A stretch of DNA of 64,000 bases from Xenorhabdus nematophila ATCC 19061 (GTDB taxonomy: Bacteria > Pseudomonadota > Gammaproteobacteria > Enterobacterales > Enterobacteriaceae). How positions within the stretch are numbered: position 1 is the first letter of the stretch; each line of letters opens with the position of its first letter. The stretch is taken from positions 91,328-155,327 of the forward strand of contig NC_014170.1 of NCBI RefSeq assembly GCF_000252955.1, given 5' to 3'. The notes below the pieces were generated by a model. The model made no database searches. It was not told the DNA's origin and saw nothing but the letters and a program-made list of their open reading frames with translations. The position numbers and the translations under genes are program-made. Shown here one piece after another: positions 1-64,000 of the stretch.

Positions 1-463
1 GGGCAACGAGACCAAATTCAGATAGCAAGCCACGGAGCCGATTATATGAAGCCGTTCTTTCCTCAATAAACCCCTGGCGAGTACGATGCAAACACTGCAT
101 CGATTGTTGTTCTTCATCTTTAACAGGGACAAAGCGCATATGCGGACGCTGGACAGCTTCACAGATGGCTAATGCGTCAGCGGCATCATTTTTTCCAACT
201 TTACCCGCCAGACGATAGGGAGAAACAAATTTGGGGGCCATTAACCGGACATCATGGCCGTATTGCCGGAACAACCTTGCCCAATAATGTGCGCCGGAGC
301 AGGCTTCCATACCGATCAGGCAGGGCGGTAAATTAGCGATTAACTCAGGCAGCGCAGTCCTGGATACTTTGGGTTTAACAAGAAGAGGTTTGCCGTTGTG
401 ATCAACACCATGAACAGCAAAGATATTTTTTGCGAGATCGATACCCATAGTTGCGATGGTCAT
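1..463 (-). CDS. IS110 family transposase, N-terminal part (runs off the window)
   Basis: Reading the minus strand from an ATG at 463 gives an uninterrupted frame to the window edge. It starts MTIATMGIDLAKNIFAVHGV and contains the DEDD-type features of IS110 transposases: the GIDLAKN motif (first acidic residue), IGMEACSGAHYWAR, and NDAADALAICEA. This enzyme moves its IS by a Holliday-junction-resolvase-like (DEDD) mechanism. About 154 residues are visible; the rest lies outside the window. The gene is next to the 3' end of a Tn3 transposase, with about 90 bp between them. Confidence 0.85.
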   Translation of the reverse strand, partial: MTIATMGIDLAKNIFAVHGVDHNGKPLLVKPKVSRTALPELIANLPPCLIGMEACSGAHYWARLFRQYGHDVRLMAPKFVSPYRLAGKVGKNDAADALAICEAVQRPHMRFVPVKDEEQQSMQCLHRTRQGFIEERTASYNRLRGLLSEFGLVA

Positions 464-553
464 AATGAATCCCCTGTAATATGTTGGTTACTCCCCATGA
501 TGGCACGGAAAATCAATACAGTAACCAAATCGAGGGGAAGTCCCTTTCATTCG

Positions 554-3139
554 TTAAGCCAATTTGAGTTGCCGCAACGGCCTGAATTTTCCATTTCCAA
601 TTCTGGTACGACTGCCCCACACATAATCCCCGGTTAAATTAATGTGCTCCCAACCGAGTGGAGACAGGTACTCAAGTAGTGATTCATCAATACCGTATCC
701 ATGCTCCCGTAGACTCTTTACTGCCCGTTCCAGGTAAACCGTGTTCCATAACACTATTGCTGCTGTCACAAGATTCAAGCCACTGGCGCGATAGCGTTGC
801 TGCTCAAAATTTCTGTCACGAATTTCCCCAAGACGATTGAAAAACACAGCCCGCGCCAGCGCATTACGGGCTTCACCCTTCTTCAGCCCCGCCTGAACAC
901 GACGGCGCAATTCAGTACTCTGCAACCAGTCCAGAATGAACAGGGTTCGTTCAATTCGGCCCAATTCGCGCAATGCCACAGCCAGCCCATTCTGACGGGG
1001 GTAACTGCTTAGCTTTCTCAGCATGAGTGAAGCTGTCACTGTACCTTGCTTGATCGAGGTCGCCAGCCGCAAAATTTCATCCCAATGTGCATAGACATGC
1101 CTGATGTTAAGTGTACCGCCAATCATTGGCTTCAGTGTCTCATAAGGGGTATCGCTTTTCGGAATATAGAGCCTGGTGTCTTTCAAATCGCGGATGCGCG
1201 GGGCAAAACGAAATCCCAGAAGGTGCATCAAGGCAAACACGTGATCTGTAAAACCCGCTGTATCAGTGTAGTGTTCCTCAATACGCAGGTCAGATTCATG
1301 ATATAGCAGGCCATCCAGTACGTAAGTTGAATCCCGCAGACCGACGTTAATGACTTTGGTATGAAATGGCGCATCCTGATCGGAGATATGGGTGTAAAAC
1401 ATGCGTCCTGGGCTGCTACCGTATTTGGGATTGATGTGCCCCGTACTCTCTGCTTTGCTGCCCGCCCGGAAATTCTGACCGTCTGACGAGGATGTCGTGC
1501 CATCTCCCCAATGCTCAGCAAAAGGATGCCGTAACTGAGCATTGACCAGTTCGGCCAGTGCCATTGAGTAGGTTTCGTCGCGAATATGCCAGGCTTGCAG
1601 CCAGGCCAGCTTCGCGTAGGTCGTCCCGGGGCAGCATTCTGTCATTTTAGTCAGCCCCAGGTTAATGGCATCGGCCAAGATAGTGGTCAGCAACAGCGTT
1701 TTATCCCTGGCAAGGTCACCTGATTTCAGATGAGTAAAGTGCCGGGTGAAATCTGTCCATTGATCAACTTCCAACAGCAGTTCGGTGATCTTAACATGCG
1801 GCAGCAATGCCGCTGTCTGGTCGATCAGTGTCTGCGCTGACTCGGGAACCACTGTATCAAGCGGCGTTATCTTTAAGCCTGATTCGGTAATACCGGCATC
1901 CGGCAGTTCATTAACCTGTGCCATCCGGTTGACAGTAGCAAGTTGTGCTTCCAATTGTGTTAGCCGATCCTGTAAATACTGCCCGCAATCGGTGGCCACT
2001 GCCAGCGGCAATTCACTGGCCTGCCTGAGACGGGCAAATTTATCAGGTGGCACCAGATAGTCCTCGAAATCTTTGAACTGACGGGAACCCTGTACCCAGA
2101 TATCACCGGAGCGCAAAGTGTTTTTCAGTTCTGAAAGTGCACACAGTTCATAGTAACGGCGATCGAGGCCTGTGTCGGTCACCACTAATTTTTTCCAACG
2201 GGGTTTAATAAATTCAATTGTCGCGTCAGCGGGCACCTTACGGGCATTGTTGCGGTTCATGTTGCGTAACACGTCAATGGCATCGAGGACATGTTTAGCG
2301 GCCGGAGCGGCGCGTAATTTAAGGATGTTGAGAAATTCTGGGGTATAGCGGCGTAACAGGGTAAAACCCTCTCCCATTCGATACAGAAAGTCGAAATCCC
2401 CGGGTTGTGTAAGCTTCTGTGCTTCGGTGACACTTTCAGCAAAAGAATCCCAGGATATAACGGTTTCAATGGCGGCGAACGGGTCGCTGCCGGTTTGCCT
2501 GGCGTCAAGCAGTACTTGACCAATTTGCCCGAGCAGACGTACCTTGGCATTAATGGCTTTACCGGAAGCCTGGAACTGTTGTTGATGCTTTTTCCTGGCA
2601 TTATTGAACATTTTACCCAAAATACGATCATGCAGATCGATGATCTCATCAGTCACGGTGGCTATCCCCTCAAGGGTCAGTGCTACCAGGGTGGCATAGC
2701 GACGCCGTGGTTCGAATTTCGCCAGATCGGCAGGCCGCATCTGGGCTCCCTCGCGGGCAAGTTTAAGTAGCCGGTTTTGATGAACCGTCAATTCAATACC
2801 GGGAGGCAGTTTAAGCGCCTGCCATACTTTGAGGCGTTCGATATGCTCCAGTATATGCCGGGAATTGGGTTTCGTCGGAGATTGGCGCAACCAAGCCAGC
2901 CAGGTCATATTGCTGTTTTCACAACGCTTAAGCAGCTTGTCGAGACTGCGGTTATGCGCATCTGACAGAGGTTCAGTCAATGTATCATAGATGCGCCGGT
3001 TAGCGCGGGTGAGTGCTTCAGCGCAGATACGTTCAATGACACCGGGCGCAGGAAGGAGTATATGCTTTCGGCGTAGATTGCCCACTAAGGCGGTAGCCAG
3101 AACACTTCCCTTATCTGTTTGCCAGGCTAAATCCTCCAA
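554..3139 (-). pseudogene. tnpA: Tn3 family transposase, 5' truncated
   Basis: The frame gives 861 residues of a Tn3-family DDE transposase, against about 980-1000 in intact relatives. Roughly the first 120 residues are missing, cut off where an IS3 fragment begins near 3143. The catalytic neighbourhoods are present: [11 protein letters not shown] (first D), [12 protein letters not shown] (second D) and [15 protein letters not shown] (E). The C-terminus ([18 protein letters not shown]) looks complete. GGGG at 534-537 just outside the stop could be the remaining terminal repeat, but I did not find its partner. It is inactive as it stands because it has no N-terminal DNA-binding region. Confidence 0.88.
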
Positions 3140-3142
3140 ACT

Positions 3143-3640
3143 ATGAACGCAGATATTACGTATCTGCCCGTGAAAGCAGGAGAAGCGTATTTAAGTCTGA
3201 TTACGGATGCCTGGTCACGTAAAATCGTGGGGTATCATGTTCACGATAACTTAAGCACAGGCTCGGTCATTCAGGCTTATAAACACGCCTTAAAAAGTCG
3301 AAAATTGATTGAACAATCGCTTATTCACCATTCAGATAGGGGATTGCAATATTGTTCAAAACACTATCAAGCGCTACATCAGCACCATGAGATTATCTGT
3401 TCAATGACAGACGGTTATGATTGCTATCAGCATGCCCTGGCAGAGCGAGTTAATGGTATCCTGAAAACTGAATTTTTACTCTGTAAACCCGCAGACCTGA
3501 AAGAAGCGGCGAAAATGGTAAGTGAGTCGATAGATATTTATAATCGGTATAGGCCTCACTGAGCCTTACACTATAAAACGCCCGATGAAGTCCATCATCA
3601 GGCGTTAAGCAAAATAAGTGTCAACGTATATCAGGACTAG
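3143..3640 (+). pseudogene. IS3 family transposase orfB, C-terminal remnant
   Basis: The translation closely matches the C-terminal half of the intact IS3 orfB at 26075-26923 ([47 protein letters not shown]). It carries the second D and the E of the DDE triad. The 5' half is gone at the Tn3 junction (homology starts near 3150). A TGA at 3561-3563 replaces the TTA leucine codon of the intact copy; reading through it, the frame reaches the natural TAG at 3640. The IS end sequence (TAGACA) follows, so the right end of the element survives. Confidence 0.88.
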
Positions 3641-3647
3641 ACATCAT

Positions 3648-4415
3648 TCAATTGTCAAAGTTAACAAGTTCAGGGTTAAATAATTGTTTATACAGATGCG
3701 TAGGAATTTGAACCTTAACAAACTCCCCATCAATGTCAGCACTAGCGACAATATCCAAAATTTCGTTTACGGCTTTTTTAGGAGGAGTATATTTTTTCGG
3801 TTTACTCTTATCAGCTAAGGCTGCATTAACAGATAACTTACCTTGCTGAATAAGCTTTTTTTTCTCAATGGGTAAATCGTGAACTTTCAGCATCATGTAG
3901 ACATGCGCCGCAGTCTTTTTAACCATATCAGCGATTTCTTGCACGTTCTTTCCCCATGCATAGAAACGATGATAAATTTCGGCTTTCTCAACGGGGGTTA
4001 ATACTAATGAACTGCTCGAACTCAGCATCAAGAGATTTTGCTTAACTTCATCCCCTTTAAATTCGGTCACATACACAAACTCAATACCTGCTCCCCGTTC
4101 TTTTGCTAACATCAATCCCTTAAAACGGTGGTGTCCATCACGTATGATGGCTTTTTGTGTATTAGGATCGAACACAACGACTAAAGGAGGAACCCATTCA
4201 CCCGCTTCATAAGCGTATGACAGATTTAAAACATGTTCTTTTACGTGCTCTTGCTGCCAGTATTCATCTGACGACATCCCCACACCACGCGCATTGAAAG
4301 TAGGGTCAATGGAGATAATTTCTGGTCTTATCATTAATAAATCACGTCTACGTACCGAGTCTTTATCAATTTTAGCTAAGTCCTCAAGAGAAATTAATTG
4401 CAAATCGGTCACCAT
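3648..4415 (-). CDS. ParB/Srx-fold nuclease-like protein
   Basis: This 255-residue protein has a ParB N-terminal-type domain: PTFNARGVGM, then an IIRDGHHRFKGLMLAK motif (the ParB box II-like GxHR region, about residues 92-107). A helix-turn-helix stretch follows (about 135-175, NVQEIADMVKKTAAHVYMMLKV), as in plasmid partition or ParB-like regulatory proteins. The first ten or so residues (MVTDLQLISL) come from the end of an IS630 element that overlaps its start, so the native N-terminus was probably replaced. An IS3 remnant ends 4 bp past its stop. Whether it is expressed is unknown; no ParA partner is adjacent. Confidence 0.7.
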   Translation of the reverse strand: MVTDLQLISLEDLAKIDKDSVRRRDLLMIRPEIISIDPTFNARGVGMSSDEYWQQEHVKEHVLNLSYAYEAGEWVPPLVVVFDPNTQKAIIRDGHHRFKGLMLAKERGAGIEFVYVTEFKGDEVKQNLLMLSSSSSLVLTPVEKAEIYHRFYAWGKNVQEIADMVKKTAAHVYMMLKVHDLPIEKKKLIQQGKLSVNAALADKSKPKKYTPPKKAVNEILDIVASADIDGEFVKVQIPTHLYKQLFNPELVNFDN

Positions 4416-5386
4416 AACCGGCTAATAATGTATTGATCTCATATTCCATTGTTTCCTGAGTCCAGGTGATAAAACGTCGCCAGTGGTATTTAGCCTCCCT
4501 CCAGACGATTTCAATCAAATTCAGTTCTGGGCTGTAGGCGGGAAGGTAAAGTAAAAGCAGGTTGTGTTCTCGTAACCAGCGATTTTTAAGTTTTTCATCG
4601 ATCCCATGATGGATAGGCGCATTATCTAACACGACAAATGTCAGGCGATGCTCGCCTTGTTGGGCGACCTGCTCTAAAAAATCAATGACATTACTTCGCG
4701 TGACACTGCTTGATATTATCTGATAAAACAGCCTGTTATCAGTGTAATTTAGCGCACCTAGCACTGACCGTCTGACAGAGCTTTGCGGCTCTGCTTCATG
4801 GGGCTTACCTCGTGGACTCCATCCATATTGGACCGGTGGGCAGGCGGAAAAACCCGCCTCATCAAGATAGAGCAGCCGATAATGACCTGCCCGTGCGCCC
4901 GCCTTAATTTTATTCAGTAAGGCGGCTTTTTCAGCAAATTCCGCTTCATTGCGTTTTTTTTAAAGACAGGCGAGCTCGCTTATAGGTTAACCCCTGTCTT
5001 TTCAGAGTATTAGCCAGCGTCTCAAGCGTACAAGGCAGTGGGCCATGCTGGTCCTCAACTTTCTGTGCGATCCGGGCTAGCGTCAGAGACTCTGCGCGAG
5101 CAGATTCGACTGCGGTGGCAATCATATCAGGTGTCATGGCGGGATATCGGCCTCCGACATGGCCACCTAATAATCCGGCTATCCCTGAATCATGCCAGGC
5201 GTGAACCCAGTCATAGATAACTCTGAGACTACATCCTATCTCATCAGCGATCTGGCGGGGTTTGATGCCTCTGGCAAGCATGAGCAACCCCGTTCCTCGT
5301 GTACGGATGTCCCGATGTATATGGTTCAAAGCCAGTTGTTGTAATGTAATACGTTCAGGTTCAGACAGGGTGATATTCGATTTCAT
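4384..5386 (-). CDS. IS630 family transposase in two frames
   Basis: Frame 1 (5386-4946) encodes a helix-turn-helix region (RQIADEIGCSLRVIYDWVHAW) and ends SLKKTQ. Frame 2, offset by +1, continues from about 4962 to 4384 with the DDE region: LLYLDEAGFSACPP, LTFVVLDNAPIHHG, YLPAYSPELNLIEIVWREAK. The join lies at a run of eight A (minus strand, near 4958-4966), so it may be slippage-dependent expression, as in other two-frame IS630 elements, or a simple 1-nt lesion. Partly matching ends (AAATCGGT) occur near 5420 and 4405. The element abuts the ParB-like gene and the left arm of the inverted duplication. Confidence 0.82.
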
Positions 5387-5515
5387 AAGAACAGGCGGTA
5401 AGTCATCGGATTACCGATTTTAACATCAATGCAGATAGTTTGTCTGATCAACTTATATAGATAAATTTAATATTTATCAGAATTACATACATTAATTTTA
5501 GGTAGATTCACATAC

Positions 5516-5631
5516 TTTTTGCACTCGGGGGACGTCATGTCAAATTTACCACGATAATGGCTTCGTACAGTGCAAAAACCGTTGCTATAATCATCGTGCA
5601 TTTATGATGTATATAAGTCAGGTTTTTGCAC
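5516..5631. promoter_or_regulatory. Resolvase site / operator (res-like)
   Basis: Three copies of the 10-mer TTTTTGCACT or its complement lie at 5516-5525, 5570-5579 and 5622-5631. The last two form an 11-bp perfect inverted repeat (GTGCAAAAACC / GGTTTTTGCAC) just before the resolvase start. Such arrays are typical of res recombination sites, which double as the tnpR operator. The divergent tnpA that would be expected to the left is absent. Confidence 0.6.
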
Positions 5632-5632
5632 T

Positions 5633-6249
5633 ATGAGTGACGGAATATCAAAATATTCTCCAAGTCGTGTGGGGTATGCCCGGGTCAGTAGCATCAGCCA
5701 AAATCTGGATTCACAAATTGATGCCTTAAAAACAGCGGGCTGCGGAAAAATATTTACCGACAAAATGACGGTTCACGCATGAACAGACCGGGCTGGGAAC
5801 AACTTCTGGCCTATTTGCGTACGGGAGACAGTCTGGTCGTGACGGAACTGAGCCGGATGACACGTTCATTAATGGATCTGTTACAAACCTGTCAGGCGCT
5901 GGAAGCACGACACATTAGCCTGGTCTCACTGAGAGAAAATATCGATACCACGACAGCAACAGGACGGGGTTTTCTGTCCATGATGGGCGTCATTCACCAG
6001 ATGGAACGGGAACTAAAAGCAGAACGGGCAGCAGCCGGAAGAGCGGCGGCTAAAGCCAGAGGTAAAAGTGGTGGCCGCCCACGAACCCACATTGAGAAAT
6101 TAGAAAACGCCAGAATTTTGTACGAAAATTCAGATAAAACGGCCGCAGAAGTTTGTGAACAGACCGGCGTTGGAAGACGAACCTTTTTTTCTTATCTTTT
6201 GCAATGCAGGAAAGAGATCAGCGAACAAGCTAAAGAAGAGCCGTACTGA
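5633..6249 (+). pseudogene. tnpR: Serine recombinase/resolvase, one-base frameshift
   Basis: An ATG at 5633 opens a resolvase N-terminus ([20 protein letters not shown], catalytic Ser in ARVSS). It runs into TGA at about 5780 because one G is missing in the string that should read KMTGSR. The next frame carries the remainder: NRPGWEQLLAYLRTGDSLVV, ELSRMTRS, and a C-terminal helix-turn-helix ending at 6249. Restoring one base gives a protein of about 205 residues of the Tn3/Gin resolvase family. The identical lesion is in the inverted copy (34322-34938), so it predates the duplication. Confidence 0.85.
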
Positions 6250-6284
6250 AAATGCGATTCTAATCTAAAAAACATTGAGGCATC

Positions 6285-6322
6285 GTTACTCGTCATTTTC
6301 GAGAGTTCTTCCGCAGGACCCC
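6285..6322. repeat. Candidate Tn3-family terminal inverted repeat
   Basis: On the minus strand this reads GGGGTCCTGCGGAAG followed by AACTCTCGAAAATGACGAG, starting with the GGGG typical of Tn3-family ends. It is placed just downstream of a resolvase and points inwards to it. No partner end was found, so it would mark one edge of a decayed transposon. The copy at 34249-34286 is identical. Confidence 0.5.
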
Positions 6323-6473
6323 TACTTGATTGGATACCATCCTTTTTTAAGCATGGCTTCCGAATGGTATGAAACTTTTAACGAGTAAAAATAACCTTAA
6401 ATTTTGAGTAGATTATAAAATGTATGGCATTAATTTTATCTTAAGCATAATTTTATTTAAATGGAGACTTATC

Positions 6474-7391
6474 ATGAATATTATTCAAAAAAACTCTTCG
6501 AATATAATTTGGGGAGATGAAACAGATTCGGGTCAATTGGGACATTTTTATCCTTTTCTGTTTCCCTTTACGATTGGGGATCATACGTTTTTTTATGGCC
6601 AAAACATAGAAAGATCTCGTTATGGTAGATTTATTCGGGAACTTCACCCCGGTGGCATAGTGAGTTGGACAACAGATGAAACAGATATAAATTATGGGCC
6701 TTCTCTTTCTATTAGGCCGGTTCTTTATACCGTTGGAAAGCGTGTATTTATACGTGCTCAAATGATTGACCATCATAAGCTATGGTACATTCAAGAAGTG
6801 TTACCAGGTGGAACATTCGGCTCCATAATAAATCAAGGCTATTATAATATTGAATATTCTGCACAGTTTCCCTATTTAATTGATGGGAAGACATTTATAT
6901 TTAATCAGACTTTTGATGAAAAAAAAGGTAACTTTTATATAGTTCAAGAAATGATGCCCGACGGTAATCATGGTGAAATAACGGACGAAGGAACATGGAA
7001 CTCGTTTTACCCTTTCCAGTTTGCTTATACAGTTGGAAAGCGCACTTTCTATTATGGACAAACCAGAGATAATAACTATTGGTTCATTCAGGAACTTTTG
7101 CCTGACGGTAGAATAGGGAGCACCACTGAAAGCGGAAATTGGCACAGTTTTTATGAGGTGCTATTTCCCTTCATTTTTAAAGGGCGCACTTTCTATTATG
7201 GACAAACCAGAGATAATAACTATTGGTTTATTCAGGAACTTCTGGCTGACGGCAAGCTGGCGAGCAGCTATCAATCAGGATATTTTGAGCATTTTTATGA
7301 GGTTCAATTCCCCTTCACTTTTGGAGAGCATACTTACTTCTTTCGGCACAGCAATGATAAAAGGTGGTTTATTCAAGAACTACTATTATAG
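6474..7391 (+). CDS. Six-repeat propeller-like protein of unknown function
   Basis: The start at 6474 is chosen because GGAG sits 6-7 bases upstream; an in-frame ATG at 6420 has no such signal. The 305-residue product is six tandem units of about 48 residues, each with the pattern G-x-W/Y-x-x-F-Y-x-x-x-F-P-F-x-x-G-x-x-T-F-F/Y-Y-G-Q ... W-F-I-Q-E-L-L-P-D-G. Such aromatic, Gly-Asp-rich repeats fit a beta-propeller or lectin-like fold; that is inference. There is no signal peptide and no membrane segment. It lies isolated between transposon remnants, with low GC compared with the plasmid backbone. An identical copy is at 33180-34097. I do not recognise a named family. Confidence 0.75.
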   Translation: MNIIQKNSSNIIWGDETDSGQLGHFYPFLFPFTIGDHTFFYGQNIERSRYGRFIRELHPGGIVSWTTDETDINYGPSLSIRPVLYTVGKRVFIRAQMIDHHKLWYIQEVLPGGTFGSIINQGYYNIEYSAQFPYLIDGKTFIFNQTFDEKKGNFYIVQEMMPDGNHGEITDEGTWNSFYPFQFAYTVGKRTFYYGQTRDNNYWFIQELLPDGRIGSTTESGNWHSFYEVLFPFIFKGRTFYYGQTRDNNYWFIQELLADGKLASSYQSGYFEHFYEVQFPFTFGEHTYFFRHSNDKRWFIQELLL

Positions 7392-7667
7392 TTTGTTTCA
7401 CTCACTTTCATAGATAGTCTTGTGTTCATATCCAACTCAAATATTTCATAGGAGGATTCATATGGGATTAAATCAACGAAGTTAAATCCCTGAAGTCCTC
7501 CATTTTCATCCTTGAAAGCCAGTTTGGTTCGTTAAGCACATATTTGGGTTCTGTCGCATTAAAGGGAGCTCAGGCAATATGTGACCTTTTGCAGAGCGAT
7601 CCGTGTCTTTAATTGTAAGCGGCTCATTTAGACCGTCTATCGGTATTCCTCCGGTTCGGGGAAAATA

Positions 7668-7940
7668 GTGTCCATCATTTTTAGTGGACATTATTGTATG
7701 AAATATCGGACATTGCTCCTCGACGCTTTGCGCTTACATTTTGATGAACACCTATCCAGACTCGATGTTGGCCGTCGGCTTGGGATCCCCAAAAGCACCC
7801 TCTGCGCTCTCTTTGTTCGCTTCAAAAAGCTGGGAATGAGCTGGCCGCTGCCTGATAACATGACCGCCGATAAGCTCGAATCGCAACTTTACCCCGCGCG
7901 TCCCCATGCCGTCAGGCTTGATATCCCTGCGCCTGTTTTA
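7668..7940 (+). pseudogene. istA: IS21 family istA, N-terminal remnant
   Basis: The segment starts with an IS21-like end (TGTCCATCATTTTTAGTGGA at 7671-7690). An ATG at 7698 opens MKYRTLLLDALRLHFDEH..., followed by LDVGRRLGIPKSTLCALFVR, a helix-turn-helix, then WPLPDNMTADKLESQLYP, a characteristic IS21 transposase signature. The gene is cut after about 80 codons by the Tn3 end at 7941. No istB is present. The second copy is at 32631-32903. Confidence 0.78.
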
Positions 7941-7977
7941 GGGGTTTTGTGCCCGATGCATCCAAAAGTTCCATGGT
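7941..7977. repeat. Tn3-family terminal inverted repeat
   Basis: GGGGTTTTGTGCCC followed by GATGCATCCAAAAGTTCC. It resembles the ends at 8181 and 25099. It faces the resolvase remnant at 8014-8177 and marks the outer edge of an older Tn3 element into which a second Tn3 element was inserted at 8181. Confidence 0.72.
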
Positions 7978-8013
7978 GATGAATTAATGTTTTAAAATCA
8001 TTTGATTATAGAG

Positions 8014-8177
8014 TTATTCTAAATTTTTGATGGTTTTTGAAACTTTGGATATGGTATGTCTGGAACATCCCAATAAATAAACAATCGCGTTATAACTTTT
8101 TTTCTCTCTGAGAAGCCCTTCTATTTTTTGATGCAATTTTTTATCCACCGGGCGACCTTTATATTTACCTTCCTGTT
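8014..8177 (-). pseudogene. Resolvase C-terminal remnant
   Basis: The minus strand reads KQEGKYKGRPVDKKLHQKIE ... YLLGCSRHTISKVSKTIKNL-stop. This is the linker and C-terminal helix-turn-helix of a Tn3-type resolvase (GKYKGRP is the usual junction). The catalytic domain was removed when another Tn3 element landed at 8181. In the second copy the same remnant is split by IS982. Confidence 0.75.
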
Positions 8178-8180
8178 TAA

Positions 8181-8218
8181 GGGATTTGTGCCCTTCCCCT
8201 CGGAAAGTTCACTGTGCA
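8181..8218. repeat. Tn3-family terminal inverted repeat (tnpR end)
   Basis: GGGATTTGTGCCCTTCCCCT continues as CGGAAAGTTCACTG. It matches the tnpA-side end of the related complete element at 27556 (GGGGTTTGTGACCATTCCCT). The other end of this left element has been lost to the Qat transposon at 11770. Confidence 0.8.
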
Positions 8219-8221
8219 AAA

Positions 8222-8779
8222 TTAAATCATTTTTTTCAGCCGAAAGTAGGTCGCTCTGGATATTCCTGTTTTCTCCATCACCTCTTTCATCGAAATTTTC
8301 TGGGCTATCATTTTATTGGCTTCGGCTGTGCTTTTGTGCGGTTTTCGGCCAAACTTGACGCCTGATTCTTTCGCAAATTGGCGGCCTTCGTTGGTACGTT
8401 CAAGAATACGCTCACGCTCTGCTTCAGCAACCGCAGCCAAAATCTGGATCACCATTTTCCCCATTGTACCTTCAGTGCTGAGGTGGTTGTCCAAAAAACG
8501 AAGGGGAATTCCCTTTTTGTAGCAGTTATCGACAATTTTTATCATGTCAGCGGTATTCCGGCCTAAGCGATCCATTTTGGTGCAGATAATGGTATCGTCC
8601 CGTTCTGCTCTGGCCAGCAATTTTTTCAGTCCCTCTCTGTCGTCCGTTTTTCCAGTCATTTTATCCGTGAAGATCCGGTCTTCACGAACACCGGCCTGTT
8701 TCAGAGACGCAATCTGAATGTCAAGTTTCTGTTGTGAGGTGGATACCCTTGCATAGCCCAATAATGCCATTTTCGTCAT
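8222..8779 (-). CDS. tnpR: Tn3 resolvase
   Basis: A serine recombinase of about 185 residues. It has LGYARVSTSQQKLDIQ (catalytic Ser), TGKTDDREGLKKLLARA, CTKMDRLGRNTADM, the E-helix region EAERERILERTNEGR and a C-terminal helix-turn-helix (MKEVMEKTGISRATYFRLKK). It resolves cointegrates at the res site next to it. The frame opens at a GTG at 8791; the ATG at 8779 or 8770 is the likelier start. It is transcribed away from tnpA. It is identical to 30770-31327. Confidence 0.9.
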   Translation of the reverse strand: MTKMALLGYARVSTSQQKLDIQIASLKQAGVREDRIFTDKMTGKTDDREGLKKLLARAERDDTIICTKMDRLGRNTADMIKIVDNCYKKGIPLRFLDNHLSTEGTMGKMVIQILAAVAEAERERILERTNEGRQFAKESGVKFGRKPHKSTAEANKMIAQKISMKEVMEKTGISRATYFRLKKMI

Positions 8780-8784
8780 TCCCA

Positions 8785-8895
8785 GTATCACAAGTCGATC
8801 CTGATACCATCAAGTCTCATAACTTGAAAAAGAAGATTTTTGATACTTCCTTATGTGCGTTGTTATAGAGTATCAAATTTTACAAATTATGATAC
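8785..8895. promoter_or_regulatory. res site of a Tn3 element
   Basis: Five copies of TGATAC or GTATCA sit between tnpR and tnpA (8785, 8802, 8841, 8870, 8890), in pairs of opposite orientation. This is the layout of res subsites bound by resolvase dimers and of the divergent tnpA/tnpR promoter region. The same array is at 30654-30764. Confidence 0.72.
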
Positions 8896-8901
8896 CTGAA
8901 G

Positions 8902-11769
8902 ATGACAACTGACTGTACCAAGAAGAACGAAAAACGACTTCATATTTTAAACCCAAGTGAAGTCAGAGAATTGTATGAACGCCCTGTATTCAATCAGGCC
9001 GACAGAGAAGAATATTTTTCTTTAGACCCTTATACAACTAATATCGTTGCCGAACTGAATAAGCCGGAAACCCGGATCTATTTTATTTTGTTAATAGGCT
9101 ATTTTCGGGCTAAACCAGTCATTCCCAAATTTAACCTTAATGAAGTCGCCGAAGATGCTGAATACATCCGTAAAACTTACTTCCCGGATGAAAATCCAGA
9201 ATGGATGACTATGTCTAAAAGCACCCGTTCCAAACTCGTCAACAAAGCCCTCGACATCCTGAATTTTCAGCGTTTCACTGAGGCACATTATACTGTCCTG
9301 ATAACCCGTCTAAAAGATGTGGTAACAATCTGTACCGAACCCCGCTATATTTTTGATGAGACTCTGGCTTTTTTCGGCCAAAAGCGAATTGCACTTCCCG
9401 GTTACACCCGCTTGCAAGAGCTGGTGACTGAGGCGCTTATCGCAGAACAACAACGTATTGAAGCCATCCTTTCACAACAGATGTCTGAAGCGACTGCCGA
9501 CAAACTGAAACAGCTCCTTTCTACCAAAGGCTTACTTAACCGTCTATCCGCTTACAAAGGGACTGCCCGGGATTTTTCACCGTCTGAATTGGATCGAGAG
9601 CTGGAAACACATCTAACCATCAAGGATATCTACCCCGAACTGAAATCGTTGATGGGTTCATTAGGATTATCACAAGGCAACACCCTTCATTATGCGTCAA
9701 TCATAAAACATACTTCTGTTTATCAGGTTCGCCATTACCCACACTGGCAGGGCTTGCTGTATCTGACTTGCTATCTTTATTTTCGCTATCGGGAAACCAA
9801 TGACAAGTTGGTGATAGCTTTTTGTTACCTGACCCGTAAATATCATGAAGCCGCTAAAGCCTTTGCTAAGCAAAAAATAGCCGATGAACTGGAGCTGGTC
9901 AGGGAAAAGTTAAAATATGCCGGTGATATTCTCCACTACTTTGTTGACGAGAATGTCAGTGATGTCGTTGAATTTGGCGAAATTCGCCAGCAGGCTTTTA
10001 GCCTGATCTCGAAAGAGGAAATCCATGCCATCAGTCAACACTTGGGTAAAAACGATTTTGACCTTGCCGGTTACGAATGGGAGTATTTGGATAAACAATC
10101 CAGAAAAATTGCCAATTCACTTCGCAAGCTGTTTATCGCCATCGATATTGAATGTGAATCTGATCAGAAAGTACTGTCAGATCAGATTATGCTATCGAAA
10201 CATGAACTTGCTGGAAAACGAAAAATTATTACCACGCATCAGGAGATGTTAAAAAAAAGCGACCGTCGCTATCTCTGGATTAATGGTGAAGTTCATACAA
10301 AACGCTTTGAATTCTATCTGTATCAGAAAATCAGCAGACAATTAGATCGCGGTAAGGCTTACGTTACTGAAAGTGAGAAAAATAAACGACTGGAAGATGA
10401 CCTTATCCCGGTCAAAGACTGGGAAAATGACCAGATTAACCTCATCGAGAAAACCGGTTTACAACGGTTATCATCGCCGATTACTCAGACATTGAATGAA
10501 TTTGAAAAACGGCTTGAGCTGCACATGAATCAGGTTGCGGCGAGTATTTCTGGCGACACCAATGAATTTGTCAAATTACAGCCTCGCTCAAACCAGCTCG
10601 CGTGGACGTTAGCTAACCAACGTTGGCGCGATGACATTGATAACCCGATTTATAGTCAGATCAGGCACATGGGAATTATTGAGATTATGAATCATGTCAA
10701 TCGTAAAACGGGATTCCTTGGAGCTTTTAAAGGCATAGCCACCCGAAAACGGTGTACTAAAGCCGAAGCAGATGACTTAATCGCCTGCATTTTTGGCAAT
10801 GGCACTAATTATGGGCTTCACCGTATAGCGGCGATTTCAGATCGCAGCATTGGCGTTTTGCGGGGTGTCAACGATGCATTTGTCCGGCCTGAAACGATTA
10901 GTGCAGCCAATGACCTCATCTCTAATGGAATAGCCCGCCTGCCGGTTTTCAGGTACTACACCCTCAACGAATCATCGCCCTTCGGCAGTATCGATGGTCA
11001 GAAATATGCCTGTCGTATCAATACGTTTAAAGCCAGATTCTCGGCGAAATATTTCCGCAAGGGGAAAGGTGTTTCTGCAATGACATTGGTCTCCAATCAT
11101 GTTCCAATCAAAACAACCGTAATTTCACCGAATGAATATGAAGGGCACTATGCCTTTGATTTACTGTACAACAACAGCAGTGATATTCAGCCAAAATCGC
11201 TGGCAACGGATACGCATGGTATCAATAATGTCAATTTTGCTATTTTGGATCTGTTCGGTTATCAATTCTCGCCCCGTTATGCCCGGTTTAAACAGGCTTT
11301 TGCTGAACAATTTGAGGTCAATACAGGCACTGATATGACTATCAGCCTGAAAAAGCCCATCAAACGTAAATTAATCGAGCAGGAATGGGGAAATATTCAG
11401 CACATTATCTGTTCACTCAGCCGTAAAGTGACCCAGCAAAGTACCGTTGTCAAAAAGTTGTCCAATAACAAGCGAAATAACCGAACCTTGTTAGCCCTTC
11501 ATGAATACGACCGGTTGATTAAGTGTCTTTATCTGTTGGAGTATGTTGATAACAAAACGCTGGGGCAGTTTGTGCAACAAGCCCTGAATAGAGGAGAAGC
11601 CTATCACCAGTTACGCAGAGCGATTGCCTCGGTCAATGGCAATCAGTTCCGGGGTGGAAATGATTATCAAATTGAACAGTGGAATGACTGTGCCAGACTC
11701 ATTGCCAATTGTATTATTTATTACAATTCAGCCTTGTTGTCTGCATTAATTGAGAAGTTTCAGGAAGAA
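8902..11769 (+). pseudogene. tnpA: Tn3 transposase, 3' end replaced by the Qat transposon
   Basis: About 956 genuine residues of a Tn3-family transposase are present: DGQKYACRINTFKARF (first D), TDTHGINNVNF (second D) and NRGEAYHQLRRAIASV (E). After SALLSALIEKFQEE the frame enters the end of another transposon at 11770 and picks up 36 foreign codons. The relative at 27606-30647 continues about 55 residues further. The two proteins share their first 16 codons exactly and then differ in roughly one residue in ten. Loss of the C-terminus probably inactivates it. Confidence 0.88.
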
Positions 11770-11810
11770 GGGGTTGTAAGCGGGAAGCCGCCAAAATTTT
11801 GCGGGCTTGA

Positions 11811-14800
11811 CTATGACAACGTCAGTCCTTCAATCATGGCGTCCAGATCGAGTTCTTTCCCTTCACTGATAAAGGTGTAATGGCCGTTCAGAAAGATATG
11901 CTGCCAGGCTACGGGCGACATTCGTCTGAGAAGAGCAAGTCCCCGGGAGTTACCGACATTTTCATACTTCTGCAGCAACCGCGACAACAGGGCGGAGTTA
12001 TAATAAATAATAATGATGCTGAGCAGCCGCCCACACTGATTGCTGATTTCCAGCTCAATATCATTCTGACCTGTCAGCTCTTTTTTACCACCAACCTGCG
12101 CGATCGCTGAACGAAGCTGATGCCAGGATTCAATGCGATTTTGCGATCGATGGCTATTTCTGGCCACCTGCGGGTTACGAAGATACCGGAGAATGTAAAG
12201 ACTACGGATCAGTTTATCAAACTCAAACAAGGCCTTCCTTGTCGGGTTTTCCGCTGAATAGGTACACAGTTTGCGGATAAGTGCACCCTGAGTAATTTCT
12301 TTCATCCCCAGCGTGGCGACAATCTGGTCCAGGTGTGGTTTTTCATCAATGATAACTTTCTGATTTAACTGCCCTACAGGCCGGATAAAACATTTTTTAT
12401 AATGTTCCAGATCATCCGCGCAGTATAGTTCTTTCAGCATGTCCTCTGTCGAGGTAAAGCGGGGTTCGAAACGCAGGCCGAACCAGTGAAGAATGGCGAA
12501 ATTAGCCTTGTTAATACTGTGCATGTCACCGGTTATCGTCGTTGGTACAATCCCGCTGGTATTTCTGTACCAGATATCGAAAACATGATGTGCTTCATAC
12601 TCATGAGCCCCAATGAGATAACCATTGAGTGGAATATGGTTGCATAGCAGGGTGTAAGCCACCACGCCTTTCCCGAGCCCAAAATATTTTTTTGATGCAC
12701 GGGCTTTGATAGTCGGACGCTCAACGCTGAATTTTTGCCCATCGACAGCGCCATACAGCTCCCCTAACTCCAGGGAGTAATATGGGAAGACAGGAAGTGT
12801 CTTAATTCCGTCGCCAATGCAGTCACATGCTGCTTTCAGCGTGGAGAGACGCAGATATTGCTCGTAGGAATCATTGAGCGCATGGTAAGGAATGTCGCTG
12901 GTCTGGGACATCGTCAGATTACCGTGATTCATGGCCTGTGCCATTATTACCGCCATCAGGCTGTCTGCATCAGCTCCCGTTTTCACATACAGGGGTTGTA
13001 GCGGTGTCAGTGCCGACAAAAACTGGCACTGTTGATTAACGAAGCGAAAAATATCCGCCAACTCACACAGGGGCAGTTGTGAATAAAAATCCGTCACACT
13101 GTCCGATGGCCCTGTTAAATCCGACTTACGCCAGCTTAGTTTCTGTGTATTATGATCAAACTCCAGATGTGACAACTTACCCTGCTTAAGTTCTCTGTTG
13201 AACGCTATCCACTGGTCATGCAGTTCGCGGGCCAGTTCATCCAGTTGATGTTCGACCGGAGTACGTAAAAACGGGATATCCATCTGGGCCAGAATGTCGG
13301 ATTTTTCTTCTACGGAAACCAGCTCATCTGAAAGGTGGCGGTGCTGCAGGCTGTCATCAAGATAAAGTTCTCCTGCCTCCAGTCGTTTTCTGATTTGCCG
13401 GTAAAGCCAGAATTCATAGCGATCGGCATGAAGCCCTGTCGGCGTATCTTTTTCATCAATGCTCAATAACCAGATTCGCAGTCGTGGCGGGAGTGTGGCC
13501 GGAGGACATTCTGCTAGCGGTCGCTGCGTCAACCGCAACTGCTTAGAGAACGTCTCCCTGACCCATGTCAGTGCAGCAAGCTAGGGACATTCAGGCGTCA
13601 CACTGGAAAAATTCAGAGTACAAAACAGCGGCCGTAAATGGCGTCGTATATGAGCCACCTGAGTGTCAACCGCCTCCCATTGTCGTGCCATCCGACTGGC
13701 TGGTTTAACCCGCATTCGCTGTGCGGTGCTTTGAAGAGTTTCCCTGGGCATGATTTTCCAGGCTCGCTGGCGTACCTCACCAAAGGGGATGCTATCCGTC
13801 ACATCATCATCGACAAACAGGGATAACAGCCGACCGACTTTATTATTCTCCTGCTGCCGTTGCAGAACGTCTGCTTCAAAGTTTTTTCTGGCCTCTTCCT
13901 TGCAGCGTTCTTCGGTCTGCTTCATGTGCCATATCATGGCGCTGGTGAGGTTATCTGACAGCTGACGGTAGCGAAGCCAGATATAGCACGTCAGATATAA
14001 CCAGGTTTGTTCGGTTTTGAGGTTACGCAAATCATGGATGGTATAAAAGTTGACCAGACTGGCGAAGTACAGCAAATTTTGTTGCGAAATCCCGAGTCCG
14101 GGAAGTAATTGTCGAGCCTTCTGATATATCGGTGCCAGCTGGTTTCGTTTCTCCCTTTCCCTCGACATTTGCCGCCACCGAAAATCTTTCGCTTCCTGCT
14201 TCAACACAGCCAGTCCCGACAGCGCATCATCTTTCTTCAGAAGTGAATTCAGTGCGCTCTGTGTTTCTGTATCGAGGGAGGACAACAGTATTCCCGCCAA
14301 TCGCTGCCGCTCAGTTGACAGTGCTTTACTAATTATTTTCTGGAGTGTGGAATATCCTGGCCGAACGATTTTCTGTTCATTCAGCCAGCAGATAAGTTCG
14401 GTAGCAACAAATCCAGGGGTAATATCACGACGCACAATCTGCGCTGCGCGGGCATTCAACTGCGGGCCAACGGAGCCTGACCACTGACGGTACCCAAAGA
14501 AGTCGGTAATAAGCTTACGCTGGGCGTAATATTCATGGGTGGTAATAGTTCTGTCGGTAAGGGATACCTCACGAAAGTAACGCTGAACCACAAAATCGAA
14601 ATCACTTTCCACATCCTTCGGTGAAAAATGAAAGAAGGCGTGTTTGGCCTTAAAATAACCCGTTTGAAGGATACAATAAATCTGCGACAGTATTTCGGGG
14701 CGACTGTTTGCCAGCGCCAGCTCATTTGCCGTAAGCGACAAATACTCCAACTGCTGGCCTTCATCAAAGTCAGGCAGGCCATACAGTGCGAATTTTTCTG

Positions 14801-14852
14801 CATCCGTTAAAACGGTGAGTCTTTTACCTTTATCTTTTCGACGGGATGTCAT
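11811..14852 (-). pseudogene. tnpA: Tn3 transposase with an in-frame TAG
   Basis: Frame 14852-13584 encodes 423 residues (MTSRRKDKGKRLTVLTDAEK...) and ends at TAG 13581-13583. The same frame continues from the stop as LAALTWVRETFSKQLRLTQR to 11811, giving 1,013 codons in all. The second part carries the catalytic motifs AVDGQKFSVERPTIKARA, TGDMHSINKANFAIL and RIESWHQLRSAIAQ. One nonsense codon is therefore the only lesion seen. Unless TAG is read through or suppressed, the transposon cannot move by itself, though a related transposase could act on its ends. Confidence 0.9.
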
Positions 14853-15000
14853 CCTGACCTCGCACTGAATATGTCCGTAAGAGGATCGCTCTGCGGACGG
14901 TAAAAATTAAATTTGCGCTTCAGAGAAAATCACTGCTGACGTTGTCTCATATAACTGGTACGGTATCAATCTCTTTCACGGCTCCTTAAACGTACACTTT

Positions 15001-15576
15001 ATGACTGAAATACGGATTGGCTATGCCCGCTGCTCCACGGATAAACAGGATTTGACTGCCCAACAGGAAGCGTTGGTAAAACTCGGTGTCTCCCCGGACA
15101 GAATTTACATCGACAAAGGGCTGACGGGTTCAAACCGGCAAAGGCCTGGTCTGGATCAGGCACTAGCTGCCGTGCGTAGTGGAGACACGCTGGTTGTTCC
15201 CAAGCTTGACCGCCTGGCGCGTTCAGTACCTGACGCTCGTGAAATAGCTGATACATTGCAGTCCAGAGAAGTGAAACTGGCGCTTGGAACCAATATTTAT
15301 GATCCGGCAGACCCGATGGGGAAAATGTTCTTCAACGTACTGGCCACCTTTGCTGAATTTGAAGGCGACCTGATACGCCTGCGAACCCGGGAAGGCATGG
15401 CTATTGCGCGGGCGAAGGGGAAACTGAGGGGAAAACAACCAAAACTGTCTGAAAAACAACAAAAAGAGTTGTGCCGGATGCATGAAACCGGGCAGTACTC
15501 GATTAGCGATCTGGCTGAGTTGTTTTCAGTCTCAAGACCAACAGTCTACCGGACACTTTCAAGAGGGAAAAAATGA
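15001..15576 (+). CDS. tnpR: Tn3 resolvase of the Qat transposon
   Basis: A serine recombinase of 191 residues. It has RIGYARCSTDKQDLTAQQEA (catalytic Ser), DKGLTGSNRQRPGLDQALAA, PKLDRLARSVPDAREI, the E-helix region EFEGDLIRLRTREG and a C-terminal helix-turn-helix (ISDLAELFSVSRPTVYRTL). It looks intact and is divergent from tnpA; the 148-bp gap should hold res and both promoters. Its TGA overlaps the next gene's ATG. It belongs to a different subgroup from the 8222 resolvase. Confidence 0.92.
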   Translation: MTEIRIGYARCSTDKQDLTAQQEALVKLGVSPDRIYIDKGLTGSNRQRPGLDQALAAVRSGDTLVVPKLDRLARSVPDAREIADTLQSREVKLALGTNIYDPADPMGKMFFNVLATFAEFEGDLIRLRTREGMAIARAKGKLRGKQPKLSEKQQKELCRMHETGQYSISDLAELFSVSRPTVYRTLSRGKK

Positions 15577-15845
15577 TCGACTTAACCGCAGAACAGCGGC
15601 AGCTGGCAAAGATTGTCCATGATTATGCCTGTCGGTTTCCTCTGACAGAGAATGACGATACCCAGCTATTGCAGGGCTGTTATGACTATATGAATGCCTT
15701 TAAACGGGTGATGGACAGTGAGTCAAAAGTCCAGATGGATTACATCTGCCTGCAATATCCTGGGTATTTTCGCTTTGCAGTATGGATGGAACGAATGGCT
15801 CAGGGGATTGCTGATGGCGTTATTGAAGTTCCTAAAGATCACTAA
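15573..15845 (+). CDS. Small protein coupled to the resolvase
   Basis: Ninety residues (MIDLTAEQRQLAKIVHDYAC...), helical and mostly polar, with no signal peptide. Its ATG overlaps the tnpR stop by four bases (ATGA), which implies translational coupling. I do not recognise a function. Its place between the transposition genes and the qat cargo suggests it belongs to the transposon core rather than to the defence system. Confidence 0.65.
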   Translation: MIDLTAEQRQLAKIVHDYACRFPLTENDDTQLLQGCYDYMNAFKRVMDSESKVQMDYICLQYPGYFRFAVWMERMAQGIADGVIEVPKDH

Positions 15846-15992
15846 AAATTACGATCCGGAAATTTTGATGAATTTCAGCTTACTGCCTCAGGTTCGCGAG
15901 ATAGCTGAATCTAGAACTGTGTGCATCCTAGATAGACCTTATCAGGAGTGATTTGATGCTTTCAATAGTCGAAAAAAATAAGGGGTAAACAG

Positions 15993-17777
15993 ATGTGGTC
16001 AGACAAGGAATCATCAGAAGATTACCTAAATTTTGGAGAAGTATCCCAATTAGCCGTCGATGTGCTCACTACCGAAGGTATGTTACCAGTATCGATAGGC
16101 ATTTTTGGTAATTGGGGTGCTGGCAAATCCTCACTCTTGAAACTGATAGAGCAAAAACTTGAGAAAGATGATAAGGATTGGATTGTTATCAACTTTGACT
16201 CCTGGCTCTATCAAGGTTATGACGACGCTCGAGCTGCGCTTCTTGAAGTTATAGCTACATCATTGACGAAAGCTGCGGATGGGAATGCCTCCATCGTCTC
16301 AAAAGCGAAGAAACTCCTTAGTCGGGTAGATGGATTTAGGGCAATGGGGTTCTTGGCTGAAGGAGCGGCTTTATTTGCCGGAGTTCCTACTGGGGGCTTT
16401 CTTGCTAGAGGTTTGGGAGCATTAAGAAATGTTTCAGATGGAATACAAAGTCAGGAAGAGTACGAAGATTTAGGCAATCTGGCTAAAGAAAGTAAGGAGA
16501 AGGTTGGTAATTTGCTCAAGCCAGAGGTGAAAAAAAGCCCTCCTCAACAGATTGAAGCTTTCCGTAAGGAATATGGGGAAATTTTAGAAGAGCTTGGTAA
16601 GCCACTTATAGTGATAATAGATAATCTTGATCGCTGCCTCCCTGCTAACGCTATTCATACGCTTGAAGCTATCAGGTTATTCCTTTTCTTAACTAATACT
16701 GCCTTTATCATTGCAGCAGATGAGGACATGATTCGTTCTTCTGTGTCTGATTACTTCAAGGGGGCATCACAGCGCCATCAGATAGATTATCTCGATAAGC
16801 TCATCCAGGTTCCTATTCGGGTGCCAAAAGCTGGAGTGCGTGAGATTCGTTCATATCTGTTCATGCTTTATGCTATTGAACATGGCTTAAAAGGCGAAAA
16901 ACTTACCAATCTCCGTGATGGTTTAGAAAGGGCATTACAGCATTCCTGGAAAGATGAACCAATCTCACGCCAGGACGTCCTGAAAATGACTGGTGAATCC
17001 GAGGATAGTAATCTAGCTTTGGCATTTGCACGTGCGGACCGTATTGCTCCTGTATTAGCGAACTCTCCAATAATCCATGGCAATCCCAGAATCGTTAAGC
17101 GTTTGCTGAATGTTGTGAAAATGCGTTCTCAAATTGCTAAGCGACGAGCAATGCCTTTGGATGAAGCAATTATCACTAAGTTAGTAATCTTTGAACGATG
17201 TGTCGGAGTAGATGGTACTGCTGATTTATATCACCTCGTGGATATTGAACAAGGTATGCCCCAGCTACTAAAACAGCTTGAGGATACTAACGGTCAAGTA
17301 CCTTCGGAAGCGCCAAAGACATGGACTGATAATCCAACAACTAAAGCTTTCATTGCTCAATGGGCTCAGCTTGAACCGCGCCTTGGTGGAATTGATTTGA
17401 GAGCCGCTATATACCTATCCAGAGAAACTATGCCAATAGGTGCATATGTGGTCGGTTTATCACCATCTGGACGGGAAGTACTGAATGCACTTATTGAACT
17501 GAAAAATACCAGTTCTCCTACAGCAGAAGACCTTTTGAAAACGCTTCCTCGTGAAGAGCAAGTACCTGTAATGGAAGGTTTAATTAGCCAATTAAGGCAA
17601 GTGTCAGATTGGGCTCGTAAACCTAAGGGTTTTTCCGGTGCATGCCTCTTAGCCCGCCATTCGGCAGATGCGGCCAGTATATTAATTCGTTTTTTGCAGG
17701 AGTTGCAACTGGGGATGAAACGGCCAGCGTGGATGACTGCAGCACTAAAAGATGAGCAATGGAATAAGGACGCTTAA
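15993..17777 (+). CDS. qatA: QatA, KAP-family P-loop ATPase of the Qat system
   Basis: A 594-residue KAP NTPase. Walker A is GNWGAGKS at residues 39-46; Walker B is PLIVIIDNLDRC at about 204-215. Between them lies a Gly/Ala-rich stretch (about 113-145, AMGFLAEGAALFAGVPTGGF) that KAP proteins often use for membrane contact. In Qat systems (established: qatABCD protects against phages) QatA is the ATPase subunit, with an unknown trigger. The start ATG follows AAGGGG by 5 bases. The stop overlaps the qatB ATG by one base. It is preceded by about 150 bp with no gene, which should hold the qat promoter. Confidence 0.92.
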   Translation: MWSDKESSEDYLNFGEVSQLAVDVLTTEGMLPVSIGIFGNWGAGKSSLLKLIEQKLEKDDKDWIVINFDSWLYQGYDDARAALLEVIATSLTKAADGNASIVSKAKKLLSRVDGFRAMGFLAEGAALFAGVPTGGFLARGLGALRNVSDGIQSQEEYEDLGNLAKESKEKVGNLLKPEVKKSPPQQIEAFRKEYGEILEELGKPLIVIIDNLDRCLPANAIHTLEAIRLFLFLTNTAFIIAADEDMIRSSVSDYFKGASQRHQIDYLDKLIQVPIRVPKAGVREIRSYLFMLYAIEHGLKGEKLTNLRDGLERALQHSWKDEPISRQDVLKMTGESEDSNLALAFARADRIAPVLANSPIIHGNPRIVKRLLNVVKMRSQIAKRRAMPLDEAIITKLVIFERCVGVDGTADLYHLVDIEQGMPQLLKQLEDTNGQVPSEAPKTWTDNPTTKAFIAQWAQLEPRLGGIDLRAAIYLSRETMPIGAYVVGLSPSGREVLNALIELKNTSSPTAEDLLKTLPREEQVPVMEGLISQLRQVSDWARKPKGFSGACLLARHSADAASILIRFLQELQLGMKRPAWMTAALKDEQWNKDA

Positions 17778-18529
17778 TGGGAACTTCACAATCAAGTACA
17801 GGTCCAGGTGGTGGTTCTCCACTAGTTCCACCTTGGGCTGATGATCAGCCACAGCAACCCTTGCCCCCGCCACAAGAAAGAAGGTTTGCGCCGTTCCGGG
17901 AATCTTTGGGAAATGCGGTTTTAAACGGTAATAGAGCAGACTTCAGAAAAGCTATAGGGCATTACGCGCGAAAAGCCTCTGGAGGGAGCGGTAGTGCAGC
18001 TCGACGATTAGGGAGTGTCACACAGGCAGGGGGCGGATTGTTTGGGGCATTGGCGGGAATGCCTGCGGCTCCAGGAGAACCAAGCATTGATTTGGGCAGT
18101 TTGGCTGGCCTTCCATGCGAAATGGCAATATCAGCTATTGCTCAAGCTTTAACATCACAGGATGGTGATTCAGAAAAGATTTGTGCAGCCATGAACCATG
18201 CCTTAGTGGAGGCTCTCGATGGTGTAGCAATCTTCGATCCCCAAAAAATAACTGATGGTGTGATCGTTGACACAATGATTTGTTATCTAGCTGAAAGCAT
18301 TTTTCTGCAAATGGTCATGGATTCTAACAAGGCATGGAATAAAGCAGATACTCCTTCAAAAGCCATCCATGCAGAAACTGAACTTCGAGAATTGATCAAA
18401 GTTGTTGTTGATAAGCATATGGCTCCAAAACTTGTCGGTAACATCAGAACTTTTTCGAAAAATCAAATGATTAATATTGAGCGTCAGGTAATCATTGAGG
18501 CTTGGCAAGAATGGGAGGCTTACCAATGA
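17777..18529 (+). CDS. qatB: QatB, Qat system subunit
   Basis: This 250-residue protein starts MGTSQSSTGPGGGSPLVPPW, a Gly/Ser/Pro-rich N-terminus seen in QatB proteins. It has a Gly-rich middle (about 70-110, RRLGSVTQAGGGLFGALAGM) and a helical C-terminal half. No catalytic motif is visible. Its molecular role is not established; it is required with the other three genes in characterised Qat systems. Starts and stops overlap on both sides (TAATG before, ATGA after), so the four genes form one tightly coupled operon. Confidence 0.88.
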   Translation: MGTSQSSTGPGGGSPLVPPWADDQPQQPLPPPQERRFAPFRESLGNAVLNGNRADFRKAIGHYARKASGGSGSAARRLGSVTQAGGGLFGALAGMPAAPGEPSIDLGSLAGLPCEMAISAIAQALTSQDGDSEKICAAMNHALVEALDGVAIFDPQKITDGVIVDTMICYLAESIFLQMVMDSNKAWNKADTPSKAIHAETELRELIKVVVDKHMAPKLVGNIRTFSKNQMINIERQVIIEAWQEWEAYQ

Positions 18530-19830
18530 CACAATTAGTTTTCCATCATGATCATCGTCTCTTACCGTCAGCAGGTGATAGCTTGTTGCCCGTACAGCTC
18601 TATGGATTAAGCGGGCAGGGTCGGGGTGATATATCTATTATTGGGAATCCTGCGATTGATCGAATTAAGCGCTTGGGAGTCAAAATTCCAGCTCAGGTCA
18701 TGGATTTTTTGAGCATCGCACTAGCGGTTACAGCCGCCGATACCTTCGTTCAGCGTGAAAGCTCTGAGGATGGTTGGACTCGCCAATTCTCGTTACGACT
18801 TCCCCTTCATGAGCCATCTCGATGGATTGCTCTTAAGAAGGAGCTTGAAAGCGCTTTGCATTTCCTTAGTGGAGACATCTGGGATTTTGAATTTTGTAAC
18901 GGTGGTTATGTACCACCAGAACCGTATAGCCAGCATTCAAAATTTCATCTGATTAAACTCAAAGATCTTGACTGCGTCAGCTTATTTTCGGGCGGATTGG
19001 ATTCGGCTATTGGCGCAATAGATCTTCTTGCAGCAGGGCGTGCCCCGCTTTTGGTTAGTCATGCTTATAAAGGAGACAAGTCACGCCAAGATCAGATTGC
19101 TGAAAAATTAAATGGTCGATACTCACGGTTTGAAATTAATGCTGATCCGCATATATATCAAGGTGATACTGAGATTACGATGCGAACGCGTAGCCTCAAT
19201 TTTCTTGCCTTTGCGGCTGTTGGCGCTTGTGCTGTACAAGAAGTATCTCAACAAGAAAAGGTCGATCTGTTTGTGCCTGAAAATGGGTTTATCTCGCTAA
19301 ATGCGCCACTAACCCCACGAAGGATAGGTACGCTGAGCACACGAACTACACATCCACATTTTATTACGAGCGTACAAAAGCTCTTTGATGCGGCCGGTAT
19401 TCCTTGCCAAATAATCAATCCATATCAGTTCAAAACAAAGGGGCAAATGGCCTCCCAATGCTTGAATAAGCAACTATTATCTGAAGTCGTGGAAAGTACA
19501 GTATCTTGCAGTCATTGGAAACGCCGGAATCAGCAGTGCGGAGTGTGTGTACCGTGCATCATTCGACGGGCATCGCTTCATGCTGGGGGGATTGATAAAG
19601 ACGCTGATTATACTTTTCAGTCCCTAGCTAAAGTAATAAATGAAATTGATCGCAGGGATGATCTCATGGCTCTTAGGATTGCGATCGCACAGAAATCGAC
19701 TTTGAAAATAGGAACATGGATCGCCAAAAGCGGTCCTTTGCCTACGGCAACATTCAATAATTTTAAGCAGGTGTTTATAGACGGCCTGGATGAGGTCGAA
19801 AGCTACTTACTAAGTGAGAGCATAGTGTGA
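18526..19830 (+). CDS. qatC: QatC, QueC-like PP-loop enzyme of the Qat system
   Basis: The ATG at 18526 overlaps the qatB stop (ATGA) and gives 434 residues. The centre carries the PP-loop SLFSGGLDSAIGAIDLL (about residues 152-168), which binds ATP in QueC-type enzymes. The C-terminus has a zinc-type cysteine cluster, CSHWKRRNQQCGVCVPCIIR. QueC makes 7-cyano-7-deazaguanine; in Qat the QueC-like protein is thought to modify another target, which is not settled. The cysteine set is intact, so the protein is probably functional. Confidence 0.92.
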   Translation: MTQLVFHHDHRLLPSAGDSLLPVQLYGLSGQGRGDISIIGNPAIDRIKRLGVKIPAQVMDFLSIALAVTAADTFVQRESSEDGWTRQFSLRLPLHEPSRWIALKKELESALHFLSGDIWDFEFCNGGYVPPEPYSQHSKFHLIKLKDLDCVSLFSGGLDSAIGAIDLLAAGRAPLLVSHAYKGDKSRQDQIAEKLNGRYSRFEINADPHIYQGDTEITMRTRSLNFLAFAAVGACAVQEVSQQEKVDLFVPENGFISLNAPLTPRRIGTLSTRTTHPHFITSVQKLFDAAGIPCQIINPYQFKTKGQMASQCLNKQLLSEVVESTVSCSHWKRRNQQCGVCVPCIIRRASLHAGGIDKDADYTFQSLAKVINEIDRRDDLMALRIAIAQKSTLKIGTWIAKSGPLPTATFNNFKQVFIDGLDEVESYLLSESIV

Positions 19831-20552
19831 GCATCGATATGCACTGTCATCTCGACTTATATTCTCAGCCAGAACAAGTGGCTGAGGAATGCAAGCGTCG
19901 AGGGACTTATATACTGTCGGTTACAACGACACCTAGAGCATGGCATGGGACCTCTTCACTAGCCAAAGGAAGCCAACGAATCCGAACAGCTCTTGGGCTT
20001 CATCCCCAAATAGCACATCAAAGATCGCATGAGTTAGAGCTATTTGATTCACTGCTTTCGGAAACTAGGTACATTGGCGAAATAGGGCTTGATGGTGGTA
20101 AGGGATTTAAAGAGCATTGGGACATCCAGTTGAAGGTATTCCGACACATACTCAATAACGTAAATCGTGCTGGAGGCAAGATTATGACTATCCATAGCCG
20201 AGGAAGTGCGTCAGTTGTCCTCGATGAGATCGAAAATATTGATGGGGTAGCAGTATTGCATTGGTTCACAGGGACACCTAAGCAGCTTGAAAGGGCAATC
20301 GATTTAGGGTGTTGGTTTTCAGTGGGGCCAGCAATGCTCGATACAATAAAGGGAAAGTCCTTAGCTTTGAAAATTCCCAAATCACGCATTCTTACAGAAA
20401 CAGATGGGCCATTTGGTAAGTTTCGTAATGACCCACTAATGCCATGGGACAGTGAGATTGCAGAGAAGCAGCTAACCACATTATGGGACATGAGCCAGAT
20501 GGAGGTTAAAGCTCAGCTTTTTGAAAATTTTAGAGAGTTATGTAAATTGTAA
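19827..20552 (+). CDS. qatD: QatD, TatD-family metal-dependent nuclease
   Basis: A 241-residue TatD-like hydrolase. It has the HxH motif in IDMHCHLDLY (residues 3-12), the metal ligand in YIGEIGLDGG, a histidine in IMTIHSRGS, another in VLHWFTGT and the acidic motif ILTETDGPF. The predicted start is the GTG overlapping the qatC TGA (GTGA). The ligands expected for TatD DNases are all present. It closes the operon; the transposon end follows 40-80 bp later. Confidence 0.9.
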   Translation: MSIDMHCHLDLYSQPEQVAEECKRRGTYILSVTTTPRAWHGTSSLAKGSQRIRTALGLHPQIAHQRSHELELFDSLLSETRYIGEIGLDGGKGFKEHWDIQLKVFRHILNNVNRAGGKIMTIHSRGSASVVLDEIENIDGVAVLHWFTGTPKQLERAIDLGCWFSVGPAMLDTIKGKSLALKIPKSRILTETDGPFGKFRNDPLMPWDSEIAEKQLTTLWDMSQMEVKAQLFENFRELCKL

Positions 20553-20631
20553 AATATCGTGGATATCCGTTGCCATATCATGCTGGAACACCACGCTGAC
20601 AAAATTTTGGCGGCTTCCGGCTTACAACCCC

Positions 20632-20892
20632 AAAATCGCTTAAAAAAACAGGCCGTGCAACCAGTTCAAGCCCAGCATTACCAAACTCATCAATTTTCAG
20701 CACCGCCAATCCGGTTTTAACAAATTCATTCACTGCGGCTTTATTCGATGTAATATCATGACCAGTATATAGATTTGTATTCGTGTCATAGGTGGAATTA
20801 TCAGAAAAACTCAATGGACGTTGTTTTACGTGGGCGGACGCTATGGCTACTATCAAACTAAAAAACGAATTAGAATTTTGCATTTTTAGCAT
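20632..20892 (-). pseudogene. Truncated gene for a possibly exported protein
   Basis: An ATG at 20892 opens MLKMQNSNSFFSLIVAIASA, a weak signal-peptide-like start. About 70 polar residues follow (YDTNTNLYTGHDITSNKAAV ... LELVARPVFLSDFG), after which the frame runs into the Qat transposon end at 20631. The last part of the reading frame (VVSRKPPKFCQ) is transposon sequence. I do not recognise the family. The 3' portion was not found elsewhere in the window. Confidence 0.5.
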
Positions 20893-20935
20893 TGCAAACA
20901 CCTTTAACTAAAATCTAGTGATATGGGGCAATGGG

Positions 20936-21811
20936 TTAAATCTTGGAATAACTATCCATAAACAGTCCACTATCCGAACTTTTAAGTGATGTAAGTGGAA
21001 AGTCGTCATCCAAACTGGAATAGTCTATAAAAAACCAATCAATAGGAGTATTTAATGCAATGGCAATAATGACTAAATCAGTCGAAGTTATTCTTTTCTT
21101 CCCTGTTTCATATCTGGATAATGTTTGTTGGTTCATGCCAGCCTGTTTAGCCAAGCCCTGTAAGGTGACATTCAGTTTCTTTCTCCGTACACGGATGCGT
21201 TGACCAATATTTTTAGCCATCATCTCTAATTCTGGTTTATCCATGATTTTGGTCGGTGTAGTCGGTAAATGACTAGAAGTGTTCACCTCTAAATCAGGGT
21301 GGCAATCTATAAAAAACCAACTGATCGGAATACCTAGAGCAAGAGCGATGTTCACCAAATGATCTATATGTATTCTATTTTTCCCGTGTTCATTCCTGGA
21401 TATTTGTTGTTGAGACAAGCCAACACTGAGACCTAAAGCCGCAGCTGTTAACATCATGGTTTTCCGCCATATCTGGATGCGTAAACCAATATTTTTAGTA
21501 ACCGCACCTGTTGTTAATGTGTCCATAATAAAACCATCTGATACATGCGGCAGCTTACTGGCATTGCTCACATATAAATCAGAGTATAAATCGATAAAAA
21601 ACCACCCAGTCGGAGTATTCAATCCAGCAGAGATTTGGATCAAATGAGACAACGGGATGTCATCCAACCCTGTTTCATACATGATTAACTGTGCTTCCGA
21701 GATCCCGGTATGTTGAGCTAAAGTGTGAGTCGATAATCCCGCCTCTTTTCTCCGTATACAGACACGTTGACCAATACTTTTAAAAAACACATCCAACATT
21801 GCTTTATCCAT
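20936..21811 (-). CDS. Protein of three tandem XRE helix-turn-helix domains
   Basis: The 291 residues hold three Cro/CI-type units: about 10-75 (IGQRVCIRRKEAGLSTHTLA), 107-170 (IGLRIQIWRKTMMLTAAALG) and 202-262 (IGQRIRVRRKKLNVTLQGLA). Each unit ends in a matching hydrophobic strip (TGWFFID, ISWFFID, IDWFFID). Normal XRE regulators have one such domain and act as dimers, so this looks like a fused array, perhaps binding three half-sites or acting as a decoy. There is no effector domain. It is divergent from another XRE gene at 22236. Confidence 0.85.
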   Translation of the reverse strand: MDKAMLDVFFKSIGQRVCIRRKEAGLSTHTLAQHTGISEAQLIMYETGLDDIPLSHLIQISAGLNTPTGWFFIDLYSDLYVSNASKLPHVSDGFIMDTLTTGAVTKNIGLRIQIWRKTMMLTAAALGLSVGLSQQQISRNEHGKNRIHIDHLVNIALALGIPISWFFIDCHPDLEVNTSSHLPTTPTKIMDKPELEMMAKNIGQRIRVRRKKLNVTLQGLAKQAGMNQQTLSRYETGKKRITSTDLVIIAIALNTPIDWFFIDYSSLDDDFPLTSLKSSDSGLFMDSYSKI

Positions 21812-22235
21812 TAAATTCTCTATGAAAACGGTTTGCTATTCTGGTGTTACATTCAGACAGCAAAAATAATTTACTTGGGAGTAACGCCTCGGCGCTTTCT
21901 ATTAATCTTTGGGAAGACAAAGCGATGTCTCCCAAACATAAAACCCGTTAAAAATTCATAAAAAACCCCTGTAAAAACAGGGGAATATAGGATAGATGGT
22001 TAAATATTATATTGAGAGTTGTTTCGGGTAAAACTACTGGTATTGTCATAGAAACTAGTTCAACAGCTACATTGTGTTATCATAACAAATTGAAACTAAT
22101 TTTTTCCCTGATGAAAATGTAACTGATTATACAAATTGTCGTACGGATACGGTGATGAATCCATGTAACTAACACTAATAGATATATTTTATAAAAAACT
22201 GGAACTTTTAGTCCTCTGAAAAGGATTTTGTAATA
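21812..22235. other. Intergenic region between two divergent XRE genes
   Basis: 424 bp with no credible gene. It is AT-rich and contains one hairpin (21966-21983), entered separately. The two XRE promoters should lie here; I could not fix their boxes with confidence. Confidence 0.4.
21966..21983 (-). terminator. Rho-independent terminator on the minus strand
   Basis: CCCCTG-loop-CAGGGG, followed on the minus strand by a run of six T. No minus-strand gene is visible to its right, so it may end a short untranslated transcript started within 21990-22235, or be a leftover. Confidence 0.55.
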
Positions 22236-22646
22236 GTGATAGAAAATAGTCAAGCTAAAACTATTCAAAAAAATATATACATGAATGCAAATAGGTTAAT
22301 CGAAGCCCGAAAATTCCGAGGATTATCACAACGGGAGCTAGGAGAGGCATTGGGGATCACTGACTCAGAGACAGCGGGGCAACACATCAGTAAATATGAG
22401 CGTGGCGTGAGGTTACCGCCATACAAGACCGTCCGTGAGATCGCTAAAATATTGGATATGCCCCCTTGTTATTTTTATATTGATGATGATGATTTATCCG
22501 CCGAAGAGGTGCAAATTTTCTATGAAAAATGCCTTTCTCATAAATCGGAAAGACGCTTCATTTCTGACCTTATAGAAAAAAATCAGGAATATGAAAAAGT
22601 GATCAATAGCATAAAGAAAACGGTAAATTCGGTAAAAACCTCCTGA
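22236..22646 (+). CDS. XRE family transcriptional regulator
   Basis: This reading frame of 136 residues has one helix-turn-helix (ANRLIEARKFRGLSQRELGE, about 18-80) ending in MPPCYFYIDDDDLSAEE, and a short coiled-coil tail rich in Lys and Glu. The GTG at 22236 follows AAAAGGA by 10 bases; an ATG at 22281 is an alternative. It probably represses its own or the divergent promoter. A strong terminator follows. Confidence 0.78.
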   Translation: MIENSQAKTIQKNIYMNANRLIEARKFRGLSQRELGEALGITDSETAGQHISKYERGVRLPPYKTVREIAKILDMPPCYFYIDDDDLSAEEVQIFYEKCLSHKSERRFISDLIEKNQEYEKVINSIKKTVNSVKTS

Positions 22647-22665
22647 GATAGATACACTCTCAACT

Positions 22666-22706
22666 ATATTACCCTTATTCATGCCAAGTATGAATAAGGG
22701 TAATAT
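22666..22706 (+). terminator. Terminator hairpin after the XRE gene
   Basis: A perfect 17-bp stem (ATATTACCCTTATTCAT and its complement) with a 7-base loop, 20 bp past the XRE stop. The tail is AT-rich but not a pure T-run. The long symmetric stem could also act in both directions. Confidence 0.65.
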
Positions 22707-22840
22707 AATTCAATGCGTTATAACTAAAATTTACTTCCAGCCTTTTTAGCGTATTGCAGCTAGGTAGTATCCAATAAAATATCCCTTACCAAAAACGTCT
22801 TACGACAGGGCTGACAGAGGTAACAGCGACGATTGAGCAT

Positions 22841-23025
22841 GCAGCAGATGCAATGGAGCCAGCAAGGTGCGCATTACTTACTCCAGACCCGCACAGCCGT
22901 ACTTAATGATGATTTGAAAACCCAATTTGAGCATTGGTATCCGGGCATAAAATTAGGTGACGAAACGGAGCATTCTTGGACAGAAAAGATTGCTGCATAA
23001 GTGCCCCACAGATTTTTATGGTCTC
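22841..23025 (+). pseudogene. ISKra4 family transposase, C-terminal remnant
   Basis: The sequence encodes QMQWSQQGAHYLLQTRTAVL ... KIAA-stop, the last 50 or so residues of the intact transposase at 36869-38269. It then runs through the element's right end (GTGCCCCACAGATTTTTATG, to 23025). The upstream part is missing. It abuts a Tn3 transposase fragment. Confidence 0.82.
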
Positions 23026-23243
23026 GTACAAATGGGGTCGGTTCCGGCTGGGGGCGAAATGACCCCCATAAGAATGAAGTTCACCCTGGAGTTAACAGAC
23101 CAGCCTTGCGGGGTTACCTGATACTCCGTATCGGATAAAGTGAAATAGTATTCTCGTTCCGCCAAAGTAAATCGAGGCAGGCCAAAATAGTCCTGAATTT
23201 CAGGCTGGGTCAGTATAGTCAGGCGCTTTTTATTGGTATTCAT
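23026..23243 (-). pseudogene. tnpA: Tn3 transposase, N-terminal fragment
   Basis: About 70 codons starting MNTNKKRLTILTQPEIQDYF, then GLPRFTLAEREYYFTLSDTE. This matches the start of Tn3-family transposases (compare LTDAEKFALYGLPDFDEGQQ at 14852). It is cut by the ISKra4 end. With the res-like palindrome, KilA-N gene, resolvase and terminal repeat to its right, it marks one more Tn3 element. Confidence 0.8.
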
Positions 23244-23375
23244 TTTTTTAATTCTTAATATGGCAGGGCTACATTGAGTATGTCACTTTATACTTTCCTT
23301 ACTACCTTTAATAGACATAGATTTATATACAGTTTATATTACATCTTTCCCTCCGTATTTAGGCTCAAACAAGGC

Positions 23376-23403
23376 TGTCATTTAAACGTTCGTTTAACTG
23401 ACA
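23376..23403. promoter_or_regulatory. 28-bp palindrome, likely resolvase crossover site
   Basis: TGTCATTTAAACGT facing its near-complement TCGTTTAACTGACA: 12 of 14 positions pair. It is centred between the divergent tnpA fragment and the kilA-N/tnpR pair, 25 bp before kilA-N. Size and placement fit subsite I of a Tn3 res site, which would also control both divergent promoters. Confidence 0.65.
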
Positions 23404-23427
23404 CATCAAAAGCGAGAAGAAAGGTTT

Positions 23428-24258
23428 ATGGCGCAAAAAATTGATGTCCGGGGTATAAAAGTCTCTGTCTTTTCCGACAAACAAGATGACTATATATCGC
23501 TATCAGACATCGCCAAGTACAAAGATGGCGACCGCGGTGATTACATTCTGCAAAACTGGATGAGAAACCGCAGCACCATTGAGTTTATCGGTTTGTGGGA
23601 ACAGCTCCATAATCCCGATTTTAATTCCATCGAATTCGATGGATTTAAACATGAAGCGGGCGCAAACAGTTTCTCTCTCACGCCAAAACGCTGGATCACA
23701 ACCACCCATGCAATAGGGATCATCTCGAAAGCGGGCAGATATGGCGGAACTTATGCGCATCGGGATATTGCTTTTGAGTTTGCTTCCTGGATCAGCGCGG
23801 AGTTTAAGCTCTATCTATTAAAAGAATTCCAGCGGCTCAAACAAGCAGAAAATGAACAGAAAAATCTGGAATGGAATGTTTCGCGCACTCTGGCCAAGGT
23901 CAACTATCATATTCATACAGAGTCAATAAAAACGAACATTATTCCCGCCCTGGAGCTTAACCCAAAAGCAAGAAATTTTGCTTATGCTAATGAGGCCGAT
24001 ATATTGAATCTGGCGTTGTTTGGCAAGACAGCCAGTGACTGGCGCAAAGAGAACCCGGAACTAAAAGGCAATATACGGGACTATGCCACACTGGAACAGC
24101 TTGTCGTGTTATCTAATTTAGAAAGCTTCAATGCTGAACTTATCGGACAAGGCCTCTCTGCAAACGACAGGTTCCAAAAGCTGAATCGCGTTGCGGTCAG
24201 TCAAATGGAGATCCTGATAGAAAACAAATCCATTGAAAAACTTAAACAATTAAAATAG
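23428..24258 (+). CDS. KilA-N domain protein
   Basis: 276 residues. The N-terminal 130 match a KilA-N DNA-binding domain: DDYISLSDIAKYKDGDRGDY, then NSFSLTPKRWITTTHAIGII, GGTYAHRDIAFEFASWISAE and FKLYLLKEFQRLKQAE. KilA-N proteins are found mainly in phages and plasmids as DNA-binding regulators. The C-terminal half is helical (ATLEQLVVLSNLESFNAELI). The gene shares its promoter region with a Tn3 res site and is 7 bp from the resolvase gene, so it looks like a transposon-borne passenger or accessory protein. A second KilA-N remnant is at 35851. Confidence 0.85.
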   Translation: MAQKIDVRGIKVSVFSDKQDDYISLSDIAKYKDGDRGDYILQNWMRNRSTIEFIGLWEQLHNPDFNSIEFDGFKHEAGANSFSLTPKRWITTTHAIGIISKAGRYGGTYAHRDIAFEFASWISAEFKLYLLKEFQRLKQAENEQKNLEWNVSRTLAKVNYHIHTESIKTNIIPALELNPKARNFAYANEADILNLALFGKTASDWRKENPELKGNIRDYATLEQLVVLSNLESFNAELIGQGLSANDRFQKLNRVAVSQMEILIENKSIEKLKQLK

Positions 24259-24265
24259 GCCGTTC

Positions 24266-24877
24266 ATGCGAATTGGGTATACCCGTGTCTCCAAATCTGA
24301 TGGAAGTCAGGTGCAGGATCTCCAACTGGATGCTTTACTTGCTGCCGGTGTCAATAAAGAAAACATCTATCAGGATGAAATATCCGGGAAATCAGACAAA
24401 CGTCCTGGATTGGATGCCTGTTTGAAAGCCCTCAGGTCTGGCGATGTGTTAATGGTATGGAAGCTTGACAGGCTTGGCCGAAGCTTAAAACACCTGGTGA
24501 ACACTATCCATGATCTTGCGGACCGAAAAATCGGATTTAAGGTACTGACCGGGCAGGGTGCAGAAATTGATACGACGACGGCCAGTGGCAAATTGGTCTT
24601 TGGGATTTTTGCCGCGCTGGCCGAATTTGAACGGGAGTTGATCAGTGAACGAACAAAAGCAGGGCTGGCAGCGGCCAGAGCAAGAGGACGTGAAGGTGGA
24701 CGTTCTTTTAAACTCACAAAATCTCAGGTTCGCCTGGCACAGGCTTCTATGAAAAGTAGGGATTGTAGCGTATCTGAATTATGTGAAGAGCTTGGAATTA
24801 GCAGACAGGCTCTCTATAAGTATGTAGGGCCAGATGGGGAACTCAGAGAACACGGCAAAAGAGTATTAAAATCTTAG
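24266..24877 (+). CDS. tnpR: Tn3-type resolvase
   Basis: A serine recombinase of 203 residues. It has RIGYTRVSKSDGSQVQDLQL (catalytic Ser), DEISGKSDKRPGLDACLKAL, WKLDRLGRSLKHLV, TTTASGKLVFGIFAALAEFE, RELISERTKAGLAAARARGR and a C-terminal helix-turn-helix (SVSELCEELGISRQALYKYV). All expected motifs are present. It is co-oriented with the KilA-N gene seven bases upstream. Confidence 0.92.
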   Translation: MRIGYTRVSKSDGSQVQDLQLDALLAAGVNKENIYQDEISGKSDKRPGLDACLKALRSGDVLMVWKLDRLGRSLKHLVNTIHDLADRKIGFKVLTGQGAEIDTTTASGKLVFGIFAALAEFERELISERTKAGLAAARARGREGGRSFKLTKSQVRLAQASMKSRDCSVSELCEELGISRQALYKYVGPDGELREHGKRVLKS

Positions 24878-25061
24878 CGCTAACTGAGTACCCATTTTTT
24901 TCCTCATCAACTTTGAACCCTATCGGGGGATGGGCAAAAATAGCCCAGTATTGGCTCAAGGTTTGGGTAATCACTGGGTTTATCATCCGATTAAAAAGAA
25001 AAATAAAGAGCAATGCTAAAAACGAAGCTCTTTCTCAATATAATTCAATGTGATATCTAAA

Positions 25062-25099
25062 GAAGGTGGGACTTTTGGAGGAAATGGGCGCGGAACCCC
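25062..25099. repeat. Tn3-family terminal inverted repeat
   Basis: On the minus strand GGGGTTCCGCGCCCATTTCC then TCCAAAAGTCCCACC, related to the end at 7941. It closes the element that contains tnpR (24266) and kilA-N. The matching tnpA-side end has been lost. Between tnpR and this repeat (24878-25061) I see no gene. Confidence 0.7.
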
Positions 25100-25620
25100 T
25101 AAAAGCCCCCTAATAGGAGACCATAAAAATCTGTGGGGCACTTATGCAGCAACTGCCTCTGTCCAATAATGATCCGTTTTGTCACCTAATTTTATACCCG
25201 GATACCAGTGCTCAAATTGGGCTTTTAAATCACCATTGAGTACCGCTGTGCGTGTCTGGAGTAAGTAATGTGCACCTTGCTAGCTCCATTGCATCTGCTG
25301 CTTTTTCACCATCCGTTTAGCGATAACTTCATTGATCGTCGATTCAACAAATGAAGAGGAAATTGCTTCACCATATCGGTACATTTCACCGTAATTCGGG
25401 ATCATCATGCTGTTATTTTCAATATAGGTATACATTTCATCTATATGTTTTAACAATGATTTATTATTACCATAATGCGATATGTCCTCATCACACATTG
25501 CCGCACAATCATCCAGGTGTTCTAATGCCTTAATCACATTTCCATGCCAGATATACCATTTTGTGCTGGTTAAAGAGTCCAATAATTCTGCACCAAGTTC
25601 AGGGGCGTTTTTTGATACCC

Positions 25621-26926
25621 TGTCCCGTCCTAAATAAGGTTGACACTTTTCTTCATCCATTGAGGAGAATGTTATGAAATCAGAAAGCAAACGAACTCAG
25701 CGTGATTATTCACTGGCTTTTAAATTGGCCGTTGTTGATCAAGTTGAAAAAGGCGAGATGACGTACAAACAAGCCCAAAGTCGGTACGGTATTCAAGGGC
25801 GTTCAACCGTTTTAGTTTGGCTTAGGAAGCATGGTCAGTTAGATTGGAGTCTGGGTTGGACACCTTTACATCCTCAAGGAGCTGCCATGACCTCATCTTC
25901 ATCGCTTACACCTGAGCAACACATAAAAGAACTTGAACAGCAACTCACTGAAATGGAAAAGAAAGCCGAGTTTTTTGAGGCAGTTGTTGAGGTGTTAAAA
26001 CGGGATTATGGGGTAACTATCGTAAAAAAGCCACGAGGCAAGTCATTCAGGCGAAAAAAGTAACCGGCTTTCATGTGACTCAATGTTGCCGTTATCTGGG
26101 TATCACACGGCAAGCTTATTATCAGCAATGTCAGCGGACAGCCATCAAAGAACAACAGGAACAGGATACCTTGAGGCAAGTGCAGTCAATCCGCCTGAAG
26201 CAGCCCCGTATTGGCACGAGAAAGCTTCAGTATTTGTTGAATCAATCAAGCCCATTAAAAATAGGCAGAGACAGCCTGTTCGACTTACTCAGAACCCATC
26301 ATTTGTTAGTCAGACCCAAACGGGCTTACCACAAAACGACGCAGAGTCATCATCGTTTTTACTGCCACCCTAATTTACTTAAAGCGGGTTCTAATAAGAT
26401 AACCCCAACGGGGCCAGAACAAGTTTGGGTGGCTGATATTACGTATCTTCCCGTGAAAATGGGGGAAGCATATTTAAGCCTGATTACGGATGCCTGGTCA
26501 CGTAAAATCGTGGGGCATCATGTGCATGATAACTTAAAAACAGACGCGGTTATCAAGGCGTACAAGCAGGCCTTAAAAAACCGAAAATTAGCCGAAAAAT
26601 CACGGATCCATCATTCAGACAGAGGGTTACAATATTGTTCAAAACGCTATCAGGCGCTACATAAGCACCATGAAGTGATTTGTTCAATGACAGATGGTCA
26701 CGATTGCTATCAGAATGCGTTGGCAGAGCGTGTTAATGGCATCCTGAAAACAGAATTTTTACTCAGTAAACCGTCTGATCTTGAAGAAGCGATCAAAATG
26801 GTGAGTGAATCGATAGAAATTTATAATCGGTATCGGCCGCACTTAGCGCTAAAATATAAAACGCCGGATGAAGTTCATCATCAGGCGTTAAGTAAAAATA
26901 GTGTCAACGTATATCAGGACTAGACA
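25621..26926 (+). mobile_element. IS3 family insertion sequence, complete
   Basis: Ends TGTCCCGTCCTAAATAAGGT (left) and, complemented, TGTCTAGTCCTGATATACGT (right), both continuing TGACAC. Target duplication CCC at 25618-25620 and 26927-26929. It has both transposase frames and sits in an ISKra4 transposase gene. A damaged relative is at 3143-3643. Confidence 0.92.
25674..26923 (+). CDS. IS3 family transposase OrfAB
   Basis: OrfA (25674-26063, 129 residues) has a helix-turn-helix (KRTQRDYSLAFKLAVVDQVE) and a leucine-zipper-like tail. OrfB lies in the -1 frame and ends at 26923; it has the DDE core [25 protein letters not shown] and LAERVNGILKTEFLL. The textbook slippery heptamer A AAA AAG lies at 26054-26060, in the right phase and just before the orfA TAA. 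The fused OrfAB transposase is therefore expected by programmed -1 frameshifting. All catalytic residues are present, so the element is probably active. Confidence 0.92.
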
Positions 26927-27472
26927 CCCCTCTGGCATATTGTTTCAATACGGTCAGACGCATCGTGATATGAAACCAGTCGAGTACGTGCTGGGATTCG
27001 GGGTACAAGTTAAATTGCAGATCCCTGATATTATCGGCACCATCCGATAAGAAAGTAATTTGTTGATTAGCCTGCATACCCTGTGAAGATAACTGGGCGA
27101 TGAGTTTTCTTCTGGGGTGATTTTCCAGACATTGCACAAAACCAAAGCGTTTGGTTGGGACATTAGCCGCGAATGATTTTCCGGCGATGACTTCGAAATG
27201 ATGTTTTCTGTCGTCCCGGTTTCTGACGTAGCCCCCATCGATGCCCACTGTCATCGGTTTTCCCGGTTTGGGTAATTTTTCCCATTTTCTGGGATCACCG
27301 GGGAGAAAATCCGACAACCCCTCTAATTCGGCTTCTTGTCTTTTGGCGGTCTGACAAAGGTGATTTCTGACTGTAGCGGCATTATAGTGTTCCCCCACCG
27401 GCAGAATATCTTTGAGCAGATTAGCGGTCAATTCATAAGACATCGGTCATATATCCAATGCGTTGATTGACT

Positions 27473-27555
27473 CTAAATATAATATTCTCTTTCAATAAAA
27501 GTACCGATGACTTTCTCATGCATTTCCGGCGATTTTGAATAGCCCAATGTTTTAG
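27473..27555 (-). pseudogene. insB: IS1 InsB C-terminal remnant
   Basis: The minus strand encodes KTLGYSKSPEMHEKVIGTFI then EREYYI-stop, matching the InsB C-terminus of IS1 (the FSKS-E-HEKVIG signature). The rest was removed when a Tn3 element landed; the Tn3 end starts at 27556. Confidence 0.7.
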
Positions 27556-27605
27556 GGGGTTTGTGACCATTCCCTCGGAAAGTTCACTCCCCCACTAATT
27601 CATGA

Positions 27606-30600
27606 TTAAGCGGCAAGTTCCTCAGTTTCAATATTGACCAGCGGATCAACGCGTTCCAACATATTGTACAGATTCAACAAACCATCACGATTTCCAAAAA
27701 CATAGTTTCCTGACAATTGGATGTGACGCCAGGCGACTGGTGAAAAACCAGCGATTTGGTTGACGGCTTTCTGATTGTCCTCATCCTGACACTTTTCAAT
27801 TAATGCAGATAACAACGCAGAGTTGTAATAAATAATACAGTTGGCAATAAGTCTGGCGCAGTCATTCCACTGTTCGATTTGATAATCACTTCCGCCCCGG
27901 AACTGATTGCCATTGACCGAGGCAATCGCCCTGCGTAACTGGTGATAGGCTTCCCCTCTATTCAGGGCTTGTTGCACAAACTGCCTCAGCGTTTTATTAT
28001 CAATATACTCCAATAGATATAGGCACTTAATCAGCCGGTCATATTCATGAAGGGCTAACAACGTTCGGTTATTTCGTTTGTCGTTGGACAGTTTTTTGAT
28101 AACGGTACTTTGTTGGGTCGCTTTACGGCTGAGTGAACAGATAATATGCTGAATATTTTCCCATTCCTGCCCGATTAATTTACGGTTGATGGGCTTTTTC
28201 AGCCTGATTTCCACATTCGTACCTGAATTGACCTCAAATTGCTCAGCAAAAGCCTGTTTAAACCGGGCATAACGGGGCGAAAACTGATAACCAAATAAAT
28301 CCAGGATGGCAAAATTAACGTTATTTATGCCGTGTGTATCCGTTGCCAGCGATTTTGGTTGAATGTCACTGCTGTTGTTGTACAGTAAATCAAAGGCATA
28401 GTGCCCTTCATATTCATTCGGTGAAATCACGGTTGTCTTGATTGGAACGTGGTTGGAGACCCGTGTCATTGCAGAGACACCTTTCCCTTTACGGAAATAT
28501 TTCGCCGAAAATCTGGCTTTAAATGTATTGATGCGACAGGCATATTTCTGACCATTGATACTGCCGAAAGGCGATGATCCGTTGAGGGTGTAGTGCCTGA
28601 AAACCGGGAGGCGGGCTGTTCCATTAGAGATGAGGTCATTGGCGGCGCTGATTGTTTCAGGCCGGACAAAGGCATCGTTAACACCCCGTAAAACGCCAAT
28701 GCTGCGATCGGAAATCGCCGCGATACGGTGAAGTCCATAATTAGTGCCATTGCCAAAAATACAAGCGATTAAGTCATCTTCTTCGGCTTTGGTACACCGT
28801 TTTCGGGTGGTTATGCCTTTAAAAACCTCCAAAAATCCCGTTTTACGATTGACATAATTCATAATCTCAATAATGCCCATGTGCCTTATCTGACTATAAA
28901 TCGGGTTATCAACGTCGTCTCGCCAACGTCGGTTGGCTAACATCCACGCGAGCTGGCTTGAACGAGGCTGTAATTTGACGAACTCATTGGTGTCACCAGA
29001 AATACTTGCCGCAACCTGATCCATGCGCCGCTCAAGCCGTTTTTCAAATTCATCCAGTGTTTGAGTAATCGGCGATGACAGCCGTTGTAATCCGGTTTTC
29101 TGGATGAGGTTAAGCCTGTCATTTTCCCAGTCTTTGATTGGGATAAGGTCATCTTCCAGTCGTTTATTTTTCTCACTTTCAGTGACGTAAGCCTTGCCAC
29201 GATCTAACTGTCTGCTGATCATACGATACAGATAAAATTCAAAGCGTTTTGTATGAACTTCCCCATTAATCCAAAGATAGCGATTGTCACTTTTCTTAAT
29301 TCCTTCCTGATGCACGGTGATAATTTTTCGTTTTTCAGTCAGTTCCTGTTTCGATAACGTAATCTGAGCTGACAATATTTTTTGATCAGCCTCGCATTCA
29401 ATGTCGATGGCAATAAACAGCTTACGCAATGAGTTGGCAATTTTTCTGGATTGTTTGTCAATGTATTCCCATTCGTAACCGGCAAGGTCAAAATCGCGTT
29501 TACCCAAGTGTTGACTGATGGCATGAATTCCCTCTTTCGGAATAAGGCCAAAAGCCTGCTGGCGAATTTCACCAAATTCGACGACATTACTGACGCTCTC
29601 GTCAACAAAGTAGTGGAGAATATTCCCGACATATTTCAATTTTTCCCTGATTAGCTCCAGTTCATCGGCTATCTTTTGCTTGGCAAAGGCTTTAGCGGCT
29701 TCATGATATTTACGGGTCAGGTAGCAAAAAGCCGTTACCAATTTGTCATTGGTTTCCCGGTAGCGGAAGTAGAGATAACAGGTCAGATACAACAAACCTT
29801 GCCAGTGTGGGTATCGGCGTACCTTGTAAACAGAAGTCTGTTTTATAATCGATGCATAGTGAATAATATTGCCTTGTGACAATTCTAATGATCCAATCAG
29901 CGATTTTAGTTCAGGGTAAATCCCTTTAATAGCGCGATGTGTTTCCAGCTCCCGATCCAATTTAGACGGTGAAAAATCACGAGCGCTTCCCTTATAAGCC
30001 GATAAACGATTAAGCAAGCCGTTAGTAGAAAGGATCTGTTTCAGTCTGTCGGCAGTCTCTTTAGACATCTGTTGAGAAAGGGTAGCTTCAATGCGCTGTT
30101 GTTCTGCCATAAGCGCTTCCGTTATCATCTCTTGCAGGCGGGTGTAACCGGGAAGAGCAATTCTCTTCTGACCAAGAAATGCCAGAATCTCATCAAAAAT
30201 ATACCGGGGATCAGTACAGATTGTTGCCACATCTTTTAGACGAGTTATCAAAGCAGAATAATGCGCCTCAGTGAAACGCTGAAAATTCAGGATGTCGAGG
30301 GCTTTGTTGACGAGTTTGGAACGGGTGCTTTTAGACAGAGTTATCCATTCAGGATTTTCATCCGGAAAGTAGGTTTTATGGATGTATTCGGCATCTTCGG
30401 CAACTTCATCAAGATTAAATTTGGGAATGACTGGTTTCGCCCGAAAATAGCCCATTAACAAAATAAAATAGATCCGGGTTTCCGGCTTATTCAACGCTGA
30501 AACGATATTGGCTGTATGGGGATCTAAAGAAAAATAATCTTCCCTGTCGGCCTGATTGAATACGGGACGTTCATACAATTCTTTGACTTCACACGGGCTT

Positions 30601-30647
30601 AAAATATGAAGTCGTTTTTCGTTCTTCTTGGTACAGTCAGTTGTCAT
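27606..30647 (-). CDS. tnpA: Tn3 family transposase, intact
   Basis: 1,013 residues, the normal family length. Catalytic sites: INGQKYACRINTFKARF, where the usual SIDGQ aspartate reads SINGQ; TDTHGINNVNF; and NRGEAYHQLRRAIASV. The asparagine at the first acidic position is notable because the relative at 8902 keeps DGQ. The change is GAT to AAT, seen on the minus strand near 28553. It may inactivate an otherwise complete protein. The start ATG is the same as in the left copy. Divergent tnpR lies across the res site. Confidence 0.88.
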   Translation of the reverse strand: MTTDCTKKNEKRLHILSPCEVKELYERPVFNQADREDYFSLDPHTANIVSALNKPETRIYFILLMGYFRAKPVIPKFNLDEVAEDAEYIHKTYFPDENPEWITLSKSTRSKLVNKALDILNFQRFTEAHYSALITRLKDVATICTDPRYIFDEILAFLGQKRIALPGYTRLQEMITEALMAEQQRIEATLSQQMSKETADRLKQILSTNGLLNRLSAYKGSARDFSPSKLDRELETHRAIKGIYPELKSLIGSLELSQGNIIHYASIIKQTSVYKVRRYPHWQGLLYLTCYLYFRYRETNDKLVTAFCYLTRKYHEAAKAFAKQKIADELELIREKLKYVGNILHYFVDESVSNVVEFGEIRQQAFGLIPKEGIHAISQHLGKRDFDLAGYEWEYIDKQSRKIANSLRKLFIAIDIECEADQKILSAQITLSKQELTEKRKIITVHQEGIKKSDNRYLWINGEVHTKRFEFYLYRMISRQLDRGKAYVTESEKNKRLEDDLIPIKDWENDRLNLIQKTGLQRLSSPITQTLDEFEKRLERRMDQVAASISGDTNEFVKLQPRSSQLAWMLANRRWRDDVDNPIYSQIRHMGIIEIMNYVNRKTGFLEVFKGITTRKRCTKAEEDDLIACIFGNGTNYGLHRIAAISDRSIGVLRGVNDAFVRPETISAANDLISNGTARLPVFRHYTLNGSSPFGSINGQKYACRINTFKARFSAKYFRKGKGVSAMTRVSNHVPIKTTVISPNEYEGHYAFDLLYNNSSDIQPKSLATDTHGINNVNFAILDLFGYQFSPRYARFKQAFAEQFEVNSGTNVEIRLKKPINRKLIGQEWENIQHIICSLSRKATQQSTVIKKLSNDKRNNRTLLALHEYDRLIKCLYLLEYIDNKTLRQFVQQALNRGEAYHQLRRAIASVNGNQFRGGSDYQIEQWNDCARLIANCIIYYNSALLSALIEKCQDEDNQKAVNQIAGFSPVAWRHIQLSGNYVFGNRDGLLNLYNMLERVDPLVNIETEELAA

Positions 30648-30653
30648 CTTCAG

Positions 30654-30764
30654 GTATCATAATTTGTAAAATTTGATACTCTATAACAACGCACATAAGG
30701 AAGTATCAAAAATCTTCTTTTTCAAGTTATGAGACTTGATGGTATCAGGATCGACTTGTGATAC
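30654..30764. promoter_or_regulatory. res site of the right Tn3 element
   Basis: Same TGATAC/GTATCA array as at 8785-8895, between divergent tnpA (minus) and tnpR (plus). Confidence 0.72.
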
Positions 30765-30769
30765 TGGGA

Positions 30770-31327
30770 ATGACGAAAATGGCATTATTGGGCTATGCAA
30801 GGGTATCCACCTCACAACAGAAACTTGACATTCAGATTGCGTCTCTGAAACAGGCCGGTGTTCGTGAAGACCGGATCTTCACGGATAAAATGACTGGAAA
30901 AACGGACGACAGAGAGGGACTGAAAAAATTGCTGGCCAGAGCAGAACGGGACGATACCATTATCTGCACCAAAATGGATCGCTTAGGCCGGAATACCGCT
31001 GACATGATAAAAATTGTCGATAACTGCTACAAAAAGGGAATTCCCCTTCGTTTTTTGGACAACCACCTCAGCACTGAAGGTACAATGGGGAAAATGGTGA
31101 TCCAGATTTTGGCTGCGGTTGCTGAAGCAGAGCGTGAGCGTATTCTTGAACGTACCAACGAAGGCCGCCAATTTGCGAAAGAATCAGGCGTCAAGTTTGG
31201 CCGAAAACCGCACAAAAGCACAGCCGAAGCCAATAAAATGATAGCCCAGAAAATTTCGATGAAAGAGGTGATGGAGAAAACAGGAATATCCAGAGCGACC
31301 TACTTTCGGCTGAAAAAAATGATTTAA
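30770..31327 (+). CDS. tnpR: Tn3 resolvase, second copy
   Basis: Identical protein to 8222-8779: catalytic Ser in YARVSTSQQ, CTKMDRLGRN, ERILERTNEGR and a C-terminal helix-turn-helix. The GTG at 30758 is an alternative start. Here it faces a complete tnpA, so this pair forms a full Tn3 module. Confidence 0.9.
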   Translation: MTKMALLGYARVSTSQQKLDIQIASLKQAGVREDRIFTDKMTGKTDDREGLKKLLARAERDDTIICTKMDRLGRNTADMIKIVDNCYKKGIPLRFLDNHLSTEGTMGKMVIQILAAVAEAERERILERTNEGRQFAKESGVKFGRKPHKSTAEANKMIAQKISMKEVMEKTGISRATYFRLKKMI

Positions 31328-31498
31328 TTTTGCACAGTGAACTTTCCGAGGGGAAGGGCACAAATCCCTTAAACAGGAAGGTAAATATAAAGGTCGCCCG
31401 GTGGATAAAAAATTGCATCAAAAAATAGAAGGGCTTCTCAGAGAGAAAAAAAGTTATAACGCGATTGTTTATTTATTGGGATGTTCCAGACATACCAT

Positions 31499-32515
31499 AA
31501 CGCGATGCTCGACTTTAACATCCTATAACGTTGGCTTGTTGAAGCCAGTCGCGTTGACTTTTACCTTGTTTAAAATTGGCAAAAATACCCAACGTGTGAG
31601 AAAGCAGTTTTCTGGCAATTCGATTACTCAAATGCCACAAATCCCGTGCCCAGCACTTCTCGATAGCAAATTGTCCGGCGAGTTGACCAATCACGGTTTC
31701 AATTAAACGGCGTTTGGCGTTAATGACCCTTCTCGTTTTTCTGGGGATGGGGTCAGCCATATTGGCTCGCACCGGGGTAATCATTTCAATACCCTCTGCC
31801 TTCATTTCCTGTTTAAATTCAACACCTAAATACCCTTTATCGCCGAGCAAACAGTCTTTTATCGAGCCGATCACATCCCCGGTTGCTTCACGCTCACTGA
31901 CATTGGCGGGCGTCAGTGTCAACCCGGTTACCACGCCGATTTCATCTATCATGAGATGTCCTTTGAAGCCGTAGTAAGTTTCGTTTTTGGCTGCGCAGTA
32001 CCCATAATCGGCTTATCCTTTGAAATTGGCACAGCCTTTTGCTCTTTTGAATCCACAGACGGGCAGCGGAAATCCGTCGATAATATGGACCGGTCTGTCG
32101 AATGCGCCCAATAATATCGCCAACTTCTCTTGCAGTTTTTGTTTGACAACCCAAAGGTTAGCGGCCTGTTTGGCAAAGTTGGCCCGTGAACCTAACCCAG
32201 GAAACCAGTCGCGCCAATGATGACAAAAATATGTCCAAATCCCTTTATCTGTTGAAAATCCTAAGAATTCACCAATCACTTCCATCGTGATGACTTCCGC
32301 ATCACTCAATTTAGGTGGGAGCCCTCGGCTTCTGAATCGCACACCTTGTTGTAACTGCGTTAAATTGTCATCTACCCAACAAAACACCCAAATGATAAAA
32401 TCTTGCTGTGACATAGCCTTTTGTTCCTTTATTTCTCTATTTTTGACGACTTAAAGTTATTTATAAAGGAGCGGCTATGTCATTTCAATTCATCATAAAA
32501 GTCGAGCATCGCGTT
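31499..32515. mobile_element. IS982 family insertion sequence
   Basis: Perfect terminal repeats AACGCGATGCTCGAC and target duplication ACCAT (31494-31498 and 32516-32520). It contains one transposase gene with a nonsense codon. It is absent from the left arm at 8051-8055, so it inserted after the duplication, or was lost there. Confidence 0.92.
31515..32414 (-). pseudogene. IS982 transposase with an in-frame TAA
   Basis: The frame starts MSQQDFIIWVFCWVDDNLTQ, then LPPKLSDAEVITMEVIGEFL and HIIDGFPLPVCGFKRAK, typical of IS982 DDE transposases. It meets TAA at 32013-32015 after NFKG. The same frame goes on as ADYGYCAAKNETYYGFKGHL ... to 31515 (LLGDKGYLGVEFKQEMK, AIEKCWARDLWHLSNRI). One TAA, probably replacing a tyrosine codon, is the only lesion; total length 299 codons. 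Confidence 0.88.
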
Positions 32516-32593
32516 ACCATATCCAAAGTTTCAAAAACCATCAAAAATTTAGAATAACTCTATAATCAAATGATTTTAAAACATTAATTCATC

Positions 32594-32630
32594 ACCATGG
32601 AACTTTTGGATGCATCGGGCACAAAACCCC
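32594..32630. repeat. Tn3-family terminal inverted repeat, second copy
   Basis: Reverse complement of 7941-7977; marks the outer edge of the older Tn3 element in the right arm. Confidence 0.72.
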
Positions 32631-32903
32631 TAAAACAGGCGCAGGGATATCAAGCCTGACGGCATGGGGACGCGCGGGGTAAAGTTGCGATTCGAGCTTA
32701 TCGGCGGTCATGTTATCAGGCAGCGGCCAGCTCATTCCCAGCTTTTTGAAGCGAACAAAGAGAGCGCAGAGGGTGCTTTTGGGGATCCCAAGCCGACGGC
32801 CAACATCGAGTCTGGATAGGTGTTCATCAAAATGTAAGCGCAAAGCGTCGAGGAGCAATGTCCGATATTTCATACAATAATGTCCACTAAAAATGATGGA
32901 CAC
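32631..32903 (-). pseudogene. istA: IS21 istA remnant, second copy
   Basis: Same sequence as 7668-7940 on the other strand; starts at ATG 32873 and is cut after about 80 codons by the Tn3 end at 32630. Confidence 0.78.
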
Positions 32904-33179
32904 TATTTTCCCCGAACCGGAGGAATACCGATAGACGGTCTAAATGAGCCGCTTACAATTAAAGACACGGATCGCTCTGCAAAAGGTCACATATTGCCTG
33001 AGCTCCCTTTAATGCGACAGAACCCAAATATGTGCTTAACGAACCAAACTGGCTTTCAAGGATGAAAATGGAGGACTTCAGGGATTTAACTTCGTTGATT
33101 TAATCCCATATGAATCCTCCTATGAAATATTTGAGTTGGATATGAACACAAGACTATCTATGAAAGTGAGTGAAACAAA

Positions 33180-34097
33180 CTATAATAGTAGTTCTTGAAT
33201 AAACCACCTTTTATCATTGCTGTGCCGAAAGAAGTAAGTATGCTCTCCAAAAGTGAAGGGGAATTGAACCTCATAAAAATGCTCAAAATATCCTGATTGA
33301 TAGCTGCTCGCCAGCTTGCCGTCAGCCAGAAGTTCCTGAATAAACCAATAGTTATTATCTCTGGTTTGTCCATAATAGAAAGTGCGCCCTTTAAAAATGA
33401 AGGGAAATAGCACCTCATAAAAACTGTGCCAATTTCCGCTTTCAGTGGTGCTCCCTATTCTACCGTCAGGCAAAAGTTCCTGAATGAACCAATAGTTATT
33501 ATCTCTGGTTTGTCCATAATAGAAAGTGCGCTTTCCAACTGTATAAGCAAACTGGAAAGGGTAAAACGAGTTCCATGTTCCTTCGTCCGTTATTTCACCA
33601 TGATTACCGTCGGGCATCATTTCTTGAACTATATAAAAGTTACCTTTTTTTTCATCAAAAGTCTGATTAAATATAAATGTCTTCCCATCAATTAAATAGG
33701 GAAACTGTGCAGAATATTCAATATTATAATAGCCTTGATTTATTATGGAGCCGAATGTTCCACCTGGTAACACTTCTTGAATGTACCATAGCTTATGATG
33801 GTCAATCATTTGAGCACGTATAAATACACGCTTTCCAACGGTATAAAGAACCGGCCTAATAGAAAGAGAAGGCCCATAATTTATATCTGTTTCATCTGTT
33901 GTCCAACTCACTATGCCACCGGGGTGAAGTTCCCGAATAAATCTACCATAACGAGATCTTTCTATGTTTTGGCCATAAAAAAACGTATGATCCCCAATCG
34001 TAAAGGGAAACAGAAAAGGATAAAAATGTCCCAATTGACCCGAATCTGTTTCATCTCCCCAAATTATATTCGAAGAGTTTTTTTGAATAATATTCAT
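33180..34097 (-). CDS. Six-repeat propeller-like protein, second copy
   Basis: Identical to 6474-7391: six units of about 48 residues with FYPFLFPF and WFIQELLPDG signatures, 305 residues, GGAG before the ATG at 34097. Two exact copies could raise dosage, or simply reflect the recent duplication of the whole arm. The coding frame is clean in both copies, unlike the neighbouring recombinase, so the gene does not look decayed. Confidence 0.75.
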   Translation of the reverse strand: MNIIQKNSSNIIWGDETDSGQLGHFYPFLFPFTIGDHTFFYGQNIERSRYGRFIRELHPGGIVSWTTDETDINYGPSLSIRPVLYTVGKRVFIRAQMIDHHKLWYIQEVLPGGTFGSIINQGYYNIEYSAQFPYLIDGKTFIFNQTFDEKKGNFYIVQEMMPDGNHGEITDEGTWNSFYPFQFAYTVGKRTFYYGQTRDNNYWFIQELLPDGRIGSTTESGNWHSFYEVLFPFIFKGRTFYYGQTRDNNYWFIQELLADGKLASSYQSGYFEHFYEVQFPFTFGEHTYFFRHSNDKRWFIQELLL

Positions 34098-34248
34098 GAT
34101 AAGTCTCCATTTAAATAAAATTATGCTTAAGATAAAATTAATGCCATACATTTTATAATCTACTCAAAATTTAAGGTTATTTTTACTCGTTAAAAGTTTC
34201 ATACCATTCGGAAGCCATGCTTAAAAAAGGATGGTATCCAATCAAGTA

Positions 34249-34286
34249 GGGGTCCTGCGGAAGAACTCTCGAAAATGACGAGTAAC
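34249..34286. repeat. Candidate Tn3-family terminal repeat, second copy
   Basis: Reverse complement of 6285-6322, starting GGGGTCCTGCGGAAG on the plus strand. Confidence 0.5.
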
Positions 34287-34321
34287 GATGCCTCAATGTT
34301 TTTTAGATTAGAATCGCATTT

Positions 34322-34938
34322 TCAGTACGGCTCTTCTTTAGCTTGTTCGCTGATCTCTTTCCTGCATTGCAAAAGATAAGAAAAAAAGGTTCGTCTTCCA
34401 ACGCCGGTCTGTTCACAAACTTCTGCGGCCGTTTTATCTGAATTTTCGTACAAAATTCTGGCGTTTTCTAATTTCTCAATGTGGGTTCGTGGGCGGCCAC
34501 CACTTTTACCTCTGGCTTTAGCCGCCGCTCTTCCGGCTGCTGCCCGTTCTGCTTTTAGTTCCCGTTCCATCTGGTGAATGACGCCCATCATGGACAGAAA
34601 ACCCCGTCCTGTTGCTGTCGTGGTATCGATATTTTCTCTCAGTGAGACCAGGCTAATGTGTCGTGCTTCCAGCGCCTGACAGGTTTGTAACAGATCCATT
34701 AATGAACGTGTCATCCGGCTCAGTTCCGTCACGACCAGACTGTCTCCCGTACGCAAATAGGCCAGAAGTTGTTCCCAGCCCGGTCTGTTCATGCGTGAAC
34801 CGTCATTTTGTCGGTAAATATTTTTCCGCAGCCCGCTGTTTTTAAGGCATCAATTTGTGAATCCAGATTTTGGCTGATGCTACTGACCCGGGCATACCCC
34901 ACACGACTTGGAGAATATTTTGATATTCCGTCACTCAT
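34322..34938 (-). pseudogene. tnpR: Serine recombinase with one-base frameshift, second copy
   Basis: Same gene and same missing G as at 5633-6249. Start ATG at 34938; frame break near 34803; the larger open part is 34792-34322. Confidence 0.85.
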
Positions 34939-34939
34939 A

Positions 34940-35055
34940 GTGCAAAAACCTGACTTATATACATCATAAATGCACGATGATTATAGCAACGGTTTTTGCA
35001 CTGTACGAAGCCATTATCGTGGTAAATTTGACATGACGTCCCCCGAGTGCAAAAA
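34940..35055. promoter_or_regulatory. Resolvase site / operator (res-like), second copy
   Basis: Mirror of 5516-5631: three TTTTTGCACT-type decamers, two forming an 11-bp inverted repeat. Confidence 0.6.
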
Positions 35056-35225
35056 GTATGTGAATCTACCTAAAATTAATGTATGTAATTCTGATAAATA
35101 TTAAATTTATCTATATAGTAGTAAAGCACCAATTTAACCAATAATTCAGAGCGGTTGTTCTACGAACAGTCACAATTTAGTTCACTATTACAATCGACAA
35201 ACCTATGTTTAATTTGGAGTATAAA

Positions 35226-35732
35226 ATGACCGATCAAAAGATATCTCAGCAATCTTCCAATGTTTTCGCGCCTCCGTCTGCAGAGGAAAGCAGTGCACAT
35301 CAGATTATCGCAAGAAGAGCTCTGGAAAACATTGCGGCGCTTGCTGGTCAAGCGCAATACTCGACATTTCGTGCCGCAAGTGCCAATGCGCTATCGGAAA
35401 CTATTTCGACATCTCAGTTCTCTCTTGCCTCAGCCCTTATCCATACTTGGGTTTATTCAAATCCAACGATTAATTATTCGAGCGGAAAGAAAGTGAAGTT
35501 TAAAGGCGAGGCTTGGGGTATTGCGATTGGCGCGGGGGTAATATGGCTTTCTGGCTGGATGGCACCGCCGGATCAAGTAATTGGCGACGTAGATTTCACT
35601 CTTATAACATCGCCCACGACAACGGAAATATGGCTGCGTAAAAATGGTGACACAATCGGTGTGCTGATTGGTGGCGGGATAAACGTCCAGGCTGGCGCCG
35701 TCAATGGTAGTGGCAAAATCGAATCGGCTTAG
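35226..35732 (+). CDS. Gly-rich beta-barrel-like protein of unknown function
   Basis: The ATG at 35226 follows GGAG by 7-8 bases and gives 168 residues. An N-terminal helical part (SSAHQIIARRALENIAALAG) is followed by beta-rich sequence with glycine-paired strands (GEAWGIAIGAGVIWLSGWMA, GVLIGGGINVQAGAVNGSGK). The pattern recalls the eight-stranded barrel of Rhodococcus VapA-type virulence proteins, but this is a weak impression and not a firm assignment. No signal peptide. It sits directly outside the right duplication arm. Confidence 0.6.
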   Translation: MTDQKISQQSSNVFAPPSAEESSAHQIIARRALENIAALAGQAQYSTFRAASANALSETISTSQFSLASALIHTWVYSNPTINYSSGKKVKFKGEAWGIAIGAGVIWLSGWMAPPDQVIGDVDFTLITSPTTTEIWLRKNGDTIGVLIGGGINVQAGAVNGSGKIESA

Positions 35733-35850
35733 TGTGGGCGATCAATCAGTAAACTGAATGAAGCCCTTAGAGCTTCATACCTCTCGCAGAGTCTGTAAAA
35801 TTTTTTGAGTAAGTGGTTTAACGTCCAACACTACCAGTCAACACGGTAGC

Positions 35851-35994
35851 ATGTGTGACCATGCAACACTTGAGCAACTGGTGGTGTTGTCCAATCTGGA
35901 GAATGTAATGAGCGCATCCCAATCACTTAGCCCCGTGCTGGAATTGAGAGGTGAAGCATGGATCCTCTCAGATTTCCGGTCTTATAGTGCCTAA
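35851..35994 (+). pseudogene. KilA-N protein C-terminal remnant
   Basis: The frame reads MCDHATLEQLVVLSNLENVM, matching DYATLEQLVVLSNLESFNAE of the intact KilA-N protein at 23428-24258, then runs into unrelated codons to TAA at 35994. Only about 20 residues are homologous. It is a second, diverged KilA-N gene of which the rest has been lost beside the ISKra4 element. Confidence 0.65.
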
Positions 35995-36071
35995 GCGGGA
36001 AGCCTATTGCTCCCTGATGGAGAGCATAAAAATCCTTGGGGCACTCTGTTCAGTTGGCGATAAAATGAGCC

Positions 36072-36740
36072 ATGCAACATATTTTTATCGGGCATCAATT
36101 CATGCAAATCTATATTGTGAAAGTGGCTCTTCGGAACGTTAGCCCTATGGTTTGGCGGCGGTTCAGACTCTCAGGAAAGACCTCTTTAGCGGCTTTTCAC
36201 TATATCATTCAGATTGCTCAAGGATGGCATGACGACCATCTTCACCAATTCCGTATTTATGGCAAAGATTATGGTATTTCCTATTCTGGCGGAATTGCGT
36301 TTCCTGATAACCCTTACAAAGTCACGCTCGATGACCTTGAATTTGATGCCGGTGATCGTTTTACTTACGAATACAATTTTTTCGAAAACTGGCTTCACGA
36401 TATCCGTATTGAAACTATTCTCGATAATTCTAACCTGAAATCACCTTTTTGTCTGGCCGGAAACCGAATGCCCGGGGCGACGTTAGCCGATGAAACGACT
36501 AAAACACTGGCATTGCTCAACGCGATTATTCATGCTGATGAAACGACCACGGTCGGAGAAATCCGTCCCTTGATTGAGGCTCTTGATACCGTCAGATTCA
36601 ATCGTCTAAAGGTTAACCGCCAATTAAGTCGGCTCAATCTTGATTCACCGGAACTTGAACCCATCGTGATAAACTGCGCGGAGAACGCACTGGCCGACCG
36701 CCTGCGGATATCAGTAAACTCCCTCAGATTGACGCGCTGA
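36072..36740 (+). CDS. pRiA4b ORF-3-like protein of ISKra4
   Basis: The product has the IYIVKVALRNVSPMVWRRFR start, then AAFHYIIQIAQGWHDDHLHQ and DRFTYEYNFFENWLHDIRIE, the signature of the plasmid pRiA4b ORF-3 family often carried by ISs of this type. An ATG at 36102 fits the family start better than 36072. After a frame change near 36700, the other frame encodes ADISKLPQIDALRAKGIKLK then an HTH-like GLGVSTYYKLRHQLKNRG ending at 36850. That suggests the native protein was longer and has a frameshift. Its role in transposition is unknown. Confidence 0.72.
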   Translation: MQHIFIGHQFMQIYIVKVALRNVSPMVWRRFRLSGKTSLAAFHYIIQIAQGWHDDHLHQFRIYGKDYGISYSGGIAFPDNPYKVTLDDLEFDAGDRFTYEYNFFENWLHDIRIETILDNSNLKSPFCLAGNRMPGATLADETTKTLALLNAIIHADETTTVGEIRPLIEALDTVRFNRLKVNRQLSRLNLDSPELEPIVINCAENALADRLRISVNSLRLTR

Positions 36741-36868
36741 GAGCGAAAGGCATTAAGTTAAAGCTAGCCTGTGATAATGTGGGATTAGGTGTTTCTACGT
36801 ATTATAAATTGCGTCACCAGTTAAAAAATAGGGGTATACCACAGCGATAGCCCCGGGAGGACAGCATC

Positions 36869-38269
36869 ATGCAACTCACGATCCAAATCGCGACGGTTGA
36901 TAAATCAGGTCATCGTCATACGGAGAAATTACTCGCGATAGAAAAACAGACTGATTCTCCCAATGACATAGGCCTTTCCCTGTCTGAATCTAAACAGCTT
37001 TTGAACACAGTCCAGCAATCAGTGATCCAGAAACAGGCGGCTGAATTTCTGGATGAACATCGTCCCTGCCCTTGCTGTCAGCGAAACCGCCGGATAAAAG
37101 GAAGACAAAAAATCCAGTATCGAACCTTATTTGGCATTATTCCTGTCGAGGGATTTCGGGTTTACCGGTGTATTTGTGAGAAGAATTCACCCCAAACAGT
37201 GAATCTGCTCAATGACTGGTGTAGTGAATATACTCATCCCGAACTCAAGTATATAGAAACCAAATGGGCATCATTGATGGCCTATGGACTGACCGCCAGT
37301 CTGCTTAAAGATATTCTGCCGGTGGGAGAACGCTGTAATGCCGCCACCATCCGAAATCACCTTTGTCAAACCGCCAAAAGACAAGAGGCAGAGTTAGATG
37401 GGCTGCCTGATTTTCTCTCTGGCTCCCCCAGAGAATGGGCAAAATTACCCAAACCGGGGAAACCGATGACAGTGGGTATTGATGGAGGTTATGTCAGAAA
37501 TCGGGACGATAAAAAACATCATTTCGAAATCATCGCCGGAAAATCTTTCTCTGCTGATGTCCCCGCTAAACGTTTCGGATTTGTGCAATGTCTGGAAAAT
37601 CACCCCAGAAGAAAACTGCTTGCTCAATTATCTTCACAGGGAATGCAGGCTAATCAACAAATTACCTTTTTATCTGATGGAGCCGATAATCTTCGGGAAC
37701 TGCAATTTAACCTGTACCCCGAATCCCAGCACATACTTGATTGGTTTCATATTACAATGCGTCTGACCGTACTAAAACAATATTCCAAAGGGGTATCTAA
37801 AAATGATCCGGAGCTTGGTACAGAATTATTAGATTCTTTAACCCGTACAAAATGGTATATCTGGCATGGAAATGTGATTAAGGCATTAGAACACCTGGAT
37901 GATTGTGCGGCAATGTGTGATGAGGACATATCGCATTATGGTAATAATAAATCATTGTTAAAACATATAGATGAAATGTATACCTATATTGAAAATAACA
38001 GCATGATGATCCCGAATTACGGTGAAATGTACCGATATGGTGAAGCAATTTCCTCTTCATTTGTTGAATCGACGATCAATGAAGTTATCGCTAAACGGAT
38101 GGTGAAAAAGCAGCAGATGCAATGGAGCCAGCAAGGTGCACATTACTTACTCCAGACACGCACAGCGGTACTCAATGGTGATTTAAAAACCCAATTTGAG
38201 CACTGGTATCCGGGTATAAAATTAGGTGACAAAACGGATCATTATTGGACAGAGGCAGTTGCTGCATAA
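36869..38269 (+). CDS. ISKra4 family transposase
   Basis: 466 residues. There is a zinc-type motif (RPCPCCQRNRRIKGRQKIQY, followed by YRCICE), then KPGKPMTVGIDGGYVRNRDD (first acidic region), QITFLSDGADNLRELQFNLY (second), HILDWFHITMRLTVL, and a C-terminal helical part with AISSSFVESTINEVIAKRMV holding the glutamate. AGGA precedes the ATG by about 6 bases. It is intact, in contrast to the two other copies, so it could act in trans on their ends. Confidence 0.92.
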   Translation: MQLTIQIATVDKSGHRHTEKLLAIEKQTDSPNDIGLSLSESKQLLNTVQQSVIQKQAAEFLDEHRPCPCCQRNRRIKGRQKIQYRTLFGIIPVEGFRVYRCICEKNSPQTVNLLNDWCSEYTHPELKYIETKWASLMAYGLTASLLKDILPVGERCNAATIRNHLCQTAKRQEAELDGLPDFLSGSPREWAKLPKPGKPMTVGIDGGYVRNRDDKKHHFEIIAGKSFSADVPAKRFGFVQCLENHPRRKLLAQLSSQGMQANQQITFLSDGADNLRELQFNLYPESQHILDWFHITMRLTVLKQYSKGVSKNDPELGTELLDSLTRTKWYIWHGNVIKALEHLDDCAAMCDEDISHYGNNKSLLKHIDEMYTYIENNSMMIPNYGEMYRYGEAISSSFVESTINEVIAKRMVKKQQMQWSQQGAHYLLQTRTAVLNGDLKTQFEHWYPGIKLGDKTDHYWTEAVAA

Positions 38270-38303
38270 GTGCCCCACAGATTTTTATGGTCTCCATGTA
38301 ACA

Positions 38304-38330
38304 AACCCTTCTCAGCACGGAAGGGTTTTG
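38304..38330 (+). terminator. Rho-independent terminator
   Basis: AACCCTTC-loop-GAAGGGTT followed by TTG. It lies between the ISKra4 end and the kfrA promoter, and insulates kfrA from read-through. Confidence 0.75.
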
Positions 38331-38368
38331 TCCAACCGAAATAATTTCAATCTATCTTGCTTTAATGT

Positions 38369-38396
38369 ATAATTACGGTAATTATCGTAATTACCG
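38369..38396 (+). promoter_or_regulatory. kfrA promoter with palindromic operator
   Basis: TATAAT at 38369-38374 is a good -10 box; a weak -35 (TTTCAA) sits 17 bp upstream. Directly downstream, 38376-38396 is a palindrome, CGGTAATTA-TCG-TAATTACCG, with perfect 9-bp arms. KfrA proteins bind such sites in their own promoter, so autorepression is likely. Confidence 0.7.
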
Positions 38397-38417
38397 ATAG
38401 AAAAAAGGAACGTTATT

Positions 38418-39458
38418 ATGGCTAGAAAATTAGTTGAGTACGACGATGTAGCCGCAGCGGCGCAGAGGCTCAAAGACGCAGGTAAACGTCCAACTCTCAT
38501 CGCGGTCAGAGATCTCATTGGCAAGGGAAGCTACACCACCATATCAACATTTCTAAAACAGTGGTCAGAGGAACATTCTCTCGATGATGAACCCGTAGAA
38601 GTGATTCTGCCTGAATCGGTTATGAGTGATGCTCAGCTCTTTCTCCAGAAAATATACACTGTTGCAAAAGCCAGTGCTGATGATCAGCTTGAACGCGAGC
38701 GAGAGCTTCTGCGCCAAAAAGAGATTGAGTTCCAAGAAGACATGCAGCAAGCCGTGGATATGGCTAATGATGCCACAGAAAAATCTGAGCTTTTGGAAGA
38801 GCAGCTTGAGGCTATAACCAACAAAAAAGCAGAGAGTGATGCTGCTCTTGCTAAAACTGAGAGCTCGTTATCACTCAAATCTGCGGAGTTAGAACGCTCT
38901 CTAACTGACATAGAAAAACTAGAAAAGCGGATCATGGATTTGGAAGGAAAGTTGGAAGCGAAATCCACCGAACTTACCCGAGCTCAGGACCACTTAGAGC
39001 AAGCTGAAAGCGAAAATCTCTCTTTGAGCCAAAAATTGGCAACTACAGAGGGTGAGTTATCTGCCCAAAAAGGCAAGAGTATAGAGCAGACTGAAAAACT
39101 CCGGGCAGCTCACGAGCAAAATAAAGCGTTAAAAGAGCAGCTCGAAAATACACAGGCCAAATTGGCCCAATCACAGGACTCCCTTGCCACAGCCAAAGCT
39201 CATGGCGAATCCTTAGAACGAGAGTGCCAGCGTCTATCTGGTGATGTCCAAAAGCTGGAATCTAAACTCTCTAGCGCCGAAGCGGAAGCTCGCTCTCTTG
39301 TTCAAGACAAAGGCGTTATTGCTGGTCAGTTACAGGAAAAAGACCAGCAGACCAAGAACCTTGAACTGAGACTCAATGAGGCGCTGACCAAAATTTCTGG
39401 GTTAGAGTTAGAACTCGTTAAAACTGGCAAGGGAGGGAAAAAGAAAGAGGAAAACTGA
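38418..39458 (+). CDS. kfrA: KfrA-like DNA-binding coiled-coil protein
   Basis: 346 residues. The N-terminus (VEYDDVAAAAQRLKDAGKRP, TLIAVRDLIGKGSYTTISTF, about 5-50) is the KfrA_N helix-turn-helix domain. Residues about 80-340 form a long alpha-helical coiled coil rich in Glu, Lys, Leu and Gln. In IncP and other plasmids KfrA is an autorepressor that helps segregation by forming multimers on DNA. RBS AAAAGGA precedes the ATG. It overlaps the next gene by one base, so the two are co-translated. Confidence 0.88.
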   Translation: MARKLVEYDDVAAAAQRLKDAGKRPTLIAVRDLIGKGSYTTISTFLKQWSEEHSLDDEPVEVILPESVMSDAQLFLQKIYTVAKASADDQLERERELLRQKEIEFQEDMQQAVDMANDATEKSELLEEQLEAITNKKAESDAALAKTESSLSLKSAELERSLTDIEKLEKRIMDLEGKLEAKSTELTRAQDHLEQAESENLSLSQKLATTEGELSAQKGKSIEQTEKLRAAHEQNKALKEQLENTQAKLAQSQDSLATAKAHGESLERECQRLSGDVQKLESKLSSAEAEARSLVQDKGVIAGQLQEKDQQTKNLELRLNEALTKISGLELELVKTGKGGKKKEEN

Positions 39459-39736
39459 TGGCGCGTAAGGCTAAATATTCAGAAGAGTGGCGAAGCAGAG
39501 CGGCTGCTCTTCAAGCCAATATCGAGGAGGCTATGAAACTAGCCTCTGCGTCTATTGGTAACGATGACTGGTTACACCGGCTGCATGTCTGGGTTGCAGA
39601 AGTGGTCCAGGGTAACGCCTCAGACTGGTGGACAGATCTGGATTGTGAAGTATCACTCCCCCGAGAAGAAAAGCGGGTCAGCACCTTCATCTCGACACAA
39701 AGGAAACGCATCACTTTTCAGATGTGTTTGGCGTAG
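39458..39736 (+). CDS. Small protein coupled to kfrA
   Basis: 92 residues (MARKAKYSEEWRSRAAALQA ...), with a W-rich middle (NASDWWTDLDCEVSLP). The ATG overlaps the kfrA TGA. I do not recognise the family; no motifs or membrane segments. Its position between kfrA and a helicase gene suggests one operon. Confidence 0.65.
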   Translation: MARKAKYSEEWRSRAAALQANIEEAMKLASASIGNDDWLHRLHVWVAEVVQGNASDWWTDLDCEVSLPREEKRVSTFISTQRKRITFQMCLA

Positions 39737-39744
39737 GAGGTTTC

Positions 39745-40089
39745 ATGAAGCAACTACCTCCCGATACACCCGAACAATCACTGATCACTCAGTATAAAGG
39801 GCCTCGACTTGTCGTTAAGGCTTACGCTGGTACGGGTAAAACAACTACGTTGGTTAAATATGCCCACAACAACCTCAATTCCAGAATCCTCTATTTGGCA
39901 TACAACCGAGCCATCCGCGACGAGGCCAGAGAGAAGTTTCCTGCAAACGTGGACTGCAAAACATCCCATCAGCTTGCATACGCCACTATTGGAAGAAGCT
40001 ATCAGCATAAACTCACCGGCAACCTAAGACTTACCGATATAGCGCAAGCGGTAAATACGAAGAACTGGACCTTTGCTAAAGTGTATTAG
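39745..40089 (+). pseudogene. UvrD-type helicase, truncated by IS481
   Basis: AGGAGG lies 5 bases before the ATG at 39745. The product has the Walker A motif VVKAYAGTGKTTTLVKYA (about residues 23-40), then ILYLAYNRAIRDEAREKF (motif Ia) and TSHQLAYATIG (motif Ib/Ic), as in superfamily 1 helicases of the Fbh1/UvrD type. Only 114 residues remain of the usual 450 or more; the last few come from the IS481 end. No other part of the helicase is in the window, so the IS event deleted it. Confidence 0.82.
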
Positions 40090-41284
40090 TTCAGACCAGA
40101 TCTGACACTTCAGTTTGAAAAGAAGAGAGTTACCGACTTTGATTAAAGGTGATGAATCCATAATCAAAGACTAAGAGGTCACTCTCATGCTTTATACTAG
40201 CAATCCCATCATCAAACACAAGGCGGGTCTGCTTAATCTCGCTGAAGAACTCAGTAATGTCTCGAGAGCCTGTAAAGTGATGGGCGTATCCAGAGATACG
40301 TTTTATCGTTATCAGGAACTCGTTGAAACGGGCGGGATTGATGCATTAATCAACCAAAGCAGAAAAACCCCTAATCTGAAGAACCGTGTGGATGCGGAGA
40401 CCGAACACGCCGTTATCAACTCGGCCATCGAATTCCCGGCCTATGGGCAGGCCAGAACGAGTAATGAGCTCAGAAAAGCAGGCATCTTTGTGTCTGCCAG
40501 TGGTGTCCGTTCTATCTGGCTCAGACATCATCTTGAGAACTTCAAAAAGCGCCTGGCAGCCCTTGAAAAGAAAGTGGCTGACGAAGGCATTATCCTGACT
40601 GACGAGCAGGTCGCCGCCCTTGAACGTAAGCAGCATGATGACGAAGCTTGTGGCGAAATTGAAACCGCTCATCCTGGCTATTTAGGGTCGCAAGATACCT
40701 TTTATGTCGGTAATCTTAAAGGCGTGGGACGCTTGTACCAACAAACTTTCGTCGATACTTACAGTAAAGTGGCTTTCGCGAAACTCTATACGAGTAAAAC
40801 GCCCATTACGGCGGCGGATTTACTGAATGACCGTGTGCTGCCGTTCTTCAGCGCTCATAGATTGCCGATGTTACGTATTCTGACAGACAGAGGCACCGAA
40901 TATTGCGGGCGTGTTGAGCACCATGATTACCAACTGTATCTGGCTGTCAATGATATCGACCATACCAGGACAAAGGCGATGTCACCGCAAACCAATGGCA
41001 TCTGTGAACGGTTTCACAAAACCATCCTGAATGAATTTTATCAAGTGACGTTCAGAAAGAAATTGTATGGCTCATTGGATGAGTTACAAAAAGATCTGGA
41101 CAAATGGATGGACAATTACAACAATCACCGCACTCATCAAGGAAAAATGTGTTGCGGCCGGACACCAATAGAAACCCTTCAGGATGGGAAATCCATTTGG
41201 GCAGAAAAAAATTTGACCCAAATATAATCTGACAGTCGCCGATAACAAAGTGGGTAACTGTCAGATCAAGTCGCGACTAGTACA
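40082..41284 (+). mobile_element. IS481 family insertion sequence
   Basis: Ends TGTATTAGTTCAGACCAGAT (left) and, complemented, TGTACTAGTCGCGACTTGAT (right), both continuing CTGACA. There is no target duplication, which fits a deletion of the helicase gene on insertion. Confidence 0.82.
40187..41227 (+). CDS. IS481 family transposase
   Basis: 346 residues. N-terminal helix-turn-helix (VSRACKVMGVSRDTFYRYQE), then the DDE core: GRLYQQTFVDTYSKVAFAKL, MLRILTDRGTEYCGRVEHHD and TNGICERFHKTILNEFYQVT. The C-terminal WMDNYNNHRTHQGKMCCGRT is typical of the family. It is intact and probably active. Confidence 0.9.
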   Translation: MLYTSNPIIKHKAGLLNLAEELSNVSRACKVMGVSRDTFYRYQELVETGGIDALINQSRKTPNLKNRVDAETEHAVINSAIEFPAYGQARTSNELRKAGIFVSASGVRSIWLRHHLENFKKRLAALEKKVADEGIILTDEQVAALERKQHDDEACGEIETAHPGYLGSQDTFYVGNLKGVGRLYQQTFVDTYSKVAFAKLYTSKTPITAADLLNDRVLPFFSAHRLPMLRILTDRGTEYCGRVEHHDYQLYLAVNDIDHTRTKAMSPQTNGICERFHKTILNEFYQVTFRKKLYGSLDELQKDLDKWMDNYNNHRTHQGKMCCGRTPIETLQDGKSIWAEKNLTQI

Positions 41285-41300
41285 GATGAGCGCCTCAACT

Positions 41301-42623
41301 GACCCTGTACCTGAATTTGTGTAATTGCCTGTTTTTGGTATGTTTAATTTATCAACTAAAACAGGTGAAAAGATGGACGAGAAAAAGTTACAAATTCTGG
41401 CTACTGAGCTGGCTAAAGATCTCAAAACGCCGGAAGATCTGAGCCAGCTCTCCCGCTTCCTCAAAAAACTGACCGTTGAAACCGCCCTTAAGGCTGAACT
41501 GGCTGCCCATCTAGGTCATGAAAAACACCAACCGAAATCAGGCTCCAATACCCGCAATGGCTACTCACCGAAGACTTTGCTGACCGAAGACGGCGACTTA
41601 GCGCTGCAAATTCCCCGTGATCGTGAAAGCACGTTTGAACCCCAAATTGTCAGGAAAAATCAAACGCGGATTACGGGCATGGACAGTCAGATACTGGCCC
41701 TGTACGCCAGAGGAATGACCACGCGTGATATCGCCGGTACTTTCAAAGAATTGTATGATGCGGATGTCTCGCCGTCACTGATTGCGAAAGTGACCGATGC
41801 CGTGAAAGCCGAAGTGATTGAGTGGCAGAGCCGCCCACTGGACAGTTTGTATCCGATTGTTTATCTGGACTGTCTGATGGTCAAGGTCCGTCAGGATAAC
41901 CAAATTATCAATAAATCGGTCTTTATCGCACTGGGGATTAATACCGAAGGGCATAAGGAACTGCTGGGGTTGTGGCTCGCTGAAAACGAAGGGGCTAAAT
42001 TCTGGCTCAGTGTGCTGACGGAACTCTATAACAGGGGACTCAAAGACATTTTTATTGCCTGTGTTGACGGGCTAAAAGGGTTTCCCGAGGCAATTAATAC
42101 CGTTTATCCGCAAACGCGAGTTCAACTGTGCATTGTTCACATGATACGCAATAATCTGCGCTATGTGTCCTGGAAAGACGCAAAAGCGGTAGTCAAAGAT
42201 TTGAAACAGATTTATCAGGCCCCGACAGAAGAAGTCGCCCAGCAGGCGTTGAAGGCTTTTGCTGAACAGTGGGATGAACGTTATCCCCAAATCGGCCGCA
42301 GCTGGCGAGAAAACTGGGGTAATCTGTCCACGTTCTTTGCGTATCCAGCTGAAATCAGGAAAGTGATCTACACCACGAATGCGATTGAATCGCTAAATAG
42401 CGTTATCCGGCATGCCATCAAGAAACGCAAAATATTTCCGTCGGATGACTCGACAAAAAAAGTTATCTGGCTGGCGATTCAGGCAGCCTCTAAAAAGTGG
42501 ACGATGCCGATCCAAGATTGGCGTCTTGCAATGAGTCGATTTATGATTGAATTCGGTGACCGTTTAAACGGTCACATTTAATGAAGATGAAAATGGCGAT
42601 TACACAAAATCGTAAACAGGGTC
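41301..42623 (+). mobile_element. IS256 family insertion sequence
   Basis: Ends GACCCTGT...TTTGTGTAAT in inverted order, and an 8-bp target duplication CCTCAACT (41293-41300 and 42624-42631). It is complete, with one transposase gene. Confidence 0.9.
41373..42581 (+). CDS. IS256 family transposase
   Basis: 402 residues from the ATG at 41373 (AGGTG upstream). Motifs: TRNGYSPKTLLTEDGDLALQ, YPIVYLDCLMVKVRQDNQII (first D), DIFIACVDGLKGFPEAINTV (second D), VQLCIVHMIRNNLRYVSWKD and IYTTNAIESLNSVIRHAIKK (E), the mutator-type signature. No lesions; probably active. Confidence 0.92.
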   Translation: MDEKKLQILATELAKDLKTPEDLSQLSRFLKKLTVETALKAELAAHLGHEKHQPKSGSNTRNGYSPKTLLTEDGDLALQIPRDRESTFEPQIVRKNQTRITGMDSQILALYARGMTTRDIAGTFKELYDADVSPSLIAKVTDAVKAEVIEWQSRPLDSLYPIVYLDCLMVKVRQDNQIINKSVFIALGINTEGHKELLGLWLAENEGAKFWLSVLTELYNRGLKDIFIACVDGLKGFPEAINTVYPQTRVQLCIVHMIRNNLRYVSWKDAKAVVKDLKQIYQAPTEEVAQQALKAFAEQWDERYPQIGRSWRENWGNLSTFFAYPAEIRKVIYTTNAIESLNSVIRHAIKKRKIFPSDDSTKKVIWLAIQAASKKWTMPIQDWRLAMSRFMIEFGDRLNGHI

Positions 42624-42648
42624 CCTCAACTTTGCGGCGCTCATTTTT

Positions 42649-43068
42649 TTACTTTTTCTGCGGTATACGAAAGCGTTCTAGCTCAACATGCCCTAACCCC
42701 TTAAAAGCATCAGGGCGACGCCCTTGACCGCTCCAGGATACGCCGTCTTTTGAATATTTTGCATTATCAGGTTCTGATTTGCTTGTGTACATCTCGTTGA
42801 GAAGATTGATGTCCACTCCACATGATTCCATGTCACTCATTATTCTCTCGGCCTGAGCTCGCTTTTCTTTTTCTTCTTCTTCTCGCTTTTTGTACTCTTC
42901 CTCCAGTTCATTAAGAACACCTTTCATTCTATCAATGATCTCCCGAACTTCATCCAGCGGGAGCCCTCGTAATAGAGTGCGTATCCGGCTTTTTCGCTTT
43001 AATTCTGCGATTATTAATTCTCTTCGCTCAGCCGCTGATAGCGTAGAGAATTCCTCGTGGTCTTTCAT
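42649..43068 (-). CDS. H-NS-like nucleoid protein
   Basis: 139 residues. A coiled-coil oligomerisation region (about 30-85, EEEYKKREEEEKEKRAQAER) is followed by a linker and the C-terminal DNA-binding motif YSKDGVSWSGQGRRPDAFK, matching the W-[ST]-G-[QR]-G-R-P loop of H-NS. Plasmid H-NS homologues silence AT-rich genes and hide the plasmid's fitness cost. It is the last gene of the leftward operon with the ParR/ParM-type pair; one base separates it from the gene upstream. Confidence 0.85.
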   Translation of the reverse strand: MKDHEEFSTLSAAERRELIIAELKRKSRIRTLLRGLPLDEVREIIDRMKGVLNELEEEYKKREEEEKEKRAQAERIMSDMESCGVDINLLNEMYTSKSEPDNAKYSKDGVSWSGQGRRPDAFKGLGHVELERFRIPQKK

Positions 43069-43069
43069 G

Positions 43070-43363
43070 TTATACGGAACCCATCAGTTTTCCTTTAAGT
43101 TGATCACGCTTGGAGTCCAGTTTATCGTCAACCTGCAACTGTTCAGGTTGAGACTTAGCAATTTGATGCTCTGAACTCGGTTGCCCAAAAGACCCAATGT
43201 TGCCAGAAAAACGAAGAGAATAAAGCCCCAATAGAGCAAGGGCGCGCAGCCGATCACTACGCGCCTTGTGCTGCATCTGGGACAGCTCACGATATAACTC
43301 TGGAAATCCTTGCTCCGAAATATTCAGATTAGATATTTTCCCATCCCATTTGCTACCAGCCAC
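43070..43363 (-). CDS. ParR/SrpR-like partition adaptor
   Basis: 97 residues. The N-terminal half (KISNLNISEQGFPELYRELS, RSDRLRALALLGLYSLRF) has the compact helical pattern of ribbon-helix-helix adaptors that follow ParM genes; the C-terminal half is polar. Assignment rests mainly on position: 16 bp downstream of an actin-like ParM gene in the same operon. Such adaptors bind a centromere upstream of parM and the end of the filament. Confidence 0.6.
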   Translation of the reverse strand: MAGSKWDGKISNLNISEQGFPELYRELSQMQHKARSDRLRALALLGLYSLRFSGNIGSFGQPSSEHQIAKSQPEQLQVDDKLDSKRDQLKGKLMGSV

Positions 43364-43379
43364 TACGACCTCCTATCTA

Positions 43380-44363
43380 TTAGCCGCAGTACCAGAAGCC
43401 CCTGGCATTGGATGCCACGGATTCTTTGGGCAGTACGATCCTACTCTTAGGAAAAAGCTCTTTGGCTGCATCCTGGTATGCTTCGGCACCACCACCAGCC
43501 AGCAGAACAACATCAGCATCCATTCCGTCTTCCCGCATTGACTTACGCATAGGGACTAATGCGTTTTGAGCCACTTTGGCTGACGCCTTCTTAAAATAAT
43601 CTTTGATCGATACCTTCTCACCATAGAGAAAAATTTCAGTCTTACCGGCGCGAATTGCTTTTTCGATCTTTTCTATGCCAGGCGCACCACCGTGGTCCTC
43701 CTGGATGAGTCGATTAGTTTCTTGTAGCAACATCGACATGGCCTTTAGGCTGGTGCCAGATGAGTGATAGCGAACTTCACCCTCTTCAAGCGCAACCCAG
43801 TCAACAGAGAAAAATCCGGGGTCAATAACAACAGTTTTCCCTCCCTGAATAATTTCGAGTAGGTCATCATCCTTTGTTGAGCTGACAATATCCATGTAAG
43901 CACCGGCAGGTTGAGGCACAACCACGACAGACTTAACCGTTACCGTTCGTTTAGGTGTAATCTGGTGCTCACCCTCCAGCCGAGCTTTCAATGCCTCTCT
44001 GAGTTCCGCTTCCATGTACTGGCTTACTGGAAGACCTGTCACCAGTACATCAATTTCCTTCTGTTCCGACATCAGAAGTGCAGCGTAAAAAAGAGCCTTA
44101 TACGGTTTCGTTGATGGGTAGTCACCGTGAAGCTCACGCTCCCACCCTTGCAGACGGTCAGGTTCAACACCAGCAACCCATTTCTCCCCATCAATCACAA
44201 CCTGAATACAGGTCCCAGCGCCACCAGTTAACTGCTGTGGCATCAGTTCCAGTGGACCAGCGCCAACAGGCATAACAACAGTACGAGCTTCTTCACCTTT
44301 ATGACCCATAGCCATTTTCAGGTTGGAGTAGCCAATATCCAAACCCATAACAAACTGATTCAT
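43380..44363 (-). CDS. ParM/SrpM actin-like partition ATPase
   Basis: 327 residues from the ATG at 44363, which has GGAGG 6 bases upstream; the longer frame start has no signal. Motifs: VMGLDIGYSNLKMAMG (phosphate 1), KTVVIDPGFFSVDWVALEEG (phosphate 2) and ADVVLLAGGGAEAYQDAAKE (adenosine loop). Type II partition proteins polymerise and push plasmid copies apart. The order ParM-ParR facing away from oriT and mobI resembles the srpM/srpR arrangement of SXT/R391 elements, which are related to IncA/C plasmids (from memory). Confidence 0.85.
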   Translation of the reverse strand: MNQFVMGLDIGYSNLKMAMGHKGEEARTVVMPVGAGPLELMPQQLTGGAGTCIQVVIDGEKWVAGVEPDRLQGWERELHGDYPSTKPYKALFYAALLMSEQKEIDVLVTGLPVSQYMEAELREALKARLEGEHQITPKRTVTVKSVVVVPQPAGAYMDIVSSTKDDDLLEIIQGGKTVVIDPGFFSVDWVALEEGEVRYHSSGTSLKAMSMLLQETNRLIQEDHGGAPGIEKIEKAIRAGKTEIFLYGEKVSIKDYFKKASAKVAQNALVPMRKSMREDGMDADVVLLAGGGAEAYQDAAKELFPKSRIVLPKESVASNARGFWYCG

Positions 44364-44469
44364 GAAATCCTCCAAAGATTGCTTTTTGATTGCTTTTCGA
44401 TTGTTTTCCTCTTGTTGGAGAGAGAATACAGCCTGACTCCGGCCTGTATAGCCTCTGTAGTTGCCCAAA

Positions 44470-44860
44470 AGGGGCGTTTAGATTGCTTTTGGGTGGCTTT
44501 TGGGTTTTAGAGCCAGCCATACATGTGGGTATGCTGCACGGATAGACAAATTAATGACAATAGCGCCCCACCACACATCAAGCTCTCCTTTACCAGCCTC
44601 CATAGTGATCTCGTAAATATTTGGAATCTTACAGTATTTATCCAATATATTTGGAATCTTGCCTAGTGCATTCACATCGGGATTATGGGAATCTGAATTA
44701 AGGCTGTAAGATTCCAGATAGATAGAGGGGTATTTGACAAATTCCAAAGATGGGGTAGCCTAGTAACAGGACTAGATTCCAGTATTGGAATAATCAGCTT
44801 TAAATTCCAGATAGATAGTTATGTGGATAGGAATTGGATAGGAATTGGGAGGGTTTTGAG
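44470..44860. other. Candidate oriT and centromere region
   Basis: 390 bp without a gene between divergent parM and mobI-like genes. It is rich in short repeats: ATATTTGGAATCTT at 44617 and 44647 (30-bp period); ATTCCAGATAGATAG at 44711 and 44804; and the inverted repeat ATTCCA-GTAT-TGGAAT at 44776-44791. One RepA-type iteron lies at 44523-44540. In SXT/IncA/C elements oriT lies just 5' of mobI, which supports this placement; the nick site is not identified. Confidence 0.6.
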
Positions 44861-45400
44861 GTGAGTCTACCAAAAGAGCGATGGCTGGATCTGCTAGATC
44901 CTAAGCTCGAAGAAGAACGATCTGAGATAACAGAGGATCTGCTTGAGGCAGAAGGTCGAGAGTTTGTCACGGAGTTACGGAGCAAACTGGATCACGCTAT
45001 AGCTGTTCTTGCTGTCGAAGCACAGCAGGAAGCAGATATGTACTGGAACGCGCACAGGTCTGCGCGTGAAGAAGCATCGGAGGACGAACAAGGGCGCGTT
45101 GGTACACGAGTTCGCATTCTAGGCGTATCACTCGTTGCAGAGTGGTATCGCAACAGATTTGTCGAACAGGTTCCAGGTCAAAAGAAAAGGGTTCTATCAA
45201 CACATATCAAGAAGGGCCGAGGTCATGCCTACAGCATGTCGCACTTCAAGAAAGAACCAGCTTGGGCACAAGAGCTTATCCAGCAAGTAGAAAGCAGGTA
45301 TGCCGCGTTAAGACAAAGAGCGACAGCGTTAGCAAAAATTCGCCGGGCGCTCAACGAGTATGAGCGACTGCTAAACAAGACTCATAACGATGAGGTGTAA
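44861..45400 (+). CDS. mobI: MobI-like auxiliary mobilisation protein
   Basis: The GTG at 44861 follows GGGAGGG by about 8 bases and gives 179 residues. The protein is charged and largely helical (ERWLDLLDPKLEEERSEITE, SLVAEWYRNRFVEQVPGQKK, AALRQRATALAKIRRALNEY) with no relaxase motif. MobI proteins of SXT and IncA/C elements are needed for transfer start at the neighbouring oriT. The assignment comes from gene order and general resemblance, not from a search. A small gene follows after 4 bp and then repA. Confidence 0.6.
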   Translation: MSLPKERWLDLLDPKLEEERSEITEDLLEAEGREFVTELRSKLDHAIAVLAVEAQQEADMYWNAHRSAREEASEDEQGRVGTRVRILGVSLVAEWYRNRFVEQVPGQKKRVLSTHIKKGRGHAYSMSHFKKEPAWAQELIQQVESRYAALRQRATALAKIRRALNEYERLLNKTHNDEV

Positions 45401-45404
45401 TAAC

Positions 45405-45692
45405 ATGACAGTATCTGTAGCGGCCACTGAGCTGGCGAAGCTCGGCAAATGCGAAACGATGATAAAAAGATTTGCTAAGCATCCTCGCCCTGCCCCAGCA
45501 AAACGCCCACAATCGCCACAGGGGACCGATAACACCCTTAGAGGTGAGTTCGCCCATTTTCGGTATGAAGCTGCTGCCCTGCGCTTCATGAACAGTGCTG
45601 CGGGGGCTAAGCGTCGCATCTACCAGCTAGTGTTTGCAGCAACGGTAGCAGCGGGAGTATTGACACTGCTGGCGGCATGGACCACCAGCTAG
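45405..45692 (+). CDS. Small protein with a C-terminal membrane segment
   Basis: 95 residues: a basic N-terminal part (KRFAKHPRPAPAKRPQSPQG) and one predicted transmembrane helix at the end (YQLVFAATVAAGVLTLLAAW). It lies between the mobI-like gene and repA, 4 bp after the former. Function unknown. Confidence 0.65.
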   Translation: MTVSVAATELAKLGKCETMIKRFAKHPRPAPAKRPQSPQGTDNTLRGEFAHFRYEAAALRFMNSAAGAKRRIYQLVFAATVAAGVLTLLAAWTTS

Positions 45693-45712
45693 ATAGTATC
45701 GACGGAACAATC

Positions 45713-46777
45713 ATGAGCAAGAGAACCAAAGACAAAGACGTGGAGAAACTAGACGTAATCAAAGACTCACCACAAATGAGCCTGTTTGAGATCATTGAGT
45801 CTCCGGCCAAAAAGGACGACTACTCCAACACCATCGAAATTTACGATGCGCTGCCCAAGTACATCTGGGACCAAAAGAGAGAACACAAAGACCTTTCTAA
45901 CGCTGTAGTGACGCGACAATGCTCAATCAGAGGTCAGCAATTCACAGTAAAAGTGAAACCAGCCATCATCGAGAAAGATGACGGTAGAACCGTTCTGATC
46001 TATGCAGGACAGCGAGAGGAAATCCTTGAGGATGCGTTACGCAAGCTCGCGGTGAACGGCAAAGGACATATGATCGAAGGCAAAGCCGGAGTTATGTTCA
46101 CTCTGTACGAACTCCAAAAAGAACTGTCAAAGATGGGTCACGGTTACAACCTGAACGAGATCAAGGAAGCCATTCAAGTTTGTCGCGGCGCAACACTCGA
46201 ATGTATTAGTAATGACGGCGAAGCCTTCATCAGCTCCAGCTTCTTCCCGATGGTGGGCTTGACCACCAGAGGTGAGTTCCGTAAGAAAGGTGGTAACGCC
46301 AGGTGCTATGTGCAGTTTAACCCTCTGGTAAACGAATCGATCATGAATCTGTCGTTTCGTCAGTACAACTACAAGATCGGAATGCAAATCCGCTCCCCTC
46401 TCGCCCGGTACATCTACAAAAGAATGAGTCACTACTGGACTCAAGCATCCCCAGATTCGCCATACACGCCATCACTTATCAGCTTTCTGACCCAGAGCCC
46501 TCGTGAGCTCAGCCCACGTATGCCAGAAAACGTCAGGGCTATGAAGCTCGCGCTGGAAGCTCTCATCAAACAAGAGGTCATAAGTGACTACGACGCGAAC
46601 CAGATTAAGGATGGCCGCAAAGTCATCGACGTGCGTTACGTCATAAGGCCTCACGAGAACTTCGTGAAGCAGGTAATGGCATCCAACAAGCGTAAGCAGC
46701 AAACAGAACTAAGAGCCATCAAGCAAGGCATGATTGACCACGACATCATTGATGAGCGCCAGCGCAAGGGACGATAG
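45713..46777 (+). CDS. repA: RepA replication initiator, IncA/C type
   Basis: 354 residues from the ATG at 45713 (MSKRTKDKDVEKLDVIKDSP); the frame is open from 45677. The sequence matches my recollection of RepA of IncA/C plasmids: LPKYIWDQKREHKDLSNAVV, then a winged-helix initiator domain with MFTLYELQKELSKMGHGYNL and SPLARYIYKRMSHYW. RepA binds the iterons just downstream and opens the origin. A strong hairpin terminator follows. Confidence 0.9.
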   Translation: MSKRTKDKDVEKLDVIKDSPQMSLFEIIESPAKKDDYSNTIEIYDALPKYIWDQKREHKDLSNAVVTRQCSIRGQQFTVKVKPAIIEKDDGRTVLIYAGQREEILEDALRKLAVNGKGHMIEGKAGVMFTLYELQKELSKMGHGYNLNEIKEAIQVCRGATLECISNDGEAFISSSFFPMVGLTTRGEFRKKGGNARCYVQFNPLVNESIMNLSFRQYNYKIGMQIRSPLARYIYKRMSHYWTQASPDSPYTPSLISFLTQSPRELSPRMPENVRAMKLALEALIKQEVISDYDANQIKDGRKVIDVRYVIRPHENFVKQVMASNKRKQQTELRAIKQGMIDHDIIDERQRKGR

Positions 46778-46803
46778 CTGCCAGCATCTCCTTGCTGAGG
46801 GAT

Positions 46804-46835
46804 CATGAAAAAGGCGCTGACGCGCCTTTTTCATG
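46804..46835 (+). terminator. repA terminator
   Basis: CATGAAAAAGGCGC-TGAC-GCGCCTTTTTCATG: a perfect 14-bp stem with a T-run in the right arm, 26 bp after the repA stop. It can work on both strands. Confidence 0.85.
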
Positions 46836-47859
46836 CCTAGAGGAAACTCGATCTCCAAGGCTTCCAGTCAAATCCAGAAAACGGGATGACATCAGCATAT
46901 GGGAAACCTGCACGTATGCAACGAACTGGAGACCATATGCAGCGGGGACTTTCGCTCTATATATACGCAATAAACTTGAAGATGCATGATAGGATGCAAC
47001 TCATATTGTTGATTTTTAAATTGTTAATTTAAAAATCAACCCAGCATCTTGAAGTTAGATGAGTATATGGGTTTGTTGCACGCTAAATAACGGTGCAACC
47101 TCAAAACCGTGCAAGCTCGGTAGAAACTCTGCAATAGGGAGTCTCGCAAGGCCAAAGCTGAACTTGTAAGACGTTGATATTTAAAGGGCTGATGTGTGGG
47201 GGAGCTGCACGTTATGGGGTTTGATATATGGGAGCGCTGCACGATTGACAAAGCAGAACAAAGATTGACAGGACAGGACAAACACCAAAAGTGGTCAAAA
47301 TTACCCTGACAGTCCAAAGTGTGACCATGTTCACGCTGCGAAAGGCTAAAAGTTATCCACATTTCCTGTGTATAAGCACGAGGTTGGTATGTGGGTACGC
47401 TGCACGGCTACATGTGGGTATGCTGCACGGTGCAAAAAACGACCAAATTTGATATGTGGGTACGTTGCACGTTAGTAGAAAGTATATGGGGCGACTGCAC
47501 GTTTAAGGACAAACATATGGGTACGTTGCACGAACGCCAACACAAATATATGGGTACGCTGCACGAAAGGTCTGTTTTTTAAAAATTTTGTGGAAAAAAA
47601 GGGGGTTCCGTGTGGATAACAGTGGATAAGATCCAGAGGCATATGGGAACACTGCACGGCAACCTATGGGAACGCTGCACGTAACTATGTGGGTTCTTTG
47701 CACGGTATAAACAGGGGATTGTCAATAATATCAATGCTTTGACGACATATTTAGAGCGGCTAACCTATCTTTAACCGTTTTTAATCCTTTATACAAAGAT
47801 CAAAGATCTTTATATTTATCCTTATTATCGCTGAACAAAAAGTAATCAACTTTGTTTTT
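46836..47859. other. Replication origin (oriV) with 12 iterons and DnaA boxes
   Basis: Twelve copies of an ATG(TG)GG-N5/6-TGCACG iteron, all on the plus strand, start at 47067, 47192, 47228, 47389, 47412, 47454, 47486, 47517, 47550, 47643, 47666 and 47687. A weaker one is at 46899. Perfect DnaA boxes TTATCCACA lie at 47353-47361 (plus) and 47611-47619 (minus), with a near match at 47621. A long AT-rich hairpin (GTTGATTTTTAAAT and its complement) lies at 47007-47040. The stretch 47740-47859 is very AT-rich and could be the opening site. Confidence 0.9.
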
Positions 47860-48294
47860 TTAGAAAAAAGTCTCGTGCAATAGGCCAAACACGATTAGTA
47901 TCACCAACAATGCAAACATAGACAGCACAAAGTAACCCGACTCATACAGCACAGTTTTGATCAATGAGGTAATGCGTATAGATCTTCCAGAGATCCTCCC
48001 AACGATCCATTGATATGCAACGAACGAACCTAGACCACAAAGCAACACTACCACCACAGAAACAAAAGAATGATCTCTCAGAACGGACTCACTCAACAGA
48101 CCGTACTGGATACTTAAAAATACGAGTTTGCCTATTCCAAAACCCAGACCTAAAGCAACGATTCCTCGCACCAGCACTACCTTAAAAGACTGAACCCATG
48201 TCAAATCAAGATCCATTGCCTTCCGCGAAGAACGGCGCACCAGCACAGTAGATATAACTAAGCCCAAAAACACCAAAAGAACAAAATCAAACAT
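47860..48294 (-). CDS. Integral membrane protein of unknown function
   Basis: 144 residues from the ATG at 48294 (GAGGTGAC upstream). About four transmembrane segments: FDFVLLVFLGLVISTVLV, VVLVRGIVALGLGFGIGKLV, FVSVVVVLLCGLGSFVAYQW and YFVLSMFALLVILIVFGLL. The TGAGG region overlaps the end of the PAPS-reductase-like gene, so they were probably co-transcribed. No recognised family. Confidence 0.65.
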   Translation of the reverse strand: MFDFVLLVFLGLVISTVLVRRSSRKAMDLDLTWVQSFKVVLVRGIVALGLGFGIGKLVFLSIQYGLLSESVLRDHSFVSVVVVLLCGLGSFVAYQWIVGRISGRSIRITSLIKTVLYESGYFVLSMFALLVILIVFGLLHETFF

Positions 48295-48311
48295 TGTCAC
48301 CTCAGCACAAA

Positions 48312-49555
48312 TCAATCAGAACCACAGGCCTCTCGGCCAAACGCACCACCAGGAAGAGCCCACCTCTGACCCTCAGGTACGAAAATAGGGAGTGTGTAAC
48401 TTTCTCTGGATACCTGCTCCAACGCTTCAATATCACTTATATGTATCGGCGCAACAGCAGAACCTAAATCTATAACGTCAATTTTTTTCCTTGATACCGT
48501 TACACCAAAGGTTTGTTCATACCGAGCAATATTCCAAGCTCTATCAGGCCAATAGTGACGGATCGTGGACCAAATCCGTTGTGAGTTGTAGATACAAGTC
48601 ATACATGACGACCGGCTCCAGCCAAGCCGATATGGAACTGGAGCCAGGATACGATGACGCTCTATCACCTCCCACACTTGCTCCTCACTCCAGTGGAGAA
48701 CTGGTCTCTAAGCATCCACTAACCGTGCAGTCTTCCCATATCTTCTGTCACAGGCATGGGCTTCGAGCTGGTTATACTTCGATCTGTTTGCACTTTCCTC
48801 ACGTCTCTCACCAGTGATAAAGAGGATCTTCTTCTCCTTAAAGCGCTCCTGGTTATTAATCGCCCTGCGGCTCACATCAATCTTCAAAGCAGATGAGCAC
48901 CAACGTGTTTGCAATGACGGCGATTGCTGTGGAAAACGAAGGCGTGTGCCAGGCTTAGATCTATTATGGTCTCTAGTACTACAGCCGTAGATTTTCGCAA
49001 ATCAATGTGTTATCTGATCATCGCTAAATTAAGAAACTATGTAATTTCAATCTTTTTATGGCGGATTTCCTATCGAGAAATAGTGTTCACGGCTGTAGTA
49101 CTAGGCAGCACCAGAAGTCCCTCAGGCGTTTCTACGCGATGGGGGTGGCTGTAGGTATTCTCCTTGAGCATTTCCCCCTCAAAACCGCCCTCAAGCCATG
49201 AGAAGTACATTGGGATACCCAGTGCATCCCCAAGCTGACGGCAGTAATCACGCATAAAGGCCCAATCCATCAAAGAACTACCTTCCTGCCCGTCAACGTC
49301 ATGGTGCCAGAATTCCACCTTTGACTTATCAACCCCCATGTCTACCAGTCGCAGATACGCAGCAATTGAGTCTTTGCCACCTGACAGACAAACAATGATG
49401 TGGTCGTACAAACCCAAGTCCACATCCGGAGCAGAGAAGTACGTTGTTCTGTCATCACAAACCTGACTTGAAGATATACCGGTAAGAACCGATTCCAAGG
49501 ATGGCAAGACCACCTGGTCATCGAACAGATCTCGTTGGTTTTCTCGTCTTAACAT
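48312..49555 (-). pseudogene. PAPS-reductase-like (DndC-type fold) gene broken by a MITE and a TAG
   Basis: The N-terminal piece (49555-49104) has the PP-loop HIIVCLSGGKDSIAAYLRLV, then KVEFWHHDVDGQEGSSLMDW. After removing the 126-bp insertion plus the duplicated TA, the frame joins cleanly (LLVLPRDHNRSKPGTRLRFP ... TRWCSSALKIDVSRRA). It goes on to FITGERREESANRSKYN, meets TAG at 48708-48710, and continues in frame as RPVLHWSEEQVWEVIERHRI to 48312 with a cysteine pair (SSCMTCIY). The family includes APS/PAPS reductases and DndC/IscS-linked enzymes. Two independent lesions make it a pseudogene. Confidence 0.88.
48976..49101. mobile_element. 126-bp MITE flanked by TA
   Basis: Perfect 13-bp terminal repeats GTACTACAGCCGT pointing inwards, flanked by TA at 48974-48975 and 49102-49103. 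It has no coding capacity. TA duplication and size fit a non-autonomous element moved by an IS630/Tc1-type transposase. The IS630 in this window has different ends, so it is not the obvious source. Confidence 0.88.
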
Positions 49556-49821
49556 AAGCCGCTCTTTTTTCTTTACTGGGTTGTTTTTATGATTTACAGT
49601 TTTATAAAATGATACTGTGAAAAGTAAAGTTTTCAGATCGACTAATCACTCAGGAGAACTTGAGAAACACCAAAAAGCAATCTAAGGGTGGTTTTTCGGT
49701 GATTGGCGTTCAGGTGGCACCTGTCGCAATTAGTTAAAAGTCATTAGAAAGTGGTTTTTTGGTGGGTTTACAGTTTGGAGATGAGTATGTGGGAACGTTG
49801 CACGGATAAAGGGAGCCGCAC
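49556..49821. promoter_or_regulatory. Divergent control region with operator-like element and iteron
   Basis: 266 bp between a leftward and a rightward gene. It holds the 30-bp element 49593-49622 (TTTACAG, ATAAAATGA and CTGT blocks) that recurs at 59708-59737, and a RepA-type iteron ATGTGGGAACGTTGCACG at 49787-49804, which ends 17 bp before the start of the next gene. Two imperfect copies of GTGGTTTTTCGGTGATT / GTGGTTTTTTGGTGGGT also occur (49687, 49751). Confidence 0.5.
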
Positions 49822-50430
49822 ATGAAAGCGATAAAGCGGTTCATCATATGGGTTAATTACGGGCTTGAGGGCTGGAGCATTTTTGGTTCAAGCGATGACT
49901 GGGATGAAGCTGTATCCATCCGCTCAGAAGCTATAGACGAATGCAGCATTGATGAAGATGACATCATCCTGGCTGAGAACAAAAACGAGCTAGTGGTGAA
50001 GCCAGCGGCTAAACAGATGACAGAGTGGCACCGAGAGCTGGAAGCTGTCCTTATGACACTTGACGACTGCCAAATGGAATGTGACGGCATGACATGGGCG
50101 GTAAGTCACCTACTGAACGAAGCTGGTGTCCCGCATGACTGCATGTATGGATTTGTGCGAAACGAACAGACCAAGGACATCGTTACACCTCATTTTTGGG
50201 TTGTCCTGGATGACGGTTGGCTGGTGGATCTTAGGCTTCGCATGTGGCTTGGCGATCACGACAACATCCCTCACGGGGTATTCCATACCGATAACGAACC
50301 CGGATTTTTCTACAAGGGAGACCCTGTTCAAAACCATAAAGGGATGAGATTGGGCAAAGCTGTCCTGGACATCATGACCGACGGAAAACTTTCACATGTG
50401 AAAGTTCCTGAACGACAAGACGGAGAATAA
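49822..50430 (+). CDS. Possible transglutaminase/papain-fold protein
   Basis: 202 residues; GGGAGC precedes the ATG. The C-terminal half has a spaced Cys-His-Asp set: ECDGMTWAVSHLLNEAGVPH (Cys about 87), TPHFWVVLDDGWLVDLRLRM (His about 131, Asp about 144). This order and the HxWVxLDDGWxVDL pattern resemble transglutaminase-like cysteine peptidase folds. That is inference; the family is otherwise unknown to me. The 3' end of the gene contains one of five 20-bp palindromes (50387-50406), in coding sequence. It starts a rightward run of backbone genes. Confidence 0.6.
   Translation: MKAIKRFIIWVNYGLEGWSIFGSSDDWDEAVSIRSEAIDECSIDEDDIILAENKNELVVKPAAKQMTEWHRELEAVLMTLDDCQMECDGMTWAVSHLLNEAGVPHDCMYGFVRNEQTKDIVTPHFWVVLDDGWLVDLRLRMWLGDHDNIPHGVFHTDNEPGFFYKGDPVQNHKGMRLGKAVLDIMTDGKLSHVKVPERQDGE
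50387..50406. promoter_or_regulatory. parS-like 20-bp palindrome, copy 1
   Basis: AACTTTCACATGTGAAAGTT, a perfect palindrome within the end of the preceding gene. It resembles the chromosomal parS core (TTTCAC-GTGAAA) with two extra central bases. Copies 2-5 are at 51466, 55048, 55507 and 59667. Confidence 0.75.
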
Positions 50431-50434
50431 TAGC

Positions 50435-50956
50435 GTGGAATTTGATTACGACAAATCAGTGTCAAACGCACATCTTGAGGCCGCTGGCTGGGGTATGGAT
50501 GCCTTTAACCACTCCAATCCATTTGAGAGTCATGTCATCTATGTACGTGATTACCGTAACGATCACATCCGTCTGTTCACAATCAAGCAGGCTGACTTCG
50601 ACACCATAAAACTACCCCTTCACCTTACCTCCGACATGCTGGCTTCGGTGATCGCTGAGTTCGTATCAAAGGCTGCAAAAGGAAAATTGAATGCTAAGGA
50701 GTCCGATACGCTGGCTCCCGCCTTGGTCGGCTATGCCAAATCAACGGAAACCTACCGGAGCTGGCGAAGAGTGTCAGGGACAGCAGAGCGATTGCACATG
50801 GTAATCAACATTTACGCCGGTTCTGGATTGTTGAGGCCTTTCATTGCTCGGGCTCCTGAGACCGTCCTGACGAGCCAAGAGGTGTTGGCCTTCTCATCGC
50901 AGGTTAAAGGCATGGATGTAACTAATCATCCTGAGTGGTTTAGGGGCCGGAGGTAG
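50435..50956 (+). CDS. Conserved backbone protein, function unknown
   Basis: 173 residues from a GTG preceded by GGAG. No recognised domain, signal peptide or membrane segment; the middle (DMLASVIAEFVSKAAKGKLN) is helical. It follows the previous gene by 4 bp and precedes a nuclease-like gene by 2 bp, so the three are one operon. Confidence 0.65.
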   Translation: MEFDYDKSVSNAHLEAAGWGMDAFNHSNPFESHVIYVRDYRNDHIRLFTIKQADFDTIKLPLHLTSDMLASVIAEFVSKAAKGKLNAKESDTLAPALVGYAKSTETYRSWRRVSGTAERLHMVINIYAGSGLLRPFIARAPETVLTSQEVLAFSSQVKGMDVTNHPEWFRGRR

Positions 50957-50958
50957 TC

Positions 50959-51480
50959 ATGAAGGCAGTTCTCTGGATATTCGTCCTGATCATCGCCCCT
51001 TTCGTCATTGCGAAAGTGGACCAGTGGCGCAAGCGCAGTATTGGAGACACCTGGGCGTGGTGGAAATCAGAGAACATGCCGCCGGAGCTACGATCAGCCA
51101 CTTTGTTTCTGTCCGAGCAGGATGTATCAACCACTCTGCCGGTGCCAATGCACGGCAGGGTTGATCAGGTGTACCAAACAAAGAGAGGAATTCTCATCCC
51201 CCTGGACACAAAGCTACGTCAGATAAACCACATCTATGAGTCAGACATTATCCAGCTCTCTGTTTATCAGGTAATTCTGTCACACAAGTACAAAGTGCCC
51301 GTTGCCAAGTACGGCTATGTCCGAACCGTTGTGGAAACAGCAGACGGAGATAAAGTCCGTTACATCAAAACAACCCTTCTCAGCGAAAAAGAAGTGGTCA
51401 AGCTGTGGCACCGCTACCAATCGATCCGTTCTGGTCAGGTAAAACCCTCCTGTTCCTGTGGCGGAAAGTTTCACATGTGA
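50959..51480 (+). CDS. Membrane-anchored RecB/Cas4-like PD-(D/E)XK nuclease
   Basis: 173 residues. An N-terminal membrane anchor (VLWIFVLIIAPFVIAKV, 4-20) is followed by the nuclease core: HGRVDQVYQ (Asp 69), ILIPLDTK (Asp 83, Lys 85) and a QxxxY motif (QLSVY, 99-103), the signature of RecB/Cas4/Dna2-type enzymes. The C-terminal SCSCGGKF has two cysteines, fewer than the four that hold the iron-sulfur cluster of Cas4. A nuclease with this anchor could act on incoming single-stranded DNA at the membrane; that is inference. Confidence 0.7.
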   Translation: MKAVLWIFVLIIAPFVIAKVDQWRKRSIGDTWAWWKSENMPPELRSATLFLSEQDVSTTLPVPMHGRVDQVYQTKRGILIPLDTKLRQINHIYESDIIQLSVYQVILSHKYKVPVAKYGYVRTVVETADGDKVRYIKTTLLSEKEVVKLWHRYQSIRSGQVKPSCSCGGKFHM

Positions 51481-51485
51481 AAGTT
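51466..51485. promoter_or_regulatory. parS-like 20-bp palindrome, copy 2
   Basis: AAGTTTCACATGTGAAAGTT: one difference from the consensus (third base). It spans the stop codon of the nuclease-like gene. Confidence 0.72.
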
Positions 51486-51578
51486 TTTTTTGTGAAAAAT
51501 CGGTTGCCCGAATTGGGCAGTTAGGCGGGGTTGCATTTTTAAAAAGTCCTGTACGCTGGTTGGCATAGGAGGTGAATC

Positions 51579-52052
51579 GTGGCTCAACTTAAACATAACC
51601 GCTTAGTCATGTTGGGGTCCCTGATGGCAACAGTTGTAGCTGCCGCTAATGGGTTGAGCTTTATCACCCTTATGGCTGGTGGAATAACCCTTCTCCAGTT
51701 CTTGGCTTGGAAGCAACAAGATGCTGTCCAGAGTCGTTTCAAGGCTGCGAAGAATGCTTTTGAAACGTTGAACGTCATTGCGTTCGACAAGCACTGGGTA
51801 GGTTCAACCGCGACGGTTGCAAAAGTGTCGAACATGCTTACCCCGGCAGAAAGACTTGATAAACCTTGGGCGGTACAAGTTCTGGCAGTAGCCGAAGGTG
51901 GAACCTGGTTCGCAGTTGACCTGCAAGTGACTGGTACTAACAAAGTTCAGATGCTCAGTCTCCACCAGCTCAGTGAAAAGGCAGCAAAGACTATGTTGGC
52001 CTTTGACCTCGAAGTGTATGAGAAATTTTTCGGAAAACCTGATGTTGCATGA
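51579..52052 (+). CDS. Membrane protein of unknown function
   Basis: 157 residues from a GTG with AGGAGGTGA upstream. Two close transmembrane segments near the N-terminus (LVMLGSLMATVVAAANGLSF, ITLMAGGITLLQFLAW) form a hairpin; the rest is a cytoplasmic-type domain (WAVQVLAVAEGGTWFAVDLQ). No family recognised. The next gene starts 10 bp later. Confidence 0.62.
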   Translation: MAQLKHNRLVMLGSLMATVVAAANGLSFITLMAGGITLLQFLAWKQQDAVQSRFKAAKNAFETLNVIAFDKHWVGSTATVAKVSNMLTPAERLDKPWAVQVLAVAEGGTWFAVDLQVTGTNKVQMLSLHQLSEKAAKTMLAFDLEVYEKFFGKPDVA

Positions 52053-52062
52053 GGAAAATGTG

Positions 52063-52356
52063 ATGGAAAAAATCAAAAACGTAGATGCTGTGGAATTCAC
52101 AGTAGAAGATAAAAAAGCGATGACCCATGCGGCATACGCCCAGTGTATCTTCATTCTGGCCCAAGCGCTTGCTTTCCCTTCCCTGGGGATGGCTGGCGCT
52201 ATGGTTGCAGCTTTATGCGGCATGATGCCGTGGCTGACTAAATTCGCTAAAGAAGCCCCGTCGAAAGCCTTTGGTATGGTGATGGCTTCACTCTGTATTG
52301 CACCTGTTTACGGGAAGCTCTGTGAGCTTGTGATCCACGCGATTCAGGGAGCTTGA
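52063..52356 (+). CDS. Small membrane protein
   Basis: 97 residues; GAGGAAAA before the ATG at 52063. Two or three hydrophobic segments (CIFILAQALAFPSLGMAGAM, VAALCGMMPWL, FGMVMASLCIAPVYGKLCEL). No family recognised. It lies in the same operon as the preceding membrane protein. Confidence 0.62.
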   Translation: MEKIKNVDAVEFTVEDKKAMTHAAYAQCIFILAQALAFPSLGMAGAMVAALCGMMPWLTKFAKEAPSKAFGMVMASLCIAPVYGKLCELVIHAIQGA

Positions 52357-52360
52357 GCTT

Positions 52361-53212
52361 ATGGGGCTAGTACGAGTTCCCTATCTCTTGGCTGAGCTTA
52401 AAGAACGCGGCGGTGATGAATCTGCTCTGGCTAAGATCATGCAGCCCGGTTGCAGGATTGGAGAGGAAGACCTGAGAGCGTTGGCCTCCAAATTAGGGAT
52501 TGAAATATCCTCTCTGGCTCCAGCGCCAGAGAATGCGGCCAATACCCGGTTCAAAGCAAAGCTGAGAGGAGGTTTGGCCTCCTTTCTTTTTGAGTATGAC
52601 GGGTGTTTTCGACATGCCGAAGGCTCCAGCCATGCAGAAATGCTGGGTATCGAGCAAGAAGACGATATTGGTCTTCCGAGTCGAGCTGCTGATGCCATGC
52701 TCCTGGAAAAGACTCTCTACCAAGTGATAGCTCGGGCCAAATACATGCTGAGCAAGATCGACAGCAAATTTGTTCGGTCAGAACAGGCAATAGAGTTCCG
52801 TGAACAACTTGCTCCAGGGATCTTCAAACCTGGTTACAGAGGGTTCCGGTTCAAGGAAGCTGCTTCTGGTGATTTGCCTACTGTCATGATTGATGGTCGG
52901 AAATTCAATTGCATAGCCAGTATAGCCAGAGCACATGGACTTGATCCGGTTACAGTGCGGAGACGCATTGCGGATACCGGAAAGACCGCAGAAAAACTCA
53001 CCAATGATGAGTGGAAACTCATCCTTTCAAAGAAAAAAGGTAAAGGAAAACCCTTCACCTACCAGGATAGAACCTACAGCAATATTGCTCAGTTCTGTCG
53101 TGAGTATCAGCTCAACAGCAACCTTGTTTACCAGAAAGTCAAAGATCGGGCTGATAGCACTGATGAAGAGTTCTGGGGACAGATTATTGAAACATGCAAA
53201 AGGAACGACTAA
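52361..53212 (+). CDS. Putative DNA-binding protein with a repeated C-terminal unit
   Basis: 283 residues. The C-terminal part holds two related units of about 48 residues: VMIDGRKFNCIASIARAHGL ... DEWKLIL, and FTYQDRTYSNIAQFCREYQL ... EEFWGQII. Each has a short strand pair followed by a helix-turn-helix (xIAxxxREHxLxxxxVxxR), as in NUMOD-type modular DNA-binding repeats. The N-terminal part (1-110) is unlike anything I know. Start and stop overlap or nearly touch both neighbours. Confidence 0.55.
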   Translation: MGLVRVPYLLAELKERGGDESALAKIMQPGCRIGEEDLRALASKLGIEISSLAPAPENAANTRFKAKLRGGLASFLFEYDGCFRHAEGSSHAEMLGIEQEDDIGLPSRAADAMLLEKTLYQVIARAKYMLSKIDSKFVRSEQAIEFREQLAPGIFKPGYRGFRFKEAASGDLPTVMIDGRKFNCIASIARAHGLDPVTVRRRIADTGKTAEKLTNDEWKLILSKKKGKGKPFTYQDRTYSNIAQFCREYQLNSNLVYQKVKDRADSTDEEFWGQIIETCKRND

Positions 53213-54171
53213 TGGCAGAAAACAAAGAAATCCCCTGGGAGAGAGAACTCATCGAGAAATACATGTTCACCCTTCACAAAGAGCAAGTGAAAGATCGCCG
53301 CTGGCGGACAATGTTGCGTGTACTTCGTGCATCAGGCTTCGTACTTCTCATGGTCGGCTTCATCATCCTAGCTTCCAATCCAGGTGGAATGCCTTGGCAA
53401 AGCGCCAAAGCAGCAGCTCCCCATACCGCCTACATCAACATCCGTGGCGAGATTGCAGCAGGAACGCTGGCAGACGCGGACCATCTTATTCCGTCCATTC
53501 AGGCTGCATTCGACAACCCTAACTCTCAAGCGGTCGTTCTTCGCATAAACAGCCCAGGAGGTAGCCCTGTTCAGGCTGGACGGATTTATGAGGAGGTGAA
53601 GGCGCAGCGAGCTCTGCATCCGGAGAAAAAGGTTTACGCCATCATTGATGACATTGGTGCCTCAGGTGGTTACTACATCGCCTCTTCGGCGGATGAAATC
53701 TATGCAGACCGCGCCAGTCTGGTTGGTTCTATCGGCGTTATCAGCTCCGGGTTCGGGTTTACCGGCTTGATGGACAAGCTCGGCATTGAGCGACGGGCTA
53801 TCACCTCCGGAGAGCACAAAGCACTTCTCGATCCTTTCTCCCCTCTTACCGCTGATATGAAGACGTTCTGGGAAGGAGTTCTATCAAAAACCCACCAGCA
53901 GTTCATCGAGCGAGTGAAGGCTGGTCGGGGGGAGCGACTGAAAGACGACCAAAAGGTGTTTTCTGGATTGCTCTGGAATGGTGAGCAGGCCAAAGAGATT
54001 GGTTTGATTGATGGGCTGGGTGGTTTGAACTCAGTGGCGCGAGACGTCATTCACCAGACCAGCCTAGTGGATTACACACCAACCGAAGACATCATCCGGA
54101 GACTGACTCAACGAGCTAAGCTAGAAGCCAGCTCGTTCGTGCAAGAACTCAGCGCTGTGAAAGTTTACTGA
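53212..54171 (+). CDS. S49 family peptidase (SppA/SohB-like)
   Basis: 319 residues; the ATG overlaps the previous TAA. A single transmembrane segment (FVLLMVGFIILASNPGG, 43-59) places the domain in the periplasm. The catalytic pair is Ser 151 in IIDDIGASGGYYIASSADEI and Lys 203 in ITSGEHKALLDPF, as in single-domain signal peptide peptidases. RINSPGGSPV (111-120) is the family oxyanion-region motif. IncA/C plasmids carry such a peptidase near transfer genes; its substrate is unknown. A DsbA-like gene follows, suggesting joint work on exported proteins. Confidence 0.9.
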   Translation: MAENKEIPWERELIEKYMFTLHKEQVKDRRWRTMLRVLRASGFVLLMVGFIILASNPGGMPWQSAKAAAPHTAYINIRGEIAAGTLADADHLIPSIQAAFDNPNSQAVVLRINSPGGSPVQAGRIYEEVKAQRALHPEKKVYAIIDDIGASGGYYIASSADEIYADRASLVGSIGVISSGFGFTGLMDKLGIERRAITSGEHKALLDPFSPLTADMKTFWEGVLSKTHQQFIERVKAGRGERLKDDQKVFSGLLWNGEQAKEIGLIDGLGGLNSVARDVIHQTSLVDYTPTEDIIRRLTQRAKLEASSFVQELSAVKVY

Positions 54172-54186
54172 TAGGAGCAATTTGAC

Positions 54187-55023
54187 ATGACAGAACAAAG
54201 TACCAAAACACTACGCCTCGGGGTTATTGCCGCCGTTTTTTTAGGGCTTGTAGGAACCGGCTTCGGGATTTACCAATTCGTGAAAGAGAAAGAGCTGGCG
54301 CAAGAAATCGCCAGCGTGAAATCCACTGTGAACCAGGTGAAGGATGCCGAAGGCGTCACTTTCAAGAGCAAAGCCGAGTTTGATGCGGCTGTGGCGGCAA
54401 GCATCAACAAGTTTGTCGAGCAAAAACAGCAATCGGACATCGATCAAAAGTATGCCCAGTTTGAGGGGGCTCCCGAAAAGGTTGAGGATGGCAAGCACAT
54501 CTATGGGGACCTTGGTGCCCGATTCACGCTGGTGGAGTTTTCTGATTTGGAGTGTCCGTACTGCAAGCAATTTCATGACACACCAAAACAGATTGTGGAT
54601 GCCAGTAAAGGGAATGTGAACTGGCAGTGGAAGCACATGCCCCTCGATTTCCATAACCCGGCTGCTCACAAGGAAGCTCTGGCCGCTGAATGTATTGCAG
54701 AGCAGAAAGGCAACCGAGGCTTCTGGGTCTTTATTAATGATGTATTCCAGCGTTCCCAAGGTAACGGGCGCGGCGTTGAAGACCTTGCTTCCGTTGTCAC
54801 TGGCGTAGGTGCTGATCTGGATGCTTTCCGTGAGTGTCTCAGCTCTGGCAAGTACGAAGATAAAGTTCAAGCTGACATCCAGAAAGCCAAGAGTTACGGC
54901 GTTAATGGTACTCCAGCCACCTTTGTTGTAGACAACCAGACAGGCAAGAGTCAGTTACTTGGTGGTGCTCAACCAGCACAAGCCATCATGGCGGTGATGC
55001 GAAAAATGATGATTGAGTCGTAA
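54187..55023 (+). CDS. DsbA-family thioredoxin-fold oxidoreductase
   Basis: 278 residues. A membrane anchor near the N-terminus (LGVIAAVFLGLVGTGFGIYQ, 11-30) and a short coiled coil come before the thioredoxin fold. The redox site is FSDLECPYCKQFH (CPYC at 123-126); the cis-proline motif is NGTPATFVV. It is probably a periplasmic disulfide exchanger for plasmid-encoded envelope proteins, such as those of the transfer apparatus. It is 15 bp after the peptidase gene. Confidence 0.88.
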   Translation: MTEQSTKTLRLGVIAAVFLGLVGTGFGIYQFVKEKELAQEIASVKSTVNQVKDAEGVTFKSKAEFDAAVAASINKFVEQKQQSDIDQKYAQFEGAPEKVEDGKHIYGDLGARFTLVEFSDLECPYCKQFHDTPKQIVDASKGNVNWQWKHMPLDFHNPAAHKEALAAECIAEQKGNRGFWVFINDVFQRSQGNGRGVEDLASVVTGVGADLDAFRECLSSGKYEDKVQADIQKAKSYGVNGTPATFVVDNQTGKSQLLGGAQPAQAIMAVMRKMMIES

Positions 55024-55047
55024 CAAGACGACTCAGCGAACCAATAA

Positions 55048-55067
55048 AACTTTCACATGTGAAAGTG
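55048..55067. promoter_or_regulatory. parS-like palindrome, copy 3
   Basis: AACTTTCACATGTGAAAGTG in the gap between the DsbA-like and the lipoprotein genes, 13 bp before the next start codon. Confidence 0.75.
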
Positions 55068-55079
55068 GAGTGAGAACTG

Positions 55080-55508
55080 ATGATCAAGACAACAACTAAA
55101 TTGGGATGTTTGCTTGGGGGGCTGCTTGTCCTGTCGGCTTGTTCCAGCGCCCCTCAGCCAAGCAACGAATACAAGATGGCTCTGGATGATACAAAACAGT
55201 TATGTGAGGCATGTGCTCTGGTTGGTAATGACCTGCTGGTGGCCCTTAACAAGTCATGCAATACCCCGATGACCCCTGAGAGTTTTACCGGAGTCATGAA
55301 TAGCAACCCGATGTTTGCAGCAATGATGGCAATTAACTCCATTGGTGGAACCGATCTCTATCAGGTTTATCGTGACGCGGCCATAGACACCCTGCGTTGC
55401 AATGAGATGGACACTTGGCCTGAACGGACCAAGATTCGTTTCCAGCAGCCCGATATGCAAAAGGTGCTGGCCTTGAAGGTTTCTGCCAGACAGCAGAAAG
55501 CAAATTAA
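55080..55508 (+). CDS. Lipoprotein
   Basis: 142 residues with a signal peptide ending in a lipobox (LLVLSAC, Cys 21). The mature part is helical and has several cysteines (LCEACALVGN, NKSCNTPMTP, TLRCNEMDTW), which fits its place next to a DsbA-like oxidoreductase. Function unknown; probably in the outer-membrane periplasmic leaflet. A palindrome of the parS-like set lies on each side. Confidence 0.8.
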   Translation: MIKTTTKLGCLLGGLLVLSACSSAPQPSNEYKMALDDTKQLCEACALVGNDLLVALNKSCNTPMTPESFTGVMNSNPMFAAMMAINSIGGTDLYQVYRDAAIDTLRCNEMDTWPERTKIRFQQPDMQKVLALKVSARQQKAN

Positions 55509-55526
55509 CTTTCACATGTGAAAGTC
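55507..55526. promoter_or_regulatory. parS-like palindrome, copy 4
   Basis: AACTTTCACATGTGAAAGTC, overlapping the last base pair of the lipoprotein stop codon region, in a 56-bp gap. Confidence 0.75.
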
Positions 55527-55564
55527 AGGCTCTCCGGAGCCTGATTTCACTATGAGGTGAACCA

Positions 55565-55930
55565 ATGGAGTTACAAGAAGCAAAAGAGGCTCTCGATAGC
55601 CTTCATCCTCACAAGGCCTCAGCGCCTTTGAGGTTAGTCATCCACCAGCCAGGTGGGATTGGTGGAACCCCTACTGTGGGGGTGAAAGCTATTCACGCAG
55701 GCTTTGACTGGGACAGCAACACCATCCTGATCTATCCGGAAGAGCAGCTCACCCGTTTGACGCCGGATGAGGTCGCCGCCATCACAAAGTCAGTATCAAA
55801 AGGACAGTCTTGGCATTCATATCAGCAGTTAAAAAAGTATCGTGAGCAATTGGCCGAAGCCACGGAAGAAATTAGTAGGCTCAAAGCTGAGCTTGAAAGG
55901 TATCAGAAAAATGGGGGGGTAGAATGCTAA
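55565..55930 (+). CDS. Conserved hypothetical protein with C-terminal coiled coil
   Basis: 121 residues. The first 75 hold a small domain ([40 protein letters not shown]). Residues 80-115 form a coiled coil ([20 protein letters not shown]). GAGGTGAACC lies before the ATG. It overlaps the next gene by 7 bases. Confidence 0.65.
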
Positions 55931-56370
55931 AACGCGGAATAATCAACCTCGCTGCCAGTTACATCATTGTCGATGCCCTGCTCCGGAACGCGGCAATTTG
56001 GATATTTGGCCTGTCTTTCTCCGTTGGTGGTGCTTACGTTGTTGGTGAGGCCAGTTCATGGGTCATCTACCTTGCAACCTCTGGAGCAGTGACACTCTGC
56101 TCTGTCGTAACAGCCTATCTGCTCGTTACTTATCACCGATGGGGACTGATGGCCGCTAGAGTGTGGCTGTTATTGAGTGCCTGTCTAAACGGTTACGCCG
56201 CCTACTTGAGTGGTCATAACATCCAGTTGATGGTGGCTCTATTTGCCAGCTTGTTCATTGCTCTGTGGATGCTCAAGACCCTTGAGCAACCCGCAGTAAA
56301 GGGGACATACAAGGTAATCGCTGATCTTCACTCTCAGTTATGGGGAATGTTAAAGGGGCAAGCCAGATGA
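55924..56370 (+). CDS. Integral membrane protein
   Basis: 148 residues with about four transmembrane segments ([79 protein letters not shown]). Function unknown. It overlaps both neighbours, so the cluster is translationally coupled. Confidence 0.68.
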
Positions 56371-56627
56371 CTACGAATACTCAAAACGCGAACACTAACC
56401 AGGTTAAGTCTTTACGCGACATGCTTGTCCCCGCCCTGTTGTTCTATGTGGTGATGACGTCCATGTTTGTGGGACTTGACGCCTTCATGGAGAAACCCAC
56501 CAGCATGAACCTGCCATTCATGCCGTTCCTTGTCTCGATGGTGAGTTTTACCAGTGACGCACGTCGAGCGTGGGACTGGCGGAACGCGATCAAGGTTGTG
56601 GCCGTATTGACTGCGAAAGTTGTTTGA
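56367..56627 (+). CDS. Small membrane protein
   Basis: 86 residues; the ATG overlaps the previous TGA (ATGA). Two hydrophobic segments ([33 protein letters not shown]). Function unknown. Confidence 0.65.
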
Positions 56628-57618
56628 CGCATTCGGTGATGCACAAGAAGTCACCCGAGAAATGCTTCTGGAGCAGGCGGAGCTCATTCATACGATTAGC
56701 GACAAGTGTCAGAGCACAGGCCTGTTTCTGGACAGTCAGGCTCGTTTCAACCAGTTTGTTCAAGAGATTGAGGCTGACGACAAGGTGGAGGATCGGTTGC
56801 TTCATGCTTGGTGTTGGGTGATAGACCGGATAGTAAAGGCACCAACATCCTTTCACATGGATGGGGCTGTGATTTTGACTATGCCTCTGGTCGCCAAATA
56901 CCTGCCACCGGTTGAACGGGAGCCGGAAACCATCGTGGTGAATCTCGATGAGGACTACAAGGCTCCTGTAGGCAACCAAACACTCTGCGAGCTCATTATG
57001 GAACGGAGGCATTGGCCGCAAGGTGCAACGTGTGCGACCCAAGAAGCGGACGGGGGAGTTCTCTACTGGGACGCCCCGGTTGATGTGGTAGAGGAAGGCA
57101 GAAAGGTCGCCGGTAAGCACGGCATGATGGCCGAGGTTGGATTAAAGCATCAGGTCGATGCCTGGTATGCTGACATGGACGATATACGTCTAGCAACCGA
57201 TTGGAATTCCTCTGTCATCACGCCTCACTGCTTGCTGCTTGCCTATCTTGATGTGCTCCAAAAGAACAAAGTGCCGTTTGATGAGGGGGTGCGGCTCGCT
57301 GCCGAATGGGTAACGCAACTTGGTGGGGAGTCTCGTGAAGATACCGAGGAAGAGCCGGAAGCTGAGGCTACGGTTCTTTCCCTGGGGAGAGCCACAGCTC
57401 ATTGCTTCAAACCCTACAGGAGAAACAACATGCGATACCAGGTATTTAAAACGAAGGAAGGTGGGCAGCCGGTGTTTACTGCACCTTGGTACTGGTTAGC
57501 CTCAACCATAGCAAACTGGTCATCTCTTAAATGGGATGTTTGTCGAATTGTAGATAGCAAGGTGAATGAGACAAGGTTCTGCTGGGCCAAGGCATTGCCT
57601 GCTGAAAAAAACAATTAA
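56620..57618 (+). CDS. Conserved hypothetical protein
   Basis: 332 residues from a TTG that overlaps the preceding gene; an ATG at 56662 is an alternative start. The middle is acidic (EDTEEEPEAEATVLSLGRAT), and the last 60 residues (MRYQVFKTKEGGQPVFTAPW ...) look like a separate small domain with its own upstream AGGAG, so they could also be made alone from the ATG at 57430. I do not recognise the family. Confidence 0.6.
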   Translation: MFDAFGDAQEVTREMLLEQAELIHTISDKCQSTGLFLDSQARFNQFVQEIEADDKVEDRLLHAWCWVIDRIVKAPTSFHMDGAVILTMPLVAKYLPPVEREPETIVVNLDEDYKAPVGNQTLCELIMERRHWPQGATCATQEADGGVLYWDAPVDVVEEGRKVAGKHGMMAEVGLKHQVDAWYADMDDIRLATDWNSSVITPHCLLLAYLDVLQKNKVPFDEGVRLAAEWVTQLGGESREDTEEEPEAEATVLSLGRATAHCFKPYRRNNMRYQVFKTKEGGQPVFTAPWYWLASTIANWSSLKWDVCRIVDSKVNETRFCWAKALPAEKNN

Positions 57619-57633
57619 TTTGGTGGAGTGACT

Positions 57634-58161
57634 ATGACTATGGGTTTTGTGAAAAAGACGGGGATTTCAGCGTTCCTATCAGCAATGCTGGTGCTGGCTC
57701 CTCATGTGTGGGCAGAGACCTTCACAGCAAAGGTTGTGGGGGTGTCTGATGGTGATACGGTCAAAGTTCTAACGGAACAAAGCTGCGATACCGGGAAAGA
57801 CTGCCGGAGTGGCAAGGTCCAGTACCGAGTAAGGCTCGCGGAGATCGATACCCCAGAGAAAAAGCAGCCATACGGTTCAAAGGCGAAGCAGGCCTTATCA
57901 GATCTGGTGTTTGGTCGAATGATCAAAGTGGAGCAAATCGACAAAGACCGTTATGGCCGCCTGGTTGCCAATCTCTATGTCGATGGCAAGTGGGTCAATG
58001 CGGAAATGGTCCGCTCTGGTAGTGCGTGGGTATACCGGCAGTACGCCAAAACACCGGAGCTGTTCAAGCTGGAGGCCGAGGCTAAAGCAGATAAGCTAGG
58101 CCTTTGGGCATTACCAGAATCAGAGAGAACCCCCCCTTGGGAGTGGCGAAGAAAGCACTAA
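57634..58161 (+). CDS. Secreted SNase-type (thermonuclease) nuclease
   Basis: About 175 residues. A signal peptide (ISAFLSAMLVLAPHVWA) is followed by the staphylococcal-nuclease fold: KVVGVSDGDTVKVL, YRVRLAEIDTPEKKQPYGSK (catalytic Arg and Asp), DKDRYGRLVANLYVDGKWVN (second Arg) and SGSAWVYRQYAKTPEL. All catalytic residues are present. It cuts nucleic acid with calcium in the periplasm; on plasmids such enzymes are linked to entry or clearance of DNA. GGTGGAG precedes the ATG at 57634. Confidence 0.9.
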   Translation: MTMGFVKKTGISAFLSAMLVLAPHVWAETFTAKVVGVSDGDTVKVLTEQSCDTGKDCRSGKVQYRVRLAEIDTPEKKQPYGSKAKQALSDLVFGRMIKVEQIDKDRYGRLVANLYVDGKWVNAEMVRSGSAWVYRQYAKTPELFKLEAEAKADKLGLWALPESERTPPWEWRRKH

Positions 58162-58218
58162 CCACACACCAGAGTATGCAGGTGTAAACAGTAACCAAGA
58201 AACCAAACAGGAATAACG

Positions 58219-58491
58219 ATGAACAAAAGCGAACTGATTATGAAAGTGGCCGAAGACGCTGACATTAGCAAAGCAAAGGCCGAAGCTGCGGTGAATGCGC
58301 TGATCAACTCAGTGACAGAGGAGCTTAAAGCGGGTGGGACTGTGGCGCTCACTGGGTTTGGTACTTTCCAAGTCAAGGAACGCGCTGCGCGAACCGGGCG
58401 AAATCCCCAGACTGGTGAGAACATCCAGATCGCTGCGGCCAAGATACCTGGGTTTAAAGCTGGTAAGGGGCTGAAAGACTCCGTGAACTAG
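58219..58491 (+). CDS. HU-type histone-like protein
   Basis: 90 residues, the family length. [60 protein letters not shown] and the C-terminal [16 protein letters not shown] match HU-beta closely. It bends DNA and may aid replication or transfer of the plasmid. It has its own RBS (AGGAATAACG) and a hairpin after its stop. Confidence 0.93.
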
Positions 58492-58527
58492 CTCTTAATC
58501 ATGTGACACATGAATAAGGTTTACATG

Positions 58528-58548
58528 AGGCTCCTTTTGTGGGAGCCT
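58528..58548 (+). terminator. Hairpin after the HU gene
   Basis: AGGCTCC-loop-GGAGCCT with a TATT tail, 37 bp past the HU stop. The flanks carry two copies of ACATGAATAAGG (58509, 58561). Confidence 0.6.
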
Positions 58549-58576
58549 TATTCATATCAGACATGAATAAGGGGGC

Positions 58577-58873
58577 ATGGTGAGACTCTCGTCAACGCAG
58601 AATGATGTTCTGTTCATTCTATACGCAATTGAGGCTGGTGGAAAAGCCCAGCCTGTTCCTGGCGTGAAAATACTGGAGATGATCAACTCATCGCGTCATA
58701 GCGGTATTCATGGAACGAATTTCCGAACATCATGCCACACGCTGGTGGAGAATGGTTTATTGAGTAAGTACAGGAACCCTTCTCTAAAGCTGGCTTTTAA
58801 GCTAACCGAAGATGGTAGGGAACGTGCAGGAGAGATATACCGCAAGCGGCTAGAAGAAGATCAGGAGAAGTAA
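58577..58873 (+). CDS. Winged-helix-like small protein
   Basis: 98 residues: LSSTQNDVLFILYAIEAGGK, GTNFRTSCHTLVENGLLSKY, LAFKLTEDGRERAGEIYRKR. The order helix-helix-helix-wing fits a PadR/MarR-like winged helix; it would be a DNA-binding regulator. No effector domain. It is followed by the convergent HigA-like antitoxin gene. Confidence 0.62.
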   Translation: MVRLSSTQNDVLFILYAIEAGGKAQPVPGVKILEMINSSRHSGIHGTNFRTSCHTLVENGLLSKYRNPSLKLAFKLTEDGRERAGEIYRKRLEEDQEK

Positions 58874-58901
58874 TACGCCCCGCTCCGGGGCGTAGTGCAT
58901 G

Positions 58902-59204
58902 TTAAACAGAAAAACCGTAGTGGGTGCCGTCCGGCAGTTCCACATCGAGTCGCAGCTTACCGCCGGATGCCTCAACGTAGCGCTTAATGGACGAAAGTTT
59001 TAGATCTCGTCCAGGTTTCTCCATATCAGAGACTGTCGGTTGTTTCACCCCCAGAGAAGCAGCAATTTCACCTTGGGTGATTTTCATGCGAGAACGAAGC
59101 TCTGCTAGGTGGATGTTCAGCAACATTTCAGTCGCCGCTTTCTGTGCTTTGGCAACAACATCAGGCTTTTCTGTTGCCAGCATTTGGTCAAGAGTTCTTG
59201 CCAT
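58902..59204 (-). CDS. HigA-like XRE antitoxin
   Basis: 100 residues from the ATG at 59204, which has AAGGAG 8 bases upstream (the frame is open from a GTG at 59213). It contains one helix-turn-helix (LRSRMKITQGEIAASLGVKQ, PTVSDMEKPGRDLKLSSIKR) and a C-terminal strand. It binds and silences the toxin encoded just upstream, and represses the operon. The toxin-before-antitoxin order is the HigBA pattern. Confidence 0.82.
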   Translation of the reverse strand: MARTLDQMLATEKPDVVAKAQKAATEMLLNIHLAELRSRMKITQGEIAASLGVKQPTVSDMEKPGRDLKLSSIKRYVEASGGKLRLDVELPDGTHYGFSV

Positions 59205-59209
59205 AACGT

Positions 59210-59560
59210 TCACTCCTTCTTTAATTTATCCAAGTGCGCCGCAAATTCACGGTCTGCAATTGGGATCATTACTTCATAAAATCGTTTCTCATCCCCAGTC
59301 TTATTACCGGCACAGAGAAGAATCCCCTTACGCTTTGGATCGAATGCAAAGAACGCTCTGAGAGGATCTCCTTTGCTTTGAACCCGTAGCTCTTTCATGT
59401 TGCTGTAGGATGAACCGTTCACAGTGTCAGCGTATGGCCTCGAAAGCATAGGACCTCTGTCACGAAGTACCATCATCGAAGCAAGGACGTTGGCTCTGTC
59501 AGTATCATCCAGAGCATCGAACCACTCATCAAAGGTGTCGGTTGTCTCGATGGCCCACAT
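59210..59560 (-). CDS. HigB/RelE-fold toxin
   Basis: 116 residues: WAIETTDTFDEWFDALDDTD, MVLRDRGPMLSRPYADTVNG, MKELRVQSKGDPLRAFFAFD, ILLCAGNKTGDEKRFYEVMI. It matches the phage-derived Gp49-like HigB family of ribosome-dependent mRNA interferases. Paired with the XRE antitoxin downstream it forms a type II toxin-antitoxin module that stabilises the plasmid. GGAGGAATC lies before the ATG. Confidence 0.85.
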   Translation of the reverse strand: MWAIETTDTFDEWFDALDDTDRANVLASMMVLRDRGPMLSRPYADTVNGSSYSNMKELRVQSKGDPLRAFFAFDPKRKGILLCAGNKTGDEKRFYEVMIPIADREFAAHLDKLKKE

Positions 59561-59666
59561 GATTCCTCCTTACTTAATATAGGCGCAATCCTATATAGAT
59601 TCAAACCTATAATCAAGAAAAATCGACGACTGGGGTTTGATCCAAGCGAGCAGGTGTAAACAAGAA

Positions 59667-59686
59667 AACTTTCACATGTGAAAGTC
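59667..59686. promoter_or_regulatory. parS-like palindrome, copy 5
   Basis: AACTTTCACATGTGAAAGTC, between the divergent toxin and the next rightward gene. Confidence 0.75.
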
Positions 59687-59707
59687 TTGCAAGGCGTCTT
59701 TTTATTG

Positions 59708-59737
59708 TTTACAGTATCATAAAATGAATCTGTAAAG
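59708..59737. promoter_or_regulatory. Operator-like 30-bp element, second copy
   Basis: TTTACAGTATCATAAAATGA then ATCTGTAAAG: 24 of 30 positions match 49593-49622, and the outer TTTACAG/CTGTAAA form an inverted repeat. Both copies lie in divergent intergenic regions, so a shared regulator is likely. Confidence 0.5.
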
Positions 59738-59748
59738 GTGCGCGATGA

Positions 59749-60000
59749 ATGTGCTTCCAACGAAAAGCTGGCCTTGGGCGTTATAACTCAACCAGACCTG
59801 AATGGCTGGCGGCGTACCGAAACGCAAGATGTATGAGAAACTCAGGTAAAGAGCCTGATGCTTCTCTTTCCGGGATAGCTTGGAAGGCGCAACTCATTGT
59901 TGCCCACGAAAGAGACAGAATTGACAACCTGGCAGTCCCTTTGGAAGCCAGATTGATAGCAAAGAACCTCATCAACGAGATTCTTGCTGAGGAGAACTGA
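59749..60000 (+). CDS. Small conserved hypothetical protein
   Basis: 83 residues, basic at the N-terminus (GRYNSTRPEWLAAYRNARCM) and helical at the end (EARLIAKNLINEILAEEN). The ATG follows GGTGCGCG. The stop overlaps the next start by one base (TGATGG). Function unknown. Confidence 0.6.
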   Translation: MCFQRKAGLGRYNSTRPEWLAAYRNARCMRNSGKEPDASLSGIAWKAQLIVAHERDRIDNLAVPLEARLIAKNLINEILAEEN

Positions 60001-60194
60001 TGGACGAAAAAATCACCTACGAAGAAATGATTGAACAACTCGATCAGAAAGGCATCCGCGTTACCAATGGTGCGCGACGGCTTTATGTCGCGTTGAACAA
60101 TGGAGTAAAAGCTGAGGTGCTGGGTAACTGCGGTCCCGCGACAATCAGCTTGGTTGACGGAATAATTGTTGTGGAAGAGCAAACTCTCCACTAA
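60000..60194 (+). CDS. Small hypothetical protein
   Basis: 64 residues (MDEKITYEEMIEQLDQKGIR ...), a helix followed by beta strands (RRLYVALNNGVKAEVLGNCG). Coupled to the preceding gene by overlap. Function unknown. Confidence 0.6.
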   Translation: MDEKITYEEMIEQLDQKGIRVTNGARRLYVALNNGVKAEVLGNCGPATISLVDGIIVVEEQTLH

Positions 60195-60204
60195 GGGCAG
60201 CAGT

Positions 60205-60576
60205 ATGGGCAAAAAAGTACATATCATTTGCGGAAAGTGTGGCAGTGACGAGATGAACTTTGTCATCAATGAACACTGTCCAGACGATCCACAGAATGTT
60301 GCCAGTATGTCCTGCTCAAACTGTTGCGAACTGACAGGCATAGCCGAGTGGTCGGAATTTAATGGCCGGGAGTTGAAAGGTGAAGCAGTCGCCCTATCAG
60401 CATCGGCAAGCGTGAATGCTCTTCTGGGATTGCTTCGCCAGGCGATGGACAGCGTTGAGTATCGCCTCTATGGCGGGGACATGTCATTGAGCGGTTATGA
60501 TGCTGCCGAACTGATAGACCTCCAGGAGCGAGCAGAAAAGGCCTTATCTGCTCTTCGGAGTGATCAGCATGAGTGA
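60205..60576 (+). CDS. Zinc-ribbon-like hypothetical protein
   Basis: 123 residues from the ATG at 60205. The N-terminus holds two cysteine pairs, IICGKCGSDEM and SMSCSNCCELTG, about 28 residues apart, as in a zinc ribbon. The rest is helical. It overlaps the next gene by eight bases. Function unknown. Confidence 0.62.
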   Translation: MGKKVHIICGKCGSDEMNFVINEHCPDDPQNVASMSCSNCCELTGIAEWSEFNGRELKGEAVALSASASVNALLGLLRQAMDSVEYRLYGGDMSLSGYDAAELIDLQERAEKALSALRSDQHE

Positions 60577-61039
60577 TTTATACGAACCGCTTGAGTTTGT
60601 GTTCTGTGGATTTAGGAAAGGGGACGCTGGGCTCTTTATCTCGGTAGCCACTTTGCGCGATGGTGTTTTAGGCCGTGAGATGTATTTTTCAAAAGCCAAA
60701 AGCAAAAGGCGCTGGGTTGTCGGTGGCATTTACTCAGGGGCCTCGTTTTCAGACAGCGGAGCAAAGGGTCTGGATGATGCTCGTTACGTTAAAGCATGGG
60801 AAGTGCAGGGCGACAAGATAGAGTGGCAAGCAAAAAGCGAGCAAGCCGAAGCCTTGGCGCGGAGCGAGAAACTTGAAGCCGACGATAGGAAGCGCAATGA
60901 ACTCGAAGAGGTGATGTTACCCATCAGGAAGCAATATGGGGCATTAACAAAACGTCGTGATAGAGCAGGGGCCGCAGCTCTTGAAGAAGCTGTCCTGAGA
61001 GCGCTGAGAGCGCCCATCAGGAAGGCTGAGGAGAAATAA
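60569..61039 (+). CDS. Conserved hypothetical protein
   Basis: 156 residues from the ATG at 60569. The first 80 form a mixed alpha/beta part (FVFCGFRKGDAGLFISVATL, RRWVVGGIYSGASFSDSG). The last 75 are a charged helix (AEALARSEKLEADDRKRNEL). Function unknown. A short membrane protein follows after 2 bp. Confidence 0.62.
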   Translation: MSDLYEPLEFVFCGFRKGDAGLFISVATLRDGVLGREMYFSKAKSKRRWVVGGIYSGASFSDSGAKGLDDARYVKAWEVQGDKIEWQAKSEQAEALARSEKLEADDRKRNELEEVMLPIRKQYGALTKRRDRAGAAALEEAVLRALRAPIRKAEEK

Positions 61040-61041
61040 CC

Positions 61042-61239
61042 GTGGAGCCAGTCTTAGCTAAAGCATTCGCCGGTTTTAAAGTCGTAGCTGTACGTGCCCA
61101 TCAGATTGGCTTTGCGGCTTTTCTTGCCATTAGTGTTTGCTGGAGCTGGTGCTTTAGGGGTAGCAAGTACGCCATAGAACAGGATGCCATCCAGTTGCTG
61201 GAAGGAGGAACTACAGTGACCAAAGATCGTCTGAATTAA
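61042..61239 (+). CDS. Small membrane protein
   Basis: 65 residues from a GTG; one transmembrane segment (IGFAAFLAISVCWSWCFRG). Function unknown. Its end overlaps the start signals of the next, frameshifted gene. Confidence 0.52.
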   Translation: MEPVLAKAFAGFKVVAVRAHQIGFAAFLAISVCWSWCFRGSKYAIEQDAIQLLEGGTTVTKDRLN

Positions 61240-61457
61240 CCAGACTAAGGCGTCAGCATAAGCTAGTTTGCTCTGTCATCGCAGCCGTACTCATCTGTGC
61301 AGGTATATATGGGATCGTTGCACGTTTGGGCTTCATCCTGATGGCACCATTTTTTGTTATCGCCTTAGGTGTGCTGGTCGATGCGTTTCTGCCAAAGGTA
61401 AGTTGGTTCTTCTGTGTGCGGGACGTGAGAGACATCTTTGGGTGGAGAAAACGATGA
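61216..61457 (+). pseudogene. Small membrane protein, probable frameshift
   Basis: AAGGAGG lies 7 bases before a GTG at 61216 that opens only VTKDRLN-stop. In the -1 frame the sequence continues TRLRRQHKLVCSVIAAVLIC, then LGFILMAPFFVIALGVLVDA, up to TGA 61455-61457, with two hydrophobic segments. Removing two bases (TA at 61237-61240 or so) would join the two parts, so an insertion is likely. A RepA-type iteron lies inside the coding part (61309-61324). Confidence 0.45.
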
Positions 61458-61822
61458 TTGTGAAAAGTGTTTTTGTATGGTTGAAGGCCGGGGCAATACT
61501 GGCTTTCTTGTTCATCGGCATTATTGGTGCTGCTAACAGGGTTTATTGGGTCAACAGCGAAGGTCTGAGCCAAGGTGCGATGTCATCCGCATTGGTTATA
61601 GAAAAGTTTGGCCTAGATCTCGGTGAAATGTGCCGTTATGACAAACCACAGCATGTCGAGTTCAAAGTCCTTTATGACCAGACAATCCAGTTTCGCTGCT
61701 CCTGGTTTGAAGGTGGTGGGTTAACCTTGTGGCCTTTTTACACCGAGCATAACGTAAATAGTGCCGAAGCAACCTCTGTGTTCAATGGTATCTTCCAGAG
61801 TATGGAGGGACATGATGAGTAA
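61454..61822 (+). CDS. Membrane-anchored hypothetical protein
   Basis: 122 residues from the ATG at 61454, which overlaps the stop of the frame before it. N-terminal membrane helix (VWLKAGAILAFLFIGIIGAA) and a polar domain with two cysteines (LGEMCRYDK, FRCSWFEG). The frame is open further upstream (from 61268), but that part reads as low-quality protein. Function unknown. Confidence 0.6.
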   Translation: MIVKSVFVWLKAGAILAFLFIGIIGAANRVYWVNSEGLSQGAMSSALVIEKFGLDLGEMCRYDKPQHVEFKVLYDQTIQFRCSWFEGGGLTLWPFYTEHNVNSAEATSVFNGIFQSMEGHDE

Positions 61823-63065
61823 CCAGTTAGAGCTCTTCCATGTCCAAGAAGCGTATGCCAAGGCGGACAAACCTTTATCCAATGACGAACTCTACGATTC
61901 AGTGGCGGAGCTCGCAGGGATTCCTAAAAGCGCTCTGAATGAACAAAGTGAAATTGGCAAGGCAAAGGTCAAGCGAAGCAAGCTGAAAAGGCAGATCCGC
62001 TGGTATCAGCAAACCCTCAAGTCGATGAACCTTCTCCAAAAGGTAGACGGCGAGCGGGGTGTCTGGGAGCTATCAAGCAAAACCAAGAAGGGCCTGCATG
62101 AGGCTCTTGGCGGCGTTCGACTTGTCGCCTATTCAACAAATCTTGGGCTGGCAGTGTGGTCAAACAACAAGAGCTTTTTCTCTGACCTCGATGAGCCGGT
62201 TCATCTGTGTGTTACATCGCCGCCGTTCCCGCTCCGGATACAGCGTGGCTATGGAAACGTTGATGAAGCCAAATGGGTGGATTTCATTACTCAGGCGCTC
62301 GAACCGATAGTCAAGAACCTTGTGCCTAGTGGAAGCGTTGTGCTGAATGTCAGCAATGACATCTTCGAGGCCAAGAGCCCCTCCAGATCTCTCTACGTTG
62401 AGAGAATGGTGCTGGCGCTCCATGACCGGCTCGGGCTGTCTCTCATGGATAGATGGCCGTGGATCAACCTGTCCAAACCACCAAGTCCTACCCAATGGGC
62501 TTGTGTGAACCGTTACCAGTTGTGTTCCGGGTGGGAGCCTGTTTATTGGTTTACCAACGACCCTGATAGGGTGCGCTCTGACAACAGAAGGGTCTTGATC
62601 CCTCATACAGAGAAACATCAGAAGTTGATGGCCCAAGGCGGTGATAGCAGGGTGGTAAGTTACGGTGACGGGGCCTATCGACTGAGAGGGAACGCATTTT
62701 CTAATGTCACGGAAGGGCGGATACCGAAAAACGTTATCCAGCGCGGCCACCGTTGTGCGGATACGCTGGAGCTTCGGAGGATCGCTAAAGAACTGGGATT
62801 GCCGCCGCACCCGGCCATGTTCCCAACAGACATTCCTGAGATGGCTATCCGCTTCCTGACAGAAGAGGGGGACCTGATTGTTGATCCGTTCAGTGGATCG
62901 AATAAGAGCGGGTTGGCCGCAGAAAGGAATAACCGGCGTTGGATCGCTTGTGACATCATTCTGGAGTACATTCGCACCCAGGCGGAAATGTTCACCGGCT
63001 TTGATGGATTTTGGATGAACCCAGCAATAGGAATGGTAGGAACTGGAGTAGGGCAATATTCATGA
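61812..63065 (+). CDS. Orphan DNA methyltransferase (N4-C/N6-A type)
   Basis: About 417 residues from ATG 61812 (or 61815); GGAGGG is upstream. Residues 1-105 form an extra helical, probably winged-helix domain. The catalytic part has the TSPPF motif IV (HLCVTSPPFP, 131-140) first and the AdoMet-binding motif I (IVDPFSGSNKSGLAAE) near the end, the beta-class order. There is no restriction partner nearby. It may shield the plasmid from host restriction or alter expression; the target site cannot be read from the sequence. Confidence 0.88.
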   Translation: MMSNQLELFHVQEAYAKADKPLSNDELYDSVAELAGIPKSALNEQSEIGKAKVKRSKLKRQIRWYQQTLKSMNLLQKVDGERGVWELSSKTKKGLHEALGGVRLVAYSTNLGLAVWSNNKSFFSDLDEPVHLCVTSPPFPLRIQRGYGNVDEAKWVDFITQALEPIVKNLVPSGSVVLNVSNDIFEAKSPSRSLYVERMVLALHDRLGLSLMDRWPWINLSKPPSPTQWACVNRYQLCSGWEPVYWFTNDPDRVRSDNRRVLIPHTEKHQKLMAQGGDSRVVSYGDGAYRLRGNAFSNVTEGRIPKNVIQRGHRCADTLELRRIAKELGLPPHPAMFPTDIPEMAIRFLTEEGDLIVDPFSGSNKSGLAAERNNRRWIACDIILEYIRTQAEMFTGFDGFWMNPAIGMVGTGVGQYS

Positions 63066-63262
63066 AGCGTGATTTATTAGAATCAATAGGGCTAGATGCT
63101 AGTCCCTTAGAATTGGCGGCCAAAGCTGTGCTTCGTGAAGAGTTAGACCGTGTAGAGGTTCATCCTTGTGATGAAGGTGATGATGTGGTTGCAGCCAGGC
63201 ATTTAACACAAGAAATGAAAATTTTGCTATCCGCTCTCACGGGCTATAAATTGTCGAACTAG
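63062..63262 (+). CDS. Small hypothetical protein
   Basis: 66 residues; the ATG overlaps the methyltransferase stop (ATGA). Acidic and helical (LELAAKAVLREELDRVEVHP). Function unknown; coupling suggests a link with the methyltransferase. Confidence 0.58.
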   Translation: MKRDLLESIGLDASPLELAAKAVLREELDRVEVHPCDEGDDVVAARHLTQEMKILLSALTGYKLSN

Positions 63263-63299
63263 CTTAGTTGATATTATTTAATAACAAAAAGAGGTTTGT

Positions 63300-63485
63300 A
63301 TGAACGTAACAAAAGTCCTTCTCATTGCATTGATTGCTTCTGTATCAGCATTGCTCACGCTTTGGGTGGCGGGAGGTTTGACTATGAGCGGTTGGTATAT
63401 TCCAATTGTTTTTTTAGTAATAGCTAGTGTCATTTCTGACAGGATAGGCTTGGGTTCTATATCTGAGTTTTTAAAATCTAAATAA
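63300..63485 (+). CDS. Small membrane protein
   Basis: 61 residues with two hydrophobic segments (VLLIALIASVSALLTLWVAG, GWYIPIVFLVIASVISDRIG). AGAGG precedes the ATG. Function unknown. Confidence 0.6.
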   Translation: MNVTKVLLIALIASVSALLTLWVAGGLTMSGWYIPIVFLVIASVISDRIGLGSISEFLKSK

Positions 63486-63519
63486 TTGGCTCAGGGATAC
63501 GGGCGCAAAGGGAAATCGT

Positions 63520-63624
63520 ATGTCAGCACAGCAATTGGCAGCTTTACTGGATCAACCACTTTGGAAAATTGAGCGAGCTCTGGCGGCGCTACGAGCCAAA
63601 GGCCTTATTGAAACCAACAAGTAA
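63520..63624 (+). CDS. Very small helix-turn-helix-like protein
   Basis: 34 codons: MSAQQLAALLDQPLWKIERA then LAALRAKGLIETNK. The pattern is that of the recognition half of a winged helix (xxLAALLxxPxxxIxxALxxLxxKGLI). AAAGGGAAAT lies 4-8 bases upstream. It may be a mini-regulator or the relic of a longer one. Confidence 0.45.
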   Translation: MSAQQLAALLDQPLWKIERALAALRAKGLIETNK

Positions 63625-63636
63625 GGAATCCGCAAA

Positions 63637-63855
63637 ATGATTCTGAGTTTTCTGGATTTCTTAATGATAGCGCTCATCGTTCGTGGACCTGAGTTGCTGC
63701 GCCTGTTTGTGGAAGTTTCGCAGTTCGGTTGTAGGTTTGATAAGGCGCAGTACGCGCTTGCCTGTGATGACCATGCAAATTTTCACTACAAAGAGAAGCC
63801 TTGCGTTTGGTTTAGAGCAAAGCTGGCAGTAAAAGCATTTGTTCTAAATAAGTAA
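63637..63855 (+). CDS. Small hypothetical protein
   Basis: 72 residues with one N-terminal hydrophobic segment (ILSFLDFLMIALIVRG) and a polar tail containing cysteines and histidines (LACDDHANFHYKEKPC). Function unknown. No gene is visible in the last 145 bases of the window. Confidence 0.55.
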   Translation: MILSFLDFLMIALIVRGPELLRLFVEVSQFGCRFDKAQYALACDDHANFHYKEKPCVWFRAKLAVKAFVLNK

Positions 63856-64000
63856 CAGGATACCGAATTTTGAAAATGGCATAGAGTCTACTGGCTGACA
63901 GAAACGCTGTCATGTGTAATGGCTCAGCCCGGAACGAGGCTCTGCACTGCCAAGCAGTTATCCCAGCAATTGCACGGACAGTACAAACATTGTAAAAACG

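Follow-up and report, generated by a model that had tools for sequence, protein, structure and literature searches.

A qatABCD defence operon between the ends of a disabled Tn3-family transposon on a Xenorhabdus nematophila plasmid

In textbooks, Tn3 elements are the classic vehicles by which resistance genes pass between plasmids and chromosomes. The locus described here raises the question of whether an element of this family has taken up a complete anti-phage system as its cargo, how the operon came to lie between the transposon ends, and whether the unit can still spread. It was found in the window, the whole stretch of 64,000 nucleotides that was analysed, from a plasmid of the insect-killing bacterium X. 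nematophila ATCC 19061. An intact qatABCD operon with overlapping reading frames occupies positions 15993-20552, and its genes are as follows.

15993 to 17777, plus strand: qatA, KAP-family P-loop ATPase with Walker A GNWGAGKS (PADLOC PDLC02210, 1079.9 bits, E=0; PF07693 1.7e-53)
17777 to 18529, plus strand: qatB, with N-terminal MGTS motif (PADLOC PDLC02212 3.6e-125)
18526 to 19830, plus strand: qatC, QueC-like, with SGGLDS, STRTTH and a Zn-type Cys cluster reading CGVCVPC (PADLOC PDLC02214 1.9e-138; PDB 9zee 3.7e-64); its start at 18526 is the same as in the AN6/1 annotation
19827 to 20552, plus strand: qatD, TatD-like nuclease (PADLOC PDLC02215 1.4e-97; PDB 9xsn 6.6e-76)

The four genes stand in the order A-B-C-D and each matches its own model in the PADLOC defence library; PDLC02210 and PDLC02212 are the best models for QatA and QatB, and the remaining Qat models score far lower. 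The residues required of Qat proteins were present by motif inspection and PDB matches, namely the N-terminal MGTS of QatB and the SGGxDS, Thr/Thr pair and Zn cysteines of QatC. MGTS, SGGLDS, STRTTH and CGVCVPC correspond to motifs found important by mutation or structure (PMC13279940). Because QatA (396.5 bits against a cut-off of 600) and QatB (76.3 against 100) fall below the NCBIfam cut-offs while QatC and QatD reach theirs, the window operon is placed by its sequence in a divergent Qat branch, belonging to the same family by PADLOC. PDB relatives were found for QatB, QatC and QatD; since the Qat proteins of solved structure are not close to it (220 bits over 389 aa for QatC, 40.8 bits for QatB), we only infer an anti-phage function. 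By analogy with the studied systems, QatC would bind QatB and act in an ATP-dependent manner on the N-terminal glycine of its MGTS motif; QatBC would form the core, and QatA (a DNA-binding KAP ATPase) and QatD (a TatD nuclease) may widen or regulate the response.

The operon lies inside a Tn3-type unit of 8,862 bp, which is inserted within the tnpA gene of another Tn3 element. The features of the unit and its host are listed below.

8902 to 11769, plus strand: tnpA of the older Tn3 element hosting the qat unit, its 3' end missing on the right side of the unit
11770 to 11807 (core 11770-11801), plus strand: left terminal inverted repeat at the tnpA end, complementary to 20600-20631; homology with the X. 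szentirmaii copy begins exactly here
11811 to 14852, minus strand: tnpA of the unit, coding for a Tn3-family transposase; a TAG in frame at 13581-13583 splits it into ORFs of 575 and 423 aa
14853 to 15000, no strand: divergent tnpA-tnpR intergenic region, the presumed res site from Tn3 anatomy
15001 to 15576, plus strand: tnpR, serine resolvase (PF00239 1.6e-40; PF02796 7.9e-11)
15573 to 15845, plus strand: 90-aa transposon gene, overlapping tnpR by 4 bp; in relatives it accompanies tnpR and the right repeat
20594 to 20631 (core 20600-20631), minus strand: right terminal inverted repeat, the present right end by repeat match and limit of the X. szentirmaii homology

The 32-nt arms at 11770-11801 and 20600-20631 are complementary at 31/32 positions (97%), and both ends carry long terminal repeats that begin with GGGG and bound the homology. 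The two tnpA pieces match NF033527 (2.5e-143, 1.3e-71) and PF01526 / PF13700, so that a DDE_Tnp_Tn3 transposase, in two pieces, and a serine resolvase are both present by Pfam. A 5-bp target duplication marks a recent insertion and may be erased by rearrangement; none was found at the window unit, which is flanked by AAGAA and AAAAT. Because a duplication can be lost in this way, membership in the Tn3 family rests on TnpA, TnpR and the ends. The window element is a disabled member of that family, its own transposase gene being broken. A search of Rfam over 8000-36000 gave 0 matches and a tRNA scan gave 0. The sequence-only reading had described a complete Qat system enclosed with tnpA, tnpR and a small gene by terminal repeats at 11770 and 20631, with defence genes as the sole cargo. 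Our analysis bears this out: the profile search assigned the four genes to Qat, the repeats were recovered, and no other cargo was found besides the 90-aa gene, which is itself the transposon's own.

The plasmid of X. nematophila AN6/1 is identical to the window plasmid over 16,862 bp, with identical bases in tnpA, in-frame TAG included; an independent insertion in AN6/1 was ruled out, since the identity extends into the flanks. X. szentirmaii holds the unit end to end over all 8,862 bases, 96% identical, at another site with unrelated flanks, and homology with the window ceases within 3 bases of both terminal repeats. Its TnpA reading frame is open over 1,013 aa, and Pfam usefully named 0 of its 7 flanking genes, with one weak Spectrin match. 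No 5-bp target duplication was found at this copy; because it is absent at both, there is no clean insertion among the qat copies. Alternatively, qat could belong to the plasmid itself, or to an older island, and lie by accident between two related Tn3 ends, which would then define no unit. The lack of a duplication at the window unit, the abundance of Tn3 pieces in the surrounding plasmid region and the location of most qat copies examined in other vehicles would all fit such an accident. It is nonetheless very improbable, being already contradicted by X. szentirmaii, where these ends enclose these genes amid unrelated flanks.

How the operon came inside the ends is a question about the region just past the 90-aa gene. 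Searches with PADLOC, NCBIfam and Pfam at 1e-3 gave no match for this gene, which is labelled 'arylsulfatase regulator' in some public annotation. On sequence grounds it is assigned to the transposon, because a copy of the terminal repeat (at most 11/32 mismatches) stands 9-13 nt beyond it in 20 of 31 loci, the window and X. szentirmaii among them; no repeat at this threshold was found past the gene in the remaining 11. The copy in the window lies upstream of qat.

15858 to 15889, minus strand: decayed terminal-repeat copy where the ancestral right end would lie, 12 nt past the 90-aa gene, matching at 21/32 nt

A match of 21/32 or better occurs at 6 of the 127,936 32-mers of the window, the decayed repeat included, and 3 of these 6 are at or overlap the true ends. 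Relatives show other operons beyond the same point. In Photorhabdus bodei a complete Thoeris system with STALD/SIR2/TIR domains follows (ThsA, SIR2-STALD, 5.5e-199; ThsB, TIR, 1.3e-89; a second ThsB-like protein, 1.2e-56), and its outer repeats carry a TTATT target duplication. In Enterobacter asburiae an EcoRII-like R-M pair is found (MTase_II 2e-154 and an EcoRII-C-type REase), and the relative in genome G059 also bears an MTase_II and EcoRII-C-type REase pair. Because relatives carry Thoeris or an EcoRII-like R-M pair beyond the same point, defence operons seem to have been enclosed by an outward shift of the right end, a model that rests on three cargo types. The ancestral element would have ended directly past the 90-aa gene; a new right repeat would have been gained beyond an adjacent defence operon, and the old repeat would have decayed or stayed silent, turning the operon into cargo.

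That the match at 15858-15889 arose by chance, and that qat entered otherwise (by recombination or with a second element since lost) and without a new right end, is rather unlikely. In its favour, 11/32 positions differ, and the remnant in the R-M elements is significant only against a second repeat type (2-3/1000 shuffles as good, and 81-120/1000 against the first type). The window copy, however, has the expected position and orientation, its edit distance of 11 was reached by 0/1000 mononucleotide shuffles of the same 60 nt, and in the P. bodei element the inner repeat at that place is still perfect.

Across the lineage, 4 of 19 bounded elements have defence cargo, a count of distinct elements that leaves out 13 loci (re-fetches or fragments of the window's own genome, AN6/1 and X. 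szentirmaii) and loci of at most 4 kb. Defence cargo is thus recurrent and not exclusive. Defence as the only cargo of the lineage was ruled out: other elements bear a GNAT acetyltransferase with an SMR transporter, small lipoprotein-like ORFs, IS elements, other genes or hardly anything, and 24 ORFs, all those scanned from non-defence bounded elements, gave no PADLOC match at 1e-3. The same backbone is cargo-free in Shewanella (L007 and L012). The 30 loci with TnpR at 85% or above represent 27 distinct places (L094/L173, L104/L158 and L106/L160 are doubled), and around five single repeats (L182-L186) no tnpA, tnpR or 90-aa gene was found within the 17-19 kb taken.

Recombination also acts at this locus. 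In X. szentirmaii an allele with 98.8% identity to one on an E. coli chromosome has taken the place of a 3.46-kb qatA-C block, the JX2 allele being donor-like. JX2 as the recombinant was ruled out: E. coli JX2 and ET734 are 93.7-99.4% alike in all three segments, and it is X. szentirmaii that switches partner. Operon alleles may be exchanged between vehicles by homologous recombination, as in X. szentirmaii, and this block is sequence evidence for defence alleles crossing between vehicle types. It also lends something to the proposal that the unit passed between the two Xenorhabdus species through transfer of a plasmid and homologous recombination at flanking repeats, instead of by its own transposition, as do the broken window tnpA and the lack of a target duplication at either qat copy. 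We judge this proposal unlikely, because the terminal repeats limit the homology on either side, the X. szentirmaii TnpA is open, and perfect 5-bp duplications are present at 5 of the 19 bounded lineage elements (where a locus had several pairable repeats, a pair with a duplication was preferred). For transposition of the unit, the window copy is probably stranded, in view of its in-frame stop in tnpA and missing duplication, and movement by its own transposase is unlikely because of that stop codon. A functional sister copy, not the window copy, would have done the moving; the latter would now be carried along by its IncC-type plasmid, unless some transposase moves it in trans.

The sequence-only reading had seen here a clear route for spread on an IncA/C-like conjugative plasmid. 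The plasmid type agrees, as MOB-suite typed the AN6/1 twin, on which the typing was done, as IncC, MOBH, MPF_F and conjugative. The route as worded is not supported, given the tnpA stop, the absent target duplications and the activator cluster acr1-vcrx147-acaDC-acr2, which the X. nematophila plasmid is reported to lack in the excerpt of an IncA/C comparison (PMC4207636). Spread by conjugation is uncertain because this cluster is reported absent, although the twin is called conjugative. The vehicle is rare within the data searched, since the full unit was found in 2 of 30 genus genomes and the vehicle in 1 of 72,556 plasmid records. The repeat pattern (at most 3 mismatches) was present in 10 of 295 family genomes, with a facing pair only in the window's own genome. 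The exact terminal repeat gave 0 stretches in viral contigs, and the unit backbone was matched in 2 of 50,697 phage records, at 65.5% identity. When an empty site was sought with the right flank 20632-23400, 26 of the 30 genus genomes gave some match, and the first 390 bases matched only in the window's own genome.

Taken together, we hold with good confidence that a replicative Tn3-family transposon of 8,862 bp makes up the locus, its own genes and sites being tnpA, tnpR, the 90-aa gene and the presumed res, and that qatABCD is its only other cargo; this reading includes the proposed right-end shift, sister copy, Qat action and allele exchange. A broader possibility, which we rate somewhat below an even chance, is that this lineage serves as a defence shuttle: by repeatedly bypassing its old right end it would have independently packaged Qat, Thoeris and type II R-M, with alleles then refreshed from chromosomal operons by recombination, linking plasmid and chromosomal defence pools. 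If the lineage does package and swap complete defence operons, a single transposition step could give plasmids new immunity or let them exchange it, and more such units could be found directly by their boundary repeats.

The window system shares with known Qat (PMC13279940; PMC13329287, in excerpt) its gene order, overlapping frames, KAP ATPase, MGTS QatB, QueC-like QatC and TatD-like QatD, and in QatC the SGGxDS, Thr-Arg-Thr and four Cys. It differs in that QatA and QatB lie below NCBIfam cut-offs and in its carriage by a Tn3 unit. The E. coli JX2 and ET734 chromosomal qat operons are of the same branch; segment by segment their DNA is 86-90% identical to that of the window, and they match it without the unit's ends. 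The island that holds JX2 qat lies at ssrA and also has integrase, AlpA and Gp2-type genes, and ET734 qat is accompanied by Gp2-type genes, with no integrase in the stretch shown. The likeness to the Tn3 family consists of the DDE TnpA, the divergent serine TnpR, long repeats starting GGGG and relatives with 5-bp duplications. A paper on passenger and toxin-antitoxin genes of Tn3 elements (PMC7157771) names in its excerpt, as passengers, resistance to antibiotics and metals, virulence and catabolism; 'phage' and 'restriction' each have 0 occurrences in it. The cargo of the window unit differs in being phage defence. Tn7-like transposons are distinct from Tn3 in transposase, targeting and ends. 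They likewise mobilise R-M, Thoeris and other defence systems according to the excerpt of PMC8649781, a paper with 0 occurrences of 'Qat'. As the sequence-only reading anticipated, Qat is already known and its Tn3 vehicle is new as far as searched; by our analysis the scope of the vehicle is wider than Qat.

The four overlapping ORFs of the window were matched by PADLOC to QatA, QatB, QatC and QatD, in line with the sequence-only reading of a complete Qat system. The curated NCBIfam cut-offs were reached by QatC and QatD only, which agrees with the annotation of strain AN6/1, where qatA is a 'P-loop NTPase fold protein' and qatB a 'hypothetical protein'. Relatives in the PDB were found for QatB (9vll, 1.6e-9), QatC (9zee, 3.7e-64; 9vlk, 1.6e-56) and QatD (9xsn, 6.6e-76). 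QatA contains the Walker A motif GNWGAGKS at 39, QatB begins with MGTS, and QatD contains DMHCHLD at 4. The QatC motifs (SGGLDS at 155, STRTTH at 271 and cysteines 328, 338, 341 and 344) align with S156/S161, T278/T280 and C334/C354/C357/C360 of the 9zee chain, which is numbered as in Gao et al. 2026. According to that paper (PMC13279940), QatBC is sufficient for defence against lambda-vir, and defence is abolished by mutating S156/S161, T278/T280 or QatB G2; N-terminal modification is proposed for Qat by analogy with Cap9, and the reaction was not reconstituted there. By likeness to these studied homologues, the Qat system of the window may act by the same mechanism.

The qat genes lie in a Tn3-type transposon of 8,862 bp (the unit), whose features are as follows.
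11770-11801, left inverted repeat
15573-15845, gene of a 90-aa protein, after tnpR
15993-20552, qatABCD
20600-20631, right inverted repeat

The repeats enclose tnpA, tnpR, the 90-aa gene and qat, as the sequence-only reading had proposed. An in-frame TAG divides tnpA into two ORFs, and the bases are identical in AN6/1. No 5-bp target duplication was detected in the flanks of the unit. In an alignment of 22 sequences the 90-aa protein has a mean column identity of 88%, and no known domain was recognised in it; it is annotated elsewhere as 'arylsulfatase regulator' and is perhaps a regulator of transposition. To the right of the unit, 20936-21811 encodes a protein with three HTH_3 matches.

An older Tn3 element has its tnpA (8902-11769) interrupted by the left end of the unit. 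Of the inverted sister of this element, the final 230 bp (27551-27780) are matched elsewhere on contig C1, which carries the window, only by 38-bp repeats, and once at 99% on contig C2. The piece severed by the unit was therefore not recovered from the plasmid. The simplest reading is that an adjacent deletion or recombination on the right side removed the missing piece. The older element and its cargo are present twice in inverted orientation (5454-11768 and 27781-35117). The copies are identical over 2.6 kb and 91% alike over 3.7 kb, and the second has about 1 kb extra (about 31500-32514); they are a mosaic pair. Repeat-like 32-mers (at most 11 mismatches) occur within their cargo at 7941 and 32599.

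Contig C1 of the two-contig 4.59-Mb genome carries the window at 91328-155327, and the window is probably part of plasmid XNC1_p itself. Plasmid II of X. nematophila AN6/1 is identical to window 7770-24631 over 16,862 bp and was typed by MOB-suite as IncC, MOBH, MPF_F and conjugative. In a published comparison (PMC4207636), XNC1_p is grouped with IncA/C plasmids and is reported to lack the acr1-vcrx147-acaDC-acr2 cluster. The typing of the AN6/1 twin agrees with the earlier description as an IncA/C-like conjugative plasmid, and the reported absence of this cluster from XNC1_p makes spread by conjugation uncertain.

Another insertion with the same ends, for which the sequence-only reading had proposed a search, was found in X. 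szentirmaii DSM 16338. It measures 8,856 bp, is 96% identical across all 8,862 positions of the unit and has other flanks; the aligned stretch spans 11770 to 20634 and so passes the right repeat by 3 bases. TnpA is open there (1,013 aa), and all four Qat proteins match PADLOC. Genome G026 has a contig of equal length with an equal match. In the collections searched the unit is rare: any match was found in 14 of 30 genomes of the genus and the full unit in two, and coverage of at least 80% was reached in only one (AN6/1) of the 113 matching records among 72,556 plasmids and in none of the 289 matching genomes among 5,426 of E. coli.

The 90-aa gene normally adjoins the right end of such elements, since 20 of 31 loci with the gene, the window and X. 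szentirmaii included, have a terminal-repeat copy (mismatched at no more than 11 of 32 positions) placed 9-13 nt past the stop of the gene. In these two the copy is decayed (11 mismatches) and is followed by qat and a second, good repeat; none of 1000 shuffles matched as well as the decayed copy of the window. In Photorhabdus bodei LJ24-63 (L067, 259-7507), the inner repeat is perfect and precedes a complete Thoeris set (ThsA and two ThsB-like TIR proteins) inside the Tn3 element, whose outer repeats are flanked by a perfect TTATT target duplication. Its tnpA is 62% identical to that of Enterobacter asburiae, whereas its tnpR is 94% identical to that of the window, which points to module exchange near res as a process that may have shaped the element. 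A second repeat type is present in decayed form ahead of an EcoRII-like methylase/endonuclease pair in E. asburiae PN4, E. asburiae GDFQ9D152 and genome G059 (L008, 2530-10099; L124; L169), that is, in two plasmids and one further genome. PN4 and GDFQ9D152 are 99.9% alike across this part, and no left repeat was found in the fetched stretch of GDFQ9D152. A shuffling test was applied to six of the 11 loci that lack a repeat at this threshold. In the three restriction-modification (R-M) loci, 2-3 of 1000 shuffles did as well against the second repeat type and 81-120 against the first. For L148 and L150 the count was 0 of 1000 against the first type, and for L155 it was 479 of 1000 against the first type and 13 against the second.

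Among the fetched loci, 30 longer than 4 kb had a TnpR at least 85% identical, representing 27 distinct places. Facing repeats were found in 19 elements, five of them with a perfect 5-bp duplication; this sample comprises loci fetched by searches and is non-random. Cargo, read from ORF and profile scans and record annotations, was Qat in two (window, L013 of X. szentirmaii), R-M in one (L008), Thoeris in one (L067), other genes in six (L009, L011, L014, L086, L127, L130) and little or none in nine (L007, L012, L123, L125, the 1.1-kb fragment L126, L128, L129, L149, L160). PADLOC at 1e-3 gave no match in the scanned cargo ORFs of the non-defence elements, a set that excludes very short ORFs and, in L127, those of IS type. 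Because defence genes occur in only part of the 19, defence cargo is recurrent in the lineage and not exclusive. The Vibrio qingdaonensis element (L086, 5729-11322) carries an unclassified 381-aa protein whose weak similarity to DnaJ stays under the Pfam threshold, and the cargo-free element of Shewanella profunda (L012, 1358-5478) also has tnpA in two ORFs (305 and 727 aa).

A comparison of the window with X. szentirmaii by segment gave 99.3-100% identity for tnpA, tnpR, the 90-aa gene, qatD and the tail, but 89.1% for qatA, 95.4% for qatB and 92.3% for qatC. Informative sites place the switch points at window 16143-16164 and 19626-19638. They bound a block of 3.46 kb in qatA-C of X. szentirmaii that corresponds to window 16164-19626. 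Within this block the identity of X. szentirmaii is 98.8% with E. coli JX2 and 90.5% with the window, and a minority of single sites group with the window; beyond it, the values are 86-88% for JX2 and 99.6-100% for the window. JX2 and E. coli ET734 stay alike in all three segments (99.4, 94.9 and 93.7%), so X. szentirmaii is read as the recombinant. JX2 is the sole carrier of the block allele at 95% or more among the 5,426 E. coli genomes, and only the window's own genome and G142 (90%) match among 295 of the family; JX2 is thus not established as the true donor. Its qat genes lie in an integrase island at ssrA; those of ET734 have similar neighbours, with no integrase within the stretch shown. 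An integrase gene, judged by eye, adjoins qat in G142, and two site-specific integrases adjoin it on a Shewanella ANA-3 plasmid (L133), a locus that is perhaps GInt-like by comparison with PMC10121019.

The observation is confirmed, and its first interpretation is partly supported. A search of part of the open-licence literature found no Tn3-family transposon with Qat, Thoeris or other defence cargo, which is weak evidence and leaves standing the suggestion that the vehicle may be new. The defence system and the transposon family are both already known; their combination and its mode of cargo gain appear undescribed within the searchable literature. The nearest precedents among the papers found are Tn7-like transposons with defence cargo (PMC8649781), a survey of E. 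coli defence islands (PMC10121019) and qatABCD within ICEs/IMEs of Vibrio europaeus (PMC12824646).
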